From Nitrososphaera sp. (GTDB lineage: Archaea; Thermoproteota; Nitrososphaeria; Nitrososphaerales; Nitrososphaeraceae): a stretch of 64,000 bases of DNA. The translations under genes and the position numbers were made by a program. The stretch is from assembly GCF_013388945.1 (NCBI RefSeq), contig NZ_JACAEH010000001.1:1-64000 (forward strand). Reading direction: 5' to 3'. Position 1 is the first letter of the stretch. The number at the start of each line of letters is the position of its first letter. The notes beneath the pieces are model-generated. The model was not told the DNA's origin and did no database searches. It saw nothing but the letters and a program-made list of their open reading frames with translations. Shown here piece after piece: positions 1-64,000 of this stretch.

Positions 1-2
1 CC

Positions 3-617
3 ATAGAGGTGGCCTTTGACAGCGAAAAGTATCCCGGCTTTTTTGCATGGATAATCCCGACAGGCGAGGGCCGGGGCAAGGTGGGCGTTGCAGGCAAGGG
101 GATAAACGCGGCGTCGGCGCTCAAGTCGTACATGGACTCAAAGGGACCACACTCGGCTGTTCGCAAAGTCTATGCTCCTATCTGGGTCGGCGGCCCTGTA
201 GACCGCTTCGTAGACGGCAGGACTGTCATCACAGGCGACGCGGCGGGTCAGACAAAGCCGACGACTGCCGGCGGCATCTACACCTGCGGCATGGGGGGCA
301 TCCTTGCAGGCAGGGCCATCGCACAGGCAATGGCGGCAGGCGACGAGAGGCTGGACTACAAGCCTGCCTGGGAGTCGATGTTTGGGCAGGAATTTGAAAA
401 GATGTTGCTTGCGCGCAGGCTGCTTGAAAGGCTCGACAACAGGGCGATAGGCGAGCTGTTTGCGTCGGTCCCGCCGGAAAAGCTGGAAGAAGCGTCGTCG
501 ACCGGCGACTTTGACTTTCACTCTGCAGCGCTTTCAAAGGTCCTGGGCGTGAAAAGCGCGGCCAGGATGGCAAAAGCACTCCTTGGCAACGAAATCCGGC
601 GGCTTTTCGACTCCTAG
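3..617 (+). CDS. Geranylgeranyl reductase family FAD protein, C-terminal part (cut by window edge)
   Basis: The reading frame is already open at base 3 and the GTG at 9 is internal, so the N-terminal FAD-binding half lies outside the window. The visible part has the family pattern: a beta-rich middle, then a GDAAGQTKPTTAGGI-like stretch (about residue 75 of the visible part) that binds FAD and precedes a GMGG loop, followed by a helical tail. The family (known) reduces double bonds of geranylgeranyl chains in archaeal membrane lipids or menaquinone; which substrate is used here cannot be told. A second member of the family begins at 63144. Confidence 0.8.
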   Translation: MEVAFDSEKYPGFFAWIIPTGEGRGKVGVAGKGINAASALKSYMDSKGPHSAVRKVYAPIWVGGPVDRFVDGRTVITGDAAGQTKPTTAGGIYTCGMGGILAGRAIAQAMAAGDERLDYKPAWESMFGQEFEKMLLARRLLERLDNRAIGELFASVPPEKLEEASSTGDFDFHSAALSKVLGVKSAARMAKALLGNEIRRLFDS

Positions 618-652
618 ATAGATATAAATTCCGATATTGTTCTCCGAACCGC

Positions 653-832
653 ATGTCAAAGCCGTTGCAGTTGCCGGTCTGCACCTCATGCAGCAGGCCG
701 ATAATGCCTAACGATGAATGCGTAAAATACTACTGCCCCAATTGCGGGTACGTCCTGATGTGGCGATGCGAGTCGTGCCGCGAGTTTGCCCGTCCATACA
801 AGTGCGTCGGGTGCGGTTTTGAGGGCCCGTAG
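653..832 (+). CDS. Small zinc-ribbon protein (COG2888-like, translation-associated)
   Basis: A 59-residue protein with four CxxC-type knuckles (CTSC, CPNC, CESC, CVGC) covering nearly its whole length. This pattern matches the archaeal zinc-ribbon family annotated as RNA-binding and involved in translation. It ends 2 nt before the aEF1-beta start, so the two are probably co-transcribed, which fits a translation role. The start ATG lies about 25 nt after a TATA-like GATATAAAT. Function is by family recognition only. Confidence 0.8.
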   Translation: MSKPLQLPVCTSCSRPIMPNDECVKYYCPNCGYVLMWRCESCREFARPYKCVGCGFEGP

Positions 833-834
833 AA

Positions 835-1116
835 ATGGCACGCTTGATCGCCCGTGTTAAAGTGCTTCCGGCCGACGCCGAGACAAACCTGGACGGCGTT
901 GCGGAATCTCTGAAGAAAAATGTGCCGACCGGCATGGAGCTTAGCAAGTACACTAAAGAGCCCATTGCATTTGGGCTGCACGCAATAGTCGGCGACTTTA
1001 TGCTGGACGACTCGGAAGGCCAGATGGAAAAACTCGAGGACGCTATAAAGGCTGTAGAGGGCGTCGGCGAGATAGAAGTGATGAACATAAGCCGCGCTTC
1101 TGTCAAGATGAAGTAA
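835..1116 (+). CDS. ef1b: Elongation factor 1-beta (aEF1B)
   Basis: A 93-residue protein of the usual archaeal EF-1-beta length, with the N-terminal ARLIARVKVLPA strand and the C-terminal GVGEIEVMNISR segment typical of the family. It is the nucleotide-exchange factor for aEF1A, replacing GDP by GTP during elongation in the cytoplasm. It follows the small zinc-ribbon gene by 2 nt and precedes CDC48 by 31 nt; a GGAGG sequence at 1135-1139 serves the CDC48 start. Confidence 0.93.
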   Translation: MARLIARVKVLPADAETNLDGVAESLKKNVPTGMELSKYTKEPIAFGLHAIVGDFMLDDSEGQMEKLEDAIKAVEGVGEIEVMNISRASVKMK

Positions 1117-1147
1117 GGCTAATGCGCGTTATCCCGGAGGCCGGTGC

Positions 1148-3346
1148 ATGGTGAAAAAAGCCAAGGCAGGTAGCGACGAGTTTCAACAGATAGAACTTCG
1201 CGTCGCAGAAGCCAAGCACCGCGACGTGGGCAAGCGCAGGGCGCGCCTTGACCCGCACTACATGGAGCAGATGGGGCTGCAGCCGGGAGAGATTGTCGAG
1301 CTTGTCGGCAAGAGGCAGACTGCAGTCACCGCGTGGCCTGCAGACGACGAGGAGCAGGAGACAGACATCATCCGGATAGACGGCCAGACGAGAAAGAACG
1401 CCGGCGTCGGCCTGAACGACCTGCTTGCGGTAAGGCGCGCAGAGAGCAAGCCGGCAAAGAGCATAACGCTCAGCCCCATTGGCGACAGCAACATGACAGT
1501 TGACAAGGAGTTCTGCGAGTTTGTGAAAAGCAGGCTCAAGGGCTTCCCAGTGAGCGAGGGCGACGAGGTGTCAGTCATAATCCTCGGCAACCAGATGGAC
1601 TTTAAGGTGGAAAAGCTGGCGCCAAAGGCGATTGTGCGCATAGAGCGCCCGACAAAACTTTCGATAATCGCCGAGACCACGAGTGACCGCAAGCCCCGCG
1701 TAACATACGAGGAGATAGGCGGCATGAAGGAGCAGATACGCCGGCTGCGAGAGATAGTCGAGCTTCCGATGCGCCACCCGGAGGTCTTTGCAAGGCTCGG
1801 TATAGAGCCGCACTCTGGCATCCTGATGTACGGGCCGCCGGGCACAGGCAAGACGCTCATTGCAAAGGCGCTGGCGTCAGAATCTGAGGCCAACTTTTTC
1901 ATAATAAATGGGCCGGAGATAATGAACAAGTACTACGGCGAGACAGAGGCGCGCCTTCGGGACATATTCAAGGAGGCAAAAGAGTCGTCGCCATCGATAA
2001 TATTCATCGACGAGATTGACGCGATTGCGCCCAAGAGGGAGGAGGCGTTTGGCGACGTGGAAAAGCGCGTGGTCGCCCAGCTGCTTGCATTGATGGACGG
2101 GATGCAGGAGAGGGGCCAGGTGATAGTGCTTGGCGCCACCAACCGGCCCGAGAGCCTCGACCCAGCGCTCAGGCGCCCCGGCAGGTTTGACAGGGAGATA
2201 GAGATTGGCGTCCCAAATGCGGAAGGCAGGCTCGAGATACTTCAGATACACACACGCGGGATGCCCCTTGCTGACGACATCAACCTTGCCGAGCTTGCTT
2301 CCGAACTTCACGGCTACACGGGTGCAGACATAAAGGCGCTCTGCCGCGAAGCCGCAATGAAGGCGCTCCGGCGCTACCTTCCAGAGCTCGACTTGGAAGG
2401 GGACAAGATATCGCCTGAAATGCTCGAGTCGATGGTGATAACATCGAAGGACTTTCGAGACGGCATAAAGGAGATAGTGCCGACAGCCATGCGCGAGTTC
2501 TACGTCGAGGTCGCAAAGGTCAGGTGGGACGAGGTGGGCGGCCTGCAGGACGCAAAGCGGATACTCCACGACAACCTGATAGCGGCGATAAAAGAGCCCG
2601 AGAACTTTGCCAAGATGGGCATAAAGCCGCCCAAGGGCGCGCTGCTGTACGGCCCGTCAGGCACCGGCAAGACGCTCATTGCAAAGGCGCTTGCGACAGA
2701 GAGCAACGCCAACATCATAATCGTGAGGGGGCCCGAGGTGCTGTCCAAGTGGGTCGGAGAATCCGAAAAGGCAATCCGCGAGATATTTAGAAAAGCCAAG
2801 ACCTCGTCGCCGTGCATAGTGGTGTTTGACGAGCTGGACTCGCTTGCGCGCCCGAGGGGCCAGAGCGACGACTCGTCTGGCAACGAGCGCGTGGTCAGCC
2901 AGATACTGACAGAGATGGACGACGCTGCAAGCTCTGGCGTCATAGTAGTCGGAATCACGAACAGGCCGGACCTCGTGGACCCGTCGCTCTTGCGCCCGGG
3001 CAGGCTCGACCTTATAGTCTACATAGGCCAGCCGGACGAGGCTGCGAGGCTAGAGATACTGAAGATAATAACGCAGCCGATGCCCCTTGCAGAGGACGTC
3101 GACCTTGAGTCTATAGCCCAGGCCGCAAAGAACTTTAGCGGGGCCGACCTAGTGGCGCTGTGCAGGGAAGCCGCGGTGAGCGCCATGCAGAACAAGTCAG
3201 ACATAGTCTCGGGCCAGGACTTTGCCAAGGCCTTAAAAGCAGCAAGACCGTCTATAACAAAGGAAGTCGAGGACTGGTACGAGGCGATGAAGAAGAACCT
3301 GACCTATGCGATGCCAAAGCCGCCGGACAAATCCTTCTACGGGTGA
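1148..3346 (+). CDS. cdc48: CDC48/VAT-type AAA+ ATPase
   Basis: This 732-residue protein has the complete CDC48 architecture: an N-terminal double-psi barrel region (about 1-185) and two AAA modules. The first has Walker A GPPGTGKT (about 227-234) and Walker B IIFIDEID; the second has GPSGTGKT (about 500-507) and [11 protein letters not shown] arginines follow each. It unfolds proteins for degradation or complex disassembly. The C-terminus ends Phe-Tyr-Gly, a hydrophobic-Tyr-X motif of the kind used to dock on the 20S proteasome. A GGAGG ribosome-binding site lies 8 nt before the ATG. Identity is secure; proteasome docking is inferred from the tail. Confidence 0.97.
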
Positions 3347-3350
3347 CACT

Positions 3351-3566
3351 ATGAAATATCCATTAAGAAACCTAGTCTACGAAAAGATCCGCCAGGCAGG
3401 CACGATGACAGACGCGGACCTGATGAACGCGCTGTCAAAAGACGGCGTGACGCTTGCCGACTCGGAATTCAACAAGATCCTGCTCGACCTTGAGATCTAC
3501 GGGCTCATCAGGGTGTCGTGGGTCACCAAGGAAAAGCGCAGGGTCGAGCTGGTCGCGCAGACTTAG
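3351..3566 (+). CDS. Small winged-helix-like protein
   Basis: A 71-residue protein starting 4 nt after the CDC48 stop; the longer open frame from 3306 overlaps CDC48 and is not needed. The pattern of helices ending in EIYGLIRVSWVTKEKRRVELV resembles a winged-helix fold with its wing (inference). Conserved placement behind cdc48 is plausible but I cannot check it. The 3' end overlaps the convergent ctaB gene by 4 nt. No function is assigned. Confidence 0.75.
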   Translation: MKYPLRNLVYEKIRQAGTMTDADLMNALSKDGVTLADSEFNKILLDLEIYGLIRVSWVTKEKRRVELVAQT

Positions 3567-4453
3567 AACGGCCTGTAGTAGAACAGCGCGTCGACTGCAA
3601 GCGCCACAAAGATGACGACGAGGTACGGCGCCGTGACCTTGTACGCCTTCCAGGCAAACTCCGGTGTCGGGTTCTTTGTAAGCTTGTAGTGGTAGGCAAG
3701 CATGAGCCCGCCAGAGACTGCCGCGATCACCGCATACAAAAGGCCGAGGCCGAAAAAGTACAGCGCTACAGAATAGGGCAGGAGTATCGCAGTGTTGGCA
3801 AGGATATAGCTTGCAGTCTTTTGGTTTCCTATCATGACCGGGAGCATCGGCACGCGGACGCTTGCATATTCCTCCCGCGCGCGGATTGCAAGGCACCAAA
3901 AGTGTGGAGGAGTCCACATGAACACGAGCCACCCGACAAGAAAGCCGAGCAGGTCCATAGAACCTGTGGCAGTTGCCCAGCCTGCCATCGACGCGGCCGA
4001 GCCGGCAAAGCCTCCGATGACTATGTTTGACGCGTTGCTGCGCTTGAGCCACGCTGTGTAGATTATGACGTAAAAGAATATGCCAAGCGCTATCATGCCT
4101 GTCGCAACAGGGTTGAGCGTGAACCATGCAATGGCGACAGAGATGGCGCTCACCGCTATGCCGTAGGCAAGGACGCTTTGCGCAGAGAGCCTGCCGGCAG
4201 GAATGGGCCTCTTGGCTGTACGCTCCATTATCTTGTCTATGTCCCTGTCGTAGTAGTGGTTGAGAGCGCTTGCGCCCATCGAAGCCAGCGCCCCTGAGAG
4301 CGTCAGGAAGCCGAGGTGCCACCAGCTGACGTCCCACGCAACGGCAGGGGTTGCATCAAAGCGCGTGGCCGCAAGGTACGAGCAGACTGCGGTAATTACG
4401 AGGACTACCACTATTCTGGGCTTTGAAACCTCTACAAAGTCACGTGCGGTCAC
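3563..4453 (-). CDS. ctaB: Protoheme IX farnesyltransferase (heme O synthase)
   Basis: A 296-residue UbiA-superfamily membrane protein with about eight to nine hydrophobic segments. The prenyl-diphosphate site NHYYDRDID is at about residues 85-93, followed by RTAKRPIP, and the CtaB-type LKRSNASNIVIGG loop is present. The enzyme adds a farnesyl group to heme b to make heme O for heme-copper oxidases, consistent with an aerobic ammonia oxidizer. It is convergent with the upstream small gene and monocistronic. Confidence 0.95.
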   Translation of the reverse strand: MTARDFVEVSKPRIVVVLVITAVCSYLAATRFDATPAVAWDVSWWHLGFLTLSGALASMGASALNHYYDRDIDKIMERTAKRPIPAGRLSAQSVLAYGIAVSAISVAIAWFTLNPVATGMIALGIFFYVIIYTAWLKRSNASNIVIGGFAGSAASMAGWATATGSMDLLGFLVGWLVFMWTPPHFWCLAIRAREEYASVRVPMLPVMIGNQKTASYILANTAILLPYSVALYFFGLGLLYAVIAAVSGGLMLAYHYKLTKNPTPEFAWKAYKVTAPYLVVIFVALAVDALFYYRPF

Positions 4454-4505
4454 GGATGGTGCCTCGTGGGTGTTCTGCCTCTGCTAGCATTTAATTTATT
4501 CGGAC

Positions 4506-4793
4506 TCAGTAGACGAAATGCTTCAGGTTTGACACCTGCAGCCTGTAGAATTTCAGTATTTTGCGCTTCAGGATGGAATGCTCTGCGTCGGAAAGCCCGC
4601 AGCCGCACTTTCGTTTGTCTATGCCGTGCCTGTCTGCCATCGCGCACACGTCTGCTATCTTTTTCCTTGCGTCCTCAAAGTCGTATTCGACCTTGTGCGT
4701 GCGCTCCACCATGTCAAGCAGGTTGACCGCTGCGAGCCACGCGTCCCACACCGTGTCGCCGTCGCCGACGTCAAACAGGTCTGCCACTGACAA
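4506..4793 (-). CDS. Conserved-looking hypothetical protein, 95 aa
   Basis: I do not recognise this protein. It is largely helical and acidic in its N-terminal two thirds. A CGCGLSDAEHSILKRKILKFYRLQ segment lies near the C-terminus, with two cysteines that could bind metal. It lies between the ctaB and cupredoxin genes and is transcribed divergently from the latter. Codon use resembles the neighbouring core genes, so it is probably real. Confidence 0.65.
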   Translation of the reverse strand: MSVADLFDVGDGDTVWDAWLAAVNLLDMVERTHKVEYDFEDARKKIADVCAMADRHGIDKRKCGCGLSDAEHSILKRKILKFYRLQVSNLKHFVY

Positions 4794-4895
4794 GCTGCGT
4801 GTGGCTCTGCAAATTCGACATTAAGGAAGGTTGTCAATAATTTTGGATGTCTAGAAAAGATTAATTATGCCAAAATTGCCCCCAATAACCGGAGC

Positions 4896-6077
4896 ATGAC
4901 TGACTGGGACCTGCTGACCCCCGGCATAGGACTTACCACCATCGGCATAGTCGGCGTCGGCATCTCGCTTGCAGGCATCGCCAAGACCTTCATCGACGGC
5001 ATGCACGCAGTCTCGCTCCTTACCATGTTTATCGGCATGATATTCCTTGCCTCCGGCATCTTCAAAGACGGGTTCCCGTCGTCGGGCAAGGCCAAGTCCG
5101 GCACCTTCATCACGCTCGGCTTCCTGGTGACCTTTGGCGTTGCAGCCGCAGTCACGGTGAGCACGCAGGTGCCCAGCATCTTTGCCTACATCGGGCTCAT
5201 GACAATCATCGGCATCCCCGGCGCAATGCTTGCGTTTGTCTCGTACAAAAAGCCAGAATACCTCAAGGCCGCGGCAGTCATTTTCATAGGTGGCTCGATT
5301 GTCGCCGGCGCTACGTTCTATGCTTTTGGCTTGGTGGCGCCCAAGGCTCCCGTAGAAGAGGAAGAAGAGACTCCCACCCCAGAGACTCCGCCTGCGCCGA
5401 CAAACATAGTCAAGGCGACAATCCTTGCCGGCGCCTCGTCGCAGGACAACCCTGACTACGACCCCGACCCCGTAGTGGCTGCAAAAGGCGACGGCGTAGA
5501 GTGGACCAACGCTGACAACACGCCGCATACTGTAACAAGCAAGGCCGACGACGGGGCTGCCTTTGACTCTGGCGTGATCGCCGCCGGCAAGACGTGGGTG
5601 CTCAACACCGCGACGCTTGACGTCGGCGAATACGAGTACTACTGCACGTTGCACCCGTTCATGACAGCGTTCTTGCAGGTGACCGAAGCCGGCCAGTCCA
5701 CAGGCGAGCAGGCAGGCGGGACCGAGGCGCCAACCAACTCGACGGGTGGTGCGCCTGGCGGGGAAGCGACGCCTGCTACCGTGACTCCTGTCTCGATAGT
5801 GGTCGGTTCCTCTGCGCCTACAAACGGCCAGTTCTACGACCCTGACGTCGTCGAGACTACGGTTGGAAGCATGGTTGTGTGGACCAATGACGACTCCACT
5901 TTCCACACGGTGACGTCGGGCGTGGTCGAAGGCAATACTCCGGCGCCTGACGGCGTGTTTGACTCGAAAATCATGAAAGGTGGCGCCGAATTCAACTGGG
6001 TGTTTGAAGAAACTGGCGAATACAATTACTACTGCTCGCTCCATCCCTATATGACGGGCAAGGTAATCGTCAACTAG
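4896..6077 (+). CDS. Membrane-anchored protein with two plastocyanin-like copper domains
   Basis: The first 150 residues of this 393-residue protein hold four hydrophobic segments. A Glu/Pro/Thr linker follows, then two cupredoxin domains at about 165-260 and 295-393. Each domain has a complete type 1 copper set: His in PHTVTS or FHTVTS, then a C-x2-H-x2-M cluster (CTLHPFM and CSLHPYM). Thaumarchaea use such proteins as copper electron carriers in place of cytochromes (known); the redox partner is not visible. A TATA-like GATTAATTA lies about 35 nt upstream. The JAMM gene follows with no gap. Confidence 0.9.
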   Translation: MTDWDLLTPGIGLTTIGIVGVGISLAGIAKTFIDGMHAVSLLTMFIGMIFLASGIFKDGFPSSGKAKSGTFITLGFLVTFGVAAAVTVSTQVPSIFAYIGLMTIIGIPGAMLAFVSYKKPEYLKAAAVIFIGGSIVAGATFYAFGLVAPKAPVEEEEETPTPETPPAPTNIVKATILAGASSQDNPDYDPDPVVAAKGDGVEWTNADNTPHTVTSKADDGAAFDSGVIAAGKTWVLNTATLDVGEYEYYCTLHPFMTAFLQVTEAGQSTGEQAGGTEAPTNSTGGAPGGEATPATVTPVSIVVGSSAPTNGQFYDPDVVETTVGSMVVWTNDDSTFHTVTSGVVEGNTPAPDGVFDSKIMKGGAEFNWVFEETGEYNYYCSLHPYMTGKVIVN

Positions 6078-6488
6078 ATGCAGAGCATACCTTCGAGCAT
6101 TGTTCTGACGCAAAGCCATCTGGCACAGCTTGAAAAGCACGCCAGAGACTCGCTTCCAAACGAGTCGTGCGCGTTCTTACTTGGCGCCGGCGCAGCGCAG
6201 GTCGCAGTGTCTGAAGTCATGGTGGTGAAAAACGCGCAGGCCGACAGGGTCTCTTTTTCCGTGCCTGCCGACGAGCTCTTGAACGCCTACAAGAAAGCGG
6301 AAGAAAAAAAGCTGCAGGTTGCAGGGATATTCCACTCGCACCCCGCAAGCCCCAAGCCGTCGTCGACTGACGCAAGGTTCATGGAGATAAACCCTGTAGT
6401 GTGGGTCATTTATTCAACGACTGAAAGCAGGTTTGCGGCCTGGATTCATTCAGACCAGATTTATCCGGTCGAAATTGTCGTGCGCTAG
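6078..6488 (+). CDS. JAMM/MPN-domain metalloprotease
   Basis: A 136-residue single-domain protein with an intact JAMM signature: a Glu near residue 29 (NESC) and H-S-H-P-x6-S-x2-D at about 90-102. In archaea this family includes desampylases that remove ubiquitin-like SAMPs, and in other contexts sulfur-carrier processing enzymes. No ubiquitin-like gene is nearby, so the substrate is unknown. The start directly abuts the cupredoxin stop. The 3' end overlaps aspS convergently by 4 nt. Confidence 0.9.
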   Translation: MQSIPSSIVLTQSHLAQLEKHARDSLPNESCAFLLGAGAAQVAVSEVMVVKNAQADRVSFSVPADELLNAYKKAEEKKLQVAGIFHSHPASPKPSSTDARFMEINPVVWVIYSTTESRFAAWIHSDQIYPVEIVVR

Positions 6489-7807
6489 GGCGTCAGCCTG
6501 TCGGTGTCGCGGGGATACAGCACTACCTCGCGCACGTTCTGCGCGCCCGTGAGCACCATCATCAGCCTGTCAAAGCCAAGTCCCCACCCCGAGTGAGGTG
6601 GCATGCCCCAGTCAAACGCCTTCAGGTGTTCTGCAAAGCCCTCGGGGTTGAGCCCCTGCTCCGCAAGCCTTGCCCGCAGTTTTGCAGGGTCGTGCAGCCT
6701 GCGCCCGCCAGACACAAGCTCGAGATATCCGTGCTGCAGGTCAAAGGACTTTGAAAGCCGCGGGTCGTCCTCCTTTTCGTGGATGTAGAAGGGCTTTAGC
6801 TTGAGCGGCCAGTCGGTGATAAAGTAAAAGCCACTGTGCGCCTCGCCCAGCTTGCGCAGCGCCGCGTCTGACAGGTCGTCTCCAAACGCAAGCTTTTCGC
6901 CTGTCTTTGCAAGCTCGTCGAGGCACTGCTCGTAGGTCAGCCGCTCTATCTTGCCTATCTCTGTCTTTTTGGCGCCGGCAAGTTCAAGTTCGCAGCTGCA
7001 GTTCTCGTTGAACTCCTTTGCGACTGTCCTGACCACCTTTTCTACCAGGTCCATTACGTCTTCATAGTCCAAGAACGCGGCCTCGACGTCGACGCTTGTA
7101 AACTCGGTCAGGTGCCTCACCGTGTGCGAGTTTTCGGCCCTGAAATACGGCCCTATCTCGAATACCCTGTCAAGCCCGAGCGTCAGCTGCTCCTTGTACA
7201 GCTGGGGGCTCTGCGCAAGGTACGCCTTGCGCTTGAAATATTCAAAGCCAAACAGGTTTGCGCCGCCCTCGCTTGCGCTCCCGATTATCTTGGGGGTGTT
7301 CACTTCGATGAACCCCTCGCTCCGCAAGAGGTCGCGAACTGCCTTGAGCCCTGCAGAACGCAGCCTGAATATTGCTGCGACTTTTGGGTTGCGCAGGTCA
7401 AGCGCCCTGGCGTCAAGCCGCTTGTCAAACGCAGACTCGACCCTGCCTGTAGGGTCTATCGGCAGCGGGTGGACGGCGCCTGTAAGTATTGAAAACTCGC
7501 TGACCTTGACCTCTACTGGAAAGTCCCTTGCCTTGCTCTTTTGCACCACGCCTGCGACCACGACCGCGCTCTGCCTCTGAGCCTGCACGGCTTTCTGCAC
7601 GTTGTCGCCTGTGACTATAATCTGGCATGCGCCCGTAGCGTCGCGCACGGTGACAAAGGCGAGCTTGCCTATGTCGCGCACGTCCTCTATCCAGCCGCCT
7701 ATCCTTACCTCCTTGCCTACAAGGTGCTCGCCAAGCTCGCGGGCATAGTGGGTTCTGTGTATGTCTGCCATCCCGGGTTTCTCGCTATCTTTGACCGACC
7801 TTGCCAT
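6485..7807 (-). CDS. aspS: Aspartyl-tRNA synthetase
   Basis: A class IIb aminoacyl-tRNA synthetase: an N-terminal OB-fold anticodon-binding domain (about 15-110) precedes the catalytic core, which contains FRAENSHTVRHLTEFTSVD and ends with GWGLGFDRLMM (motif 3). Its length of about 440 residues and lack of a bacterial insertion make it archaeal type, often non-discriminating (Asp/Asn); discrimination cannot be judged here. The start is uncertain: TTG 7828, ATG 7807 and ATG 7771 are in frame. ATG 7807 sits best relative to the TATA element near 7838-7846 shared with the divergent ABC gene. Confidence 0.95.
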   Translation of the reverse strand: MARSVKDSEKPGMADIHRTHYARELGEHLVGKEVRIGGWIEDVRDIGKLAFVTVRDATGACQIIVTGDNVQKAVQAQRQSAVVVAGVVQKSKARDFPVEVKVSEFSILTGAVHPLPIDPTGRVESAFDKRLDARALDLRNPKVAAIFRLRSAGLKAVRDLLRSEGFIEVNTPKIIGSASEGGANLFGFEYFKRKAYLAQSPQLYKEQLTLGLDRVFEIGPYFRAENSHTVRHLTEFTSVDVEAAFLDYEDVMDLVEKVVRTVAKEFNENCSCELELAGAKKTEIGKIERLTYEQCLDELAKTGEKLAFGDDLSDAALRKLGEAHSGFYFITDWPLKLKPFYIHEKEDDPRLSKSFDLQHGYLELVSGGRRLHDPAKLRARLAEQGLNPEGFAEHLKAFDWGMPPHSGWGLGFDRLMMVLTGAQNVREVVLYPRDTDRLTP

Positions 7808-7853
7808 CTTTTGAACCTTTTCCACCAATGGCGCAAGCTATTATACGTACGAC

Positions 7854-8849
7854 GTGTCCATGCCGTTAGTGCCTCAGGACGACGACAAGATTGCAGTCTC
7901 TGCGCTTTCCGCCTTCTACATGACCGAGAGAGGCCCGGTGAGGGCGGTAGACGGCGTCAACTTTGTGCTCAAGAAAAGCGAGTCGCTGGGAATCGTCGGC
8001 GAGTCTGCCTGCGGCAAGAGCACTCTCGGGTCTGCGCTCATGCGCTCTATGCAGGCGCCCGGCAAGGTTGTGGGCGGAAGCGTGATGCTGTCAGGCCAGG
8101 ACGTGGCAAAGCTTTCAGACAGGGAATTCACGGAAAAGGTGCGATGGAAAAAGATAGCGATGGTCTTTCAGGGCGCCATGAACGCGCTTGACCCTGTATA
8201 CACGGTGTCTAGCCAGCTCAAAGAAGTGCTCAGGGAGCACGGCTACCGGGGCGACTACGGGAGCAAAGTCGCAGAATCACTAAAGCAGGTGGGGCTGGAC
8301 CCGTCGGTGGGCGCAAGGTACCCGCACGAGCTTTCCGGCGGCATGAAGCAGCGCGTCGTCATTGCAATGGCGCTCTTGCTAGAGCCGGAACTTTTGATAG
8401 CCGACGAGCCGACGACGGCGCTTGACGTGCTGGTGCAGGCGCAGATAATCTCACTCCTCAAAAAACTGCACGAGGAAAAGAACCTGACAGTCATCCTCAT
8501 CACGCACGACCTTGCGCTTGTGTCGCAGATAGCCCAAAAGATAGGCATAATGTACGCCGGCCAGCTGGTGGAGTTTGGCTCCGCGGAGGAGGTCTACCGC
8601 GACCCCAAGCACCCGTACACGCAGGCTTTGATTTCGGCGGTCCCGCGACTCCATTCCACAGAAAAAAACATCCGCTTCATCCCCGGCAGTCCGCCGTCGC
8701 TCCTCGACCCGCCAAAGGGCTGCAGGTTCTACGCGCGCTGCCCGCACGCGATGGACGTGTGCAAGAGCGACCCGCCTGAATTTCCCACAAACACGGGCTA
8801 CGTCCGGTGCTTCCTGTACGACCCAACGTTAAAAAAGACGGCTGACTGA
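7854..8849 (+). CDS. Oligopeptide/dipeptide-type ABC transporter ATPase (OppD/DppD family)
   Basis: A 331-residue ABC ATPase with Walker A GESACGKST (about 53-61), signature LSGGMKQRV, Walker B LLIADEPTTALD and the C-terminal oligo_HPY region with spaced cysteines (GCRFYARCPHAMDVC) found only in the peptide/nickel importer class. No permease or binding protein is adjacent, so it may serve a transporter encoded elsewhere. The GTG start at 7854 lies shortly after the TATA-like CTATTATACG of the region shared with aspS. Confidence 0.9.
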   Translation: MSMPLVPQDDDKIAVSALSAFYMTERGPVRAVDGVNFVLKKSESLGIVGESACGKSTLGSALMRSMQAPGKVVGGSVMLSGQDVAKLSDREFTEKVRWKKIAMVFQGAMNALDPVYTVSSQLKEVLREHGYRGDYGSKVAESLKQVGLDPSVGARYPHELSGGMKQRVVIAMALLLEPELLIADEPTTALDVLVQAQIISLLKKLHEEKNLTVILITHDLALVSQIAQKIGIMYAGQLVEFGSAEEVYRDPKHPYTQALISAVPRLHSTEKNIRFIPGSPPSLLDPPKGCRFYARCPHAMDVCKSDPPEFPTNTGYVRCFLYDPTLKKTAD

Positions 8850-8864
8850 CAACCACGCTGCCTG

Positions 8865-10565
8865 TTGTCAATACTCAACTACTTTCCGTTCCAGCAAATG
8901 CGCGACAGGCAGCGCTCGGTGCTCCTGGACATAGAGTCGGCCATAAAATCAGGCTACAAGAACATCTTTCTTGAAGCGCCGACTGGCTTTGGCAAGAGCC
9001 CCGTTGCAATAACGCTTGCGCGCTACCTTGGAATCTCGCACATCTGCACCGCAACCAAGGACCTGCAGGCGCAGTACAGGCGCGACTTTCCCTTCGTGCT
9101 CGAGGTAAAGGGGCGCGGGAACTTCCCGTGCATAGTAAAGGAGGATATGGGGCTTGACGAGAGCTGCGACTACGGGCCCTGCGTGCAGGACGAGGACTAT
9201 GACTGCGCGTTCAAGACCCGGCTTTTGGACTACGACGTTGTGGGGCAGGGGACTGCGCAGGAGCTTGTAAGGATAAACCCGCTTGCGGAAAAAGGCTACG
9301 TCGACAGCCTGAAAAAGCAGTCGAGGCTGGTGGAACTTTCGTGGAGGCCGTGCCACTACTTCCACCAAAAGTGGGCGGGCGCAAAGGCAAGCCACACTGT
9401 GTACAACTACCGCTACTTTTTATCCGACATCTTTTACACAGGCACCACGCAAAAGCGCAAGCTGCTGGTCCTTGACGAGGCGCACCAGCTGGAATCTGAA
9501 GTGGGCGATTTCCGCTCGTTCACGGTCAACAGAAACTCGCTTCGCTTCCTTCCGCGCTTTCAGATGCCCGAGCGGGCCGTCGAGGACGTGGACACCTGGC
9601 TTGACTTTCTTTCGCGCCTGCAGGAAAAGCTGCAAAAGTTCATCGAGCAGGCAACCGACGCGATTGACCGCGGGAGGATTGCCGAGCCCTACACGGAGCG
9701 CAACCTGATAGACGCGATTTCGCGCGAAAAGAACCTGTCTGCAGTGCTGTACGACATGCGGAGCAGCAAGAAGAACTGGATAGTGTCAAGCATCCAGCGC
9801 GACGGCGACGCGATATCCCGCGCAACGCTGACGCCGCTTGAGACGGCAAGCTACTTTGGCGAGATACTGGACAAGGGCGCCATCGCGTTTTTCATGAGCG
9901 CGACCATCCTGAGCAAGGACTATCTCTGCAAGGTGGCAGGGATAAAGCCTGATGCCGCCAAGTTCATCCAGGTGCGCGAGTCTGACTTTCCCGTCAAGAA
10001 CCGGCCGATAAGGCTGATGAACGTCGCGTGGCTCTCTGCAAAGACGATGCAGGAAGGCCTACCCAAGATCGTCAAGGCAGTCGACAACATCATGTCGACG
10101 CACAAGAACGAAAAGGGGATAATCCACACGACGTCTTATGCACAGCTGCAGTTCATCCGCGACAATTTGACAAGGGAGAACGCGGCCAGGCTGATAGAGA
10201 CCGGCTCGACACTTGACCGGGAGGAGGTCATAGCCAAACACACGGCAAGCAAAAAGCCAACCGTACTGATATCCCCGTCGCTTCACCTCGGAGTCGACCT
10301 GAAGGACGACCTGTCGCGCTTTCAGATAATAGTAAAAGTGCCGTACCCGGACCTGAGTGACCGCAAGGTCGCTGCGATGAAAGAGCGCGACCCGCGCTGG
10401 TACACATGGTATACCGTCCTGCGCCTTGTCCAGTCGTACGGCCGGAGCGTCAGGAGCAAGGACGACTCTGCCACGACTTACATGCTTGACTCAAACATAG
10501 ACTACCTGCTCAAGAGCGCGCAGGACATGGTGCCCAAGTGGTTCTCAGAAGCAATCCGGACCTAG
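8865..10565 (+). CDS. XPD/DinG-like iron-sulfur superfamily 2 DNA helicase
   Basis: A 566-residue protein with a Q-like N-terminus, Walker A APTGFGKS (about 41-48), DEAH box LDEAHQ, and the C-terminal helicase motifs ending SYGRSVRSKDD. Between motifs I and II there are four cysteines spaced as in the Fe-S domain of XPD/DinG (FPC, ESC, GPC, YDC). The family unwinds DNA 5' to 3' in repair. The TTG start at 8865 is 15 nt after the ABC gene stop, suggesting a shared transcript. Confidence 0.9.
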   Translation: MSILNYFPFQQMRDRQRSVLLDIESAIKSGYKNIFLEAPTGFGKSPVAITLARYLGISHICTATKDLQAQYRRDFPFVLEVKGRGNFPCIVKEDMGLDESCDYGPCVQDEDYDCAFKTRLLDYDVVGQGTAQELVRINPLAEKGYVDSLKKQSRLVELSWRPCHYFHQKWAGAKASHTVYNYRYFLSDIFYTGTTQKRKLLVLDEAHQLESEVGDFRSFTVNRNSLRFLPRFQMPERAVEDVDTWLDFLSRLQEKLQKFIEQATDAIDRGRIAEPYTERNLIDAISREKNLSAVLYDMRSSKKNWIVSSIQRDGDAISRATLTPLETASYFGEILDKGAIAFFMSATILSKDYLCKVAGIKPDAAKFIQVRESDFPVKNRPIRLMNVAWLSAKTMQEGLPKIVKAVDNIMSTHKNEKGIIHTTSYAQLQFIRDNLTRENAARLIETGSTLDREEVIAKHTASKKPTVLISPSLHLGVDLKDDLSRFQIIVKVPYPDLSDRKVAAMKERDPRWYTWYTVLRLVQSYGRSVRSKDDSATTYMLDSNIDYLLKSAQDMVPKWFSEAIRT

Positions 10566-10574
10566 AACGTTTTT

Positions 10575-11627
10575 ATGCTCAAGAGGCTGAAAAATAGCAG
10601 TTTGTCCGGCGACGCGACCGTCCCAAAGGCCGCAAGCCCGCCTGCAATCTTCGGGGTGCACCCGAGCATCGCAGTCACGCTTGCACTCATCGCCCCGATA
10701 ATATTCACGATGGCGGCCTACCCTGACACGTTCAGCCTCTCGTGGAACGAGGGCAGGGGCGGCTTTATCTTTGCGATGGCGTTCATCGCGGCAGAGCTGA
10801 TAGGCATAAGGCAGCCTGTCAGCAAGGCCAAGGTTGCGGTGGTCCTTGCGCTTGCAGCCGCTACTATAGCCTATTTTGCGGCCCTGCCGTTTGGCCTGCG
10901 CCAGTCGATACAAGACGCCGCGCCGCTGTACAATGTCGAACTTGAGCTGAGCTGGGTGTGGATGTGGGACTTTATCGTGATGGCGCTCTTTATCGGCGCG
11001 TCGCTTGCGGTGCTCTTTGGCAGGCGCTGGTACAAGATAGCGCCGGCAGGCGCGATATACCTTGCAGGAAGCGCCGTAATCCTTGCCCTTGACGCCTTTT
11101 TCCCGTACGACACACTGGGGCCGCTCCAGGTGATAGTCCCTGTGTACCTGCAGATAGATCAGGCAGTCATCAACTTTATCGACGCCAACATCACCAACGT
11201 CGGGCCCGCAAACCCTGACAACCCGGTCCCGCCCGCGTCGGCCCGGGGCAACCTGCTGGTGCTCAACGGGCTTAAGGGGCCGTTTGCGCTTCAGGTGTTC
11301 TGGCCTTCTGCCGGCGTGCACAGCATGATAATCTACACGCTTGTCATGCTGGCGTTTCTGCTAAAGATGGAAATGCCGCTGAAGAGGAAGATGATCTACT
11401 TTGTCATCGGCACCTTTGGTACCGTCGCAGTCAACGTGGTGAGGATAATCTCGCTCTCGCTCTACGCGCTTGTCGTGACTACGAAGGTGAGCGAGTGGGA
11501 GGCATTCCATTCGGTGGCAGGCGAGATAATGTTCCTGCCCTGGCTTGCAATCTACATCGGGATAGTGATGTACGCAGAGGGCAAGAGGATGCGCCGGCTA
11601 AAGCAGGCAAGCCCTAGCGCGGCATAA
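10575..11627 (+). CDS. Archaeosortase/exosortase-family membrane protein (thaumarchaeal type)
   Basis: A 350-residue protein with about eight hydrophobic segments. The C-terminal half carries the exosortase-type triad region: WPSAGVHSM, NVVRIISL (catalytic Arg) and AFHSVAGE (catalytic His). The position normally held by the catalytic Cys (C-x-G) is Ser here (S-A-G). The family processes C-terminal sorting signals of surface proteins (known). Its 3' end overlaps dinB convergently by 14 nt. Confidence 0.82.
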   Translation: MLKRLKNSSLSGDATVPKAASPPAIFGVHPSIAVTLALIAPIIFTMAAYPDTFSLSWNEGRGGFIFAMAFIAAELIGIRQPVSKAKVAVVLALAAATIAYFAALPFGLRQSIQDAAPLYNVELELSWVWMWDFIVMALFIGASLAVLFGRRWYKIAPAGAIYLAGSAVILALDAFFPYDTLGPLQVIVPVYLQIDQAVINFIDANITNVGPANPDNPVPPASARGNLLVLNGLKGPFALQVFWPSAGVHSMIIYTLVMLAFLLKMEMPLKRKMIYFVIGTFGTVAVNVVRIISLSLYALVVTTKVSEWEAFHSVAGEIMFLPWLAIYIGIVMYAEGKRMRRLKQASPSAA

Positions 11628-12711
11628 AGTCAAAAAGCGTTTCCTGGCCCGTGCTGTCCTGAAAATCAGACACCCTGACGCCAAGCCTCCTGACCTTCAT
11701 GCCGTCTGCCATTGCGTCGTCAAGGATTGCCTTTGTGGTGGAGTGCAGGACGTCAAGGTCGCTGGTGTGCGCCTTGAGCGTCCTAGACCTTGTTACCGTC
11801 TCTAGGTTGTTCAGTATGAGTATGACGCCAACGCTCTTGAAAGCAAGGTTCTTTTTAGAAACGCTTTCCTGCACAGACCTGCATATCCCTTCGAGCTCGC
11901 CGTACATTTCAGACGCCGCAGCTGCGTCATGCTTTAGCGTCACTATCCTCATTATCTGCTTGCGCTCGCCCTCTGATTCTTGCACCGGCTCGTCGTCGAT
12001 GCCTTTTGCGGCGTTTTGCATGTAAGTCGCGTTTTTCCTGCCAAACTCGCCGACGAGCCTGTAGATGTCAAACGCCGCCAGGTCGCCCGCAGTCCTTACG
12101 CCAAGCTCGGCAAGCCTGTCGCGGGTCTTGGGGCCTACGCCCGGTATCTTGTCAACGTCAAGGGCAGACACAAACCTTCCTGCGTCCTCCGGCCTGACGA
12201 CTGTGAGCCCGTCCGGCTTGTCAAAATCCGACGCAATCTTGGCAAGCATCTTGTTCGGGGCGACGCCGACAGAGCACGAGATCTGCGCCGCCCTTCTTAC
12301 CTCGTCCTTTATCCTGCGAGAAATGCCCTCGGCAGAGTCAAAGTCGCCTCCTGTCCTCTCTGACACGTCGGCAAAGCATTCGTCGATTCCGACGCGCTCA
12401 AAGACGTCGGCGTTTTCCCTGATGGCAGCCATCGCCTTTTCAGACACTGCCTTGTAGTACTCGACGTCAAGGGGCAAGAACAGCGCGTCCTTTGCGTCTG
12501 CAAGCCTTGACTTGGCAGTCCTTATCGGGATGCCTGACTTGACTCCGTATTTTCTTGCGACATAGTTGGCGGTGCTCACGACGCCCGAGTCCTCGGTCCT
12601 GCCGGAAAAGACGCACACGACTACCGGCCTGTTTTTTATTTCAGGATTTCTGAGCTCCTCGCACTGGGCAAAAAAGTAGTCAAAGTCGACGTGCAGGACA
12701 GCCCTTGCCAA
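11614..12711 (-). CDS. dinB: DNA polymerase IV (Y-family, Dpo4-like)
   Basis: A 365-residue Y-family polymerase with the N-terminal metal site VDFDYFFAQ and the second acidic pair in GIDECFADVSE (D and E at about 106-107), a helix-hairpin-helix KIPGVGPKTRDRLAELG, and the little-finger domain. The last residues, QETLFDF, form a PIP box for the sliding clamp. It performs lesion bypass. All catalytic residues are visible. Confidence 0.95.
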   Translation of the reverse strand: MARAVLHVDFDYFFAQCEELRNPEIKNRPVVVCVFSGRTEDSGVVSTANYVARKYGVKSGIPIRTAKSRLADAKDALFLPLDVEYYKAVSEKAMAAIRENADVFERVGIDECFADVSERTGGDFDSAEGISRRIKDEVRRAAQISCSVGVAPNKMLAKIASDFDKPDGLTVVRPEDAGRFVSALDVDKIPGVGPKTRDRLAELGVRTAGDLAAFDIYRLVGEFGRKNATYMQNAAKGIDDEPVQESEGERKQIMRIVTLKHDAAAASEMYGELEGICRSVQESVSKKNLAFKSVGVILILNNLETVTRSRTLKAHTSDLDVLHSTTKAILDDAMADGMKVRRLGVRVSDFQDSTGQETLFDFMPR

Positions 12712-12743
12712 CGCTGCTTGTAAAGCGTTCTGGTATAATTCGA

Positions 12744-13952
12744 TTACTTGGTCTGCAGAACTGACACGCCGGGCATCTCGTCGCCTGCAAGGTAGCGCAG
12801 GCTTGCCCCTCCGCCCGTAGAAACGTGGCTCACCTCGTTTTCTGCGACGCCTGCCTTCTTCATTGCTTCAAGCGTGTCGCCGCCACCCACAAGCGTCTTG
12901 GTGCCCCGCCAGTAGGCAAGGGCCATACTCTTTGCGATGTTTATCGTGCCGTTTGCAAACGCGCGCACCTCAAACATGCCCATCGGGCCGTTCCAGAATA
13001 TCATACCCGAGCCGTTGGTCCCGCTCACCTCTGCGGAAAAGCGCTCTATGGTCTCGCTTCCGATGTCAAAGCCGGCCATGCCTTCGGGGATTTCCTTCAC
13101 CATCATTATCGAAGTGTCTGCCGGCGACTGCGCGGCCACATGATCGGTGGGGAGCATTATCTTGTCCGCGTACTTGGCAAGGGCCTTTTCCGCCCAAGGG
13201 AGGCGCTCGTGGTCGATGAGCGACTTGCCGGTCTTGACGCCTTTTGCCATCAAGAACGTGTATGCTGCAGCTCCGCCGATTATTACCTTGTCTGCCTTTG
13301 GCAGCAGGTTTTCCAGCGCGCCTATCTTGTCCTTTATCTTCACTCCGCCAACCACAACCTTGAACGGCTTGGGCGGGTTCTCACGCATCATCGAGAGGTA
13401 CTCGACTTCTTTTTTTAGGTTAAATCCGGCAAGCCTTGTATCAAACAGCCTTGCCGCGCCATAGGTTGACGCGTGCTTTCTGTGCGACGTGGAAAACGCG
13501 TCGTTGACGTAGATGTCTGCCTGCGACGCAAGTTTTTTGCAGAACTCCTCGTCGTTTGCCTCCTCTTCGGGGTGGAAGCGCAGGTTCTCCAGAAGAAGTA
13601 TGTCTCCTTTGCCCATCTGGGCTATTTCAGTTTCGAAGGCCGGCCCGAAGCAGTCGCTTGCAAACCTCACCTTGATGCCGGCCCTGCCCGTTATCTCTTG
13701 CAGCCTCTTGGCGACCGGCGCAAGCGTGTAGTCCGGGTCGCGCCCTTCCGGCCTGCCGAGGTGCGATGCAAGTATCACCTTTGCCCCGTTCTTGCTCAGG
13801 TACTCTATCGTCGGGATTGTCATGCGGATGCGGTAGTCCTCGCCCACCGAGCCGTTGCTGACGCTCACGTTAAAGTCGACCCTGACAAGAACGCGCTTGC
13901 CCTCAAAACTCTTGGCGTCAACGTCGAGAACCGTCCTTGGGGCCAACAGCAC
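12744..13952 (-). CDS. pgk: Phosphoglycerate kinase
   Basis: This 402-residue protein is close to the usual 400-410. VRVDFNV and SHLGRP mark the N-domain 3-phosphoglycerate site, and the C-terminal STGGGASLRYLAG loop binds nucleotide. It interconverts 1,3-bisphosphoglycerate and 3-phosphoglycerate in central carbon flow. It is separated from dinB by 32 nt on the same strand and may share its transcript. Confidence 0.96.
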   Translation of the reverse strand: MLLAPRTVLDVDAKSFEGKRVLVRVDFNVSVSNGSVGEDYRIRMTIPTIEYLSKNGAKVILASHLGRPEGRDPDYTLAPVAKRLQEITGRAGIKVRFASDCFGPAFETEIAQMGKGDILLLENLRFHPEEEANDEEFCKKLASQADIYVNDAFSTSHRKHASTYGAARLFDTRLAGFNLKKEVEYLSMMRENPPKPFKVVVGGVKIKDKIGALENLLPKADKVIIGGAAAYTFLMAKGVKTGKSLIDHERLPWAEKALAKYADKIMLPTDHVAAQSPADTSIMMVKEIPEGMAGFDIGSETIERFSAEVSGTNGSGMIFWNGPMGMFEVRAFANGTINIAKSMALAYWRGTKTLVGGGDTLEAMKKAGVAENEVSHVSTGGGASLRYLAGDEMPGVSVLQTK

Positions 13953-14031
13953 CTGTAAATTTGCAGGGATTAATTTATCTTGTGCGAAATTCCTCTAAAC
14001 ACTTAAAGAACAGCCAAGGCGAGAGCTGTCC

Positions 14032-14646
14032 GTGAGCAGTTTCGTACCTAGGAGGGTTCTTGGCAAGTTCATGCACGTGACAGACCAACCGCTAAAAAGA
14101 GACGGCGGCAAGTCGCTTGTCTATTTCATGGGCGCAGGATTCTGCCCGTTCTGCGCGGCAGAGCGCTGGGCGATTGTAAAGGCGCTAGAGCGCTTTGGCA
14201 AATGGGAGGGCCTCGTCGAGGACAAGAGCGCAGGCCACGACGAAAAGTACCTCAACGTCCCCACTTTCAGCCTTGCACGCGCAAAATACTCGAGCAGCCA
14301 CGTCGAGTTTGCCGGCAAAGAGACTGCAGACCGCAACTTTGAGCCGCTGCAGGAACTTGGCGACTCTGACTTTGAAATCCTTGACATGTACAACCCGGAC
14401 CAGATGATTCCTTTCTTGCTGGTGGACGGCCAGTACATGCAGGTAGGAGCCGGCTTTTCGCCGGAGATGATACAGAACATGTCGCACGAGCAGGTTCGTG
14501 CAGAGCTTGACAAGCCCGACTCTGCGATAGGCAAGGCGATGCGCGCCGAGATAGACAACATCACCGCGCTTGTCTGCAAGAGCATTGGCGGCAAGGGTCA
14601 GGCCTGCGGCTCTGAATCAATCAAAACATTGGTCGAAAAGCTGTAG
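14032..14646 (+). CDS. DUF929-family thioredoxin-like protein
   Basis: A 204-residue protein with GAGFCPFCAAERWAIV at about residues 37-52: a CPFC redox-type motif followed by the long alpha/beta region of the archaeal DUF929 family. No transmembrane segment is evident, unlike some family members. A disulfide or thiol-redox role is inferred from the motif only. The GTG start at 14032 sits about 25 nt after a TATA-like ACTTAAAGA. Confidence 0.75.
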   Translation: MSSFVPRRVLGKFMHVTDQPLKRDGGKSLVYFMGAGFCPFCAAERWAIVKALERFGKWEGLVEDKSAGHDEKYLNVPTFSLARAKYSSSHVEFAGKETADRNFEPLQELGDSDFEILDMYNPDQMIPFLLVDGQYMQVGAGFSPEMIQNMSHEQVRAELDKPDSAIGKAMRAEIDNITALVCKSIGGKGQACGSESIKTLVEKL

Positions 14647-14648
14647 GG

Positions 14649-15167
14649 CTATTCCTCTACCTTTGCAACTTGGGGCCGAAGCTCGCTTACCCTCGTTATC
14701 GTGGGGCACCCAAGCTTGCTTGCCGCCACCTTGAAGCCTTCCTTTGCGAGGTTGAGGTTTGCCGCAGTCACGTGCGCCTCAAATATTGGCTGTCCAGGCC
14801 TCACCCTGGCGGCAAGACCTGTTGCCTTGCCAAACGCCCTGCGCATTCCCTCCTGGAGACGGTCTGCGCCTGCTGTGGCAATCATCTTGTTCTCCCTGAG
14901 GATGACGTGGGGATAGACGCGCAGCATCGAGAAAAAGCTCATCTCTCCTGCAGTTGCCATCCTCTTGTTTGCCGCAAGCCTTGCTGCTTCAAGAGCGTTG
15001 TGCCTTATCTGCAGTTTCTCGGTGACGATGAGCTCCAGCTTGTAATCATAGTCAGGCGATGCCTGGCCTGACGAAAACCTTGCTATCTTTATCTGGGGCT
15101 TGCCGGCTATGTACTCCTTGCGGACATACGGCATGCCACGGGTCTCGCGATAATTAACTCCCTTCAT
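14649..15167 (-). CDS. rpl10e: Large-subunit ribosomal protein L10e (uL16)
   Basis: A 172-residue protein with the L10e/L16 signature: N-terminal RGMPYVRKEYIAGKP, central LEAARLAANKRM, and VRPGQPIFEAHV near the end. It lies near the ribosomal A site and helps tRNA positioning. It is transcribed convergently to the DUF929 gene with a 2-nt gap. Confidence 0.96.
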   Translation of the reverse strand: MKGVNYRETRGMPYVRKEYIAGKPQIKIARFSSGQASPDYDYKLELIVTEKLQIRHNALEAARLAANKRMATAGEMSFFSMLRVYPHVILRENKMIATAGADRLQEGMRRAFGKATGLAARVRPGQPIFEAHVTAANLNLAKEGFKVAASKLGCPTITRVSELRPQVAKVEE

Positions 15168-15222
15168 ATCGATACACTGGTTTGAATGCTTAAATGTGGA
15201 ATTCTGCTGTGATTTAATCGTT

Positions 15223-15804
15223 ATGTCAGTCCCGCCTGCCCCGGAAAAACAGGAAGAGGTGCAGGCAGTAGAGGCGCGAATTTCCGGCAGCAGGATTCTT
15301 GTCGACGACGTGCGCGTGCAGGACGAACTTCGGACCCGGGGCTACGGCGAAAAAGAAGGCGACGACTATGTTCTAAAGCCGTACGAGGCCCTGTACCTGA
15401 TGCAGGCAAAGCGCCTGACTGTGAAGGGAAAGGAGATGACTTTTGACTCGCTCTTTGAATTCCTGCTAAAGCACGACAGGAACATCATGACGAGGTTCCT
15501 TGTCTACCGCGACCTGAAAAGCCGGGGCTACGTCGCAAAGGAGGGCTTTGGGTTTGGCGACGACTTTCGCGTCTACGAAAGGGGCGAGTACGAGAAAAAG
15601 CCGGCAAAGTACGTGGTGTTTGGAGTAAGCGAAGGCGCGAACGTCTCAGCCAAGGACTTTGCAGGCGCAGTCGAAGAGATTGAAAAGATGGGCAAGGATG
15701 CAGTCGTTGCAGTCATTGAGCGCAGGGGCGAGGTGATATACTACAAGGCGTCCCGGATGCGCTTTGCGCAGAACAAGCACGACACGTCTATCCCGGGCAA
15801 GTGA
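15223..15804 (+). CDS. endA: tRNA-splicing endonuclease-like protein (EndA family), one catalytic residue altered
   Basis: This roughly 193-residue protein has the two-part EndA fold: an N-terminal domain with YLMQAKRLTV, then the catalytic domain with FLVYRDLKSRGY, a DDFRVYERG segment holding the catalytic Tyr, and GKDAVVAVIE with the Lys. The His expected shortly after the Tyr (GHS-type segment) reads KPAKYVV, so His appears to be missing. It could be a structural subunit of a heteromeric enzyme or a diverged catalytic one. ATG 15223 is preferred over the in-frame ATG 15196. Overlaps the next small gene by 1 nt. Confidence 0.8.
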   Translation: MSVPPAPEKQEEVQAVEARISGSRILVDDVRVQDELRTRGYGEKEGDDYVLKPYEALYLMQAKRLTVKGKEMTFDSLFEFLLKHDRNIMTRFLVYRDLKSRGYVAKEGFGFGDDFRVYERGEYEKKPAKYVVFGVSEGANVSAKDFAGAVEEIEKMGKDAVVAVIERRGEVIYYKASRMRFAQNKHDTSIPGK

Positions 15805-15977
15805 TGGGCGTGGAAGGGGCACGCTTTAAGGAAGTTTATTGCGCCGATTGCAAGATGGTGCTTGCGCGCTACTCCACGAAATATTTTGACGACGCGGACA
15901 TCACCGAGCTTGTCAGGATACACTATTCGTCGCACATAAAGGAAGGCCACGTCGTAGAGACGCGCCTATCCGTGTAA
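15804..15977 (+). CDS. Small zinc-finger-like protein, 57 aa
   Basis: The start overlaps the endA stop by 1 nt, so it is translationally coupled to it. The 57-residue product has a CADC pair near residue 13 and a HYSSH arrangement near residue 40, enough for a C2H2-like zinc site. Codon use matches the flanking genes. I do not recognise the family; the coupling suggests an RNA-processing link (inference). Confidence 0.65.
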   Translation: MGVEGARFKEVYCADCKMVLARYSTKYFDDADITELVRIHYSSHIKEGHVVETRLSV

Positions 15978-16011
15978 ATCGATTTATAGCCCCGACGGCT
16001 TGTACGACCCC

Positions 16012-16383
16012 ATGCAAGGCACACTCTGCGAGAGGGTCATCAAACTTGACAAGAACATCCGCTTTGCCGGCATAGTGAACGGCAGCGGCGAGGTCGTGGA
16101 AGGCGGCTTCCAGCAGGGCACGCAGCCGCTCCTAAACGGCACGGCGGAGCAGCAGATGTACCTCCAGTCGCTCTCAAACGTCCTTACGCTCAGGCAGTTC
16201 TCGGACAGGCTGGGCGAGTTCCGGTACAGCATAACGGAGCACGGCAAGGTGAACCTTCTCACGTTTCCCCTCGGCGACGGGATTCTGTGCCTCTCGACCA
16301 CCTCCAAGGCCGACACTCTCAAGATACGCAACAAGGTCCTCGCGCTCTTGAAACAGAACAAAAAGATCAAGAAGAAGGTTTAA
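16012..16383 (+). CDS. Hypothetical thaumarchaeal protein, 123 aa
   Basis: The ATG at 16012 lies about 25 nt after GATTTATAG (15981-15989), so a leaderless transcript is likely; TTG 16000 is also in frame. An alternating beta pattern (IRFAGIVNGSGEVVEGGF) followed by a C-terminal Lys-rich tail resembles small roadblock/profilin-like signalling proteins. The protein at 16749 is similar in size and hydrophobic pattern. No function is assigned. Confidence 0.7.
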   Translation: MQGTLCERVIKLDKNIRFAGIVNGSGEVVEGGFQQGTQPLLNGTAEQQMYLQSLSNVLTLRQFSDRLGEFRYSITEHGKVNLLTFPLGDGILCLSTTSKADTLKIRNKVLALLKQNKKIKKKV

Positions 16384-16410
16384 TAGTACACCCTCCAAAG
16401 GATTAAATGC

Positions 16411-16584
16411 ATGAGAGCCGCCTCCGAGGTAAGGTTGGCAAAGCGCTTTTGCGAGCATTGCTTTTACCGCGGCGACGAATCCGAGTTTCTTGCGGCCGCG
16501 GACTTTTGCATAGAGTGCATGGGCGTGCACGCGCACTGCCCCAAGTGCAAGCAGAGCTTCCACAGCGTCCACGTGGTCGAATGA
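16411..16584 (+). CDS. Small triple-CxxC zinc-ribbon protein, 57 aa
   Basis: Three CxxC pairs (CEHC, CIEC, CPKC) plus several histidines in only 57 residues. A longer open frame on the same strand overlaps it but has no such pattern, so this frame is taken as the gene. The ATG follows GATTAAATGC, a possible TATA element, closely. It is one of many tiny zinc-binding proteins in this window. Function unknown. Confidence 0.75.
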   Translation: MRAASEVRLAKRFCEHCFYRGDESEFLAAADFCIECMGVHAHCPKCKQSFHSVHVVE

Positions 16585-16611
16585 TTTTTTATCCCTGAAA
16601 GCCATACAAGC

Positions 16612-16721
16612 GCAGGCTGCAGGGTGATGACGAGGTGTACAGTCCCCCTATTACTCTGCCTGCGTAGGCAGAACAGATGAAGAGAATTTACCGGACTGCC
16701 GAGCCTTGCGGCTCAAGTTTT
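16612..16721 (+). ncRNA. Candidate structured small RNA, about 105-110 nt
   Basis: The gap between 16584 and 16749 has no convincing open frame. A TATA-like GATTTTTTAT at 16583-16592 would start a transcript near 16612-16618. The downstream sequence contains two clean hairpins: a 7-bp stem at 16655-16672 (loop GCGT) and a 5-bp stem at 16701-16714 (loop TTGC) followed by a T-run at 16718-16722 that could terminate it. A GTGATGA at 16624-16630 resembles a box C, but no matching box D is seen. Identity unknown. Confidence 0.45.
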
Positions 16722-16748
16722 TAATCACCGGCAGGTAATGCTGCCCCT

Positions 16749-17132
16749 GTGCCAGACGCTGAATACGACCAATTCTGCCAGGAACTTGTAGACCTTGACG
16801 AGTCGATGGTTGCTGCATTCGTGCTTTCAAACGGGATCCGGGGCTCGCACATAAAGCTGGACGTGCCCGTGCTAAAAGAGGAAGATGCTCAAAGGCTTTC
16901 GAGGCAGACTGCGACTGTCATGGACATCGTCAAGAGCAACGAGAGGCTGTTTGGCGAGGTGGGATTTGTCCTTGTTCGTCACGAGTCGGTGGACGGCATG
17001 TTCTTTCCAGTCGACAGCAGCACGACCGTACTTGTCGGATTGGTCAGGCCGTACGACCAGGACGAGATAGAACAGGCAGTGAGGGCAAAGATCGAAGAGG
17101 GCCTGGCAAAAAAGGCCGTTGACTCGATCTAG
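16749..17132 (+). CDS. Hypothetical thaumarchaeal protein, 127 aa
   Basis: The GTG start lies about 27 nt after a TTTTTAATC element, consistent with a leaderless transcript. The protein has an N-terminal helix, then the strand-rich MVAAFVLSNGIRGSHIKLDVPVL, and a C-terminal helix rich in Glu and Lys. It resembles the 16012 product in layout (roadblock-like, inference). No enzyme motif is seen. Confidence 0.75.
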   Translation: MPDAEYDQFCQELVDLDESMVAAFVLSNGIRGSHIKLDVPVLKEEDAQRLSRQTATVMDIVKSNERLFGEVGFVLVRHESVDGMFFPVDSSTTVLVGLVRPYDQDEIEQAVRAKIEEGLAKKAVDSI

Positions 17133-17187
17133 CCCGCCTGTTAGATTTAAAGATAGCTTTAAATTCCAGCACTTTCTATGCAATTCC

Positions 17188-17358
17188 GTGCAATATTCAG
17201 ATCTAAAGGCAATCCACTGGGATTGTGCCAAGCTTCTGGAATTGGGAGTGAGCGAGCAGCTTGTCAGGGAACTTTCTCCTGCCGAAGCAAGAGACCTGCT
17301 CAAGGGCATCTTTTACTTGAAGGCCCGGTACGCGGAAGAACAGGAGGAACTTCGCTAG
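17188..17358 (+). CDS. Small helical protein, about 57 aa
   Basis: The frame is open from 17119, but the TATA-like CTTTAAAT at 17158-17165 places transcription start near the in-frame GTG at 17188, which is taken as the start. The product is helical and acidic (LGVSEQLVRELSPAEARDLL) with no metal site. Its stop abuts the ATG of the next gene exactly, so the two are coupled. Not recognised. Confidence 0.6.
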   Translation: MQYSDLKAIHWDCAKLLELGVSEQLVRELSPAEARDLLKGIFYLKARYAEEQEELR

Positions 17359-17583
17359 ATGGCAAGCGACGCATGGATGCTGCGCCCCTTCAGGCAAAGG
17401 CTCGAAGTGGTGGTCGGCCCGGAAGCGGCAGGCGACATCATCAAGTTCCTAGAAAGCCAGGGCGCAATCGACGGCGAAAGGGTCATCTCGTCAAGGATAG
17501 AGCCCGTGCTTGAATCCGTATTTGGCAGGTCTACAACCGCGCTTTTGAAGACAATCATACTGAAAAAGTCCCTTGCAAGCTAA
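17359..17583 (+). CDS. Hypothetical protein, 74 aa
   Basis: Starts immediately after the stop of the previous small gene. A 74-residue mixed alpha/beta product with ERVISSRIEPVLESVFG in its second half. No recognised domain. Core-like codon use and coupling to its neighbour support it being real. Confidence 0.65.
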   Translation: MASDAWMLRPFRQRLEVVVGPEAAGDIIKFLESQGAIDGERVISSRIEPVLESVFGRSTTALLKTIILKKSLAS

Positions 17584-17651
17584 TTCTGGCGCATTGCCTA
17601 TACTGCAGTGCATTCACTACAACACTCTGCCACGCGCTGTACTCCTCCTCG

Positions 17652-18056
17652 TTATAGGTGGAGGTGCGGAATAAGAGGCATGTTCAACTGCCCCAACTGC
17701 GGAATGAAGCTGCAGGTCATGGAAAGCGAGGACAGGTCCTGGTGCAAGTGCATATACTGCAAGGAGTACTTCCAGCTCCCGCAGCTCAAGATGCTGATAC
17801 TGCGCGAGTAGGGAAAAGTGCTCCGGCCGGGATTTGAACCCGGGATCTCCGCCTTGAGAGGATAATTCCTTACGTCTGGTAGTAAGTTCAACTCCCGCCC
17901 GTAACACTCTTTTAACAAAGGGAGTTCTTGGTTGAAAAAGGTCGTCAGTTTTTTGCGAATGACGCTTCGCATTTTGTATTCATAGGATTTGGAGACCTTG
18001 ATGTCTCCACGCAACCAGCTCAATTCTGTTTTTGTGAGTAGAGCGCATTCGGCCAT
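17652..18056 (-). CDS. int(N): N-terminal fragment of the partitioned SSV-type integrase
   Basis: The fragment starts at ATG 18056, 22-29 nt after a TATA element on the minus strand, and stays open through attL to 17652. About 65 codons belong to the element; the rest is read-through of the tRNA repeat and chromosome. The N-terminal LTKTELSWLRGDIKVSKSYEY segment followed by basic residues looks DNA-binding and resembles the small protein at 26629-26802. Its frame in the repeat is the same as that of int(C) in attR, so excision would fuse them. Probably non-functional while integrated. Confidence 0.85.
   Translation of the reverse strand: MAECALLTKTELSWLRGDIKVSKSYEYKMRSVIRKKLTTFFNQELPLLKECYGRELNLLPDVRNYPLKAEIPGSNPGRSTFPYSRSISILSCGSWKYSLQYMHLHQDLSSLSMTCSFIPQLGQLNMPLIPHLHL
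17680..17811 (+). CDS. Small zinc-ribbon protein, 43 aa
   Basis: ATG at 17680 lies about 25 nt after CGTTATAGG (17649-17657), so a leaderless transcript is likely. The 43-residue product has CPNC and CKCIYC, a compact zinc ribbon. It is the last chromosomal gene before the integrated element, and its stop is 2 nt before the left repeat. The antisense strand carries the read-through frame of the integrase fragment, so both strands are open here. Confidence 0.7.
   Translation: MFNCPNCGMKLQVMESEDRSWCKCIYCKEYFQLPQLKMLILRE
17813..17861. repeat. attL: left 49-bp copy of the integration repeat
   Basis: Identical over 49 bp to 31970-32018, in direct orientation. From 17819 it is the 3' part (anticodon stem to discriminator) of the tRNA-Glu gene whose intact copy is at 31976-32051. 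The sequences diverge immediately after 17861 (GAT versus GGC). It is the chromosomal tRNA remnant left by integration and is not a functional tRNA. Confidence 0.93.
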
Positions 18057-18073
18057 GAAGACACCATTTCTCG

Positions 18074-18087
18074 GCTATTATTTAAGC
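18074..18087 (-). promoter_or_regulatory. TATA box for the integrase
   Basis: Minus-strand GCTTAAATAATAGC, with its A/T core 22-29 nt before ATG 18056. It lies at the left end, so in the integrated state it drives only int(N), while in the circle it would drive the whole rebuilt integrase. Confidence 0.7.
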
Positions 18088-18160
18088 AAAATCATCGTAT
18101 CACGCAATATTGAGATGCATGAAAGCCGTTATACGGCGTTTCAGACCGAATATCGGCCAT

Positions 18161-18169
18161 CTTTAAATA
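18161..18169 (+). promoter_or_regulatory. TATA box for the secreted protein gene
   Basis: CTTTAAATA lies 28-36 nt before ATG 18197. Between them is an imperfect repeat of CCACCGGCGGTCGGCCACCG that could bind a regulator. The divergent integrase promoter is about 75 nt away, so 18057-18196 is a two-way control region. Confidence 0.65.
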
Positions 18170-18196
18170 GACCACCGGCGGTCGGCCACCGCCAAA

Positions 18197-18631
18197 ATGA
18201 GAACGTGGAGCTACGTCGCCATTTTTCTGGCTGCGGTTGATCTGCTTACTTTCATTCCACTAACAGCGTATGGAGAGGAGCTAGAGACTGTCATCTTTTT
18301 GACAGGAGACACCTGTCAAGAACAAACTTGGCTTCAAGAAAAACTGCCGGATTATTATGTAGTGTGCGCTAGAGAACCAAACGTCGCCTTTGCTAGAGCA
18401 CATTACTGGGCTTTTGAGCAGTGGTTCTATGTCATCTACGTCCAGACTGGATATGTAGAGTGGTCGAAAGGTCGCTTTGCTGCTGGATATACATACGACA
18501 CCTATTCAGTGTCAATATCGGCTGACTTTGCGATAGAACATGAACGACTTCATCTAGTCTGCGATTGCTTCTTCACTCCAGACGGTCTTCATGGTTCTCC
18601 AGAGACTGGAGCGATAGGCGCAAGGCTCTGA
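18197..18631 (+). CDS. Secreted or membrane-anchored protein with an HExxH motif
   Basis: A 144-residue protein with an N-terminal hydrophobic segment (about 5-24) like a signal peptide. The mature part has HERLH at 115-119, matching the HExxH zinc-protease motif, with another His at 132, and four cysteines (40, 57, 122, 124) that could form disulfides outside the cell. Too short for known gluzincins, so protease activity is inferred from the motif only. First gene inside the element on this strand. Confidence 0.7.
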   Translation: MRTWSYVAIFLAAVDLLTFIPLTAYGEELETVIFLTGDTCQEQTWLQEKLPDYYVVCAREPNVAFARAHYWAFEQWFYVIYVQTGYVEWSKGRFAAGYTYDTYSVSISADFAIEHERLHLVCDCFFTPDGLHGSPETGAIGARL

Positions 18632-18752
18632 GTAGTAGGCTGGCTTCGACGCATCTGAATTATCATTTTATACTTGAATTATTGCGGCTGCAAGGTGCTA
18701 GCGACCATTAGGACACTAGGCCGAGTTGACGTCGTTATGTCAAAGACTGCGA

Positions 18753-18896
18753 TATTCTCGCGGCGGGAGAATAGTTTAAGCCTCGGCTAACCGAGCCTTA
18801 GAATACTTCCACTTTGACAACTAGGCTCTAGTCAGTGGAGCCTATCCATCGCTTCTTATAAGTAAACTTTGGAAAAGAGGTGATAGAAGTATCACC
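18753..18896. other. Cluster of four hairpins (candidate replication origin or structured RNA)
   Basis: The 305-bp gap 18632-18936 has no convincing gene. It contains four clean inverted repeats: 18753-18773 (7-bp stem), 18777-18800 (4+5 bp around one mismatch), 18822-18844 (7-bp stem) and 18879-18896 (7-bp stem, GAAG loop). A TATA-like CTTATAAG at about 18854-18861 sits between the third and fourth. The position just ahead of the regulatory and replication genes fits an origin, a multi-site operator or a non-coding RNA; the sequence does not decide. Confidence 0.5.
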
Positions 18897-18936
18897 CGAA
18901 TTAGTTCCTTAATGTGACTTCTTACACATATTCTCC

Positions 18937-19071
18937 ATGTCTTCATACAAGACAATCAAAGTGTCAGAGCAGACTTACCACAATCTGGCTAGAATGGGGA
19001 CTTTGGAAGATAGTTTTGATTCTGTCATAGACAGGCTTCTGAAGCCCCGAAACATGCAGGAGGTCGCCTAA
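18937..19071 (+). CDS. Small ribbon-helix-helix-like protein, 44 aa
   Basis: The 44-residue product begins with a KTIKVSEQTYHNLARMG strand-helix pattern and continues GTLEDSFDSVIDRLL, matching short archaeal antitoxin-like RHH proteins (VapB/DUF7557 style). It is probably a DNA-binding regulator or antitoxin. The next gene starts directly after its stop. No PIN or RelE toxin follows, so a toxin-antitoxin role is unproven. Confidence 0.7.
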   Translation: MSSYKTIKVSEQTYHNLARMGTLEDSFDSVIDRLLKPRNMQEVA

Positions 19072-19218
19072 ATGGAAGACCCAGAGCGCATAGTCGGAAG
19101 ATATTCACAGCATCCTACTGCCAAAGGTGGCTATATCGCATCTAGTGACAACACAGTCCGCAACGTGATAACCGAACCAGCGACGTCATTCCATCAGCGC
19201 AAAGAGCCGAAGAACTAG
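19072..19218 (+). CDS. Small unknown protein, 48 aa
   Basis: Begins at the base following the RHH gene stop (TAA then ATG) and is probably co-translated with it. A 48-residue, basic, Ser/Thr/Asn-rich product without hydrophobic core or cysteines. Not recognised. It ends 13 nt before the TTG of the coiled-coil gene, and its stop region carries the GGAG used by that gene. Confidence 0.5.
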   Translation: MEDPERIVGRYSQHPTAKGGYIASSDNTVRNVITEPATSFHQRKEPKN

Positions 19219-19231
19219 GAGCAGACCTACA

Positions 19232-19705
19232 TTGGGAATCAAGCATAAGAAGGAACTGCAAGAGTATTTCAAGAAAAGGCAGAACGCATTTCGCGAAATC
19301 CTGCCAGTAGGCGAACTCTATGGAATAGGCCACATCGTTCAGAACCAGATTCATGGTCTTCAGTCGGCTCTAAACCAACTGGAAGAAAGAATCGACGATG
19401 ACACGAAGCTGGAAAATATTCGGCTATTCTTCAGTAGAGGAAGTCTTCATTCGCTGAAGCAGGACGTAGAGAGCATTCTCTCGACTGGCAAACAAGTGCT
19501 GCCGGACTCACTTTCTGAACTCAAAGCCTTCCTAGGTGAGCAGGCGAGAAAACGCTGGGAAGCAGAGCGCGCCGAATACCAAGAAAGGCGGAGACTGGAG
19601 AAGGAGAAAGCGCAAAAGGAAGCTGAAGAGTCAAAGCGTCAACAACAGGATGCAGAGCTAGACAGACTCGGACTCCGGGATATCGTGGCCAAGCTACGGT
19701 CTTAA
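19232..19705 (+). CDS. Coiled-coil protein, 157 aa
   Basis: TTG start preceded by GGAG at 19217-19220. The N-terminal half is helical with no known motif. The C-terminal third (about 105-145) is a strongly charged Lys/Glu/Arg/Gln coiled coil. It lies in a run of same-strand genes ending in the helicase, so a DNA replication or scaffold role is possible. Not recognised. Confidence 0.65.
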   Translation: MGIKHKKELQEYFKKRQNAFREILPVGELYGIGHIVQNQIHGLQSALNQLEERIDDDTKLENIRLFFSRGSLHSLKQDVESILSTGKQVLPDSLSELKAFLGEQARKRWEAERAEYQERRRLEKEKAQKEAEESKRQQQDAELDRLGLRDIVAKLRS

Positions 19706-19715
19706 GGGGACAACC

Positions 19716-19979
19716 TTGTCTACTACTTCTACTAAACCGCAAAGGTGGGGAGTATATCCCTGCCGATTTTGTGGAGAGCCCATTACATTTGACGACCATA
19801 TCATATCCAGACATGGTAATCCAAAAGCGCTGAATATCGATCTAACTATCCATCACTGTCAGACAACTATTCCCTCCAATGATGAGGAATGGGTGCTGGC
19901 TGCTATGCGGGCTATCTTTGCATTCAACAAGAAGCTAAAGCGCTGCACGCTCAAGCTCGTAAGGGAGGATGTGAAATGA
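19716..19979 (+). CDS. Small C2H2-type zinc-finger protein, 87 aa
   Basis: TTG start at 19716. Contains CRFC near residue 16 followed by DDHIISRH, a spacing suited to a C2H2 zinc finger, then an HHC segment. The 3' end overlaps the helicase start by 4 nt (ATGA), so the two are coupled. Likely a nucleic-acid-binding helper of the helicase (inference). Confidence 0.65.
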   Translation: MSTTSTKPQRWGVYPCRFCGEPITFDDHIISRHGNPKALNIDLTIHHCQTTIPSNDEEWVLAAMRAIFAFNKKLKRCTLKLVREDVK

Positions 19980-21688
19980 TGGCGCGGCCTAGCTTTGGAC
20001 CACAAGATGACGCCGAGGTGGCAATCTTGTCGTATTTGAACGACAGTAACCACACTGATTCCGAAAAGAAAGGCGCGCTCGTCGAGGAATTGCTACATAG
20101 ATTCCACATCAAGACTCTGGACGACACAAACGAAGTGTTGTATTATCAAAACGGGATATACCGGACAGGCGCTGAAGCAAAACTCATTCAAGAGCTAGAA
20201 CAGTTGGGCGGTCATCTAATCACCAATCACATGCGTAACGAGGTGCTTGCTTCAATCAAGGCAAGAACCTACGTTTCAAGAGACGAGTTTGACAGGAATT
20301 CAGACATCTTGAATCTTGCAACCGGTCTACTGAGTATTTCGACTGGCCAGTTTAAGGTGCATACTCATGAGTATTTGTCTCTGGCACAGTTGCCCGCCAA
20401 GTATGATCCAAAGGCGACTTGCCCGAATATCATGCGCTTCCTTCGAAGCACACTCGACACAGAACAGTTCAAGGTCGTCGTAAGACTGCTCGGTTACATT
20501 CTCATGCGAAGCACACAATATGAAAAGGCGTTTATGCTGGTGGGCGAAGGAGCAAACGGTAAAAGCACATTCATCAATCTCCTGACAGCTTTCGTGGGAA
20601 GGGAGAATGCCAGCAGTGTATCTCTGCAAGACTTGACACAGGACAGGTTCGCACTGGCCGAATTGCACAAGAAGATGATTAACGTCTTTGCGGACTTGAA
20701 AACCGATAAGATCAGTGACACAGGACACTTCAAGACGCTAGTGACTGGCGACAGAATTCGGGCGCAGAGAAAGCATCAACAGCACTTCTCTTTTGTCAAT
20801 ACTGCTAAGCTCATCTTCAGCGCAAACAGGATTCCAGAAACCGACGACAAAAGCTATTCTTACTTCAGGAGATGGGTCATCATTCCCTTTGGCAAGACAT
20901 TCGAAGGAAGCGATAGAGATGAGCATCTTATCCACAAATTAACGACAGAGCAGGAGCTATCGGGCTTGCTGAACGTTGCGCTAGTAGGCCTGAAACGGCT
21001 AGTCACAGATGGTGGCTTTGAAGACACCGACATCGAAGACATTAGACGGCAATACGAGCTTGGAGCTAGCAAGATTCAGGACTTTATCAATGACCACTGC
21101 CAACTGGACGTCGACAACGATGATCTACGGATAACGACGCTCGACCTACAGGAAGCTTTCTCCAAATACTGTAAGGAGAAAGGAACGGGATACGTAGACA
21201 TCAGAGAGCTTGGCGAGCGCATCAAAGCACTTGGAGTCAGAAAGGAAAGACGGCGAGTGAAAGGTGCTGACAGACCATACTTCTATGTAGGAATAAGCCT
21301 GAAGCCAGACTGTCCTTATGTCCCTATCAAACAGAATACTATCTTGGTATCTGGGGAAAATACTAAGATGCCAGAAGTAGTGGCCGGTCAGATAGGGACA
21401 CTAGGACATAATAATTCACGTTCAACTGGCTATAGTGGCGAGTCGCCAAACTTAAGCAAACTTAAGTCAGAGCCAATCCGTAACAATTTGCACTCAGACT
21501 GTAACACCGTCGAGGCTGGAGAAGTCCTGTCGATGCTTGCAGAAGAGCGACACGACACGTTTGGACCTTCAGATGGTAGTAAATCGAACTCGCCTGGTAG
21601 TATTTCAGAAAAGATCGAATCTTCCTTTGGCCTGACAGACAGAAAGATTACTGCTGTATCGATAAAGCGAAGGAGTTACTATGACTAG
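19976..21688 (+). CDS. P4/D5-type superfamily 3 replicative helicase
   Basis: This 570-residue protein has a D5_N-like region (about 60-175), then an SF3 ATPase with Walker A GEGANGKST (about 189-197), an ADLKTD Walker B region, motif C IFSANRIPE, and a C-terminal winged-helix part; the last 120 residues look disordered. P4-type proteins drive replication of phages, satellites and plasmids. No Toprim or AEP primase domain is visible, so priming must come from elsewhere. ATG 19976 follows GGGAGG at 19962-19967; the frame is open further upstream but overlaps the zinc-finger gene. Confidence 0.9.
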   Translation: MMARPSFGPQDDAEVAILSYLNDSNHTDSEKKGALVEELLHRFHIKTLDDTNEVLYYQNGIYRTGAEAKLIQELEQLGGHLITNHMRNEVLASIKARTYVSRDEFDRNSDILNLATGLLSISTGQFKVHTHEYLSLAQLPAKYDPKATCPNIMRFLRSTLDTEQFKVVVRLLGYILMRSTQYEKAFMLVGEGANGKSTFINLLTAFVGRENASSVSLQDLTQDRFALAELHKKMINVFADLKTDKISDTGHFKTLVTGDRIRAQRKHQQHFSFVNTAKLIFSANRIPETDDKSYSYFRRWVIIPFGKTFEGSDRDEHLIHKLTTEQELSGLLNVALVGLKRLVTDGGFEDTDIEDIRRQYELGASKIQDFINDHCQLDVDNDDLRITTLDLQEAFSKYCKEKGTGYVDIRELGERIKALGVRKERRRVKGADRPYFYVGISLKPDCPYVPIKQNTILVSGENTKMPEVVAGQIGTLGHNNSRSTGYSGESPNLSKLKSEPIRNNLHSDCNTVEAGEVLSMLAEERHDTFGPSDGSKSNSPGSISEKIESSFGLTDRKITAVSIKRRSYYD

Positions 21689-22235
21689 ACGAGTCGAAGT
21701 CCACGTTCCGTCAGTGAGTCTAGCTGGTCACATGTCGTTGTATTCCTTTCAACTGGCCGAAGCAGGAGACGGCTTCAGAATCAAGATCGAACCAGCAAGA
21801 TATCTATCTGACGACTTTAAGGAAAGCCTTCTCATCTCAAAAAGAGTCGCTGAGAAGCTGACTGGCAGACCATTTGAGAGAGACGTCATCATGAAGATGG
21901 AAGAGCCGTCGATGAATGGGAGTAGCGGCTCTCTCATGCGGACGTTAGCGCTGATGTCTCTACTTACTGGAGTATCACTGAATCAAAGAGTGACGGGAAG
22001 CGGTGGAGTAGACACTGAAGGTAGAGTTCTCCCCGTCCTAAGACTTGAAGAAAAGGCCAGAGCAGCAAAGAACGCAGGATTCACGAGCTTTCTTCTGGCG
22101 AAAGGACAGACCGTCGACAGAATGAATGGCATCACCTTCTATTTTGTCGATGATATCGCAGAAGCGTGGCGACTGGCCAGTGGCATTTGCATCAACTGTG
22201 TAAATGGTCGTCACAATGGGAGTGGTTCGTATTAG
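21681..22235 (+). CDS. Lon-like (S16) protease-domain protein
   Basis: This 184-residue protein overlaps the helicase gene by 8 nt. The middle region follows the Lon proteolytic domain: a GSSGS turn with a candidate catalytic Ser at 82, LMSLLTGVSL, a GGVDTEGRVLPVLRLEEKARAAKNAG segment with a candidate Lys at 125, and a following strand. There is no ATPase domain. In Lon the Ser/Lys dyad cuts peptides (known). In an element with a tail-like gene it might mature virion proteins (inference). The match is distant but its order and spacing are right. Confidence 0.7.
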   Translation: MTRRVEVHVPSVSLAGHMSLYSFQLAEAGDGFRIKIEPARYLSDDFKESLLISKRVAEKLTGRPFERDVIMKMEEPSMNGSSGSLMRTLALMSLLTGVSLNQRVTGSGGVDTEGRVLPVLRLEEKARAAKNAGFTSFLLAKGQTVDRMNGITFYFVDDIAEAWRLASGICINCVNGRHNGSGSY

Positions 22236-22278
22236 AATGAAAATACTTCTGTTATTCGGTCAGCGACTATGGAACGAT

Positions 22279-22324
22279 GTCATAGCTATGACGTGCACGT
22301 CATTCCAGAAGGAGGCCTCCTTCT
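22279..22324. promoter_or_regulatory. Array of three overlapping or adjacent perfect palindromes before the tape-measure gene
   Basis: Three perfect inverted repeats fill 46 bp: GTCATAGCTATGAC (22279-22292), TGACGTGCACGTCA (22289-22302) and AGAAGGAGGCCTCCTTCT (22307-22324). The last contains the GGAGG ribosome-binding site directly before the TTG start at 22327. Binding of a dimeric regulator, or RNA folding that hides the ribosome site, would control the downstream gene. Confidence 0.7.
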
Positions 22325-22326
22325 AA

Positions 22327-23631
22327 TTGTCCACCGCTAATGCGGGAGTAGCTTATAGAGTCCAGCAGTTGGGCGCTGAAGGCGTAAGGAATCGTCTCAA
22401 AGAGATCAATTCTGAGTTGAAGGCAGGAAAGCCCGTCACGAAGGAGCTCAAAGAAGAAATCAGAGAGCTTGGAACGCAAGTCAACACCCAGACAAGAGTC
22501 GTTAGGCTGAATGAACAAGCTTGGCGTCAATCGCACAGCACGCTATCTACCGCTGCCAAAATAATGTCAAGTGTCGGCTCGATAGCCCGTGGCGCTCTGG
22601 CCGTGACCACGGCGTGGTCTATTGCTTCAGTCGCTTTTGGAAGAACAAGCTCACAACTCGTCGAAGTGAGAGCAGAAATCGAGCGCACAACTGCCCAGCT
22701 TGCAGACGCCGTAAAGCGTGGTGCTGATCAGCAAACGATATCGGAGCTCCAAGAACGACTTAACGTCCTGAAGGCACAGCAGGAGGAGCTGGCATCAGAA
22801 GAATTTCAGAGCAGGATAACGAATGTCATAAACTTGGTATCGACTCTTGCGATTGGCTTTGGCGGTGCTACACAGATGCTGACAAAGCTCGGTCCACAAC
22901 TGAGCGCCTTTAAGGCTGGCCTGCTTGGTGTTGGTCCTGCCGGTGCTATCGGAGCAGCTGGAGCTAGGACTTTCGGAGCCGCACTTCGTTCAATCTGGGC
23001 GGCACTTGGCCCGATAGGTCTAATCATCATCGGCCTGTCAATAGCCATCCCTCTACTGATAGAACACTGGGACGAGATTACAGCCGCCTTCCAGTCGTCT
23101 CTATCGTGGCTGGACTCGACTTTCCGCCCTGTTTTTGAGAGTATCTGGACAAGCATTCAGGAGACTCTAACTACTGTATGGTCAGGAATTCAAACAGGGT
23201 TTCTGGCCTTCTGGAACGGCATGATTGGTCTAGTTAACGCCGGCGGTCAGGCACTCGTTGATGGTATCAATACCGCCGTCAGTGCTGTCATATCGGCAGT
23301 CAATGCAATAATCGAAGCCATAAATCGTGCCGCAGAATGGACGGGAATCAAGCTTCCGAAGGTAGGCTTCAGTCCTCTGGCGTTTACAGCGATCCCGACG
23401 ATTTCTGCGGCCACCGGCTTCAGCGGAAAGCTCGACAGAGACACACACTTCTTGGCTCATCGTGGAGAGTTCGTGAACGTAACTCCTGCTTCACAAGTAA
23501 GTCGCGGGGGAGGTTCGACACCATCGATTACCGTGAATGTCTACGGAGACGTCTCAGGAGAAGAGCTCGTCGACAAAGTCAGAATGGCCATCAAAGAGAA
23601 TCTGAAGCAGTTGGGATTCACGGGGTTCTGA
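22327..23631 (+). CDS. Tail tape-measure-like protein
   Basis: A 434-residue protein with an N-terminal coiled-coil region (about 15-65 and 110-160), long hydrophobic Ala/Gly/Ile segments (about 165-235), amphipathic tryptophan repeats, and a C-terminal tail PSITVNVYGDVSGEELVDKV typical of phage tape-measure proteins. In tailed viruses it sets tail length and is ejected into the host (known). It is shorter than most, and no other tail gene was recognised. TTG start with GGAGG 8 nt upstream, inside a palindrome. Confidence 0.78.
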   Translation: MSTANAGVAYRVQQLGAEGVRNRLKEINSELKAGKPVTKELKEEIRELGTQVNTQTRVVRLNEQAWRQSHSTLSTAAKIMSSVGSIARGALAVTTAWSIASVAFGRTSSQLVEVRAEIERTTAQLADAVKRGADQQTISELQERLNVLKAQQEELASEEFQSRITNVINLVSTLAIGFGGATQMLTKLGPQLSAFKAGLLGVGPAGAIGAAGARTFGAALRSIWAALGPIGLIIIGLSIAIPLLIEHWDEITAAFQSSLSWLDSTFRPVFESIWTSIQETLTTVWSGIQTGFLAFWNGMIGLVNAGGQALVDGINTAVSAVISAVNAIIEAINRAAEWTGIKLPKVGFSPLAFTAIPTISAATGFSGKLDRDTHFLAHRGEFVNVTPASQVSRGGGSTPSITVNVYGDVSGEELVDKVRMAIKENLKQLGFTGF

Positions 23632-23632
23632 G

Positions 23633-23977
23633 ATGCCCTTCATCTTCTCTTCTGATATTCCTCAGACATGGGACGTAGTCCACACTGAAAGTCGTCATAA
23701 ATACACGATGTATGAACGGCTTACTCGACAAGAAGCACTAGGGATACAGGATCGACGAAAAGAGCTGTCGAAGCTCTTCTATGACATAGAGCACTATACC
23801 AACAGTAAAGAGAAAGAAATTCTCTTGGAGCAATTTCGTGCTATAAATCAGGAGCTACTCACTACGATGGGCTTGGTATTACGAAGATGTCTGAAACTGA
23901 CTGATGAGCAGGTTGACGACATGGAAGTTGAGGAAGCTAGATCGATATTCCTGAAGATGGTGGAGTTCTGCTCATAA
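23633..23977 (+). CDS. Hypothetical protein downstream of tape measure, 114 aa
   Basis: Starts 1 nt after the tape-measure stop, hence coupled. A strand-rich N-terminus (MPFIFSSDIPQTWDVVHTES) followed by a long helical, acidic region. The position behind the tape measure suggests a distal-tail or accessory tail function, but I see no family motif. Confidence 0.65.
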   Translation: MPFIFSSDIPQTWDVVHTESRHKYTMYERLTRQEALGIQDRRKELSKLFYDIEHYTNSKEKEILLEQFRAINQELLTTMGLVLRRCLKLTDEQVDDMEVEEARSIFLKMVEFCS

Positions 23978-24035
23978 AACGTCGCTAAAATGAGATAGAA
24001 TAAACTTATGTATCACTTTTCTACTCTCTTAGAAG

Positions 24036-25139
24036 ATGTCGCAAGGTCGTCTGATTATCGATCAGAAGCTCGTGAAGAAACTAGAATATTCTATCGATGA
24101 AGCCCTAGACGAGCGGAATGAAGAGATCAAAGGAGCAAACAAGTTAGTAATTTATCCAATTGAACTTGGCAATCTCATCCAAGTGGAACGGAAGGACGGC
24201 GCGGCACTTTTTTCAAGCCGCCTTTCTGAGTGTCAGGTAGAAGCAGTGACCGAAACAAAAGGTCGCTTCAAAAAGTCAGAAGACTTGTGGCTCAGAATTA
24301 CATCTGCTTCGCAGGGAAGAATGGCTGGAGAGGTGAGAGTCAATGTTAAAGATAAGGAGATAAACGAAATTTTGAATCAAATTACGATTTTTAGAGCTCT
24401 TGAAAAAGACTACTGGAAGACCATCGAAATCTTCTATTACAACAAAGGTGAACTTACGTCTACAAAAGTTCCTGTTAGAGCGCCAGTTCTGGCTGAAGGA
24501 GAAACCCTACTTTGGTCCCACATTCAGACAAAAGGTATCATCAACAAGCAAGCCGACCTATTCGCAGCCATTACGACTTTCCGAGCTTTCGTCTACGATT
24601 TCCAAGAGCATGACTGTGGCAGGATTTTCCTCCCTGGTGTTGATGAAGTGATCGTTACTGACCAACATCGTGTTTCAGAGTCAAATAGCGGTGGAATGTA
24701 TAGTCGTGGCAGATATGGTGCCGGTGTGTATTCTGGAAGCTCAAGCGGAACAAGTCATACTGTAGGCAAAGTCTCATTCATAGCAGATGGAAAACCCATC
24801 GTCACATTTGGCCCCGTTGCTGATCCTCATGGATTAGCGAGACTGGCCAAAGCTGCTGTGAAAGATATCAAAGAGGCATACAAAGAACTGGAGAAGAGAG
24901 CCAAGTCAACTGAAAAGGAGACCCCCACACAAGGAGAGACTATGGTCGAGATTCCTGCTGCAACGCAATCCACTGTAGTAGAACAGATCATCTGTCCATC
25001 TTGTAAGAACTCAGTTGCTAAAGGTTCGAACTTCTGCAATAACTGTGGTGCGAAGCTTCAATTCATCTGTTCAAAGTGCGGTAATAACAACCCAGAGAAC
25101 TCTAAATTCTGTAACAGCTGCGGATTCACCTTAGGATAG
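24036..25139 (+). CDS. PH-like domain protein with double zinc ribbon (paralog of the host gene at 32413)
   Basis: A 367-residue protein. Residues about 38-285 align by eye with the host protein at 32413-33879: NKLVIYPIELGN versus DKLIIIPIEIGN, TTFRAFVYDF versus TNFRVFFYDF, and GKPIVTFGPVADPHGLARLA versus GKPMVTFEGIEDPDGMAQMA. The C-terminus has two zinc ribbons (CPSC...CNNC and CSKC...CNSC). The role is unknown; PH-like plus zinc-ribbon architectures often act as adaptors. It has its own TATA-like AATAAACTTAT near 23999. Sequence divergence and A+T-richer codons show it is not a recent copy. Confidence 0.8.
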   Translation: MSQGRLIIDQKLVKKLEYSIDEALDERNEEIKGANKLVIYPIELGNLIQVERKDGAALFSSRLSECQVEAVTETKGRFKKSEDLWLRITSASQGRMAGEVRVNVKDKEINEILNQITIFRALEKDYWKTIEIFYYNKGELTSTKVPVRAPVLAEGETLLWSHIQTKGIINKQADLFAAITTFRAFVYDFQEHDCGRIFLPGVDEVIVTDQHRVSESNSGGMYSRGRYGAGVYSGSSSGTSHTVGKVSFIADGKPIVTFGPVADPHGLARLAKAAVKDIKEAYKELEKRAKSTEKETPTQGETMVEIPAATQSTVVEQIICPSCKNSVAKGSNFCNNCGAKLQFICSKCGNNNPENSKFCNSCGFTLG

Positions 25140-25203
25140 TGCGTGTCAAGAATTTTGGCAAACCTTGTGAGAATATTATAGAAGATTCTCATGTATGCGT
25201 AAT

Positions 25204-25213
25204 GGCTTTAAGC
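25204..25213 (+). promoter_or_regulatory. TATA box for the Shedu gene
   Basis: GGCTTTAAGC lies 23-32 nt before the TTG start at 25236, so the defence gene has its own promoter and likely a leaderless mRNA. Confidence 0.6.
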
Positions 25214-25235
25214 CTGATGACAGTAAGCGGGTATA

Positions 25236-26189
25236 TTGGCGACAAAGCCCGCTGAAGAGATACCATGGATTTCCGTTAATAATGTCTTGAAAACGATTCC
25301 CATCAAATCTAATACCACTTGGGCAGAGCTAATCGTCGCTGAGAAGAAGGAAACTAAAGAGAAGTATCTACGTCTGCGACGCTTCAAACAGGCATATAGT
25401 ATCAAGTCTGCTGAAGACTTGGCAAGCATGATAGAGGTTCTTCAACTAGGAGCTCAGGAACTTGGATGGCAGAAAGGTTTGGAGAGTCTATATCAAAAAT
25501 TCACAGATGAAGTCACTAGCCTCAGACAAGCTCGTATCAAAGACAAAGAGCGTATTCAGGAAATGACAAAAGTTCTCTCGGAGCTCCGTGAGACTCAGAT
25601 GAGCCTAGAACTGCCAACCTACAAAGAGCATCTGGCCGAATTCAAACGTCTCATGAAGAATTCCAAGAAGGAACAGGAATTGCAGGAGTTCTTGGAGAAT
25701 CATGTCTGGATGTTTGGCATGGAGTATATCGAGACTCAGTTACGTGGCTTCTCGCAATTTGAATTACCCGGCACTAGGTTCGATTTTCTTCTACAGAGAT
25801 ACGACACATTCTATGACATAATCGAGCTGAAGCAGCCCAAAGTGAATCTGTTTGATGAAAAGCCTTCTGAAGATCAGACGTTGCTGCCTACAGTCGCACC
25901 TTCGAGGAAGACACCGATTTCTCAGGAACTAAAGAATGCTATTTCACAGATGATTGACTATTTGGAAGCCGCAGATGATTGGGCTCCCGGCCTTTTGAAA
26001 CGATATGGTGTCGTCCTACATAAGCCAAAGGGGATAATCGTTATCGGTAGGCGCGAAGACTATGGAAAGGCGATAAAGACGCTGAACTATTACTTCAATC
26101 ACTTCCAAATATTGACATACGATGATATCTACGACCAAGCAAGTGAATTCGTCAAAAGGATAGGAAAACGGAAAGTGCAGAAAAAATAG
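25236..26189 (+). CDS. sduA: Shedu-type antiviral nuclease (SduA, DUF4263)
   Basis: This 317-residue protein has an N-terminal helical/coiled-coil region (about 55-125). The C-terminal DUF4263 nuclease follows: KKEQELQEFLENHVWMFG (about 144-161), PGTRFDFLL with candidate catalytic Asp 183, IIELKQP with Glu 197 and Lys 199, then ELKNAISQMIDYL and KGIIVIGRRED. This is the Shedu pattern of the PD-(D/E)xK fold. Shedu gives phage resistance by DNA cleavage (known). A zinc-finger gene follows after 10 nt. Catalytic residues look intact. Confidence 0.88.
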   Translation: MATKPAEEIPWISVNNVLKTIPIKSNTTWAELIVAEKKETKEKYLRLRRFKQAYSIKSAEDLASMIEVLQLGAQELGWQKGLESLYQKFTDEVTSLRQARIKDKERIQEMTKVLSELRETQMSLELPTYKEHLAEFKRLMKNSKKEQELQEFLENHVWMFGMEYIETQLRGFSQFELPGTRFDFLLQRYDTFYDIIELKQPKVNLFDEKPSEDQTLLPTVAPSRKTPISQELKNAISQMIDYLEAADDWAPGLLKRYGVVLHKPKGIIVIGRREDYGKAIKTLNYYFNHFQILTYDDIYDQASEFVKRIGKRKVQKK

Positions 26190-26199
26190 GTGATATGGT

Positions 26200-26628
26200 A
26201 TGGACTCTACGACGGCAGAATCGCACACGTGTGCTCGGTGTTTCATAGCTTTTGATAAGGAGCCTCGATGCAATGTTGATGTCGGTTTCGTTGAAGAAGG
26301 GGGTATGATGAATGGCCCACTTTGCGATAGCTGCGCCAGCCGTCTGTATGACTGGATAATAGATGGAATGTATGAAGACATGGATAGACGGGAAGGACGA
26401 ACCCCTTCACCTCCGCCCGATTATTTCAAGACCCTTGCTTTAGGGACTTTTCTTGCGACGAACAGTGCTGAAGAAATTAGACTTGGATTGAAGTATCATA
26501 CCACTCATCACTTGACAGACAAGGCTATCCGGTCTGGCCAATTAGACCCCGATTGCTTTTTCTGTAAAATGCTAAGCGAATATGAAATCAAAAAGAATAG
26601 GCAGAGCAAACAGACAAGGCTGTTCTAA
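26200..26628 (+). CDS. Cys/His-rich protein next to Shedu, 142 aa
   Basis: Starts 10 nt after the Shedu stop on the same strand, so probably co-transcribed. Cysteines occur as CARC (about 11-14), LCDSC (about 42-45) and CFFC (about 119-122), with TTHH nearby, suggesting two zinc sites around a helical middle. Not recognised. Context suggests a Shedu partner, target sensor or regulator (inference only). Confidence 0.7.
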   Translation: MDSTTAESHTCARCFIAFDKEPRCNVDVGFVEEGGMMNGPLCDSCASRLYDWIIDGMYEDMDRREGRTPSPPPDYFKTLALGTFLATNSAEEIRLGLKYHTTHHLTDKAIRSGQLDPDCFFCKMLSEYEIKKNRQSKQTRLF

Positions 26629-26802
26629 CTACAATTCCTGAAGTTTGTCAAGAACTTCAGCGATGAGTAGTGCTTCATGTGTCAATTGCTTGTGCTTCTT
26701 CAAGATTCTATGCTTCAGAGTTCGCCTGTAGGTGGGAGCATATCTATTGACTTTGTCGGCCTTTAGGTCTTCAATGAATTTTAGTTCTGCTTTGCTCAGC
26801 AT
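26629..26802 (-). CDS. Small basic helical protein sharing a motif with int(N), 57 aa
   Basis: A 57-residue product beginning LSKAELKFIEDLKADKVNRY and ending with a Lys/Arg-rich stretch and a Leu-rich helix. It shares the order LxKxEL-(F/W)-(I/L)-x(n)-Y-x(3-5)-basic-I-x-KK with the integrase N-terminal fragment, and I recall such segments in many thaumarchaeal proteins. Probably a DNA-binding regulator. The start ATG lies 24-33 nt after a TATA element; the 3' end abuts the convergent 26200 gene. Confidence 0.7.
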   Translation of the reverse strand: MLSKAELKFIEDLKADKVNRYAPTYRRTLKHRILKKHKQLTHEALLIAEVLDKLQEL

Positions 26803-26825
26803 TTTGGTGGTCCCGTGTTATCTCC

Positions 26826-26881
26826 GTATTATAGAAAGATTCCTCTTTGAGTGTTGCGGTTTTTAGCAACAGCTTTATATA
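26826..26881. promoter_or_regulatory. Divergent promoter pair
   Basis: Minus-strand TCTATAATAC (26826-26835) serves ATG 26802. Plus-strand CTTTATATA (26873-26881) serves ATG 26905. Each is 24-33 nt from its start codon, giving leaderless transcripts in both directions. Confidence 0.65.
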
Positions 26882-26904
26882 GACCGTGTTAGGTTGGCCG
26901 TGGC

Positions 26905-27111
26905 ATGACAGCAAGTCAAAAACATGAGGAATTGAGCACTCCAACCCTGCCACAGGGCGCCAGTCGAATGAACTTGCAGAAATTGACCACCGTCGGTGGA
27001 CGAACTGCCACAAGGCTCGCCAGACACCTGGATGGTCCCGGTGGAGCAGTGCAGTTTCAGCAAAGGAAGCAGAACGGAAAGGTTGTCATTGACGTCTACT
27101 TGGTGGACTGA
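26905..27111 (+). CDS. Hypothetical protein, 68 aa
   Basis: A 68-residue product with a polar N-terminus and a C-terminal two-stranded end (VQFQQRKQNGKVVIDVYLVD). No known motif. Supported by a good TATA box at the right distance and by isolation from any competing frame. Confidence 0.6.
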   Translation: MTASQKHEELSTPTLPQGASRMNLQKLTTVGGRTATRLARHLDGPGGAVQFQQRKQNGKVVIDVYLVD

Positions 27112-27160
27112 AGGGGCATGAACTGAGCACTCCGATTCTTTTCTCCACAGGCGATCTTCC

Positions 27161-27358
27161 ATGAGCTGCAAAAATCTTTGTCTGCGAATACCCACTAGAA
27201 CCTCACTTCAAGGTAATTCCTATTCTGGCCAGAACAACTTCAAAGGCTGTATAACCTGTTATTGCGGATTCTTTGGCCTATCTGAAAATTTTTGTCCCTG
27301 CTGTAGAACGAAACTCCGCACGCATTCGCGCCATGCAAAGAATGTGAAGAGGTTCTAA
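27161..27358 (+). CDS. Small thaumarchaeal-type zinc-finger protein, 65 aa
   Basis: The C-terminal half reads C-x2-C-x-C, then ENFCPCCRTKLRTHSR, followed by basic residues. I recognise this as a small zinc-finger type repeated in thaumarchaeal genomes, with a conserved FCPCC-x3-LRT core. Function unknown; likely DNA or RNA binding. The 3' end overlaps the convergent 27355 gene by 4 nt. Confidence 0.65.
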   Translation: MSCKNLCLRIPTRTSLQGNSYSGQNNFKGCITCYCGFFGLSENFCPCCRTKLRTHSRHAKNVKRF

Positions 27359-28011
27359 CGCAACGTAGATTGTTTGCTTTCTTCATCACTTGCCTTCTTC
27401 AATAGAATCCTAGCAAAATCTGACAGCCAGTATCTATCAGAACCGCTCTCATAGTGGATATAGTAATAATCATAATTAGGATCGAGCAGTCCTTCCTTCT
27501 TAATGCGTTGATAGATTCTGCCGTATAGATTTATCTTCTTAGGGCGAGATAGACTCTGGAAGCGACTTTTGACCTCGTCAACTGTGCTTTGCGACGACAT
27601 TCCAAGAAAGGACAAGACGAGATCGAGAACCTTGCGGGACGCCTTCATGTGTTCAAGAAGTCCTTTCAACTCCCGGGCAATTGCCTCATCCTTCTCATCC
27701 GGTGAGAATTTGGCTGATCCGTCTCTTTCGCATTTTAGATGCATTCCGTGTTTTCTTTTGTCGAATAAATGAAATGGAGACGAAGCCAGTCTGTCCATTA
27801 CTGTGCTCTTGGGCAGGCCTCTGAATTGCTTAGTTCTCAATGCAGAATCTCTGGAATATGCTCGTTCGATATCAGCTAGAATCAGGGACTCTGCGAGCTT
27901 GTCCCAATTCCTGACTGCCTTGCCAATTTTTTTCTTGTATGAATCGGCGTATCTTTGTTTCAAGATTCTGGCCAGAATCTTTCGTGTCTTATCTTTTGAA
28001 ACAGAGGCCAT
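27355..28011 (-). CDS. Hypothetical basic protein, 218 aa
   Basis: The ATG at 28011 is favoured over 28020 and 28029 because the minus-strand GGCTAAATAC lies about 25-35 nt upstream. The protein is very basic and helical in the first half and contains a winged-helix-like C-terminal part (INLYGRIYQRIKKEGLLDPN). It may bind DNA. No family recognised. Transcribed against the defence genes around it. Confidence 0.65.
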   Translation of the reverse strand: MASVSKDKTRKILARILKQRYADSYKKKIGKAVRNWDKLAESLILADIERAYSRDSALRTKQFRGLPKSTVMDRLASSPFHLFDKRKHGMHLKCERDGSAKFSPDEKDEAIARELKGLLEHMKASRKVLDLVLSFLGMSSQSTVDEVKSRFQSLSRPKKINLYGRIYQRIKKEGLLDPNYDYYYIHYESGSDRYWLSDFARILLKKASDEESKQSTLR

Positions 28012-28159
28012 TTTACCCATATTATGCAAGACGAGTATTTAGCCTCTAGTGCTTTTTAGCAGAATATGACCGTTTTAAATAAATCCGGCATAATCCATCA
28101 AATCCGGCTTAGTCATCAGGATCGCTTCTTTGTAGTCGACTAAGTTCGTCAGGCAAGGT

Positions 28160-28366
28160 TCAGTAGGGCTTCCTCTTATTTTGGTTCCTAAGCTTCGACT
28201 GTCTTTGTTTTGATGCGGCGCATAGGCTACAGTTCGGATCAGGATTGACAATCTTCAGGCCTGCGCCAACGTGGTCTCTGAAGTGGATTATGTCTGCTTC
28301 CATCGTCGAGAGAATTCTGTCCGCCCGCTTTATTGCGTCTGACAAATCAGAAGACCGCTCACTCAT
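28160..28366 (-). CDS. Hypothetical protein, 68 aa
   Basis: A helical N-terminus (RSSDLSDAIKRADRILSTME), then NPDPNCSLCAASKQRQSKLR, a single CxxC and a basic tail. The start is 48 nt from the divergent SIR2 gene, so the two share the 28367-28414 control region. Not recognised; it could be the regulator of the SIR2 gene (inference from position). Confidence 0.55.
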   Translation of the reverse strand: MSERSSDLSDAIKRADRILSTMEADIIHFRDHVGAGLKIVNPDPNCSLCAASKQRQSKLRNQNKRKPY

Positions 28367-28414
28367 GTTAGAGAAATCTTATAGGTAGCATATTACAGCT
28401 TCGAGTATACTCCA

Positions 28415-29473
28415 ATGAGAATAGCTCTGTTTCTGGGTGCGGGAGCGTCAGTGGCATACGGCAAACCTACAACTCGTGACATCAAGAACAAGCTCCAGTC
28501 CAAATATCGCACGAATAACCCGCCGACTGACGCTAGGAGCATTCTCTTCTCATTCCTAGATAACTATCATTTTAACGACATCGAAGATGTCTTACAATCG
28601 ATATATGAATGGGATCGCCTTCGGGATAGTCACGCCATAAAATATCTCTCAGATGAGAAGAGAACGGCGTATATCCAAACACCTAGTCATCAAGTGCCTT
28701 TTCCTACATTTCTAAAACAAGTGAAAGAGGTTAAGGAAATAATAGAAGACGACATCTTTGAGAACTATTCTTGGGATAGGACGAAGAATGGCATTCTGCT
28801 GGAAATCATGGCCAGACTGATCGCTGTGGTAGGAAAGTCTGGAGAAGCGCACATTTTTACGACTAACTATGATAGAGCTGTCGAACAATTCTGCATTTTG
28901 AATTCGGCAGCATTCAAACTGATTGATGGCTTTGGCCCTGATTCTGGGCTCGGTATGTATACTTGGACGAACAACACATATCTCCAACAAGACAGAGAAA
29001 ATGATAGAAAATCAGTATATCTATACAAACTGCATGGTTCTCTCGATTGGAAACGAAATTCTGATGGTATTATCGTGAAGACTGGAATAGAGAGAAGAAC
29101 CAACGATCCTAACATTTCGGAGAATATCGCAATAATGCCTACCATCTCGCCGAAGGATGGTGCAGAGAAAGAGCCGTTTAAGACTATACTCCAACACTTC
29201 TCACGTTTCATGAATGAAGCCGATGTGTGCATAGTCATAGGTTATTCTTTCAGAGATGCCCACATTAACGAGGTTTTCAGCTCTTTCTTGTCGCATAGTG
29301 GACGGTTGATTGTAGTCTCGCCAAACGCCAAAGCAGATGTCTTCGGGAACCTCTATGGTCTGCAGCTTCATGAAGACAGAATTATTCCGAATATCGTTCC
29401 CGTAGAGCAATACTTGACAGAGACGACAATTCATGAGATAATAAGTGAGATTAGCAAGCATTTGCAGAAGTGA
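28415..29473 (+). CDS. SIR2-domain protein, probable antiviral NADase
   Basis: This 352-residue protein begins with the nucleotide-binding FLGAGASVAYGKPTTRD (about 5-21) and has FTTNYDRAVE (about 148-157), a KLHGSLDW catalytic-site segment and IVIGYSFRDAHIN near the end, all typical of SIR2-like proteins in defence systems. These deplete NAD+ on infection (known for several systems). No fused effector or sensor domain is seen; the 148-residue protein downstream is the only candidate partner. TATA-like CTTATAGG near 28378. Confidence 0.85.
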   Translation: MRIALFLGAGASVAYGKPTTRDIKNKLQSKYRTNNPPTDARSILFSFLDNYHFNDIEDVLQSIYEWDRLRDSHAIKYLSDEKRTAYIQTPSHQVPFPTFLKQVKEVKEIIEDDIFENYSWDRTKNGILLEIMARLIAVVGKSGEAHIFTTNYDRAVEQFCILNSAAFKLIDGFGPDSGLGMYTWTNNTYLQQDRENDRKSVYLYKLHGSLDWKRNSDGIIVKTGIERRTNDPNISENIAIMPTISPKDGAEKEPFKTILQHFSRFMNEADVCIVIGYSFRDAHINEVFSSFLSHSGRLIVVSPNAKADVFGNLYGLQLHEDRIIPNIVPVEQYLTETTIHEIISEISKHLQK

Positions 29474-29527
29474 ACTCGACTCTCAAAAGATACAAGTATA
29501 AGAAGTCAATCATTCTTTCACTATCGA

Positions 29528-29974
29528 ATGTCTGACTTCACGAAGGAGGCTGGAGCACTTGAGCGCCTAAGGCAGTTAATGGGTCATGAACAAGATGGCA
29601 GCTCCCAACTAGCTGCGGAAGTGCAAAAAGCCGTTGCAGATGATTTTCTCAAGGCTCCGAGACGGACGCTTACACGAATATACGACAAGTTGGACATCTT
29701 AAAGGCTGCCGGACTTGACGTCGGTCTGCATGAAATGAGACATCACCTATTCGACAAGCAACTAGAAGACGCAACACACCAACTAAAGGAAGTAGCTGGT
29801 AAGGCGGACACAACTGAAGGTGAAGACTGGATCGAAATGCACGTTGATGCCTATCAAGACTACCTCTTTACCATATTATACATCAATGCGCTGGAACAGG
29901 AAGTCGACTTACAGTGCAGAAACTACATCAAAATGGCGGGGAAATTGTTAGGCGATGAAACTCACGGGTCATAG
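29528..29974 (+). CDS. Helical protein downstream of SIR2, 148 aa
   Basis: The product is almost entirely helical with no cysteines or enzyme motif; HEMRHHLFDKQ around residue 70 is the most distinctive segment. It has its own TATA element AAGTATAAG (29494-29502), 26-34 nt before the ATG. It follows the SIR2 gene by 54 nt. Not recognised; a sensor or inhibitor of SIR2 is possible (inference). Confidence 0.65.
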   Translation: MSDFTKEAGALERLRQLMGHEQDGSSQLAAEVQKAVADDFLKAPRRTLTRIYDKLDILKAAGLDVGLHEMRHHLFDKQLEDATHQLKEVAGKADTTEGEDWIEMHVDAYQDYLFTILYINALEQEVDLQCRNYIKMAGKLLGDETHGS

Positions 29975-29980
29975 TCTAGA

Positions 29981-31090
29981 CTAGTCGTCAGGACCGCCTC
30001 TCTCAGTGCGCTTCCAGTCAGGATACTCGCCGTGAACGTAAGTCAATAACTCGTTGGTGTTTTTGCCACCGTGTTTTCGCACAGACTTTGCCAACGCTCC
30101 CCTCTCCACGGCGTCCAGACCGGTATAGCACAGTCCCGCTACCTTCTTGCCGAGTTCGGTAAGCCCTGTGACGTGACCATCAACATACAATAGCCCAACC
30201 TTCACCAACTGCCGCACTTTCTCTTCTAGCCCGATACTCCACGGGCCTCTTGGATATGGAACAAAATCATGATGCAGATAACCGACTTCTTCTTTATCGA
30301 CTAGAAATGCAAGCTTGTGCAGCATTAACTTTGACTCCATTGGCTTGTCGTGAGCAAAGTAGACGGCCAGTAGCCATTCTCCCTCTTTATCTCCCGGCTG
30401 CAGATGGTCATAGTTCTCGTTTATTTTCTGAGACAGGAATAATGGAACAGTCCGCCGTTCTGCCTCATTTATTACGTATAGCCGGTCGACCATGAAGGAG
30501 AGGGGCTTCCATACCTTTTCAGCCTCTTTTGCCACTAGAGGTCGTATGTGATCTGGGATGTTTTCCACCAGATAGATGTGCTCATAAAGCGATCCCAAGC
30601 TCTCTTTGTCAAGCTCAGGAAAGTGACGATGCGTGACGTCTATTACCGCACGTGTCAGAGCGGAAAGCCTCTGTGTAGTTGGAATGGGCAGGCCGAAGTT
30701 TGCCGGTAGTTTCTTACGCCATGCGTCCTCAGGATTCATTCTCGTTGGTGGGCTTGGTTCTATTTGGAAAGCTGGGAAAACCGCCACGGTCCGTCGCAAG
30801 TCTTCTATCCACGGCTCGATTCTCCCACGCCAGGCGACAACTCCCGTTAAGGTGATGTGCGGTCTGTCAGTCGGTTTCAATGTTGGGAATACAACTGCTA
30901 GTCGGTCGGAGATCAGTCTCAGCTGCGGTAGGACATGTGGAGGAGGTATGATACATACCGAGTTTAGACTGACCGCCTCCAGAGTCAAAGGACATAATGA
31001 ATTACATTCGCAGGCTATTAGCCTATCGTCAATAGCCGAGTATCGTTTCCTGTAATCGTGATAGTATAGACCTGATCCGCTTAATTTCAT
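29981..31090 (-). CDS. 2H-phosphoesterase domain fused to a Panacea/SocA-like domain
   Basis: The open frame is 369 residues. The first half matches 2'-5' RNA ligase-like 2H enzymes: NSVCIIPPPH (about 43-52), H78-I-T80, and H171-I-Y173 as the second His motif. The second half (about 230-369) has LMLHKLAFLVDKE, PYPRGPWSIGLEEKV, a wing with TGLTELGKKVA, and ELLTYVHGEYPDWK, like phage-associated Panacea/SocA-type domains. 2H enzymes open cyclic nucleotides or RNA phosphodiesters. ATG 31090 overlaps int(C) by 62 nt; TTG 30988 is a plausible later start. Confidence 0.7.
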   Translation of the reverse strand: MKLSGSGLYYHDYRKRYSAIDDRLIACECNSLCPLTLEAVSLNSVCIIPPPHVLPQLRLISDRLAVVFPTLKPTDRPHITLTGVVAWRGRIEPWIEDLRRTVAVFPAFQIEPSPPTRMNPEDAWRKKLPANFGLPIPTTQRLSALTRAVIDVTHRHFPELDKESLGSLYEHIYLVENIPDHIRPLVAKEAEKVWKPLSFMVDRLYVINEAERRTVPLFLSQKINENYDHLQPGDKEGEWLLAVYFAHDKPMESKLMLHKLAFLVDKEEVGYLHHDFVPYPRGPWSIGLEEKVRQLVKVGLLYVDGHVTGLTELGKKVAGLCYTGLDAVERGALAKSVRKHGGKNTNELLTYVHGEYPDWKRTERGGPDD

Positions 31091-31883
31091 CTGGAAAATC
31101 TGGCCTGAAGTAATGACGAGCGAAGATGGTGCTTGGTGTTCTACCTTGAAGCAAGTCTATTAATTCGCTCTCAATACCAGACATCCTGAGATGCGTGGAG
31201 AAGATTTTCCTACAGTATCCCATATGCATGGCTAGGCCCCGTTCTTCAAGCACCATCCTCAATGCTGTATAGCTGTGAATTCCTGCCTTTCTAGCCACAT
31301 TGATAATCGAGTCGTCGACTGTGCTGATGTATGCCTTCTTTGTCCTTCTGATAAAATCGGACTTGAACCGATAATGCTCAAGCACCATCGACTCCTTCTT
31401 CAGATAGTTGTCGAGCTCGTTCTGGACGTAGTAGATGCTCATAATCGCTTCACCCGGTCTGAGCCCAGTCAGTGTGTCGTAGAGAAGCATGTTGGCGTAG
31501 GAAGCAGGTATCTTGGAGCAGGCGTCTTTGAGCCACTCCATCATCACTTTATAATTTGCGTCATTATTGATGATGGCATGGAATGCTTCAAGTCCGTCAC
31601 TATTAGACCACTTTAGCTGATGTCGTTCTTTCAGCATCTCCCACATGTCATAGCATCCCATGAACTTTGAGAGCGCCGCCAATGCCTTCATAGCGTGTTT
31701 GCGTTTGTCGTCAGACAGCTGCAGAAGCTCCTGAGCGTTGGTCTCCGCCAGAACATGAGCATACCGACGAGCATAAGAAAACGTATCATACGCTGTCTTT
31801 TCATTCTGGTTCTGTAGCAGATACGTCTTGAAGTTCTTCCAGAATTCATCAGCTTTCTCCGGTGGTGTAGTCCGGTTAAGCAT
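31029..31883 (-). CDS. int(C): catalytic fragment of the partitioned tyrosine integrase
   Basis: A 284-residue fragment from ATG 31883, with the frame open upstream through attR to 32018 and closed by TAA in the tRNA at 32028-32030. It contains tyrosine recombinase motifs: TGLRPGEA (Arg I), CRKIFSTHLR (Arg II with His), LLQGRTPSTI and the nucleophile in ARHYFRP. Fused through the repeat with int(N) it gives a gene of 395 codons including the stop. The enzyme would catalyse integration at tRNA-Glu. No promoter of its own is evident apart from possible read-through from the tRNA gene. Confidence 0.9.
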   Translation of the reverse strand: MLNRTTPPEKADEFWKNFKTYLLQNQNEKTAYDTFSYARRYAHVLAETNAQELLQLSDDKRKHAMKALAALSKFMGCYDMWEMLKERHQLKWSNSDGLEAFHAIINNDANYKVMMEWLKDACSKIPASYANMLLYDTLTGLRPGEAIMSIYYVQNELDNYLKKESMVLEHYRFKSDFIRRTKKAYISTVDDSIINVARKAGIHSYTALRMVLEERGLAMHMGYCRKIFSTHLRMSGIESELIDLLQGRTPSTIFARHYFRPDFPDEIKRIRSILSRLQETILGY

Positions 31884-31969
31884 TGAGCACGGTTCAAGGC
31901 GGCTTACTGTATTTGGTAAGGTTGGAAAACTACGATCTTGGCCAGATTGTTGGGAATGTGTGAATGAGA

Positions 31970-32018
31970 GAAAAGTGCTCCGGCCGGGATTTGAACCCGG
32001 GATCTCCGCCTTGAGAGG
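31970..32018. repeat. attR: right 49-bp copy of the integration repeat
   Basis: Direct repeat of 17813-17861. It comprises the 3' 43 nt of the intact tRNA-Glu gene plus 6 nt beyond its end, and it also lies inside the open frame extending int(C) upstream. The element supplies this 3' part of the tRNA, so the tRNA stays functional. Confidence 0.93.
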
Positions 32019-32051
32019 GCGAAATGCTTAACCGGACTACACCACCGGAGC
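31976..32051 (-). tRNA. tRNA-Glu (anticodon CUC)
   Basis: 76 nt on the minus strand fold into a full cloverleaf: acceptor GCTCCGG pairing with CCGGAGC, a D-arm, a CGCC/GGCG anticodon stem around loop CTCTCAA (anticodon CTC), and T-arm CCGGG-TTCAAAT-CCCGG. Discriminator A; CCA is not encoded. No intron is apparent. A TATA-like CATTTTTATG lies about 25 nt upstream (near 32074-32084). It is the integration target of the element. Confidence 0.95.
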
Positions 32052-32098
32052 TTGGAACTTGTGAAATTCGCTCTTCATAAAAATGTAACTTTGCAGGC

Positions 32099-32333
32099 GG
32101 CTTTGTAAAAAAAGTCCGCCTTAAAAGAACTAATTCTGCGCACGAGATTGTTTTTGCCTCTTGCCCTCCTGCAAAATTGTATCATTTTTTCGTGCTCAAA
32201 ATGTTACACGATGTAACATTTTTTCTGCGGGTAGAAAAGGGTTCGAGACCTGTCCGGATTGGGTACAGAGTCCGACCCTAGCTTTGTAAATGTGCAGGCA
32301 GAGGCATCTAGAGGCGGCTTTTTTTACAAAGCC
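32099..32333. mobile_element. MITE-like 235-bp insertion with IS5/IS903-like ends
   Basis: Perfect 16-bp terminal inverted repeats (GGCTTTGTAAAAAAAG at 32099-32114; its complement at 32318-32333) are flanked by a perfect 9-bp target duplication TTTGCAGGC (32090-32098 and 32334-32342). The interior has no gene. IS903-group elements (IS5 family) have ends starting GGCTTTGT and make 9-bp duplications (known), so this is probably a non-autonomous relative. It fills most of the gap between the tRNA and the 32413 gene. Confidence 0.82.
32198..32222. repeat. Hairpin inside the MITE-like element
   Basis: A perfect 11-bp inverted repeat (AAAATGTTACA, 3-nt spacer CGA, then its complement) followed by further T residues. 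It may be a subterminal transposase-binding structure or act as a transcription terminator. Confidence 0.6.
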
Positions 32334-32412
32334 TTTGCAGGCGAAAAAGAAATAATCTTGTCCACACATTTGATTGTGCCTTTGCAAACAGGCAGACCTT
32401 TGGAGGTTCATC

Positions 32413-33879
32413 ATGCCCACTAGGGGCACGATTACGGTCCACGCTCCAAAGGAAGCCGCCTACGACGCGCTGTTGCAGGCGTGCAGAGACGTGGACGCAA
32501 AGGTCAAGATTGCAGACAGAGACACCTTTACAATCGACGGCGATTCTGGGACAATGTGGCTTCAGAACAGGTTCTCCTTCCGGTTCCACGCCCGGCTCTT
32601 GGACAGGTACGACGGCGTCATCGTGGAAGCCTTTGACTTTTCAGACAAAGAGCCGGACAGGCGCTTTCTTGAAAAACTGTTTGAAAAGCTGGGCAAGCGC
32701 GTGGAGGTGTTTACGCCCGAGTATGCGGTAGTGGAATACATGGAAAGCGCCCAGCAACCTGCATCCTCATCGGCAACTCCTCTGGGCCAGGACGCGCCAG
32801 CACCTCTAAAGGACACTCTCGACATACCTCGTCCGGGCAGGCTGATGGTAAACGAGGACAAGGTCCCGAAGCCGGCCTTTTCAATCAAGGCCTACGGCGG
32901 AGGAAACGAGGGGGGCGCCGACAAGCTGATCATAATCCCGATAGAGATAGGAAACAAACTTCTTTTCGTAAACGGCAAGAACCTCTACCTGGAGATCCCG
33001 ACGGGCTCCATAACCAGCGTAGAAAAATACTCGGAGACCGAAAAGGGTTTCACAGGTGCAAAGAAGAACAGCAAGATCCTGATTTCCTACGACGACGGCA
33101 ACCCAAACTCGGTGGCCTTTGACGTCGACGACGACAAGGTAGACGAGCTGGTAAACGAGATAGATTTCATGCGCCTGTACGAGCGCCAGTACTTTGATGC
33201 AATAGACTTTGAATATCGTCAGGGCAACGAGTGGCACAAGAGCAAGCTGTACCCGCGGACCCTGTACCTTGCCGGTGGAGAGCAGGTGCTCTGGATGGAC
33301 GACGGCTCTAGCTGGCTAGGCTTTGGCAGCTACAAGTGGGTGAAAGCCCTGACAAACTTTAGGGTCTTTTTCTACGACTTTAAGCTGCACCAGTGCAACT
33401 CGCTCTCGCTTCCGCTGGTCGAGTCAGTGGTGGTCAACAACAAGAGGCGCGAGTCGCGGTTCCAGCACCAGGGAGAGACGCGGAGCAGGACCGGCGGCGG
33501 GCACTATTCGTACTCGTACAGCCAGGGCTCGGGGCAGTCAGAAAGCGTCACAATAGGCGACGTCCTTTTCATGCACGCCGGAAAGCCGATGGTCACCTTT
33601 GAAGGCATAGAAGACCCTGACGGCATGGCCCAGATGGCGCGCTCTGCGATAGACCAGTCAAAGAAAAACACGCGCGCGACCGGCACGGCTGCGCAAAAGA
33701 CGGCAACGCTGCCTTCGCAGCCGGAGGGCATCCAGTGCAAAAAGTGCCAGTCTTACAACCCTGAAGGCTCGGCTTTCTGCAACAGCTGCGGGGAAAGGAT
33801 GAACTTTGTCTGCGGCAGGTGCAGGCACGAAAATCCAGACGGCTCCCGGTTCTGCAACCAGTGCGGACAGGCGCTCTGA
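32413..33879 (+). CDS. PH-like domain protein with double zinc ribbon (host paralog)
   Basis: ATG 32413 has GGAGGT 5 nt upstream (32402-32407), choosing it over the longer open frame. The 488-residue product has an N-terminal alpha/beta domain (about 1-115), a linker, a PH-like region (about 165-400) with IIIPIEIGN, TNFRVFFYDF and GKPMVTFEGI segments, and two C-terminal zinc ribbons (CKKC...CNSC, CGRC...CNQC). The element gene at 24036 shares the last two parts but lacks this N-terminal domain. The function is unknown. Confidence 0.82.
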   Translation: MPTRGTITVHAPKEAAYDALLQACRDVDAKVKIADRDTFTIDGDSGTMWLQNRFSFRFHARLLDRYDGVIVEAFDFSDKEPDRRFLEKLFEKLGKRVEVFTPEYAVVEYMESAQQPASSSATPLGQDAPAPLKDTLDIPRPGRLMVNEDKVPKPAFSIKAYGGGNEGGADKLIIIPIEIGNKLLFVNGKNLYLEIPTGSITSVEKYSETEKGFTGAKKNSKILISYDDGNPNSVAFDVDDDKVDELVNEIDFMRLYERQYFDAIDFEYRQGNEWHKSKLYPRTLYLAGGEQVLWMDDGSSWLGFGSYKWVKALTNFRVFFYDFKLHQCNSLSLPLVESVVVNNKRRESRFQHQGETRSRTGGGHYSYSYSQGSGQSESVTIGDVLFMHAGKPMVTFEGIEDPDGMAQMARSAIDQSKKNTRATGTAAQKTATLPSQPEGIQCKKCQSYNPEGSAFCNSCGERMNFVCGRCRHENPDGSRFCNQCGQAL

Positions 33880-33912
33880 CAATGCTTTTATCGCCTTTTC
33901 GCTCACAGTAAA

Positions 33913-35040
33913 GTGCCGATGGGCATCCCCGAGAAGATAAAGGCCATCCAGGACGAGATACACAAGACCCAGATAAACAAGGCCACAGAGTTCCACATCG
34001 GGCTCCTGAAGGCCAAGATTGCAAAGCTGAAGAGGGAGCAGGAGGAGAACATCCACGGCAGGACCGTCCACACAGGCGGCGAGAACGCCGGCTTTGACGT
34101 GAGGAAGGCCGGCGACGCTACAGTCGTCCTCATAGGCCTCCCAAGCGTGGGCAAGTCGACGCTTTTGAACAGGCTTACAAACGCAAAATCACGCGTCGCC
34201 TCTTACCAGTTTACGACGCTGACTGCGATACCGGGCATGATGTCATACCGCGGGGCGAAAATCCAGGTGCTGGACCTTCCCGGCATCATCGAAGGCGCAG
34301 CATCGGGCAAGGGCTTTGGCAAGCGCGTCATTTCAGTGGCCCGCGGCGCGGACTTGGTGTTGCTCGTTCTGGACGTTTTCCAGCCGCAGCACGTGGCGCT
34401 TTTAAAGAGGGAGCTTGCGGAGGCCGGGATAAAGCTGGACGAGCGGCCGCCCGACGTCGTGATCGAGAGGACGTCTACAGGAGGGCTGTCAGTTGCCTGC
34501 CAGGTGCCTATCAAGATGTCTGACAGGATGGTAAAGGAGATAGCCCGCGTGTACGGCATCCACAACGGCAGGATAATAATCAGGGAGCCGGGCCTCACCG
34601 ACGACCAGCTGATAGACGTGCTTTCTGAAAACCGTGTGTACTCAAAGTCGCTCGTGCTTCTGAACAAGATAGACCTCGTCAACCAGGGCTTTGTCAAGGA
34701 GGTCCAATCGCAGATAGGGCACAACTTTATCCCGATATCGGCAGACGCAAGCGTCAACATCGACGCGGTAAAGGAGGCGATATACAACAAGCTCGACTTT
34801 ATCCGCATCTACATGCGGCCCAAGGGCGGCCAGACAGACTACAAGGAGCCGATGATAATGCAGAGCGGATCCACGGTTGGAGACGTGTGCAACAAGATCC
34901 ACCGCAGCATGGCGCGCAACTTCAAGTACGCGCTGGTGTGGGGCAAGTCAGCCAAGTTTGACGCGCAAAAAGTCGGCCTCGACCACACGCTTGCAGACGA
35001 GGACGTTTTGACGATTGTAAAGGCGCCCGGCGCGCTCTAG
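33913..35040 (+). CDS. DRG-family GTPase with TGS domain
   Basis: A 375-residue GTPase with an N-terminal coiled coil (KIKAIQDEIHKTQ...), G1 GLPSVGKST (about 75-83), G3 DLPGIIEGA, G4 LLNKIDLV and a C-terminal TGS domain ending ADEDVLTIVKA. This is the archaeal/eukaryotic DRG class, which associates with ribosomes and translation factors (known). GTG 33913 or ATG 33919 may start it; TATA-like CTTTTATC is about 25 nt upstream. Its stop overlaps the convergent cupredoxin by 4 nt. Confidence 0.93.
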   Translation: MPMGIPEKIKAIQDEIHKTQINKATEFHIGLLKAKIAKLKREQEENIHGRTVHTGGENAGFDVRKAGDATVVLIGLPSVGKSTLLNRLTNAKSRVASYQFTTLTAIPGMMSYRGAKIQVLDLPGIIEGAASGKGFGKRVISVARGADLVLLVLDVFQPQHVALLKRELAEAGIKLDERPPDVVIERTSTGGLSVACQVPIKMSDRMVKEIARVYGIHNGRIIIREPGLTDDQLIDVLSENRVYSKSLVLLNKIDLVNQGFVKEVQSQIGHNFIPISADASVNIDAVKEAIYNKLDFIRIYMRPKGGQTDYKEPMIMQSGSTVGDVCNKIHRSMARNFKYALVWGKSAKFDAQKVGLDHTLADEDVLTIVKAPGAL

Positions 35041-35438
35041 GGTTCTGCTATAATCTTGCCGCGCATGTCGGGGTGGTACTGGCAGAAATACTCGTAGGTG
35101 CCCGGCTTGTATGCGACTATTGCAGAGTTGAAGTGCTGCTCGGACTTGAGGGGCGCCGTCTCAAAGTTCAGGATCCCACCTGTCTTGTCCTTTATCTGCA
35201 GGTCGTGTATCACGATGTCCTTGTTCACAACTACGAGCTTGACCGGCTCGTTTACCCTGACGTAAATGTCGGGGTTTGTGCCGTTAAACGTGCTCCTCTG
35301 CGCCTCAAGCAGGATGCCCTCGACGCCAGAGAGGTCTGCCTCTTCAGTCTCCTTTGTCAGGTTGCCATAGGCCCACAGCGAGCCCACAGCTATGCAGGAT
35401 ACTGCAACTATGGCGATGATGTTGTTCCTGGCAGACAC
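35037..35438 (-). CDS. Membrane-anchored plastocyanin-like copper protein
   Basis: GTG 35438 lies about 28 nt after a minus-strand GCATTTAGG, so it is preferred over the longer frame to 35510. One N-terminal membrane anchor (about 5-25) is followed by a single cupredoxin domain with ligands His in VIHDLQ and the cluster CQYHPDM. It is a small copper electron carrier or copper chaperone of the type common in ammonia-oxidizing archaea. Convergent with the DRG GTPase. Confidence 0.87.
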   Translation of the reverse strand: MSARNNIIAIVAVSCIAVGSLWAYGNLTKETEEADLSGVEGILLEAQRSTFNGTNPDIYVRVNEPVKLVVVNKDIVIHDLQIKDKTGGILNFETAPLKSEQHFNSAIVAYKPGTYEYFCQYHPDMRGKIIAEP

Positions 35439-35528
35439 TATGCTCGCTTTGTCAAATGCACCTAAATGCTTTTGGTAAAAGGGGAAAACAAAAAAGGAAC
35501 GCAACTGCATTCGTCAGAACGCAGTAGT

Positions 35529-35783
35529 CTAGTTGTTGTCGGATGCCGGAGCCTCAGCAGATGCTGCGCCGTTTACGACCTCGGCAGTCGCGAACCTAGG
35601 TCCGATCTGTGTGACTCGGATCTTGGCGTTCTGACCTACCTTTCCGTCCTTCACAAAGATGACAAAACCTTGTATCCTTGCGATTCCGTCGCCCTTGCGG
35701 CTGATTTCCGTGATTTGTACGTCGTACTCCTTCCCCATTTCCACGGGCTTGGGGCCGAAGTTATCTCTTCTTCCGTAACTCAT
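35529..35783 (-). CDS. TRAM-domain RNA-binding protein
   Basis: The start ATG 35783 gives MSYGRRDNFG and an 84-residue protein. It is a stand-alone TRAM domain: EYDVQITEISRKGDGIARIQGFVIFV, then GQNAKIRVTQIGPRFATAEVV, and a short disordered Ala/Glu tail. Such archaeal proteins bind RNA and can act as cold-shock-like chaperones (known for some). It has its own short upstream region. Confidence 0.9.
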   Translation of the reverse strand: MSYGRRDNFGPKPVEMGKEYDVQITEISRKGDGIARIQGFVIFVKDGKVGQNAKIRVTQIGPRFATAEVVNGAASAEAPASDNN

Positions 35784-35829
35784 ACGTAAGAAAAGCCATG
35801 TGGAATCCAAATATAAACTATGAAAAAAT

Positions 35830-36642
35830 TTACGAACCTATTCTCATGCCGCTTTCGCAGACCGACCGGAGGCACTCGATTGCAGACAGCACTGCAAGGT
35901 AGCTTGTCTTCGGGTTGCCCGGGCTTGGAACGTTGTTTACTGTGAACTGGAATTTCCCGAAACTTCCAGTCGCCGTTATTTCGTGCTGGTTCGTTGTGTA
36001 CGCGGGGTCTGCTACTATCCTTACCTTTGTCCTGTCAAAGCCGATGCCTGCAAGGCTCAGAACCGCGGCGACGTTGACGTTTGCCGGGAACTTTTTCACC
36101 GCGTCAGCAGCAGGCCCTTCGTATATGACCGTGCTTTTCTTTATCTCGTCAAGCCTGATGCTGCTGGTCTCAAAAAATGGCGCTCCTGCAAGCGCCTTTG
36201 GCGCCTTTGTTGTGGTGAGCGTGACTGAGTCAAGCAGATGCTTGACTGCCCTGATGGCGTCTATCCCTGCAATTGCACCTGTCGGGATGTAGACCCTGCC
36301 TTTTGACGACTGCAGCGATGCTAAAAGTTCCCTGTCTGCAAGGGCGCCCACCGACATTACCAGAAGGTCGCGCCCTGCGTCAAGCACGGGTTTGGCAAAT
36401 TTCCTTGCCGCTTCCTGCGATGCTGCCTCTACGACGACGTCGCAATCCTGTGACATGAACCTGCCAAAATCGTCAAAAGGCTTTGGAGCGCTCTTTAGTT
36501 TTGAACTGAGGCTCTGCGCGCTCCCCTTTACAACATCAAAAAGCGAGACAAGCGTGGCATTTTTGACCTGACCCGAGTCTACTGCTAGCGCAAGCTGGCT
36601 GCCTATCGTGCCGCAGCCGATAATCCCGACCCTCTTTGCCAT
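35830..36642 (-). CDS. nadX: L-aspartate dehydrogenase
   Basis: A 270-residue NAD(P)-dependent enzyme with N-terminal GIIGCGTIGSQLA (about 6-18), central VEAASQEA and GALAD, and a C-terminal half with NVNVAAVLSLAG and NQHEI with the likely catalytic His. It converts aspartate to iminoaspartate, the substrate of NadA. NadA and NadC are encoded within 3 kb, so this locus supplies NAD de novo without L-aspartate oxidase. Confidence 0.92.
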   Translation of the reverse strand: MAKRVGIIGCGTIGSQLALAVDSGQVKNATLVSLFDVVKGSAQSLSSKLKSAPKPFDDFGRFMSQDCDVVVEAASQEAARKFAKPVLDAGRDLLVMSVGALADRELLASLQSSKGRVYIPTGAIAGIDAIRAVKHLLDSVTLTTTKAPKALAGAPFFETSSIRLDEIKKSTVIYEGPAADAVKKFPANVNVAAVLSLAGIGFDRTKVRIVADPAYTTNQHEITATGSFGKFQFTVNNVPSPGNPKTSYLAVLSAIECLRSVCESGMRIGS

Positions 36643-36676
36643 GCGCTAACAGCTTGGGCGGCGGGGGATTTTACCC

Positions 36677-36859
36677 TTACCTTCTGCCGCCGCGGCGCTC
36701 GGGCTTTTTCTGTCCCGGCAGCCTCTTTTTCTCGAAGCGCTTGACAAAGTTGTCCTTGTTGCGCATCCTTGCTATCTTGCTTGAGCGCGGCTTGGCTTGG
36801 ACCTTGGGCGTCTGGCCCCTGACCTTGCCTGCCTTTGTAAGTGATCCGTGAGTTGGCAT
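36677..36859 (-). CDS. rps30e: Small-subunit ribosomal protein S30e
   Basis: A 60-residue very basic protein starting [19 protein letters not shown] and ending in Arg/Gly, the S30e signature. Component of the archaeal/eukaryotic small ribosomal subunit. It lies upstream of nadX on the same strand with a 34-nt gap. Confidence 0.93.
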
Positions 36860-37025
36860 TTATCTCCAGCACTGTTCAAGTGCGATTGCTTATAATTGTA
36901 TTGCGTGAGCCGTGCGGTAAATGAGGCAAGTATTGCCTGCATCTTTGAAATCGCGTACACGCATATCCTGAATTGTACTACTTTAAATGTAGAGCATATA
37001 GATCGTATGCTGCACATAGACAGCC

Positions 37026-37976
37026 ATGACAATGCTCGCGATGGATTTTAAAGAACAGGTCCTGCGGCTGAAGAAGGAAAAGAACGCCGTCATTTTGGCG
37101 CACAACTACCAGCTGCCGGAAGTCCAGGACGTTGCCGACTTTATCGGCGACTCGCTTGCGCTTTCAAGAAACGCGGCGACCACAAAGGCAGACACGATTG
37201 TATTCTGCGGCGTCCACTTTATGGCCGAGACTGCTTCGATAATCTGCCCTGACAAGCGCGTCCTCATCCCAGACCTTGAGGCAGGATGCTCGCTTGCGTC
37301 TGCCATAAACGCCGACGAGCTAGCCGCATGGAAGGCCGAGCACCCAGACGCGGTTGTTGTCAGCTACGTCAACACTACTGCAGACGTCAAGGCGCTTTCA
37401 GATTACTGCTGCACGTCGTCAAACGCAGTCAAGGTGGTAAGCAGCATCCCCGCAGACAGGAAGGTGCTTTTCCTGCCAGACATGTTCCTTGGCGCCTACG
37501 TCGCTGAAGTCACAAAGCGCAAGAACATGTACATCTGGCCCGGCGAGTGCCATGTCCATGCTGGCATAAAGGCAGAGGACATCAACAAGATGCTGGCTAC
37601 TTTGAAAAACGCCGACTTTCTAGTCCACCCAGAGTGCAGCTGCACCTCGTCTACGATGTACCACATAGCAAAGGGCGACCTTGCAAAGACAGGACACGTG
37701 CTGTCGACAGAGGGCATGATGAAGCACGCCAGGACGTCTGACGCAAAGCAGTTTGTCGTCGCAACTGAGACCGGCATACTCTACAGGATGAAGAAGGAGA
37801 ACCCGGACAAGGAGTTCATACCTGTCAAGGACGACGCGGTGTGCAGGTACATGAAAAAGATAACGCTGGAAAAGGTCTACAACTCGCTTGCGCACAACGT
37901 CTTTGAGGTCAAGGTCCCGGCAAAGACTGCAGAAAAGGCGCGGCTTGCGATAGACAGGATGCTCGCCATTTCATAA
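37026..37976 (+). CDS. nadA: Quinolinate synthase A
   Basis: A 316-residue enzyme with three Cys suited to a [4Fe-4S] cluster: FCGVHFMAE, HPECSC and DDAVCRYM. Also present are HNYQLPEVQDVADFIGDSL and YVNTTADVKA, typical NadA active-site segments. It condenses iminoaspartate with dihydroxyacetone phosphate to quinolinate. TATA-like ACTTTAAATG lies about 40 nt upstream. Several in-frame ATGs exist near the start, so the exact start may shift by up to 6 codons. Confidence 0.95.
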   Translation: MTMLAMDFKEQVLRLKKEKNAVILAHNYQLPEVQDVADFIGDSLALSRNAATTKADTIVFCGVHFMAETASIICPDKRVLIPDLEAGCSLASAINADELAAWKAEHPDAVVVSYVNTTADVKALSDYCCTSSNAVKVVSSIPADRKVLFLPDMFLGAYVAEVTKRKNMYIWPGECHVHAGIKAEDINKMLATLKNADFLVHPECSCTSSTMYHIAKGDLAKTGHVLSTEGMMKHARTSDAKQFVVATETGILYRMKKENPDKEFIPVKDDAVCRYMKKITLEKVYNSLAHNVFEVKVPAKTAEKARLAIDRMLAIS

Positions 37977-38029
37977 AGACGAGTAACACTGTTACCTGTC
38001 GCTTATATCGTGCCGCGTAGGAATTCTAC

Positions 38030-38653
38030 GTGCGCTTGACAGAACCTGCAAAGGCTCTTTACTATGCAGCCGCTGCGGCAACCGCCATTGCAGGCATGCT
38101 GCACCTCATGATGGGGCCCGGCAGCCTCGGCTTTAACGCCAACCAGGGGATACTGTTTATCGTCGGCGGCATTGCGCAGGTGTTCTGGATAATCCCAATG
38201 ATAAGGAGATGGGGTGCTCCCTGGTACGCTGTCGGGATAGGCGGGACAGTCGTGTTCATTGCATTGTGGGTCATAACAAGGATGCCGGACAACCCGATAA
38301 CAGGAAGGGCGGGGCCGGCGAGCAACCCAACTGCGATACTCATCGAGGTGTGCCAGGCGATCTTTGTCGGTCTTGCAGCAGCCGTCCTGGTCTATGAAAG
38401 CAGGAGAAAGGGGCGGACGGAGATCAGAGATACGGGTTTCAGGCCAGCAAAGCACATGCAGAAAACCGCCATCCTTGCAGGCGTCGTCGTGGCGCTGGTT
38501 CTGATAGGCGCGTTTGCGCTTCCTGCGGCGATGCCCCGGCCTTCAGGGCCTCCGCCGGGTCAAGGGGGGCCTCAAGGAGCAGGGCCGCAGGCACAGGGCG
38601 GTGCGTCGACATCCGGGGCCGGCATGATTATGCCGCTGCTTCTGAAAGATTAG
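38030..38653 (+). CDS. Multi-spanning membrane protein with Pro/Gly-rich tail
   Basis: A 207-residue protein with four hydrophobic segments (about 10-27, 38-56, 65-82 and 104-120) and a fifth near 145-165. The final 40 residues are Pro/Gly/Gln-rich. Located between nadA and nadC but with no link to NAD synthesis visible. GTG start. Not recognised. Confidence 0.7.
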   Translation: MRLTEPAKALYYAAAAATAIAGMLHLMMGPGSLGFNANQGILFIVGGIAQVFWIIPMIRRWGAPWYAVGIGGTVVFIALWVITRMPDNPITGRAGPASNPTAILIEVCQAIFVGLAAAVLVYESRRKGRTEIRDTGFRPAKHMQKTAILAGVVVALVLIGAFALPAAMPRPSGPPPGQGGPQGAGPQAQGGASTSGAGMIMPLLLKD

Positions 38654-38655
38654 CC

Positions 38656-39504
38656 TTACAGGATTTCCAGGCTAAAGTCCACGGCTCTTGGCGAATGTGT
38701 GATGTAGCCCATCGAGATGTAGTCTGGCCTTGCCCTTGCGTACTGCCTGATGTTCTTGTAGTTCACACCGCCGGATACCTCTATCAGAGCCTTCCTGCGC
38801 AGGCCCATCTTTGTTATCGCCTTGATTGCCCTGACAGCCTGCGCAGGCGTGAAATTGTAGAGCATGACGATGTCGGCGCCCGCTTTGATTGCCTCTATGG
38901 CTTCTTTTTCGCTCTTTGCCTCGCACTCTATCTTGATTGCGGTCCCCGCCTTTTCCTTGGCAAGCCTCACGCACTCTTGCGGCGACCCTGCAAGGGCGAT
39001 GTGGTTGTCCTTTATCAGAACCATGTCGTCAAGCCGCATCCTGTGCGCCAGCCCTCCCCCTGCGACGACTGCCTTCTTGTCAAAGTAGCGCAGACCGGGC
39101 GCCGTCTTTCTGGTCGCCGCGACCTTTACCGGGCGCGCCGCGTCTGCAAGCGCCCTTGTCTCTGTCGCGATGCCGCTCATCCGCATCAGCAGGTTAAGCG
39201 CCACGCGCTCTGCCTTCAATATTGAACGCGCATTGCCTGAAACAGTCATCACGCGCTTTCCCTTTCTCGCGCGTGAGCCGTCCTTTACAAGCGCCCTGCT
39301 AGAGCACCCGCACAGGTCGAAGATTACTCCGACCTCTTCCAGCCCGCACACGGTCGCGCTGTCAGTCTTGCATACAATCTCTGCGCTTGCCGCAAGGTCT
39401 GCCGGTATCACAGAATCGCTTGTGATGTCGCCGGTGCCAATGTCTTCTTCTAAAAAGCTTGCAAGCGCTTTGCGGACTTCGAGAAACGAGCCCAGGCTTT
39501 CCAT
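38656..39504 (-). CDS. nadC: Nicotinate-nucleotide pyrophosphorylase (carboxylating)
   Basis: A 282-residue protein with EEDIGTGDITSD near the N-terminus, RKTAPGLRYFDKKAV, GGLAHRMRLDDMVLIKDNH and IEVSGGVNYKNI, all NadC hallmarks. It converts quinolinate and PRPP to nicotinate mononucleotide. It is the third gene of the strand-minus group Rpo7-Spt4-NadC with a 5-nt gap to spt4, so it is co-transcribed with RNA polymerase genes. Confidence 0.95.
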   Translation of the reverse strand: MESLGSFLEVRKALASFLEEDIGTGDITSDSVIPADLAASAEIVCKTDSATVCGLEEVGVIFDLCGCSSRALVKDGSRARKGKRVMTVSGNARSILKAERVALNLLMRMSGIATETRALADAARPVKVAATRKTAPGLRYFDKKAVVAGGGLAHRMRLDDMVLIKDNHIALAGSPQECVRLAKEKAGTAIKIECEAKSEKEAIEAIKAGADIVMLYNFTPAQAVRAIKAITKMGLRRKALIEVSGGVNYKNIRQYARARPDYISMGYITHSPRAVDFSLEIL

Positions 39505-39509
39505 CAGGC

Positions 39510-39698
39510 TTACTGGACCTTGAGCGCGTACCTGGCCGGCGCAGTTATTTCAAGCGTGTTTGCGACAAGCGACTTGGCTGGGTCAAAGACGAGTATGATT
39601 CCAGACCAGTCCGGGCTCAGGTCGGTGGACTTGCACACGGGGCAGACCTTGCCCTGCGTGAGCGCCTTGCACTTTCTGCAGGCCTTCTCCTTTGCCAA
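39510..39698 (-). CDS. spt4: Transcription elongation factor Spt4 (RpoE'')
   Basis: A 62-residue zinc-ribbon protein (CRKC...CPVC) with the Spt4 pattern LSPDWSGIILVFDPAKS. Partner of Spt5 (NusG) in transcription elongation. It begins directly after the Rpo7 stop, the usual archaeal arrangement. Confidence 0.93.
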   Translation of the reverse strand: MAKEKACRKCKALTQGKVCPVCKSTDLSPDWSGIILVFDPAKSLVANTLEITAPARYALKVQ

Positions 39699-40292
39699 CT
39701 ACTTGGCCCCCTTTTTCGGCGCGGCTGCCGGCTGGCCCGCTCCCTTGCCTTTCTTTATCTCTTCCTGTATCCACTCCAAAGCGCCAAGGAACGGCTGCCT
39801 GCACGTTATGCCTATCTTGCCCATGCCTGCGCCCTTGCCGAGGCTGACTGCGGTTATCCTTGCGCGGATCTTCGAGCCTATCTTGAGCGTGCGAGAAGAC
39901 TGGTTTGCCACGATGACGCCCTGCTTGACGTCGCTTTTCAGGTAGTCGTCGGTTATCTGCGACAGGTGCAAGAGTGCGTCTGTCGGGCCTATCCTTACAA
40001 ACGCGCCAAAGTCCGTTATCTCGACGACCTCGCCTTCGACAATCTCCTGCAGCTTGGGGTAGAACGTGAGCGCCTTGAACGTTACCTTGTGGTATGTGGC
40101 GCCGTCGCCTGCCACCAGCTTGCCAACCGAGCTCACCTCGGCGTCTGTAATCATGACGACGTAGCCCACCTCTGGCGAGAGCATGCTCTCGTACTTTTCC
40201 TTGAGGATCTGGATAGCGGCATCTTTGAGGGAATTGGTCAGCCTGTTTGGAGGAATCCTGACAACATCACTCATGTGCACTATGGCAAACAT
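39699..40292 (-). CDS. rpo7: RNA polymerase subunit Rpo7 (RpoE')
   Basis: The N-terminus MFAIVHMSDVVRIPP aligns with the conserved Rpo7 start, so the first ATG is accepted. The 197-residue protein has the RNP-like tip domain, then an S1 domain (EGEVVEITDFGAFVRIGPTDALLHLSQI), and an Ala/Lys tail. It forms the polymerase stalk with Rpo4 and binds emerging RNA. Confidence 0.94.
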   Translation of the reverse strand: MFAIVHMSDVVRIPPNRLTNSLKDAAIQILKEKYESMLSPEVGYVVMITDAEVSSVGKLVAGDGATYHKVTFKALTFYPKLQEIVEGEVVEITDFGAFVRIGPTDALLHLSQITDDYLKSDVKQGVIVANQSSRTLKIGSKIRARITAVSLGKGAGMGKIGITCRQPFLGALEWIQEEIKKGKGAGQPAAAPKKGAK

Positions 40293-40410
40293 AATATATG
40301 CAAACTTGAACGAAACATCAATTTATGAACTTTTGGATTACAAGTCTGAAATTTTCTATACAAGTTCGCGTTGCAGCATCGCCGCTCACGTAAGGCTGTA
40401 CTAAGACCAT

Positions 40411-40420
40411 GATTTAAATA
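40411..40420 (+). promoter_or_regulatory. TATA box for the Mrp ATPase gene
   Basis: GATTTAAATA lies 24-33 nt before ATG 40444, consistent with a leaderless mRNA. Confidence 0.7.
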
Positions 40421-40443
40421 CGGTGAAACCAAATTTTTGACAA

Positions 40444-41547
40444 ATGGTCACGGTTGATCAGGTCCTGAGTTCTCTGAAAAAAGTGGTGGACCCGGAGCTC
40501 AACAAGGACATCGTTTCCATGGGAATGATTAAAGATCTTTCGATAAACAGCGGCAGGGTGGCTTTCACGCTTGAATTGACGACGCCGGCGTGCCCCTTTA
40601 ACAGCGACATCGAGCGCGACGTCCGCGCGGCTATTGCGTCGCTTGGAGTCAAGGACCTATCACTGAAAGTGACAGCGCGCGTCATGGAAGGCAGGGCGCT
40701 CAGCCTCGACGAGCTTTTGCCGGGCGTAAAGAACATCGTGGCCGTCGCTTCCGGCAAGGGTGGGGTCGGCAAGACCACGGTCTCGGTCAACCTTGCACTC
40801 TCGCTTGCAAAGACCGGCGCAAAGGTGGGACTGCTTGACGCCGACATTTATGGCCCGAGCGTGCCTCTGATGCTTGGACTGAAGGCGCAGCCCGAAGTCG
40901 TGAACAACAAGATCCAGCCGCCCGAAGTCGCCGGAGTGAAAGTAATCTCGATGGGCTTTTTCTACGAGCAGTCGCAGCAGGCAGGCATCTACCGCGGGCC
41001 CATAGTTTCAGGCATTGTCAAGCAGTTTTTGACAGACGTCAACTGGGGCGAGCTCGACTATCTCATAATCGACCTGCCGCCGGGAACAGGCGACGCGCCG
41101 CTCACGATAGCGCAGACCATACCCATCACCGGCATCCTCATAGTCACGACGCCGCAGGACGTTGCCATGAACGTGGCAGTCAAGGCGATTGGCATGTTCA
41201 ACAAGCTCAATGTCCCGATAATCGGCGTGGTCGAGAACATGTCTTTCCTCCAGTGCCCGCACTGCAACGAGCAGATCTATTTGTTCGGCAAGGGCGGCGG
41301 CAAAAAGATAAGCGAGGACTTCAAGATCCCGTTCATAGGCGAAATTCCATTGCACCAGCAGATAAGGGCCGGAAGCGACACGGGCAAGCCGACGGTTCTA
41401 TCAGAGCCAGAGTCGTTCCAGGCGCAGTCCTTTGACAAGGCAGCCAAGGTAATAGCAGGCAGGATAAGCATAATAGCTGCAGAGATGCGCGCCCAGGAAG
41501 AGGCCGAGGCAAAGGCGTCGCAAGAGTCTGCCAAGCCGTCAGCTTAA
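40444..41547 (+). CDS. Mrp/NBP35-family Fe-S cluster carrier ATPase
   Basis: A 367-residue protein with an N-terminal MIP18/DUF59 domain (about 1-85), P-loop GKGGVGKTT (about 104-112) with the deviant Walker A Lys, DADIYGPSVP, and a C-terminal CPHC that bridges a [4Fe-4S] cluster between monomers. It assembles or transfers Fe-S clusters in the cytoplasm. The last 20 residues are an Ala/Glu-rich tail. Confidence 0.94.
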   Translation: MVTVDQVLSSLKKVVDPELNKDIVSMGMIKDLSINSGRVAFTLELTTPACPFNSDIERDVRAAIASLGVKDLSLKVTARVMEGRALSLDELLPGVKNIVAVASGKGGVGKTTVSVNLALSLAKTGAKVGLLDADIYGPSVPLMLGLKAQPEVVNNKIQPPEVAGVKVISMGFFYEQSQQAGIYRGPIVSGIVKQFLTDVNWGELDYLIIDLPPGTGDAPLTIAQTIPITGILIVTTPQDVAMNVAVKAIGMFNKLNVPIIGVVENMSFLQCPHCNEQIYLFGKGGGKKISEDFKIPFIGEIPLHQQIRAGSDTGKPTVLSEPESFQAQSFDKAAKVIAGRISIIAAEMRAQEEAEAKASQESAKPSA

Positions 41548-41571
41548 TAGCCAGATTCTTGCACTAAGCGC

Positions 41572-42072
41572 ATGCCCCTCTCGCCGGAGGACGAAAAGGC
41601 GCTCAAAAGGCCGTTTGGGACTCTTTTGCCAGACGCGCAGGTGACAAGGCAAAAGGTTTCTTCCATTGTAAAGGGCGCCAAGAAGGTGATAACAGTCGGC
41701 GACGCGACGACAGAGCGCCTTACCGGCTTTGGCATCATTCCAGATGTCGCGGTCATCGACGGCAGGGAAAGGAGGGCTGCGCGCGCTGCGCCTGATTATC
41801 CGGCAAAGGAAATGCGCTGCACGAACCCTGCCGGCGTCATATCAAAAGGCGCAGTCGACCTGCTAAAGGACGCGCTTGTCGAAAAAAAGCCTGTGCGCGT
41901 TCTTGTCGACGGGGAAGAGGACATGCTTGCGCTCCCGCTTTTCGTGATGGCGCCACTTGGCTCCGTCGTGCTGTACGGCCAGCCGCTTGAGGGCCTCGTC
42001 GTAGTCGAGATAACCGCTGCCAAAAGAAAGCAGGCTAAAGACTTAATGGACAGGATTGGAATGCAAGACTAG
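41572..42072 (+). CDS. GTP-dependent dephospho-CoA kinase (DUF359)
   Basis: A 166-residue member of the archaeal DUF359 family, shown to phosphorylate dephospho-CoA with GTP as the last step of CoA synthesis. The conserved VGDATTERL, PDVAVIDGRERR and VDGEEDMLALP segments with acidic active-site residues are visible. Follows the Mrp gene by 24 nt on the same strand. Confidence 0.92.
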   Translation: MPLSPEDEKALKRPFGTLLPDAQVTRQKVSSIVKGAKKVITVGDATTERLTGFGIIPDVAVIDGRERRAARAAPDYPAKEMRCTNPAGVISKGAVDLLKDALVEKKPVRVLVDGEEDMLALPLFVMAPLGSVVLYGQPLEGLVVVEITAAKRKQAKDLMDRIGMQD

Positions 42073-42137
42073 CGGGGTATGATGATGTGGTGGCTGGATG
42101 ATCCCGTGATTGAATATACCACTTTCTGACCCCAAAA

Positions 42138-42278
42138 TCAGCTGTCGCAACCGCAGCCGTCACTACTCATATCGTAGGTGCCGATGTTGAACTTTTTGGC
42201 GCACGCGTCGCACACGCTCTTGCCGTAGTCTATCTTGGCGTTGCAGAACGTGCAGACCATGTCTGTTACCGGCTTCAC
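42138..42278 (-). CDS. Small Cys-rich zinc-binding protein, about 46 aa
   Basis: Minus-strand CTTAAAAAT near 42300-42308 points to the in-frame GTG at 42278 as a leaderless start, instead of the longer frame to 42338. The product has CTFC and CDAC pairs in zinc-ribbon spacing and a terminal GCGCDS. No family recognised. Confidence 0.65.
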   Translation of the reverse strand: MKPVTDMVCTFCNAKIDYGKSVCDACAKKFNIGTYDMSSDGCGCDS

Positions 42279-42385
42279 AATGACCGGACAGCATGAATGA
42301 TTTTTAAGTTTTGTGCCCTTTCCCTCGGTGCACTGCAATGCAGAGAATTCCTACTCGTTATAACGCATGATGCTTATTTTTCTGC

Positions 42386-42970
42386 GTGGAACCGGCACAC
42401 CTGCCTCGAGACACTAGATCTGAAAAGCAGTACGGCAGGTGGTCGGGCCGGTTTACATGGGCGGCGATAATCCAGGGCGCCGCCGTTGCCATTCTCACCG
42501 CGCTTTTGGCGGCGTTTACCGCAGGCACCATCTACCCATTCAAGATGGTCGAGATGATGCTTGCAACACCTGCAATAGGTTTTAGTGAAGTGACGGCGCT
42601 TGCCGGCCTCGGCCTGTACCTCGTAGTGGGTGTCATCGGAACAGGTCTGAGCGCGCAGTTTTACCATCACTTTGAGTCAAGGGCAGGCAGGCCGTACAGG
42701 GGAGTCGTGACAAACGCTCTTGCGTGGTCTCATTTGGTTCTGATGAATGTCGGTGTTGCAGCTGCAAGCCTTTTGATGATATACGCCGGCTTTATCGGCG
42801 ACTTTGCCGTGACGCCAGTGGAACTTGGAGGCTATGGAATGACGATAGAGCAGGTCTCGCAACAGATTCTGAATCCCCTCGTCGTGCCGGTGGCAGCCAT
42901 GCTTTTGGTGACAGTCGCAGGCGCAATAGCCGGCGGCACAGGCTTTGTCGTGAACTATTTCAAAAGATAG
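42386..42970 (+). CDS. Four-helix membrane protein, 194 aa
   Basis: GTG 42386 lies about 27 nt after CGTTATAACG, so a leaderless start is likely. Four hydrophobic segments (about 25-47, 68-90, 115-135 and 163-187) alternate with short loops; a His pair (YHHFESRAGRPYRG) lies on one loop. No recognised family. Confidence 0.75.
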   Translation: MEPAHLPRDTRSEKQYGRWSGRFTWAAIIQGAAVAILTALLAAFTAGTIYPFKMVEMMLATPAIGFSEVTALAGLGLYLVVGVIGTGLSAQFYHHFESRAGRPYRGVVTNALAWSHLVLMNVGVAAASLLMIYAGFIGDFAVTPVELGGYGMTIEQVSQQILNPLVVPVAAMLLVTVAGAIAGGTGFVVNYFKR

Positions 42971-42973
42971 CGC

Positions 42974-43207
42974 TCACATCGGAGCGATAAGGATCTTTGG
43001 GCGATTGGGCGTGTTGTGGTGGCAACGCTTGCCGCAGATGGGGCAGTTCTTCCTGTCCAAGAATATGCACTGGCAGATGTGCACCTTCATGTAGCTCTCG
43101 GCTGCTTTCGTGCTCTCGCCGGTGCCGTTGCAGAACGGGCACTGTGAGTCCGTAAGCTCGATAACGCCCTTGCCGGCGCAAACCGGGCAGTGCTCTGCCT
43201 GCATCAT
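42974..43207 (-). CDS. Cys-rich zinc-ribbon protein, 77 aa
   Basis: The protein carries CPVCAGKG, CPFCNGTG, CQC and CPICGKRC. The first two pairs look like half of a DnaJ-type zinc domain (CxxCxGxG repeats). Convergent with the 42386 gene. Probably a protein- or RNA-binding zinc domain; not assigned further. Confidence 0.72.
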   Translation of the reverse strand: MMQAEHCPVCAGKGVIELTDSQCPFCNGTGESTKAAESYMKVHICQCIFLDRKNCPICGKRCHHNTPNRPKILIAPM

Positions 43208-43274
43208 ACCCGCTACAGAGAATCAGGAGATATTTAATCATATACTATTATTCCGGTCAGTTCAACTTTACCTG

Positions 43275-44714
43275 TTGCTTGCCGACGACCTTGTGCGCGT
43301 GGCAAAAGGCGAGGTGCTCGCCGACGACTGGAGCAGGCGCGTCTATTCAGTCGACGCAAGCCACTATGAAGTAGAGCCTGCAGCTGTCGTGTGTCCCAAA
43401 GACGCAAACGATGTGCAGGAAATAATGCGCTACGCTTTTGCAAAAAAGCTGCCCGTGACTGGGCGGGGCGCGGGGACCGGGCTTCTTGGGCAGTCGCTCT
43501 CAAGGGGCCTGGTGCTTGACTTTACAAAGCACATGAACAGGATACTTGAGACAGGCGACGACTATGTTGTGGTACAGCCCGGCATAGTCAAGGCCGTGCT
43601 TGACAAGGAGCTGAAAAAGAGGAACAAGTTCCTGCCGCCGGACCCTGCAAGCAGCAGCTACTGCACAATAGGCGGGATGATCGCCGACAATTCAAGCGGC
43701 GTGCACTGCCTTGGCTACGGCAACACGATAGACTTTGTCGACGCAGTCGATCTTGTGTATGCAGACGGCAGCGCCGGGCATGCGAGCGCGGCAGGCTGCG
43801 ACGGCAGGATGGCTTCTCTGAAAAGCCTGCTTGCCAAGCATTCAGACCTTGTCAGAAACGGCTACCCAAAGGTGAGCAAGAACTCGTGCGGCTACAGGCT
43901 CGATGCAGTCATGCGCGATAGATTCCAGCTGCACAAAGTGCTTGCAGCCTCGGAAGGCACGCTTGCGCTCGTCACGTCGGCCCGGTTCAAGATACTCGAC
44001 CTGCCGGAGCGCCGGTGCCTTCTCGTGCTCGGCTTTGAGGACGTGATAGGTGCCGTCAGGGCTGCGCCGGCGATACTGCAGTTTTCGCCTGTAGCCCTGG
44101 AGCTTTTGGACCACACGGTGTTTTTGCACAGCAAAAGCGCCGAGAAGGGCAGCCTGCTTTACGTGGAGTTTGCCGGCGCAAAAGCGCAGGAGCAGCTGGA
44201 GCAGTGCAGGCAGAAAATGCAGGGAATTGCCAAGGCTGCAGAATATGCGTCAGACGAGCAGAGCCTTGCAAAAATATGGTCTGCGCGCAAGGGCGCACTG
44301 AACAGCATCATGAAGATGACGGTTGGAAGCCGAAGGCCGATAGGGCTGGTAGAAGACACCGTGGTGCACCCGTCGATGCTTGCAGAGCACACCGAAAGCA
44401 TACTTGCAGCCTACCGGAACCACGGCCTGCAGTACGTGCTGTACGGCCACGTCGGCGACGGCAACCTGCACACCCGGCCGATTGTCGACGTCTCGTCTGA
44501 ATCTGAGATGATAGAAAAACTTGCACGCAGGATATTCTCAGAGACAATCAGAAAGGGCGGGACCATAACAGGCGAGCATGGCGACGGGCTTGCGCGCGTA
44601 GGGTATATCAAGATGATGTACGGCAAAAAGCTGACCGCGCTTTTCAGGCAGGTAAAGGAGCTGTTCGACCCTGGCTATCTCTTGAACCCTGGCAAGAAGG
44701 TGCCAATCATTTAA
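43275..44714 (+). CDS. FAD-linked oxidase, GlcD/D-lactate dehydrogenase family
   Basis: A frame open from 43110 overlaps the upstream gene, but TATA-like ATATTTAATC (about 43228-43237) and family alignment favour TTG 43275, giving 479 residues. The FAD-binding PCMH domain has GRGAGTGLLGQ and DNSSGVHCLGYG; the C-terminal FAD_oxidase_C domain ends GEHGDGLARV and NPGKKVP. It oxidizes a 2-hydroxy acid such as glycolate or D-lactate. No Fe-S partner gene is adjacent. Confidence 0.92.
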   Translation: MLADDLVRVAKGEVLADDWSRRVYSVDASHYEVEPAAVVCPKDANDVQEIMRYAFAKKLPVTGRGAGTGLLGQSLSRGLVLDFTKHMNRILETGDDYVVVQPGIVKAVLDKELKKRNKFLPPDPASSSYCTIGGMIADNSSGVHCLGYGNTIDFVDAVDLVYADGSAGHASAAGCDGRMASLKSLLAKHSDLVRNGYPKVSKNSCGYRLDAVMRDRFQLHKVLAASEGTLALVTSARFKILDLPERRCLLVLGFEDVIGAVRAAPAILQFSPVALELLDHTVFLHSKSAEKGSLLYVEFAGAKAQEQLEQCRQKMQGIAKAAEYASDEQSLAKIWSARKGALNSIMKMTVGSRRPIGLVEDTVVHPSMLAEHTESILAAYRNHGLQYVLYGHVGDGNLHTRPIVDVSSESEMIEKLARRIFSETIRKGGTITGEHGDGLARVGYIKMMYGKKLTALFRQVKELFDPGYLLNPGKKVPII

Positions 44715-44739
44715 GAGCAGGCTGCATGGCTAGACTTGC

Positions 44740-45714
44740 ATGGCCGGCTGGAAGTGTCGCCCAAAAGAGTTCAAGCGGCTGTGGAACTATTCTGTCGGCT
44801 TTTACGGGGTCTGGGTGGCCCATGTCGGGCGCAGGACAGGGCTGATAGAGGCAATCGCAAATCGCGCTGTTGAAAGCGACAAACTTGCCGAGCAGAAAAG
44901 CCTCGACCAGAAGGCAGTCAGGGCCTGGTGCTCTGCGGCAGAGGCACTTGGCTTTCTGAAGCGCCGGGGCAAAAAGGTCTACCTGCCTGCGCGCATGAAG
45001 GAAATACTGCTTGAGAAAAAGAGCCCGCTTTACCTCGGCGGCCAGTTCTCTTATCTTGCGCTGCGAAGCCTCGACTATGGTTCATTAGAAGACCTCGTAA
45101 GGACCGGCAAGACCAGCGAAATGGCGTCGTCCTTTGACGCGATAGTGGAGGCGACAGACTGGGACCACCACGCGTTCATGTCTGCGGCAAAGCGCGGCAG
45201 GCTACATAAGATGTTATCCATCGGCTGCAGGGTGCTCGACGTCGGCTGCGGCACAGGCACATTCATAGAGAAACTCTTGCAGGAATATCCGCGCTCGTCG
45301 TTTGTGGGAGTCGAGCCGTCTGAAGCCGCGCACAGGGCGATGGAGATGGCTGCTGGAAAATCGGTAGAGATCTTTAGGCAGACAGGCGAGCAGATGGCCT
45401 TTGAAAGCGAGTTTGACCTCGTCTATCTCGGCGAGTCGCTCTATGCCGCGTCAGACAAGCCGGCGATAGCATCAAACTGCTTCCGGGCGCTGAAAAAGGG
45501 CGGCGTGGTTGCGATAGTGGAAGGCCTACTGCCTGAAAAAGTGGACGACGAAAGCCGGCTGATAATGGGCATGCAGCTTGACTTTGCGCTACAGGGATTT
45601 TCCTTCATGACAAAAAAGGAAATATCGTCGCTCCTGAAAGGAGCCGGCTTTGCCCGGGTCGCGTTCACCGACTTTGGCGGGTCGCTCTACCTCGTGACTG
45701 CAGAGAAGCCCTAG
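44740..45714 (+). CDS. SAM-dependent methyltransferase with N-terminal winged helix
   Basis: This 324-residue protein has an N-terminal dimerization/winged-helix region (about 15-95) like O-methyltransferases, then a class I SAM domain with VLDVGCGTGTF (about 165-175) and FVGVEPSEAA. The substrate is unknown. The 3' end overlaps the convergent VOC gene by 4 nt. Confidence 0.85.
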   Translation: MAGWKCRPKEFKRLWNYSVGFYGVWVAHVGRRTGLIEAIANRAVESDKLAEQKSLDQKAVRAWCSAAEALGFLKRRGKKVYLPARMKEILLEKKSPLYLGGQFSYLALRSLDYGSLEDLVRTGKTSEMASSFDAIVEATDWDHHAFMSAAKRGRLHKMLSIGCRVLDVGCGTGTFIEKLLQEYPRSSFVGVEPSEAAHRAMEMAAGKSVEIFRQTGEQMAFESEFDLVYLGESLYAASDKPAIASNCFRALKKGGVVAIVEGLLPEKVDDESRLIMGMQLDFALQGFSFMTKKEISSLLKGAGFARVAFTDFGGSLYLVTAEKP

Positions 45715-46112
45715 TCGGTCCCGAACATGCCGAGCATGTCAAAGCCCTCTTCAAGCTCGGTCTTTATCTCTGCTATCGAGATGAGGTGGCCGTCAGGGTC
45801 CTCTATGATTGCGTGCTTGCCAAACGACTCTTCCTTTGGCTTTTTGAAGAACTTGACCTTCTTGGCCTTCAGTTCCTTCACGGTTGCGTCCATGTCGGTC
45901 ACCATGAATCCTACAAGCATGCCTGCGCCCGAGCCCACCATGCTCTTTTTCTTTGCCGGGTGGAGCGCGACCACAGTGCCGTCCTTGAAGAATTCGGTCC
46001 AGTCCTTGGACTTGCGCTTGAGCGGCAGTCCCAGCGTGTCCTTGTAGAACTTTATGGACTTGTCCATGTTCGAGACGAGGAGTATCACCGCGCCGACTTT
46101 TCTGAATGCCAC
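45711..46112 (-). CDS. VOC/glyoxalase-family protein
   Basis: A 133-residue protein with the paired beta-alpha-beta-beta-beta modules of the vicinal oxygen chelate fold: VSNMDKSIKFYKDTLGLPL near the N-terminus and HAIIEDPDGHLISIAEI near the C-terminus. The Glu and His metal-ligand positions are plausible. The substrate is not evident. Confidence 0.85.
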   Translation of the reverse strand: MAFRKVGAVILLVSNMDKSIKFYKDTLGLPLKRKSKDWTEFFKDGTVVALHPAKKKSMVGSGAGMLVGFMVTDMDATVKELKAKKVKFFKKPKEESFGKHAIIEDPDGHLISIAEIKTELEEGFDMLGMFGTD

Positions 46113-46156
46113 CTATTTCACACCTAGCCGAGGTTTTGCAGAGGTAAATTAAGAAC

Positions 46157-46990
46157 TTATCTGTTTGCCGCCGTCGCCACGAGGACCTGCCACGGGAACG
46201 TTATCGAGCCGTTGTCGGCGTATTTCCTGGATCTTTCCTCGGATTCCATTCTTATCTCCTCGACTACCTGCGCGCCCCTTGCCTCTATCTTGGACCTTAT
46301 GGAAGCTGCAGTTGTAGACATGTAGTCCGACCAGTACTGCGCAAACGAGCCGGCCTGGTAATCAAAGATGAAATTTCGGACTGCAACTTCTGAAAAGCCG
46401 GCCGCCGAAATGACATTCTCTAGATCCTCTTTTCTGCCAAACCTGTGCACGTTTGGCGTTCCAGCCGGCCTTATGTCCGGTATGCGCTTGAGCACCGGCT
46501 CCATTATCGTGCTAAAATAAGGGACGCCTTCTGCAGGGCCGTGTACCGCCACGGCAAGCCTGCCTCCGCGCTTTAGCAGTGCTCTTAGTGCAACAAGCAC
46601 CTTTTCAGGCTCTGGAAAGAACATGAGGGCGTACTGGCACAGGACGACGTCAAACCTCGCCCTCAGGCCGATGTGCTCGGCGTCCATCTCGGCAAAGTTG
46701 CAGGCCGGGTTTTCAGACCTTGCTATTGCAAGCGGGCCCCTGGCAAAATCTATGCCTACGAGCAACCCCGAAGGGCCCACAAACTGCGACGCCTCTTTTG
46801 CAACCGCGCCCGTGCCGCATGCAAGGTCAAGCACATAGTCGTCGCGCCTGATGTTTGCAGCTTTGACTAATTCTTTTGTCGACCTGAAAGGGCCCCTGCC
46901 AGCGCTGGCCCAGCCGGCGTGGTATGTGGGCGCGACAGTATTCCAGTTGTCGCGAAAAGTCTGCTTGAACTTGACAGGGTCGTAGGACAG
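46157..46990 (-). CDS. Class I SAM-dependent methyltransferase (probable CTG start)
   Basis: An open frame starting at GTG 46834 would begin at motif I itself (VLDLACGTG), which is too short. The same frame continues upstream to a TAG at 47015-47017 and encodes family-like sequence (FKQTFRDNWNTVAPTYHAGW) with no ATG, GTG or TTG. CTG 46990 lies about 25-34 nt after the minus-strand TATA element at 47014-47024 and is the best start. The resulting 277-residue protein is UbiE-like; the substrate is unknown. Confidence 0.78.
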   Translation of the reverse strand: MSYDPVKFKQTFRDNWNTVAPTYHAGWASAGRGPFRSTKELVKAANIRRDDYVLDLACGTGAVAKEASQFVGPSGLLVGIDFARGPLAIARSENPACNFAEMDAEHIGLRARFDVVLCQYALMFFPEPEKVLVALRALLKRGGRLAVAVHGPAEGVPYFSTIMEPVLKRIPDIRPAGTPNVHRFGRKEDLENVISAAGFSEVAVRNFIFDYQAGSFAQYWSDYMSTTAASIRSKIEARGAQVVEEIRMESEERSRKYADNGSITFPWQVLVATAANR

Positions 46991-47000
46991 GCCACAAAAA

Positions 47001-47024
47001 GTTTTAATTCCTTCCTAATTAACC
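47001..47024. promoter_or_regulatory. Divergent promoter between methyltransferase and zinc-finger genes
   Basis: Plus-strand GTTTTAATT (47001-47009) is 24-32 nt before TTG 47033. Minus-strand GGTTAATTAGG (47014-47024) is 24-36 nt before CTG 46990. The interleaved arrangement means the two genes share about 40 bp of control DNA. Confidence 0.6.
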
Positions 47025-47032
47025 ATCGCGCA

Positions 47033-47200
47033 TTGAAAGAGTTCCGCGTCCTTGTGACGTGCAACGTCTGCGGCGAGACGTTTGACTCTGACTACAAGCT
47101 CATGAAGCACGTGAGCAAGAGCCACACGCCTGATGTGAAACCGCAGTGGGCCGAGGGCGAGCACAACTGCAGCTGCGGAAATCATCTACATGAGCACTAG
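47033..47200 (+). CDS. Small C2H2 zinc-finger protein, 55 aa
   Basis: TTG 47033 is taken as a leaderless start. The product contains a classical C2H2 finger, CNVCGETFDSDYKLMKHVSKSH (C-x2-C-x12-H-x4-H), and a second Cys/His-rich tail (CSCGNHLHEH). It is a likely DNA- or RNA-binding regulator. The 3' end overlaps the convergent 47197 gene by 4 nt. Confidence 0.8.
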   Translation: MKEFRVLVTCNVCGETFDSDYKLMKHVSKSHTPDVKPQWAEGEHNCSCGNHLHEH

Positions 47201-47388
47201 CGGCAACGGAATACCTTTCTGCTTCCGTCCCTGAATATGCGCGTGTAGCCGTCGATGCTTTTCTTGTTCTTTCTGTTTTCGTCGCTCCCAAGGCTCTGCC
47301 AGTCGGGGTTGCGCTCCAAAAACCTGTACGTCCTGGCAGAGTCGTCGACAAGGTAGACTGCCCTGTCTATCTTTAGCCGCCTGACCAC
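47197..47388 (-). CDS. Small basic protein, 63 aa
   Basis: A 63-residue product with RAVYLVDDSARTYRFLERNPDWQ in the centre and a basic C-terminus. Not recognised. Competing frames on the same strand show no pattern, and this frame has normal codon use for the region. Confidence 0.5.
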   Translation of the reverse strand: MVRRLKIDRAVYLVDDSARTYRFLERNPDWQSLGSDENRKNKKSIDGYTRIFRDGSRKVFRCR

Positions 47389-47467
47389 GCCAGCTTATGC
47401 GTCCTGAGCGTAAAAAGCGTGCCTGTCGCAAAAATTCTTAAGGCCATCTCGCACTTGCACGTACCAG

Positions 47468-48064
47468 GTGCTGCCCGACAAGCTGTTTTTCATCTACGTC
47501 GCCAGAAACGAGGAATGGCAGCGCCTGCAGGCAGAGGACTGGGAGTACGTCTCTGCGATGGCCCGCTTTTACCACTGGTGGGCAAAGAGGTTCTTTGGAA
47601 TAGATATACCCGTTGAAGCAGACATTTTGCCGATAGTACCTGGCAAGCTCTTTGACAGGATGTCGCTTGCCTACCTGCTGCGCGACCACGAAGACAGGGG
47701 CAAATACACGTACCACTTTTACCTCGCCTACTTCAAGCCGTTTTTCACGGACTGCAACACCGAGGGGTACACGACAGAGAACTTTGGCATGATTTTCTGG
47801 CGCCGGCCAAAAGAGCCGGAGGCAGAGCCCAAGCGCTTTGCCTACTTTGCGCAGGAAAACTGCCCTAAGGTCTCGCACGTGCTTGCGCACGAGCTCTTGC
47901 GGCTGAACGGGAAAAAGCGCGACGTCTACGTCACCAAGGTGCACAAGCTCTGGACTCAGCACGTGGAAAAGGGGAGGCCGTTTTTGCACTTTGACAGCCA
48001 GTTCAAGCGCACGGGGAGCGAGTCATTTAAGTTTGCGACGCTTGACGCGTCAGAGCTTGTCTGA
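47468..48064 (+). CDS. Hypothetical protein, 198 aa
   Basis: GTG start about 27 nt after TTCTTAAGG. The protein is rich in aromatic residues and contains WWAKRFFGIDIPVEADILP, and SHVLAHELLR near 137-146, which resembles the start of a zincin helix but lacks the second His. Not recognised; possibly a thaumarchaeal-specific inactive or unusual metalloprotein. Confidence 0.72.
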   Translation: MLPDKLFFIYVARNEEWQRLQAEDWEYVSAMARFYHWWAKRFFGIDIPVEADILPIVPGKLFDRMSLAYLLRDHEDRGKYTYHFYLAYFKPFFTDCNTEGYTTENFGMIFWRRPKEPEAEPKRFAYFAQENCPKVSHVLAHELLRLNGKKRDVYVTKVHKLWTQHVEKGRPFLHFDSQFKRTGSESFKFATLDASELV

Positions 48065-48102
48065 GGCAAAGAATATCTGTCGCTTGTGCGCACGCGCTAT
48101 GT

Positions 48103-48366
48103 TTGCCATCAGGGTTTCTTGTCAAGGCCGGCGCCATAGTGTCAACTGCAGGAGTCGCCATGCTGGTCGTTTTTGTGATAGTATTGCTTGCCTTCCCGGT
48201 GGTCAAAGAGTGTGAGGGCGACAGCTGCAACTTTCAGTCGACAGCGCCCGACCAGTTGAAGTCGATAATAAACCCGGGCTTTCTTGCGTCGTCGCTTCTT
48301 GTGATAGCTGCAGGCATTGTCATGATCCGCTACAGCCGCTGGCGCGAGTCAAAGGCAGTCTCCTAG
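48103..48366 (+). CDS. Two-helix membrane protein, 87 aa
   Basis: TTG start. Hydrophobic segments at about 8-32 and 60-76 flank a polar loop with CEGDSC, which could form a disulfide outside the cell. Function unknown. Confidence 0.65.
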   Translation: MPSGFLVKAGAIVSTAGVAMLVVFVIVLLAFPVVKECEGDSCNFQSTAPDQLKSIINPGFLASSLLVIAAGIVMIRYSRWRESKAVS

Positions 48367-48402
48367 CGCGCCGGCTAAATACAGGAAACGGCTAGCGGCG
48401 GC

Positions 48403-48798
48403 ATGGTACGATTCAGCCGGGCCGAAGTCGACTTCCTTACCAAGAACGAGGCGTGCAGGGTGGCGACCTGCCACGACGACATACCGCACGTCGTTCCAGT
48501 GTCGTACGTGTTTGAAGATGGCGCCTTTTACTTTGCCGCCGACCTTGAGACGCGCAAGCTCGAAAACATCAAGGCAAACAACCGCGTCGCGCTCACCGTC
48601 GACATCTATAGTTCCAAAGGCAACAGGGCAGTCTGCGTGCAGGGGAAGGCGGAGCTGATAGAGCGCGGGAGCGAATTTGCCCGGCTCTACAAGATATTTG
48701 AGAAAAAGTTTGCATGGGTCAGGGCGGACCCGTGGAAGGAAGGCGAGGCGCCATTTGTGCGCGTCACCCCGACTACCAAGGTCAGCTGGGGAATATGA
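48403..48798 (+). CDS. Pyridoxamine 5'-phosphate oxidase-like flavin protein
   Basis: This 131-residue split-barrel protein has ACRVATCHDDIPHVVPVSYVF near the N-terminus, KLENIKANNRVALTVD, and a conserved C-terminal VRVTPTTKVSW. The family binds FMN or F420 and reduces or oxidises diverse substrates. It overlaps the MtrA-like gene by 4 nt (ATGA), so the two are coupled. Confidence 0.85.
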   Translation: MVRFSRAEVDFLTKNEACRVATCHDDIPHVVPVSYVFEDGAFYFAADLETRKLENIKANNRVALTVDIYSSKGNRAVCVQGKAELIERGSEFARLYKIFEKKFAWVRADPWKEGEAPFVRVTPTTKVSWGI

Positions 48799-49274
48799 CA
48801 GGGCTGAAAAGAAAGCTCGACGACGCGGCCGGCAAGGTCTGCGAGGCGCTGATCCCGATAAAGCACGAGCTGTTCAGGGGCAGGGGCAAGGAGGTGGCGA
48901 TATGCACGCTTGGCAGCATCGACCTGCTAGAGGAGATATCGCGCTCTGAACTGATGGAAAAAGTGGCGCTGGCCGGCAGGCTGCTTTCAGAGAACAAGGG
49001 GATTGACGCCATTGTTGCTTATGCCGTCAGCCATCCAGACCTCCGGCGCATTGTATTGTGCGGCAAGGAGGTCAAGGGGCACTATGCGGGCCAGGCTCTT
49101 ATTGCACTGCACAAAAACGGCGTCGACAGGGACAACAGGATAATTGGCGCAAAAGGCCCCTATCCGACGCTTGAATCGCCAAAGGAGCAGATAGCGTCAT
49201 TCAGAAAGCAGGTAGAAATAGACGACCTCGTCGGCGTGACTGACCTTGAGAGGATATCCGCGCTAGTAGCCTGA
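48795..49274 (+). CDS. MtrA-like (tetrahydromethanopterin S-methyltransferase subunit A) domain protein
   Basis: ATG 48795 overlaps the previous stop by 4 nt. The 159-residue product resembles the soluble corrinoid-binding MtrA domain: VAICTLGSIDLLEEI, GIDAIVAYAVSHPDLRRIVLCGKEVKGHYAGQALIALHKNG and GVTDLERI. No other Mtr subunit is present, as expected outside methanogens. It may bind a corrinoid, which fits the cobalamin genes downstream (inference). Confidence 0.78.
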   Translation: MTGLKRKLDDAAGKVCEALIPIKHELFRGRGKEVAICTLGSIDLLEEISRSELMEKVALAGRLLSENKGIDAIVAYAVSHPDLRRIVLCGKEVKGHYAGQALIALHKNGVDRDNRIIGAKGPYPTLESPKEQIASFRKQVEIDDLVGVTDLERISALVA

Positions 49275-49592
49275 GTTCTGCCTGTCACGGTTCACCTTGT
49301 TCTTCTTGCGGTACTCGTCAAGTATGTCTGCCGGCGTCATGCCAAGCTCGATTGATGCCTGCACGACAAAATGCCAGATGTCGATAAGTTCTTCCCTTGC
49401 AGAGGCGCTGTCAAAGCCGGCAGGCTTTTTCCACCACTTCCAGTTCGTAAGGCGCTGCAGCTCGACTGCTTCGTGGATTATCGCTGTCGAAAGTGCGGAT
49501 ACCCTGCCTTCCGCGTCTTTCGGGTAGCGCGACTGGTCCATCATGGCTGCAAGCTCTTTTTGCATCGAAAATATCGTTTCAAGGGTGTCCAT
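49263..49592 (-). CDS. Dimeric all-alpha dUTPase-like NTP pyrophosphohydrolase
   Basis: A 109-residue helical protein with IHEAVELQ (ExxE-type metal site), WKWWKKP and REELIDIWHFVVQASIELG, ending VNRDRQNSGY. This is the order found in dimeric dUTPase/MazG-superfamily enzymes. It probably removes non-canonical nucleotides such as dUTP. Convergent overlap of 12 nt with the MtrA-like gene. Confidence 0.85.
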   Translation of the reverse strand: MDTLETIFSMQKELAAMMDQSRYPKDAEGRVSALSTAIIHEAVELQRLTNWKWWKKPAGFDSASAREELIDIWHFVVQASIELGMTPADILDEYRKKNKVNRDRQNSGY

Positions 49593-49702
49593 CTATGCCT
49601 TCTGCCTGCCAAGTCGTAAAAAAATGTTGGCCGGTTCTGCTTGCGTCGAACATCATGAGAGAGTGCGAAAGCTTTAAGGCATCTGAGTTGGATAGGGGTT
49701 GC

Positions 49703-50686
49703 ATGGCTTCCGGGAGGCAACCTGTTACCTCAACTCCCGAGACAGACAACCAGTCTGCCTCGCTTGGCAACATTCTTTCTTCATCTCTTGACATGTTCAG
49801 GATAGAGGATGCACAGACGCGCAAAAAGGCAGTCGAGTTTCTGGGCAACGTGTCGCTGGCAACGGTCAACGCGTACGGCAAGTGGCTGACTGCCATCAAG
49901 GCAGTGGCAGACGCCTGCACGGTCACTGGCTACACGTTCTCGCAGTCGGACCTGTGCGACTTTTTGACGGTGGCCGCAAAGGGCATGGACTCGAAAAGGG
50001 CGGGCACAAAGGCAGTAAACGACGCGACTTTCCACATCTACATGGACGTCATGGAAAACTACCAGAAAGCCGACGAGAAGCTGAAACTTCATTTCCCGAG
50101 AATAATAGTCGACGTGATATCGATACTTGACAAGGGCGTGGACACGCGGGGCGAGGCAGTAGGCGTGTACGGAATCGAGCGCTACTACCAGGAGCGCAAG
50201 GCAAGCGCGCCGGCAGAAGACCCGGCGGCTAGCTACGTCGCACGGCCCGTTCAGGAGATAAAACAACGCCCGGGGCAGCCTCAGGCTCCAATAACGTTCA
50301 GCGAGGAGCTCATCGAGAACCTGTCGCAGATAACAGGCAGGCAGCCAAAGGACCTCGAGCTGTCGCTTGCAAACCTGCAGGCAGCAGACGTGAAAAAGAT
50401 AACCGACCTTTCGGTAAACTACAAGCGCCTGCAAAAGTACAGCAAGCTGACAAAGCCGGAGGCGCTCAAAAAGGAGGTCGAAAAGGACCTCGGGCGCAAG
50501 CTGTCAGACAACCAGCTGCAGCATGCAGTGAATTCCATCAGAAAAGCCAAGGTCTACATCGAAAACGTGCTGGACGGCAAGTTCGTGCCGCACGGGACAC
50601 ACGGCATCAACCACGTCAAGCACAACCTGGAGTACGGCTACCAGCTGATGGGGCTCATAGAGCCTAGAAAGAGAAGGCAGAGTTGA
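49703..50686 (+). CDS. Conserved-type thaumarchaeal protein, 327 aa
   Basis: ATG 49703 is about 27 nt after GCTTTAAGG (49671-49679) and much better than the open frame from 49493, which overlaps the dUTPase antisense. The product is helical throughout. Its C-terminal third is Lys-rich and ends with the distinctive GTHGINHVKHNLEYGYQLMGLIE, rich in His and aromatic residues. I do not recognise a family; a nucleic-acid-binding role is suggested only by charge. Confidence 0.75.
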   Translation: MASGRQPVTSTPETDNQSASLGNILSSSLDMFRIEDAQTRKKAVEFLGNVSLATVNAYGKWLTAIKAVADACTVTGYTFSQSDLCDFLTVAAKGMDSKRAGTKAVNDATFHIYMDVMENYQKADEKLKLHFPRIIVDVISILDKGVDTRGEAVGVYGIERYYQERKASAPAEDPAASYVARPVQEIKQRPGQPQAPITFSEELIENLSQITGRQPKDLELSLANLQAADVKKITDLSVNYKRLQKYSKLTKPEALKKEVEKDLGRKLSDNQLQHAVNSIRKAKVYIENVLDGKFVPHGTHGINHVKHNLEYGYQLMGLIEPRKRRQS

Positions 50687-50777
50687 GCACCGTCAGCCTG
50701 CCACTGCTTTCCTGAATGCACTGACAAACAGCAACATAAGTTGGTTTCCACAATAGTTATCCGACTGGTGTGGTCTC

Positions 50778-51131
50778 TTGTTACTGTTGGTTGCTATTGG
50801 CGTTGAAGGACTCAAGGAAAAATACAGAATCAACGAGCCGATAGAGTTCTCCATAATTATCAAAGGCATTTTGCGCGGCAATGGACTGCAGCGTGTAAAA
50901 ATAACAAACGAAATGGACGCGAAAAACAAGATCTATGACATAGCCTTTATGACGCCACTGCCGATGGAGTCGCCAAAATATACCGAACAGGTCCTGCATT
51001 TCCCACTGGATAAAGATCGGCAGGCACCTATTCATGCTGAAGAACCGGGAATCTACAAGCTGACAATATCCGTTAACACAGATGGTCTTGACAGGCCGCA
51101 TGAAATAGACAGAAAGTTCTTGGTTGAATGA
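50778..51131 (+). CDS. Hypothetical Ig-like beta protein, 117 aa
   Basis: TTG start and a short hydrophobic N-terminus (MLLLVAIGVEG) that may be the end of a signal or a strand. The body alternates beta strands (EFSIIIKGILRG, IYKLTISVNTDG), like a small Ig-like or carboxypeptidase-regulatory fold. The start may be further upstream if a signal peptide exists, but no better codon is seen. Not recognised. Confidence 0.65.
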   Translation: MLLLVAIGVEGLKEKYRINEPIEFSIIIKGILRGNGLQRVKITNEMDAKNKIYDIAFMTPLPMESPKYTEQVLHFPLDKDRQAPIHAEEPGIYKLTISVNTDGLDRPHEIDRKFLVE

Positions 51132-51380
51132 CAGTCAACAAAATTAGTTAGATAGGGTCGTCCCCCTATCGGAAGGGTCGGCAAATCCGCCCTAGAGATA
51201 TCGGGGGGTCCCTACCTATTTAGCGTCGTTCTTCCGGTCGTATCCTCTACTAAGGCTAAATAATTTAAGTCTTTTTATCATAGAATTGCAAAACTGTATT
51301 ACTATTCGAGGCGTTTTGTGATTTACATCAAATACTGTGATGTTTGTGATAATTCTTGCGCTGCCACTTCGACAGTCGAC
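51132..51380. other. Convergent intergenic region with hairpins, no gene seen
   Basis: 249 bp between the ends of two convergent genes. It contains a 7-bp hairpin GATAGGG/CCCTATC (51151-51170), G/C-rich repeats of the type AGGGTCG, and ACATCA/TGATGT near 51324-51342, plus T-runs near 51270. These may act as terminators. I see no open frame and no transposon-like ends. Confidence 0.5.
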
Positions 51381-52568
51381 TTAACCCCAGACCCTTTCCT
51401 TGAAAGTCCACTTTTTGTTGAGCAAAAAGTTGCTTATCGAAGCCGTGGCAACTGCCAGTATCAGCGCAAGCGGGTAGCTCTGCCCCTGACTCTCCACCAG
51501 ATAGTAGACCATGCCAAGCTGTACGAGCGCACCAAACGCCGAGAACCCTGCAAACATGCCGTACTGGACAAGGGTCCTCTTTGCGGAAAAGTCGCGGTCT
51601 TCAAACGTCCACAGCTTGTTCAGTATAAAGTTGGAAGTGATTGAAAGCGCAATGCCTGCGATAGTTGCGTGCAGGTACCAGATCGCCGGGAACAGCGCCG
51701 TGAGCACAAAGGAGACAAGATAGTTCACAAGCAGCCCGCTTGCGCCGACGGTGTAGAACCTGCCTGCCTTTGAGAGGAACCGCACAGACCTGCGCTTTTC
51801 TTCAGGCGCCGACCTGCCGTACCGGTACAGCCGCCACACCGCCCTGACATAGTCTATCATGGTCGACGTGTCAAGCTTGCTTGAACCCAGCCGGCGATTT
51901 GTGAAGGTATATGGAATCTCTTTTATCCTGGCGCCCTTTGCCTTGACAAGTATCTCGAGCAGCATCTTGTAGCCAATGGCGTCAAACTTGATACCTTCAA
52001 TTATCTGGCGCCTGAACGCGAAAAAGCCTGACATCGGGTCCTTGACGGTGATGCCAAGGCTGTACTGCGCGATTTTGGTGGCGCCCTTGCTCATAAGCTT
52101 GCGCTTGAACGGCCACCCCGACACGCCGCCGCCCTTGATGTACCTCGACGCGACTACGATGTCGCATTTTGAATGAGCAAGCTCCTCAAGCATCCTTGGG
52201 ATGGTCTGGGGCGGGTGGGACATGTCGCTGTCCATGACCACCACGACGTCGCCGCAGGCAGACTCTACGCCTGCCAAAATTGCAGAGCTGAGGCCCATCT
52301 TGCCCGGCCTGTTGATTACCTCGATGTGCAGGCGCTTTTTCATCCCCTGACCCAGCCGGTTCGCATAGTCTGCAACCACGCTGCCGGTCCCGTCAGGCGA
52401 GCTGTCGTCGACCACGATTATCTCTGCCTTTGTGCCCTCTGGAATCGAGTCGGAAATAGAGTCTATCACCCTTGTGATGTTCTGCGACTCGTTGTAGGTG
52501 GGCAGGACTATTGACAATGGAATCCTGGAAGGCTTTAGAAGCTCTTCCTGCCTGGGGGTTTCCAACAA
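51381..52568 (-). CDS. GT2 glycosyltransferase fused to GtrA-like membrane domain (DPM1-like)
   Basis: A 395-residue protein. The N-terminal GT2 domain (about 15-245) has VLPTYNESQNI, VVDDSSPDGTG and the VMDSDMSHPP metal site, closest to dolichol-phosphate mannosyltransferase. The C-terminal GtrA domain (about 265-392) has four transmembrane segments and NFLLNKKWTF. It would load a lipid-phosphate sugar carrier for protein or lipid glycosylation. Confidence 0.92.
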   Translation of the reverse strand: MLETPRQEELLKPSRIPLSIVLPTYNESQNITRVIDSISDSIPEGTKAEIIVVDDSSPDGTGSVVADYANRLGQGMKKRLHIEVINRPGKMGLSSAILAGVESACGDVVVVMDSDMSHPPQTIPRMLEELAHSKCDIVVASRYIKGGGVSGWPFKRKLMSKGATKIAQYSLGITVKDPMSGFFAFRRQIIEGIKFDAIGYKMLLEILVKAKGARIKEIPYTFTNRRLGSSKLDTSTMIDYVRAVWRLYRYGRSAPEEKRRSVRFLSKAGRFYTVGASGLLVNYLVSFVLTALFPAIWYLHATIAGIALSITSNFILNKLWTFEDRDFSAKRTLVQYGMFAGFSAFGALVQLGMVYYLVESQGQSYPLALILAVATASISNFLLNKKWTFKERVWG

Positions 52569-52598
52569 GTTTGTCTGGCATCCTGCAATATAAAACGG

Positions 52599-53243
52599 TT
52601 AGTCCATGTCATGGATTCCGCTTCTAGAAATCAAGAACTGGGCTGAATCCCTTGGCGGCTGGACAAGGGTCGCCCTGTACGACGACTTGGCTGCGTTTTC
52701 CACTGCAAATTTCAGCCTCATGTGTGCCTGTATCGAGACGGTGGCGGCGAGGTATTCGCGCTCTATGCTCTTCCCGTTTTCCTGCGGAACCGCCCTTACC
52801 ATGTTGGTTGCCACGACAGCGCACGGCGCGTTTATGGCAAGGAGCGCAAGCTCGTGCATGTGGCTCATGACCGCAAGGTGCCTCGACGGGCCCGAATACT
52901 CTGCTGAAAAAAGCGACGTGAGCGAGTCGACGACTACGAGCGCGGCGTCATCAATTCTGTCAAGCGCGGCTATCTGGTCGCGCGTGCCAAGCGCCCTTGT
53001 AACCGTGATGTAGTCCAAAATGTCTGTATTTCCGGCAATCTCGGATATTCTTTCCGGCCGAAAAGTGCCGGCGGTGTCTATGAAAAACACGCGCTTTTGT
53101 TCCCGGGCGCAGTTTGCGCACAGAGTGAAGCACAGCTGCGACTTGCCAGAGCCGGCCGGCCCGTACACGTCGGTGAGCATCCCGGTCCTGACGCCTCCGC
53201 CAAGCAGCGCGTCGAGCGCCTTCGAGCCGGTCGATATGTGCAC
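52599..53243 (-). CDS. RadB-like RecA-superfamily ATPase
   Basis: A 214-residue single RecA core lacking the N-terminal HhH domain of RadA. Walker A GPAGSGKSQL (about 29-38) and Walker B LVVVDSLTSLF are intact. The N-terminus ISTGSKALDALLGGGV is typical of RadA/RadB. It is a recombinase paralog likely helping RadA in homologous recombination; the exact paralog class is uncertain. Confidence 0.85.
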   Translation of the reverse strand: MHISTGSKALDALLGGGVRTGMLTDVYGPAGSGKSQLCFTLCANCAREQKRVFFIDTAGTFRPERISEIAGNTDILDYITVTRALGTRDQIAALDRIDDAALVVVDSLTSLFSAEYSGPSRHLAVMSHMHELALLAINAPCAVVATNMVRAVPQENGKSIEREYLAATVSIQAHMRLKFAVENAAKSSYRATLVQPPRDSAQFLISRSGIHDMD

Positions 53244-53338
53244 GGCAGTATCTTGTCATACCTCTTTTTATGATTTGAGCGGCAAAGGAACCTTTTTATT
53301 CGTGGTACTAACCACGAATTCCAAAGTGAATAACTAGA

Positions 53339-53590
53339 GTGTCGTCGCCGCCTTCGCAGCAATCAAAACGCCCGCTTTCAATTCTCCAGCGCTCGATAAA
53401 CCGCAAGGTAGCGGTCAGGCTGAAGAGCGAGATAGAGTACAAGGGCAAGATGAACAATGTCGATTCTTACATGAACCTCATACTGACGGACGCGGAGGAG
53501 TTCAACGGCAACGACGTGATGGCAAACTACGGCAAGGTCGTCATCCGCGGCAACAACGTGCTTTTCATCAAGCTGGAAAAAGACATCTGA
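53339..53590 (+). CDS. LSm/Sm-like archaeal RNA-binding protein
   Basis: This 83-residue protein with a GTG start shows Sm1 (NRKVAVRLKSEIEYKGKMNNVDSYMNLIL) and Sm2 (GKVVIRGNNVLFIKL) motifs. It forms heptameric rings that bind U-rich RNA. It lies 18 nt upstream of metK and may be co-transcribed. Confidence 0.93.
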   Translation: MSSPPSQQSKRPLSILQRSINRKVAVRLKSEIEYKGKMNNVDSYMNLILTDAEEFNGNDVMANYGKVVIRGNNVLFIKLEKDI

Positions 53591-53608
53591 ACGGGTGACT
53601 TGGGACAA

Positions 53609-54751
53609 ATGGTCAAACGCTGGCTGTTTACCTCTGAATCTGTAACCGAGGGCCACCCGGACAAGATCTGCGACCAGATCTCCGATTCCATTCTAGACGA
53701 GTTTCTCAGGCAGGACCCTGACTCGCGCGTTGCAGCAGAGTCGATGACTACGACCGGCATCGTGTTTGTTGCAGGCGAGGTCACCTCAAAGGGCCACATT
53801 GACATCCAGAAACTCGTGCGCGACACAATCCGCGAGATAGGCTACGACGATCCCAAGCTCGGTTTTGACTGCGACTCGTGCTCTGTGCTAGCAGCGCTCC
53901 ACGAGCAGAGCCCAGACATCTCTATGGGCGTGACTGCTACCGAGAACAAGGAGCAGGGCGCAGGCGACCAGGGGCTGATGTTTGGCTACGCTACAAACGA
54001 GACGCCGCAGCTGATGCCGCTTCCGATAACCATGGCCCACCATCTCTCGATGAAGCTGGCAAGCGCAAGAAAGAAAAAGGAGCTTGGCTGGCTCCGTCCG
54101 GACGGCAAGTCGCAGGTGTCAGTTGTGTACGAGGACGGCGTGCCAAAGCGCATCGCGACAGTCGTGATATCGACGCAGCACTCGCCTGACATACGCATGG
54201 ACCAGCTGCGAGAGGAAGTGGTAAACAAGATAATCAAGCCTGTCTGCGGCGAGTGGATAGACGACAAGACCAAGTTCCTCGTAAACCCGACCGGCAGGTT
54301 CGTGATAGGCGGGCCGCCAGGCGACACGGGCCTGACGGGCAGGAAGATAATCGCCGACACGTACGGCGGCATGGGCCGGCACGGCGGCGGCGCGTTCTCT
54401 GGCAAGGACCCTTCAAAGGTGGACCGCTCGGCGTGCTACATGGCCCGCTACGTCGCCAAGAACATCGTGGCCGCAGGACTTGCGGACAAGTGCGAGGTAC
54501 AGGTCGCTTACGCAATAGGCGTGGCAGAGCCGGTCTCCATCATGGTCGACACGTTTGGCACCGGCAAGCAGGACGAGGAGGCGATAGAGGCCAAGGTGCG
54601 CAAGGTCTTTGACATGAAGCCTGCAGGCATCATAAAGACGCTTGACCTCAAGCGCCCGATATACAAGCAGACTGCCGCATACGGCCACTTTGGCAGGGAC
54701 GGGCCGGGCTTTACGTGGGAAAAGACGGACAAGGTCTCTCAGCTAAAGTAG
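53609..54751 (+). CDS. metK: S-adenosylmethionine synthetase, bacterial/eukaryotic type
   Basis: A 380-residue enzyme starting [20 protein letters not shown], with [17 protein letters not shown]-like [22 protein letters not shown] and the C-terminal region of classical MetK. This is not the divergent archaeal MAT type. It makes SAM from ATP and methionine, needed by the methyltransferases of the adjacent cobalamin cluster. ATG 53609 is preferred; TTG 53600 is in frame. Confidence 0.95.
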
Positions 54752-54790
54752 CTGCAACATAAAATAATACGCAGGTTCTACCATCACCGT

Positions 54791-55540
54791 TTGCTCAAAG
54801 GCAGAGTTGCGGTTGTAACCGGCGCTACGCGCGGGATAGGCTTTGCGACAGCTAAAGAGCTTGCGGCAAGGGGCGCCACAGTCATCGTGTGCTCGAGGGA
54901 CCTTGCAAGCGCGCAAAAGGCCGCAAGGCGCATCGGCAAAAAGGCACAGGCCGCCGGCCTTGACATTTCAAGCGCAAAGAGCGTGTCAGGCTTTGTGAAA
55001 AAAATTGTGGCAGCACACGGCCGGATTGACATCCTTGTCAACAACGCCGGCTACCCGTTTGACCCGAAAATATGGTACAAGCACATGCACAGGGTTTCTG
55101 ACGGCGAGCTTGACGCCGTGCTTGAAGTTGACCTGAAGGGGACGTTTCGGATGACAAAAGCAGTCCTGCCTGTCATGGCAAAAAAGAAGGGCGGGGTAAT
55201 AGTCAGCATCTCGTCGACGCCTGCCATTGCAGGCTACGACCAGGGGGCTCCGTACTCGCTTGCAAAGGCAGGCATAGTCGCAATGACAAAGCACGTGGCG
55301 CTTGAGTACGGCAGGCACAACGTCCGGGCATACTCGCTTGCGCTCGGCAACATCGCAACCGACGCGACTTTCAACTCCATGTCCGCAAAGGCGCAAAAAG
55401 CAGCGGCGCAGGAAAGCGCGGTGAAGAGGTGGGGCAGGCCGGAGGAAGTCGCCAGGATAATAGCGGCGCTTGCCGGCGACGACTTTTCATTTGCCACTGG
55501 CAACACGATAGTGGTTGACGGAGGCACGGTGTTTCTCTGA
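54791..55540 (+). CDS. Short-chain dehydrogenase/reductase in the cobalamin cluster
   Basis: A 249-residue classical SDR with TGATRGIG (about 11-18), NNAG, a catalytic Ser in SISSTP, YSLAK and the C-terminal GNTIVVDGGT. FabG-like by appearance. It overlaps cbiD by 1 nt (TGATG), so it belongs to the cbi operon. It may act in corrin ring reduction or a side pathway; no direct evidence. TTG start. Confidence 0.9.
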   Translation: MLKGRVAVVTGATRGIGFATAKELAARGATVIVCSRDLASAQKAARRIGKKAQAAGLDISSAKSVSGFVKKIVAAHGRIDILVNNAGYPFDPKIWYKHMHRVSDGELDAVLEVDLKGTFRMTKAVLPVMAKKKGGVIVSISSTPAIAGYDQGAPYSLAKAGIVAMTKHVALEYGRHNVRAYSLALGNIATDATFNSMSAKAQKAAAQESAVKRWGRPEEVARIIAALAGDDFSFATGNTIVVDGGTVFL

Positions 55541-56691
55541 TGTCAGACGACGACCTGTCGCTTGCAGAGCAGGAACAGGAGCTTCCCGCAGAAGTCGAAG
55601 AAAAAAAGAGGAAGGGACAGCTCCGGACAGGCTACACCACCGGCACGACTGCGACGGCGGCCACAAAGGCCGCGCTTTTGGCGCTTTTAGGCAAAGAGGT
55701 GAGAGAGGTTCAAGTCTCGCTTCCAAAAGGAAAGACGGCCACGCTAAAGGTCGCGTGGACCCAGTCTGAAAACGGCAGGGCGACATCCGCTGCTGTAAAG
55801 GACGGGGGAGACGACCCGGACGTGACGCACGGGGCGGAGATCTGCTCAACCGTGTCGTTCAATGACAAGGCCGGCGCGGTAAACATCGACGGCGGGCAGG
55901 GCGTCGGCAGGGTCACCAAGCCCGGGCTCGGGCTTGAAGTAGGCAGGGCCGCGATAAACCCGACACCGATGGCGATGCTCAAGCAGGCAGTCGAGCAGGT
56001 GGCAGGCGAGCAGATAAAGGCCCGGGGCGTCGACGTCGTCATTTCCGTGCCAAAGGGGGAGGAGCTTGCCAAAAAGACGGACAACCCGCGCCTTGGGATT
56101 ATGGGTGGAATATCCATCCTCGGCACGACAGGAATAGTGCTCCCATACTCTACAGCCTCGTTTGCCGCGGCCATAAGGCAGAGCCTCGACGTCGCAATAG
56201 CCGCCGGCGCGGACAGCGCAATCCTCACGACTGGGGGCCGGAGCGAGGACTTTGCAAAGGCGATGTTTGACCTGCCCGAGCACTGCTTTGTGCAGATGGG
56301 CGACTTTGCAGGTTACTCAGTTAGGCAGGCGGCTGCAAAAAAGATGCGCAGGGTGGTGATGGCCGGATTTATTGGCAAACTAACCAAGATGGCTATGGGC
56401 GTGAAGCAGACCCACGTCAGGGGCTCGCACGTAGACATGGAGTTCATGGCCGGCCTTGCAGAATCGTGCGGCGCAAACCAGAAAGTGCTTGCAGAGATAC
56501 GGCAGGCAAACACGGCGCGCCACGTTGGCGAGATAATAACCAAAAACAACATCAAGGGCTTTTACGACCTGCTGTGCAGAAAGGTCCACGAACAGATGAG
56601 CGAATATTCCGGGGGCAGGCTGGATATAGAGGTCATCATGTTCGACTTTGACGGCAGGGTGCTTGCAAGATACACCCAAGCAAGACATTAA
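55540..56691 (+). CDS. cbiD: Cobalt-precorrin-5B C1-methyltransferase
   Basis: This 383-residue protein has the CbiD start LRTGYTTGTTATAATKAAL after a charged 30-residue extension, GGDDPDVTHG, GVGRVTKPGL and the conserved VVMAGFIGKLTKMAMG. CbiD acts in the oxygen-independent pathway, methylating C1 during ring contraction steps. Coupled to the SDR upstream and followed by cbiG after 26 nt. Confidence 0.95.
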   Translation: MSDDDLSLAEQEQELPAEVEEKKRKGQLRTGYTTGTTATAATKAALLALLGKEVREVQVSLPKGKTATLKVAWTQSENGRATSAAVKDGGDDPDVTHGAEICSTVSFNDKAGAVNIDGGQGVGRVTKPGLGLEVGRAAINPTPMAMLKQAVEQVAGEQIKARGVDVVISVPKGEELAKKTDNPRLGIMGGISILGTTGIVLPYSTASFAAAIRQSLDVAIAAGADSAILTTGGRSEDFAKAMFDLPEHCFVQMGDFAGYSVRQAAAKKMRRVVMAGFIGKLTKMAMGVKQTHVRGSHVDMEFMAGLAESCGANQKVLAEIRQANTARHVGEIITKNNIKGFYDLLCRKVHEQMSEYSGGRLDIEVIMFDFDGRVLARYTQARH

Positions 56692-56717
56692 TGCCCTGAT
56701 TTGTGTAACAGCCGGCG

Positions 56718-57773
56718 TTGGCCCGCACAGCCATCGTGGCAATCACAAAACACGGCATCGATATTGCGCGCAAGATAAAGGCGAGGATGCCTGAGGTCGA
56801 GATATACGTCCCTGCAAAGCACAGCGACGGCGGAACCGACATCAATTGGTTTTCAGACCAGAGCACGCAGCTTGTGGGCAGCCTTTTCAAGACGCACGAC
56901 GCGCTTGTCTGCATATTTTCGCTTGGCGCCGTCATAAGGATGGTCGCGCCGCACCTTGTCGACAAAAAGAGCGACCCTGCAGTGGTAGTCATTGACGACA
57001 GGGCAAACCACGTCATAAGCGCCCTGTCGGGCCACCTTGGCGGCGCAAACGCGCTTGCCCGGCTTTTAGCCAGCATCCTTGGCGCAGCGCCAGTGATAAC
57101 GACTGCTGCCGACGTGAACGAGACCATAGCAGTCGACCTTGTCGGCAGGGAGTACGGCTGGACAATCGAGAACTTTGAAAACGTCACAAGGACGAGCGCC
57201 CTCATGGTGAACGAGGAAAGGATAGCGGTCTATCAGGACGCCGGCGAGAAGGGCTGGTGGCACGAGCCGCTTCCAAAAAACGTCGAGATGGTAGGCAGCC
57301 TTGAAAAGGTCCTGTCGCCAGAGTTCAAGGCCGGCCTTGTGATAACCGACAGGGTGGTGCCGGCCGACGTGGCCGCAAAGTCGGTAGTATACAGGCCAAA
57401 GACGCTTGTCGTGGGCATCGGGCTCCACTTTGACACAGACAGCAATACGATAGAGTCCGGCGTTACAGACGTGTTTGCGCAAAACGGCCTTGCGCTTTTC
57501 AGCATACGCAACGTCGCAAGCGTCAACAGGGGTGCAAGGGTGAAGGGGCTCGACGAGTTTGCGCAAAAACACGGACTTGCAGTCGAGATATTTGAAAAGG
57601 CCGAGCTTGCAAAAGTCGAGGTGCCAAACCCCTCTGCGGCGGTGCAAAAGTTCGAGGGGACGGCAAGCGTCTCTGAGGCCGCCTCGCTTCTCAGCTCAAA
57701 TGGCGAGCTTGTGGTGCAGAAGGTCAAGTTCCCACCAAACCTGACAGTCGCAGTCTGCAGGGTAAAGAGTTAA
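56718..57773 (+). CDS. cbiG: Cobalt-precorrin-5A hydrolase
   Basis: A 351-residue CbiG: N-terminal domain with AIVAITKHGIDIARKI and central domain with SGHLGGANALARLLASILGA, followed by the C-terminal domain with GVTDVFAQNGL. It opens the delta-lactone of cobalt-precorrin-5A. TTG start. Placement after cbiD follows the pathway order. Confidence 0.93.
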   Translation: MARTAIVAITKHGIDIARKIKARMPEVEIYVPAKHSDGGTDINWFSDQSTQLVGSLFKTHDALVCIFSLGAVIRMVAPHLVDKKSDPAVVVIDDRANHVISALSGHLGGANALARLLASILGAAPVITTAADVNETIAVDLVGREYGWTIENFENVTRTSALMVNEERIAVYQDAGEKGWWHEPLPKNVEMVGSLEKVLSPEFKAGLVITDRVVPADVAAKSVVYRPKTLVVGIGLHFDTDSNTIESGVTDVFAQNGLALFSIRNVASVNRGARVKGLDEFAQKHGLAVEIFEKAELAKVEVPNPSAAVQKFEGTASVSEAASLLSSNGELVVQKVKFPPNLTVAVCRVKS

Positions 57774-57799
57774 GGATATTTTATCCCCTCAGCCTCTGC

Positions 57800-59230
57800 T
57801 TGCTGTTGTTGAAGCGCGCGCTTTTGATAGTGGACAGGGGAAGCCGCGAGCCGGAAGTCAGGCAGGAGCTTGAAGAGATATGCGCGCTGGCAAAGCGCAG
57901 GGCAGGCTACGACCATGCAAGTTTTTGCTTTTTAGAAGTGCTGCCGCCGTTCATAGGAGAGGGGATAAAGTCGTGCGTCGACGCGGGGGCCGACGTGATA
58001 ACTGTCATGCCCTATTTCCTGTATCCGGGGATGAAGCTCAAAGACACGGTCAAGCAGAGCGCCCGGATTGGCAAAGACCGGCAATTGCGCTTGGCAATAA
58101 CGCGCCCTCTCAGCTACCACCCCATGATGCCGTCGCTTGTGGCAGACAGGATATCCGAACTGAAAAAGGAAAAAGGGATTGCGCTTTCAGACGGCGAGTG
58201 CGACGTGCTACTGATCGGCCACGGCAGCAGCGACCCGAACGCGCACGATGCCTTTGTGCACACTGCAGACGCCATAAGGCCGCGTTACCGGAACGTGCAC
58301 CACTGCTTTTTAGAGCTTGACAGCCCGAACATCGAGCAGGGCGTGGCTCAGGCAGTCGCCAAAAACCCGCGCGTGCTCTTGATGATGCCATATTTCCTGC
58401 ACAAGGGCGCGCACATCAAGCGCGACGTCGTAAACGACGTGGACGCGGCACTTGAAAAGGCCCACTTCAAAAACGCGCACATGGCCCGCCACCTCGGAGT
58501 CGACGACAGGCTGGTCAACCTCATAGTCGAGAGGGCAAAGGAAGTCGAGAACCGTTTTCTGGACGGAACCTTCGGGACCGCGGCCAAAAGGAGCATGACA
58601 GAGCGCACGTTTGACATCGAAAAGAGGAGCTTTGAGATAATCGACGCAGAAGTCGGCCCTCACAACTATGATGCCATGCAGTGGCCCGTCGTGCGCAGGG
58701 TGATACACGCAACTGCAGACTTTGACTTTGCCGGCAAGGGCAGGATGCTCTTTGACAGGCGCGCAATAGATTCCGCGTTTTCCGCGATAAAGAATTGTTG
58801 CACGATTGTGACTGACGTGGACATGGTGGCAGCGGCCATCAACAAAAAGTCGCTTGCCGACCTAGGCTTAAAGACTGCCTGCTATATTTCAGACGCAAAG
58901 GTGGCAGAAGAGGCAAGGAGGCTTGGCAAGACGCGCTCTGAGATGGCAATGAGGCATGCGGCAAAAGAAATCGACGGCGGAATAGTGGCGATAGGCAACG
59001 CGCCGACAGCGCTCTTTGAAGTCATTAGCATGGTAAAAGAAGGCGCAGCCCGACCCGCGCTTGTCGTGGGCCTTCCCGTTGGCTTTGTGTCCGCGTCCGA
59101 GTCAAAGGAGGAGCTTGCAAGGACCGACGTTCCATTCATCACAAACGTCGGCAGAAAGGGCGGAAGCCCCGCCGCGTCGTCGGCGATAAACGCAATCCTT
59201 CTGCTGTACCAGAGTCAGCGCCGCGCGTAA
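57800..59230 (+). CDS. cbiX/cbiC: CbiX-CbiC fusion: sirohydrochlorin cobaltochelatase and cobalt-precorrin-8 methylmutase
   Basis: The first 260 of 476 residues form a long (two-half) CbiX; the rest is CbiC with IEKRSFEIIDAE, RRVIHATADFDFA, DVDMVAAAI and GNAPTALFE. In the first CbiX half both metal-binding His positions are changed (VDRGSR, YPGMKLKD), while the second half keeps them (IGHGSSDPN, HKGAHIKRD). The fusion would join the first (cobalt insertion) and a late (methyl migration) step. It overlaps cbiA convergently by 16 nt. Confidence 0.92.
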   Translation: MLLLKRALLIVDRGSREPEVRQELEEICALAKRRAGYDHASFCFLEVLPPFIGEGIKSCVDAGADVITVMPYFLYPGMKLKDTVKQSARIGKDRQLRLAITRPLSYHPMMPSLVADRISELKKEKGIALSDGECDVLLIGHGSSDPNAHDAFVHTADAIRPRYRNVHHCFLELDSPNIEQGVAQAVAKNPRVLLMMPYFLHKGAHIKRDVVNDVDAALEKAHFKNAHMARHLGVDDRLVNLIVERAKEVENRFLDGTFGTAAKRSMTERTFDIEKRSFEIIDAEVGPHNYDAMQWPVVRRVIHATADFDFAGKGRMLFDRRAIDSAFSAIKNCCTIVTDVDMVAAAINKKSLADLGLKTACYISDAKVAEEARRLGKTRSEMAMRHAAKEIDGGIVAIGNAPTALFEVISMVKEGAARPALVVGLPVGFVSASESKEELARTDVPFITNVGRKGGSPAASSAINAILLLYQSQRRA

Positions 59231-60582
59231 CCTGCGCAAGAGTCCACGAGCCTCTGCGCAAGCCTGCCTGATGCAAAGTGCAGGTGCATGTACGCCGCAA
59301 GGCCGCTGTCGCCTATGCAAAAGCCGTCCCTGCCGTCTGCGACGCCCTTGCCTCTGGTGAGGGAATACGCAAACCTGCTGTCGCCGGCGATGTTCTCTAT
59401 TGCAGAGTAGTGGAACTCGTGCCCTCTCAGGCGTGCGCTGCCGAATATGGGGCCATCGCTTTGAGCCTCGGTGTAGTTGAGCGTGAGCCTTGACGTCATG
59501 ACCGTGTCGGCGTCGATAAGGCCTGCCATCTTTCTTGCGCGCTTTTCCCCCTTGTAGCCTGATATTGACCGGGTAAGGTACATCAGCCCGCCACACTCGC
59601 CGTAGATTGGCATGCCTTCGCCTGCAGCCTTTGCAACTGCCTTTATCATTTCGCGGTTTTTTTCAAGCCTGTCTGCCAACACTTCTGGAAACCCTCCGCC
59701 AAGGATTATGCCGTCTATTCCTGCGGGCAATTTCTTGTCGCTGACAGGGCTGAAAAAGACGAGCTCTGCGCCGCTTCTCCTGAGCGCGTCCAGGTTGTCT
59801 GCATAGTAAAAGTTGAACGACTCGTCAAGTGCCACCGCTATCCTGGCGCGCTTTGGAATCTGCTTTTGGGGCGTTGCTTTTGCAAGCGGGTTTTTTCCAC
59901 ACAGGCCGAGAAGCCTGTCAATGTCTATCTGGTCTTGAACGTATTTTGCGGCACCGATTATCTCTTTGCGCCTCTTTTGCGCTAGCTCTTGCGCCGGCAC
60001 AAGGCCCAAGTGGCGCTCCTCCATCGCTGCCCGCTGGCCGCGCCTGATTATTCCAAGCACCGGCAGCCTGACTTTCTCTGCCAGCGCGTCTGCGACATAG
60101 CCGGCGTGCCTGTCGCCTGCAACGTTGTTTACAATGATGCCTGCTAACTTCAACCGCCTGTCAAAGTGAACAAAGCCAAGCGCCACTGCCGCAACGGACC
60201 TTGCGGCCTTTGCTGCGTCGACCACAAGTATCACCGGCGCGCCGAGCAGCCTGGCGACATGCGCCGTGCTTGCAAAGTCGTCCTTGCCGGACATGCCGTC
60301 AAAGAGACCCATCACGCCCTCGACCACCGCAATGTCGGCGCCTTTACACGCGTTCTGGAAAGACTCGACGACGGCGCGCTCGCCCATGAGCCAGGGGTCG
60401 AGGTTGCGGGACTGCCTGCCAGTGACAAGCGTATGATAAGAGGGGTCGATAAAGTCTGGCCCGACCTTGAACGGCTGGACCTTCAGCCCGCGCCCTTTCA
60501 GGGCGTGCATCACGGCTATTGCCACGGTGGTCTTGCCCACCCCGCTTGTAGCCCCTGCGATGACCAGTCTTGGCACCGGCAC
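59215..60582 (-). CDS. cbiA: Cobyrinic acid a,c-diamide synthase
   Basis: A 455-residue protein with the N-terminal DTB-synthetase-like P-loop GATSGVGKTT (about 9-18) and KVGPDFIDPSYH, and the C-terminal GATase_3 domain with IYGECGGLMYL (nucleophilic Cys). It amidates side chains a and c using glutamine and ATP. Transcribed against the cbiD-cbiX genes. Confidence 0.95.
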   Translation of the reverse strand: MPVPRLVIAGATSGVGKTTVAIAVMHALKGRGLKVQPFKVGPDFIDPSYHTLVTGRQSRNLDPWLMGERAVVESFQNACKGADIAVVEGVMGLFDGMSGKDDFASTAHVARLLGAPVILVVDAAKAARSVAAVALGFVHFDRRLKLAGIIVNNVAGDRHAGYVADALAEKVRLPVLGIIRRGQRAAMEERHLGLVPAQELAQKRRKEIIGAAKYVQDQIDIDRLLGLCGKNPLAKATPQKQIPKRARIAVALDESFNFYYADNLDALRRSGAELVFFSPVSDKKLPAGIDGIILGGGFPEVLADRLEKNREMIKAVAKAAGEGMPIYGECGGLMYLTRSISGYKGEKRARKMAGLIDADTVMTSRLTLNYTEAQSDGPIFGSARLRGHEFHYSAIENIAGDSRFAYSLTRGKGVADGRDGFCIGDSGLAAYMHLHFASGRLAQRLVDSCAGYARR

Positions 60583-60609
60583 GGGCCGGTGTTGCGCTGC
60601 GATTTGCTA

Positions 60610-61452
60610 TTAACTTAGCGTCTCGGGGAACTTTTTGTTGCACGAGGTGCAATAGACCGAGTCGCCTGTCATCAGAGCGTCGCATGCTGGACACATCTTC
60701 CAGACGTTGGTCTCTTCAACGATGCCCTGGCCGCATTCGGGACAGAATTTGGAGCCTACGGGGACGGTCATGTAGTTGCAGTAGCGACACGAAAGGTGGT
60801 CCTTTGGCTTTTGCGGGATCTCGACCTGGGGCTCTGGCTTGGCTAGAATCTCGGGTACCGGAGCAGGCGCCGGCCTCTCTTCAAAGATCTCTATCTCCTT
60901 GGCGACGCTCGAAGGCCCGTGGAAGTTTATCTCGGGCTTCATCGTCAGCATCAGCTCCTCCTTCATTATCTGGAACTCCTGCTCGGTAAGCAGGCCCTTC
61001 TCGCACATGTCTGCAAGCTTTTCCAGCCTCACAAGCACGCTGCTCTGGCGCTCGCCTGAAGCCTGCGCCTTCTGCTGCGCACGGAGGCTGACAAGCTCTC
61101 CCCTCATGCCCTTCTGGATGAGCATGCTCACCTGCAGGGCGACCCTCTTGTCGACTGCAGGAAGCTGTATCTTTTGCGGCGAAAACCGCGGCTTCAGGTA
61201 AATCTCCGTCGTGAACACGCCGCGCTTTAGCATGACTGTAGAGATGTCCTCATAGCCTATGTCGATGATGTTGGCCTTCAGGCCGAACCACTTGGGGTCC
61301 TTGAAGAGCACCCTGTTGTTTGTTATGTAGACCTTGTTCGGGGCAGAAAGCGTCCCGCCCGGCGCCACCTTTGACTGTGAAGCGACAAGTATTATCTCTT
61401 CTTCTGGCATCAGCATCTCGGCTACCTCCGGGTCCACCCTTTCAAGCATCAT
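60610..61452 (-). CDS. PH-like/SHOCT protein with double zinc ribbon
   Basis: The ATG at 61452 is favoured by minus-strand GACTTTAATG about 25-35 nt upstream. The roughly 280-residue product has a PH-like N-terminal domain (about 15-120, NKVYITNNRVLFKDPKWFG), a SHOCT-like helical segment (VRLEKLADMCEKGLLTEQEF), and zinc ribbons CRYC...CPEC and CPAC...CTSC. It is a third protein in this window combining PH-like and zinc-ribbon parts. Function unknown. Confidence 0.82.
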   Translation of the reverse strand: MMLERVDPEVAEMLMPEEEIILVASQSKVAPGGTLSAPNKVYITNNRVLFKDPKWFGLKANIIDIGYEDISTVMLKRGVFTTEIYLKPRFSPQKIQLPAVDKRVALQVSMLIQKGMRGELVSLRAQQKAQASGERQSSVLVRLEKLADMCEKGLLTEQEFQIMKEELMLTMKPEINFHGPSSVAKEIEIFEERPAPAPVPEILAKPEPQVEIPQKPKDHLSCRYCNYMTVPVGSKFCPECGQGIVEETNVWKMCPACDALMTGDSVYCTSCNKKFPETLS

Positions 61453-61558
61453 TTGAAGCGAAAAAACCGCTCTTTGCATTAAAGTCGTGTGTAGCTAGAT
61501 TCTCTATGATTTTGCTAGACTTGTCGTAGATTGCTTTTTATTCTCACGCAGGCTAGCA

Positions 61559-62101
61559 TTGCCGGTGCCGCAGGACAGGGGACTTGTCATAGTCTACACG
61601 GGCAAGGGCAAGGGCAAGACGACGGCAGCGCTCGGCATCGTGCTTCGAGCTGTCGGCCACGGCTACAAGGTGGGCATGATCCAGTTCATCAAAGGCGAGT
61701 GGTACTACGGCGAGCTGACAAGCTCAAAGAGGCTCGAGCCCGAGTTTGAGATGATAGCCGCCGGCAAGGGCTTTGTCGGGATTATAGACGACGACCACCC
61801 GATTGAAGATCACCAGGATGCTGCAAAGCAGGCGCTTTCCATTGCGCGGGAAAAACTTGCGTCGGGCGCCTACGACGTGCTGATACTTGACGAGATAAAC
61901 TATGCGGTCAAGCTGAACCTGCTTTCTGAGCAGGACGTGCTTGACCTGATAAAGTCGAGGCCGCAAAAGACAACTATTGTTCTGACTGGAAATTATGCGC
62001 CGGAAAGCGTGCTGCAGGTGGCCGACCTGATAACAGAGATGAGAGAGGTAAAGCACCCCTACCAGTCCGGCATCAAGGCAAAGAAAGGCATCGACTTTTA
62101 G
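61559..62101 (+). CDS. cobO: Cob(I)yrinic acid a,c-diamide adenosyltransferase
   Basis: A 180-residue CobO/BtuR-type enzyme with P-loop YTGKGKGKTTAALG (about 14-27), GMIQFIKGEWYYGEL, LDEINYAVKLNLL and the C-terminal KHPYQSGIKAKKGIDF. It adds the 5'-deoxyadenosyl group to the corrinoid cobalt. TTG start. It continues the cobalamin set interrupted by the PH-like gene. Confidence 0.95.
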   Translation: MPVPQDRGLVIVYTGKGKGKTTAALGIVLRAVGHGYKVGMIQFIKGEWYYGELTSSKRLEPEFEMIAAGKGFVGIIDDDHPIEDHQDAAKQALSIAREKLASGAYDVLILDEINYAVKLNLLSEQDVLDLIKSRPQKTTIVLTGNYAPESVLQVADLITEMREVKHPYQSGIKAKKGIDF

Positions 62102-62143
62102 GGCAACCTTAAAGTATGGTGTGCTCGCGGTCTTGTCCTGCGC

Positions 62144-62947
62144 ATGTCAGCCGAGCTCCAGCGCCTGCCCGAGGAAGGCGAGATAGTGATTGCCACCGTC
62201 AGGGAGGTGACCGGCCACGGCGCGTACGTGGTCCTGGACGAGTACAACAGCATGACCGGCTTTCTGCACATTTCAGAAATTGCAACAGGCTGGATACGCA
62301 ACATCGAGCGCTACGTGAGACCAAAGCAAAAGGCAGTGCTCAAGGTAATCCGCGTCAACAAGGCAAGGGGCGAGGTGGACTGTTCGCTAAAGCAGGTTTC
62401 AGGCGAGGAGCGCAAGTCCAAGCTGATAGAGGTCAAGAAGAACGAGAAGGCCCAGGCCTTCATGGACTTTATCAAGGCGCGCCTGAAGATGACAGACGCG
62501 CAGGTGTCAGAGCTTGAAGAAAAGATACTTGCAAAATACGATTACGTTTACGACGTCTTTGAAGAAGTGGCCCGCAAGGGCGCCGACGTGCTGGACAAGT
62601 TTGAGCTTTCAGAAGACCTGAAAAAGGCGATGGAGGAGGAGAGCAGCAAGATACAGGTGCCCCACGTCGAGGTGAGGGGCGTCATGGAGATATCGTCAAG
62701 AAAGCCAGACGGCATAGAAGTAATCAAGTCGGCGCTTGCAGGCGTCGAGAGCAGCAAGGGGAGCACCAAGACGCAGGTCACGTACATAGGCGCGCCGCGC
62801 TACAGGATAATAGTCACCGCCGAGAACTTTAAAGTCGCCGAAAAGTCGATGAACACCGCTGTCGAAAAGATACACGCGGCCATAGAGAAGGCGCACGGCA
62901 CGTTCAGCTTTGCGCGCGAAGAGTCCAAGAAAACGCACCAGGGTTAG
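62144..62947 (+). CDS. eif2a: Translation initiation factor aIF2 subunit alpha
   Basis: A 267-residue protein with the N-terminal S1 domain (EGEIVIATVREVTGHGAYVVLDEYNSMTGFLHISEI), a helical middle domain and the C-terminal alpha/beta domain with VKIxxxYIGAPRYRI-like VTYIGAPRYRIIVTA. Part of the aIF2 complex that brings initiator tRNA to the ribosome. Directly followed by nop10. Confidence 0.95.
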   Translation: MSAELQRLPEEGEIVIATVREVTGHGAYVVLDEYNSMTGFLHISEIATGWIRNIERYVRPKQKAVLKVIRVNKARGEVDCSLKQVSGEERKSKLIEVKKNEKAQAFMDFIKARLKMTDAQVSELEEKILAKYDYVYDVFEEVARKGADVLDKFELSEDLKKAMEEESSKIQVPHVEVRGVMEISSRKPDGIEVIKSALAGVESSKGSTKTQVTYIGAPRYRIIVTAENFKVAEKSMNTAVEKIHAAIEKAHGTFSFAREESKKTHQG

Positions 62948-62949
62948 GC

Positions 62950-63123
62950 ATGAAGCACCTCATTCGCAAGTGCACTGCCTGCGGCGCCTACACGCTCAAG
63001 CAAGAATGCCCAAAGTGCGGCAAGCCGACGCAGGACCCGCACCCGCCCAAGTACTCGCCTGACGACAAGTACGTCAGGTACCGCGTGGCCGAGCGCTACG
63101 AAAGCGACAAGGATTATAAGTAA
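62950..63123 (+). CDS. nop10: H/ACA RNP component Nop10
   Basis: A 57-residue protein with RKCTACGAYTL and CPKCGKPT (zinc ribbon) and DPHPPKYSPDDKYVRYR, the Nop10 signature. It supports Cbf5 in RNA-guided pseudouridylation. It starts 2 nt after the aIF2-alpha stop, an arrangement common in archaea. Confidence 0.95.
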   Translation: MKHLIRKCTACGAYTLKQECPKCGKPTQDPHPPKYSPDDKYVRYRVAERYESDKDYK

Positions 63124-63143
63124 AACTGCCACGCTCTTCGGCA

Positions 63144-64000
63144 TTGAGGTTTGCCATCGCCGGGGCAGGTGTCGCCGGCAGTTATCTCGGCAGCATGCTG
63201 CAGGCAAGGGGCCACGAGGTCCAGCTGTTCGAGGCAGCAAAGCCAGAGGACCACTGGCCGGTCTGCGCATGGGGCGCTTCAAGACACATGCTTGCACGGT
63301 TTTCCAAGCAGGCTGGCCTTGACTTTGACGACTATGTGCTCCACGTGGGCAAGCGCCTGCGCATGGACCTGCCAAACGACAAGGTGGAGCACCTCGACCT
63401 GAAGGGGCTTGTCACCTACGACAAGCGCAGGTGGGAGCACGACCTGATGAAAAGCCTCGAGGTGAGGTACGGCGCCAAGGTGACCAAAGACGCGTTCCCG
63501 TTTGGCGACTATGACCTTGTGCTTGACTGCACGGGATTGCACCGCACTCTTTTGCCCAAGTCAAAGGAGGACTTTATCATACCTGCTTACGAGTACCTGC
63601 TTGAAAACGTCAAAGGCGAGGACGAGTTTTACACAATAGGCTACCCCGGAGCCAAGGGCTACTTTTGGTACTTTCCGCTCGGCGCCGGCAAGGGCTTCAT
63701 GGGCGCAGGCGACGTGCTGAAAAAATACTATGGAATCAAGGAGTTCTTTGAAAGGCACCCGGAAGCAAAGGTGGCAAAAAAGATAGGCAGGCCCATCAGG
63801 CTTGCGCCCCCCAAGAGGATGGAGCCTTTTTCTGACGGCAACATCGTCGGAGTCGGCGAGTCGATAGGCTGCGTGTTCCCGATGCTTGGCGAGGGCATTA
63901 TCCCGTCGCTTATCTGCTGCGACTTTTTCCTCGAGTCGCTCGGCGCCGGCAAGTTCGATTTCAAGAAATACCGCAAGCGCGTGCTCTCTTATTTTGCGTA
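63144..64000 (+). CDS. Geranylgeranyl reductase-family FAD protein (cut by window end)
   Basis: The frame opens at TTG 63144 and runs past the window end (285 codons seen). The N-terminus FAIAGAGVAGSYLG is the FAD dinucleotide-binding motif, with GYFWYFPLGAGKGFMGAGD in the middle and GVGESIGCVFPMLGEGI near the edge. It likely reduces isoprenoid lipid chains. About 20 nt separate it from nop10. Confidence 0.85.
   Translation, partial: MRFAIAGAGVAGSYLGSMLQARGHEVQLFEAAKPEDHWPVCAWGASRHMLARFSKQAGLDFDDYVLHVGKRLRMDLPNDKVEHLDLKGLVTYDKRRWEHDLMKSLEVRYGAKVTKDAFPFGDYDLVLDCTGLHRTLLPKSKEDFIIPAYEYLLENVKGEDEFYTIGYPGAKGYFWYFPLGAGKGFMGAGDVLKKYYGIKEFFERHPEAKVAKKIGRPIRLAPPKRMEPFSDGNIVGVGESIGCVFPMLGEGIIPSLICCDFFLESLGAGKFDFKKYRKRVLSYFA

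Follow-up and report, generated by a model that had tools for sequence, protein, structure and literature searches.

The locus described here raises the question of whether a Shedu nuclease can have a constant zinc-finger partner. Characterised Shedu proteins are single genes that combine N-terminal sensing with C-terminal cutting (PMC12904381; PMC12137116). In the window, by which we mean the whole 64,000-nucleotide stretch of Nitrososphaera DNA under analysis, a gene of this family is followed closely by one for a small protein that a sequence-only reading had put forward as such a partner:

25236-26189, + strand: Shedu nuclease, SduA_C domain at residues 144-298
26188-26194, + strand: Shine-Dalgarno sequence AGGTGAT, beginning inside the Shedu stop codon
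26200-26628, + strand: 142-residue protein with three CxxC pairs, starting 10 nt after the Shedu stop

Our preferred reading, to which we give a probability of roughly 0.7, is that a complete SduA nuclease is carried as provirus cargo and acts alone, and that the 142-residue protein is probably co-translated with it without being a standard Shedu component, its gene being a fast-evolving or recently acquired gene of the carrier element.

From a TTG start, the reading frame of the nuclease runs open for 317 codons, in-frame stops lying close upstream. Its product matches the Pfam family SduA_C (PF14082, formerly DUF4263) over positions 2-158 of the 159-position model and scores 59.9 bits, the cut-off being 27; 17 PADLOC SduA models match it as well. 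The profile search thus bears out the earlier proposal of an intact Shedu protein, and the three candidate catalytic residues then named (D183, E197 and K199) are where they were said to be. When the protein is aligned with four distant Shedu proteins (from Roseomonas, Halobaculum and the archaea G541 and G170 of its own phylum), D183, E197 and Q238 are invariant, and K199 is replaced only in G541, by Glu. The protein shares with the family a C-terminal PD-(D/E)XK-type nuclease (D183, E197-x-K199, Q238); its N-terminus is unrelated, this being the part that varies between Shedu types. It differs in its distance from the nearest Shedu proteins found (just 20-31% identity), in an N-terminus in which Pfam recognises no domain, and in its archaeal, provirus-like carrier. 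No close relative was found in the genome contigs or viral contigs searched, and phmmer gave no match among PDB chains. An AlphaFold2 single-sequence model, of too low confidence (pLDDT 38.6) to speak to the nuclease fold, has a mostly helical N-terminal region, where the sequence-only reading had placed a coiled coil.

Two characterised homologues suggest how such a protein could work. Escherichia coli EcSduA (Loeff et al., Cell 2025, as summarised in PMC12904381) likewise combines an N-terminal region and a C-terminal PD-(D/E)XK nuclease in one protein; it is a tetramer whose N-terminal clamp binds DNA ends and which nicks at a fixed distance. Action at DNA ends would be expected here by analogy. 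Vibrio cholerae VcSduA has a nuclease domain of the same family and is carried by a mobile island, its catalytic Lys is needed for defence, and its N-terminus is a GHKL ATPase, in contrast to the N-terminus here, which is free of Pfam domains (PMC12137116). By analogy, the N-terminal region would sense DNA of competing viruses or plasmids, the C-terminal domain of the nuclease alone would then cut that DNA, and the resident element and its host would be protected. The 142-residue protein would be translated from the Shedu message, presupposing co-transcription, and would probably bind zinc.

The pair is cargo of an integrated element, a point which the sequence-only reading missed:

17813-32018: integrated provirus-like element of 14.2 kb (direct repeats, GC, empty site in congeners)
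17813-17861: left attachment repeat (3' half of tRNA-Glu)
19889-21688, + strand: D5/primase-type helicase (PHROG 864 'DNA primase', E 1.7e-97)
22327-23631, + strand: tape-measure-like protein (weak PHROG tail tape-measure matches; homologues adjoin orf114 homologues in G008 and G011)
23633-23977, + strand: orf114, conserved neighbour of the tape-measure-like gene (homologues in G008, 32%, and G011, 36%, also in G119)
31029-31883, - strand: integrase, adjoining a tRNA (PHROG 5127, E 7e-10; 57% identical to one in G015)
31970-32018: right attachment repeat, overlapping tRNA-Glu 31975-32051 (- strand)

Both ends carry a perfect direct repeat of 49 bp that corresponds to the 3' half of tRNA-Glu, and GC drops between 17 and 32 kb, from 0.55-0.58 outside the element to 0.44-0.50 within it. 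Two congeners (G014 and G015) have the tRNA-Glu site without the element, with the left and right flank genes in the same order around the tRNA gene and, on the left, other sequence amounting to about 3 kb. None of the integrase, helicase, Shedu and 142-residue protein genes occurs between the flanks at this site in either congener, where the sole match to an element gene is the host's own zinc-ribbon relative. The attachment repeats, the GC drop, the integrase and the empty site in congeners together lead us to regard 17813-32018 as an integrated element. Since no terminase-like or capsid gene was seen in it, the element is possibly a provirus of a reduced or satellite type. The host is an ammonia-oxidising archaeon, as its genome holds archaeal AmoA (profile PF12942; PF02461, also tried as an AmoA profile, was uninformative).

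Kin elements show how the nuclease is distributed. The genomes compared were this one and 200 relatives. Of these 201, 36 contain relatives of the helicase, while SduA_C is rare and exceeds the cut-off in only three, namely this genome, G008 and G170. Within the family, two of 70 genomes have it (this genome, G000, and G008), and both genes sit in related D5-helicase/tape-measure elements beside orf114. The provirus of G008, a member of the same genus, encodes a D5 helicase (43% identical), a tape-measure-like protein (34%) and the orf114 homologue, together with a terminase-like gene; we found no attachment repeats for it. Its SduA_C gene (57618-58769 of contig C1; 49.8 bits) adjoins the orf114 homologue on the opposite strand, at the matching end of the tape-measure module, reads ELE where the present protein reads ELK, and is too divergent to be detected with the present protein as query. 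That the SduA_C genes of two kin elements differ strongly yet occupy equivalent positions indicates, from sequence comparison of two cases (n = 2), that the spot beside orf114 is possibly an exchangeable site for defence cargo. A kin element in G011 has the tape-measure-like and orf114 genes without Shedu, and no SduA_C gene was found in that element or in genomes G020 and G119, which hold further kin; the nuclease is sporadic cargo. Among viral contigs, a scan with the tape-measure alignment gave one weak locus and a scan with the helicase gave none.

Defence genes borne by phages often serve the carrier's own life cycle, and the nuclease could in the same way act in DNA processing or in superinfection exclusion of near relatives instead of in general host defence. 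Its position next to the tape-measure module in two kin proviruses fits this idea. On the other hand, the kin in G011, G020 and G119 do without SduA_C, which implies that the nuclease is dispensable for the element's life cycle, and other Shedu genes were found on plasmids or in ordinary chromosome. We therefore treat a life-cycle role as a tentative alternative, rather unlikely on present evidence, and keep to defence cargo as the preferred reading.

As for the gene behind the nuclease, the sequence-only reading described it accurately as encoding a Cys/His-rich protein of 142 residues. The protein has seven cysteines and four histidines, with CxxC pairs at C11/C14, C42/C45 and C119/C122. By chance, such an ORF would start within 20 nt with P ~7e-4, and three CxxC pairs would arise at the given composition with P ~0.0015. 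A spacing of 5 nt separates the 7-nt Shine-Dalgarno match from the ATG; no other gene of the element has one as long, and matches of at least 6 nt occur at 1.7% of random sites. Because of these odds and the Shine-Dalgarno sequence, we regard the ORF as a probable gene whose product is translated from the Shedu message; codon usage also favours its frame, weakly. A strong Shine-Dalgarno sequence that overlaps the Shedu stop suggests coordinated expression, and with it a possible functional link. The 10-nt gap itself is ordinary in this element: the junctions in the same-strand run 19232-26628 measure 10, -91, -8, 91, 1, 58, 96 and 10 nt, so that five of the eight are gaps of at most 10 nt or overlaps.

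Searches for relatives of the 142-residue protein bear on partnership. No homologue was found in the genomes of 200 relatives, in GTDB contigs, IMG/VR or phages, or in PHROGs, NCBIfam, PADLOC or PDB; plasmids likewise gave no homologue, their sole match covering 30% at E = 0.5. The 397 other genomes of the phylum contain no homologue at a meaningful score. Three matches there (E 0.003-0.007) cover 46-66 residues, one of them broken by stops, and were not counted as homologues. The Endonuclease VII-type zinc finger (PF02945) reaches 13.8 bits in the protein, below its cut-off of 23.6 (E 0.056). A low-confidence AlphaFold2 single-sequence model (pLDDT 46.6) has a CxxC, a beta hairpin and then a second CxxC where a helix begins, which is the order of elements in a treble-clef finger.

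The surroundings of other Shedu genes point the same way. None of seven further loci (G541, G170, G008, Roseomonas, Halobaculum, Calothrix and Rhizobium), the kin provirus included, has a Cys-rich gene next to Shedu. Two long overlapping Cys-rich ORFs, unannotated there and with one CxxC each, lie in the surroundings of the Roseomonas and Halobaculum genes. The suggestion of a constant zinc-finger partner, which was to be given up if the pairing failed to recur in other genomes, is consequently not sustained: the 142-residue protein is an orphan in every collection searched, and both the homologue searches and the seven loci agree with a single-gene Shedu that has no constant neighbour. As the nearest Shedu proteins are only 20-31% identical, a partner confined to near relatives would escape notice.

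A narrower form of partnership would be a two-gene variant of Shedu, in which the zinc protein binds the nuclease as a sensor, a DNA-binding subunit or an inhibitor. The shared strand, the short gap, the Shine-Dalgarno sequence that begins in the Shedu stop and the treble-clef order of the low-confidence model would all suit such an arrangement. However, no homologue or conserved pairing turned up anywhere searched, short gaps are usual in this element, and the G008 provirus carries its SduA_C gene without the 142-residue zinc protein. We consider this variant improbable, and slightly more so in its specific version of a co-translated, element-specific zinc protein that sets the target of the nuclease or restrains it. 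An element-specific accessory role for the protein is possible. The zinc-finger partner would have been the surprising part of this locus and is unsupported; Shedu itself is a known family, and what the locus offers is the placement of Shedu nucleases in provirus-like elements of ammonia-oxidising archaea, a little-sampled host group in which antiviral defence is little studied.

Compatible with a nuclease that acts alone is the view that the 142-residue protein is an unrelated small protein of the element, such as a regulator, an anti-defence protein or a virion component, and a neighbour of Shedu by chance. Its C-terminus reads H-x3-H-x14-C-x2-C, the cysteines lying within DPDCFFC, and is followed by a basic tail. 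Among 4033 ORFs from the fetched loci, one other has a similar end, and it does not lie beside Shedu:

28160-28366, - strand: orf68b, in the same element, away from Shedu

Kin elements without Shedu also hold small CxxC proteins. Compared with such proteins of the elements, the 142-residue protein gave shuffle P values of 0.25, 0.008, 0.044 and 0.015 in four comparisons over short stretches, 0.015 being that for the orf68b alignment. The likeness to orf68b is short, and it was spotted post hoc; coordinated translation with Shedu, which is likely, also speaks against mere coincidence. Still, the shared sequence feature hints at a small zinc module that the element uses apart from Shedu, and on balance we find the unrelated-protein view plausible, somewhat better than even. 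Across orf68b and the 142-residue protein, the common pattern, likewise noticed post hoc, can be written as H-x3-H-x13/14-C-x2-C, with [DN]P[DN] before the cysteines and a basic tail behind them.

Further genes of the element include these:

24036-25139, + strand: double zinc-ribbon protein (Pfam zinc ribbons; 32% identity to host gene 32374-33879)
28415-29473, + strand: SIR2_2 domain protein (Pfam 52 bits; PADLOC SIR2 E 8.6e-28)

The host gene akin to the zinc-ribbon gene lies just past the right attachment site, and this resemblance between the two sequences suggests gene exchange between element and host. The SIR2_2 gene probably serves defence as well. A 148-residue ORF starts 54 nt past it (28415-29974 for both, + strand), and the two genes together possibly form a second defence system. 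A 184-residue protein (21681-22235, + strand), whose gene overlaps the end of the helicase gene by 8 nt, matches the Lon protease C-terminal-like family PF05362 at 28 bits; a stand-alone domain of this type is unusual for a provirus. Finally, the integrase gene opens with codons (31857-31884) that match the 5' half of tRNA-Glu (32023-32050) in inverted orientation, perfectly over 28 bp; this tRNA gene is the element's own target.
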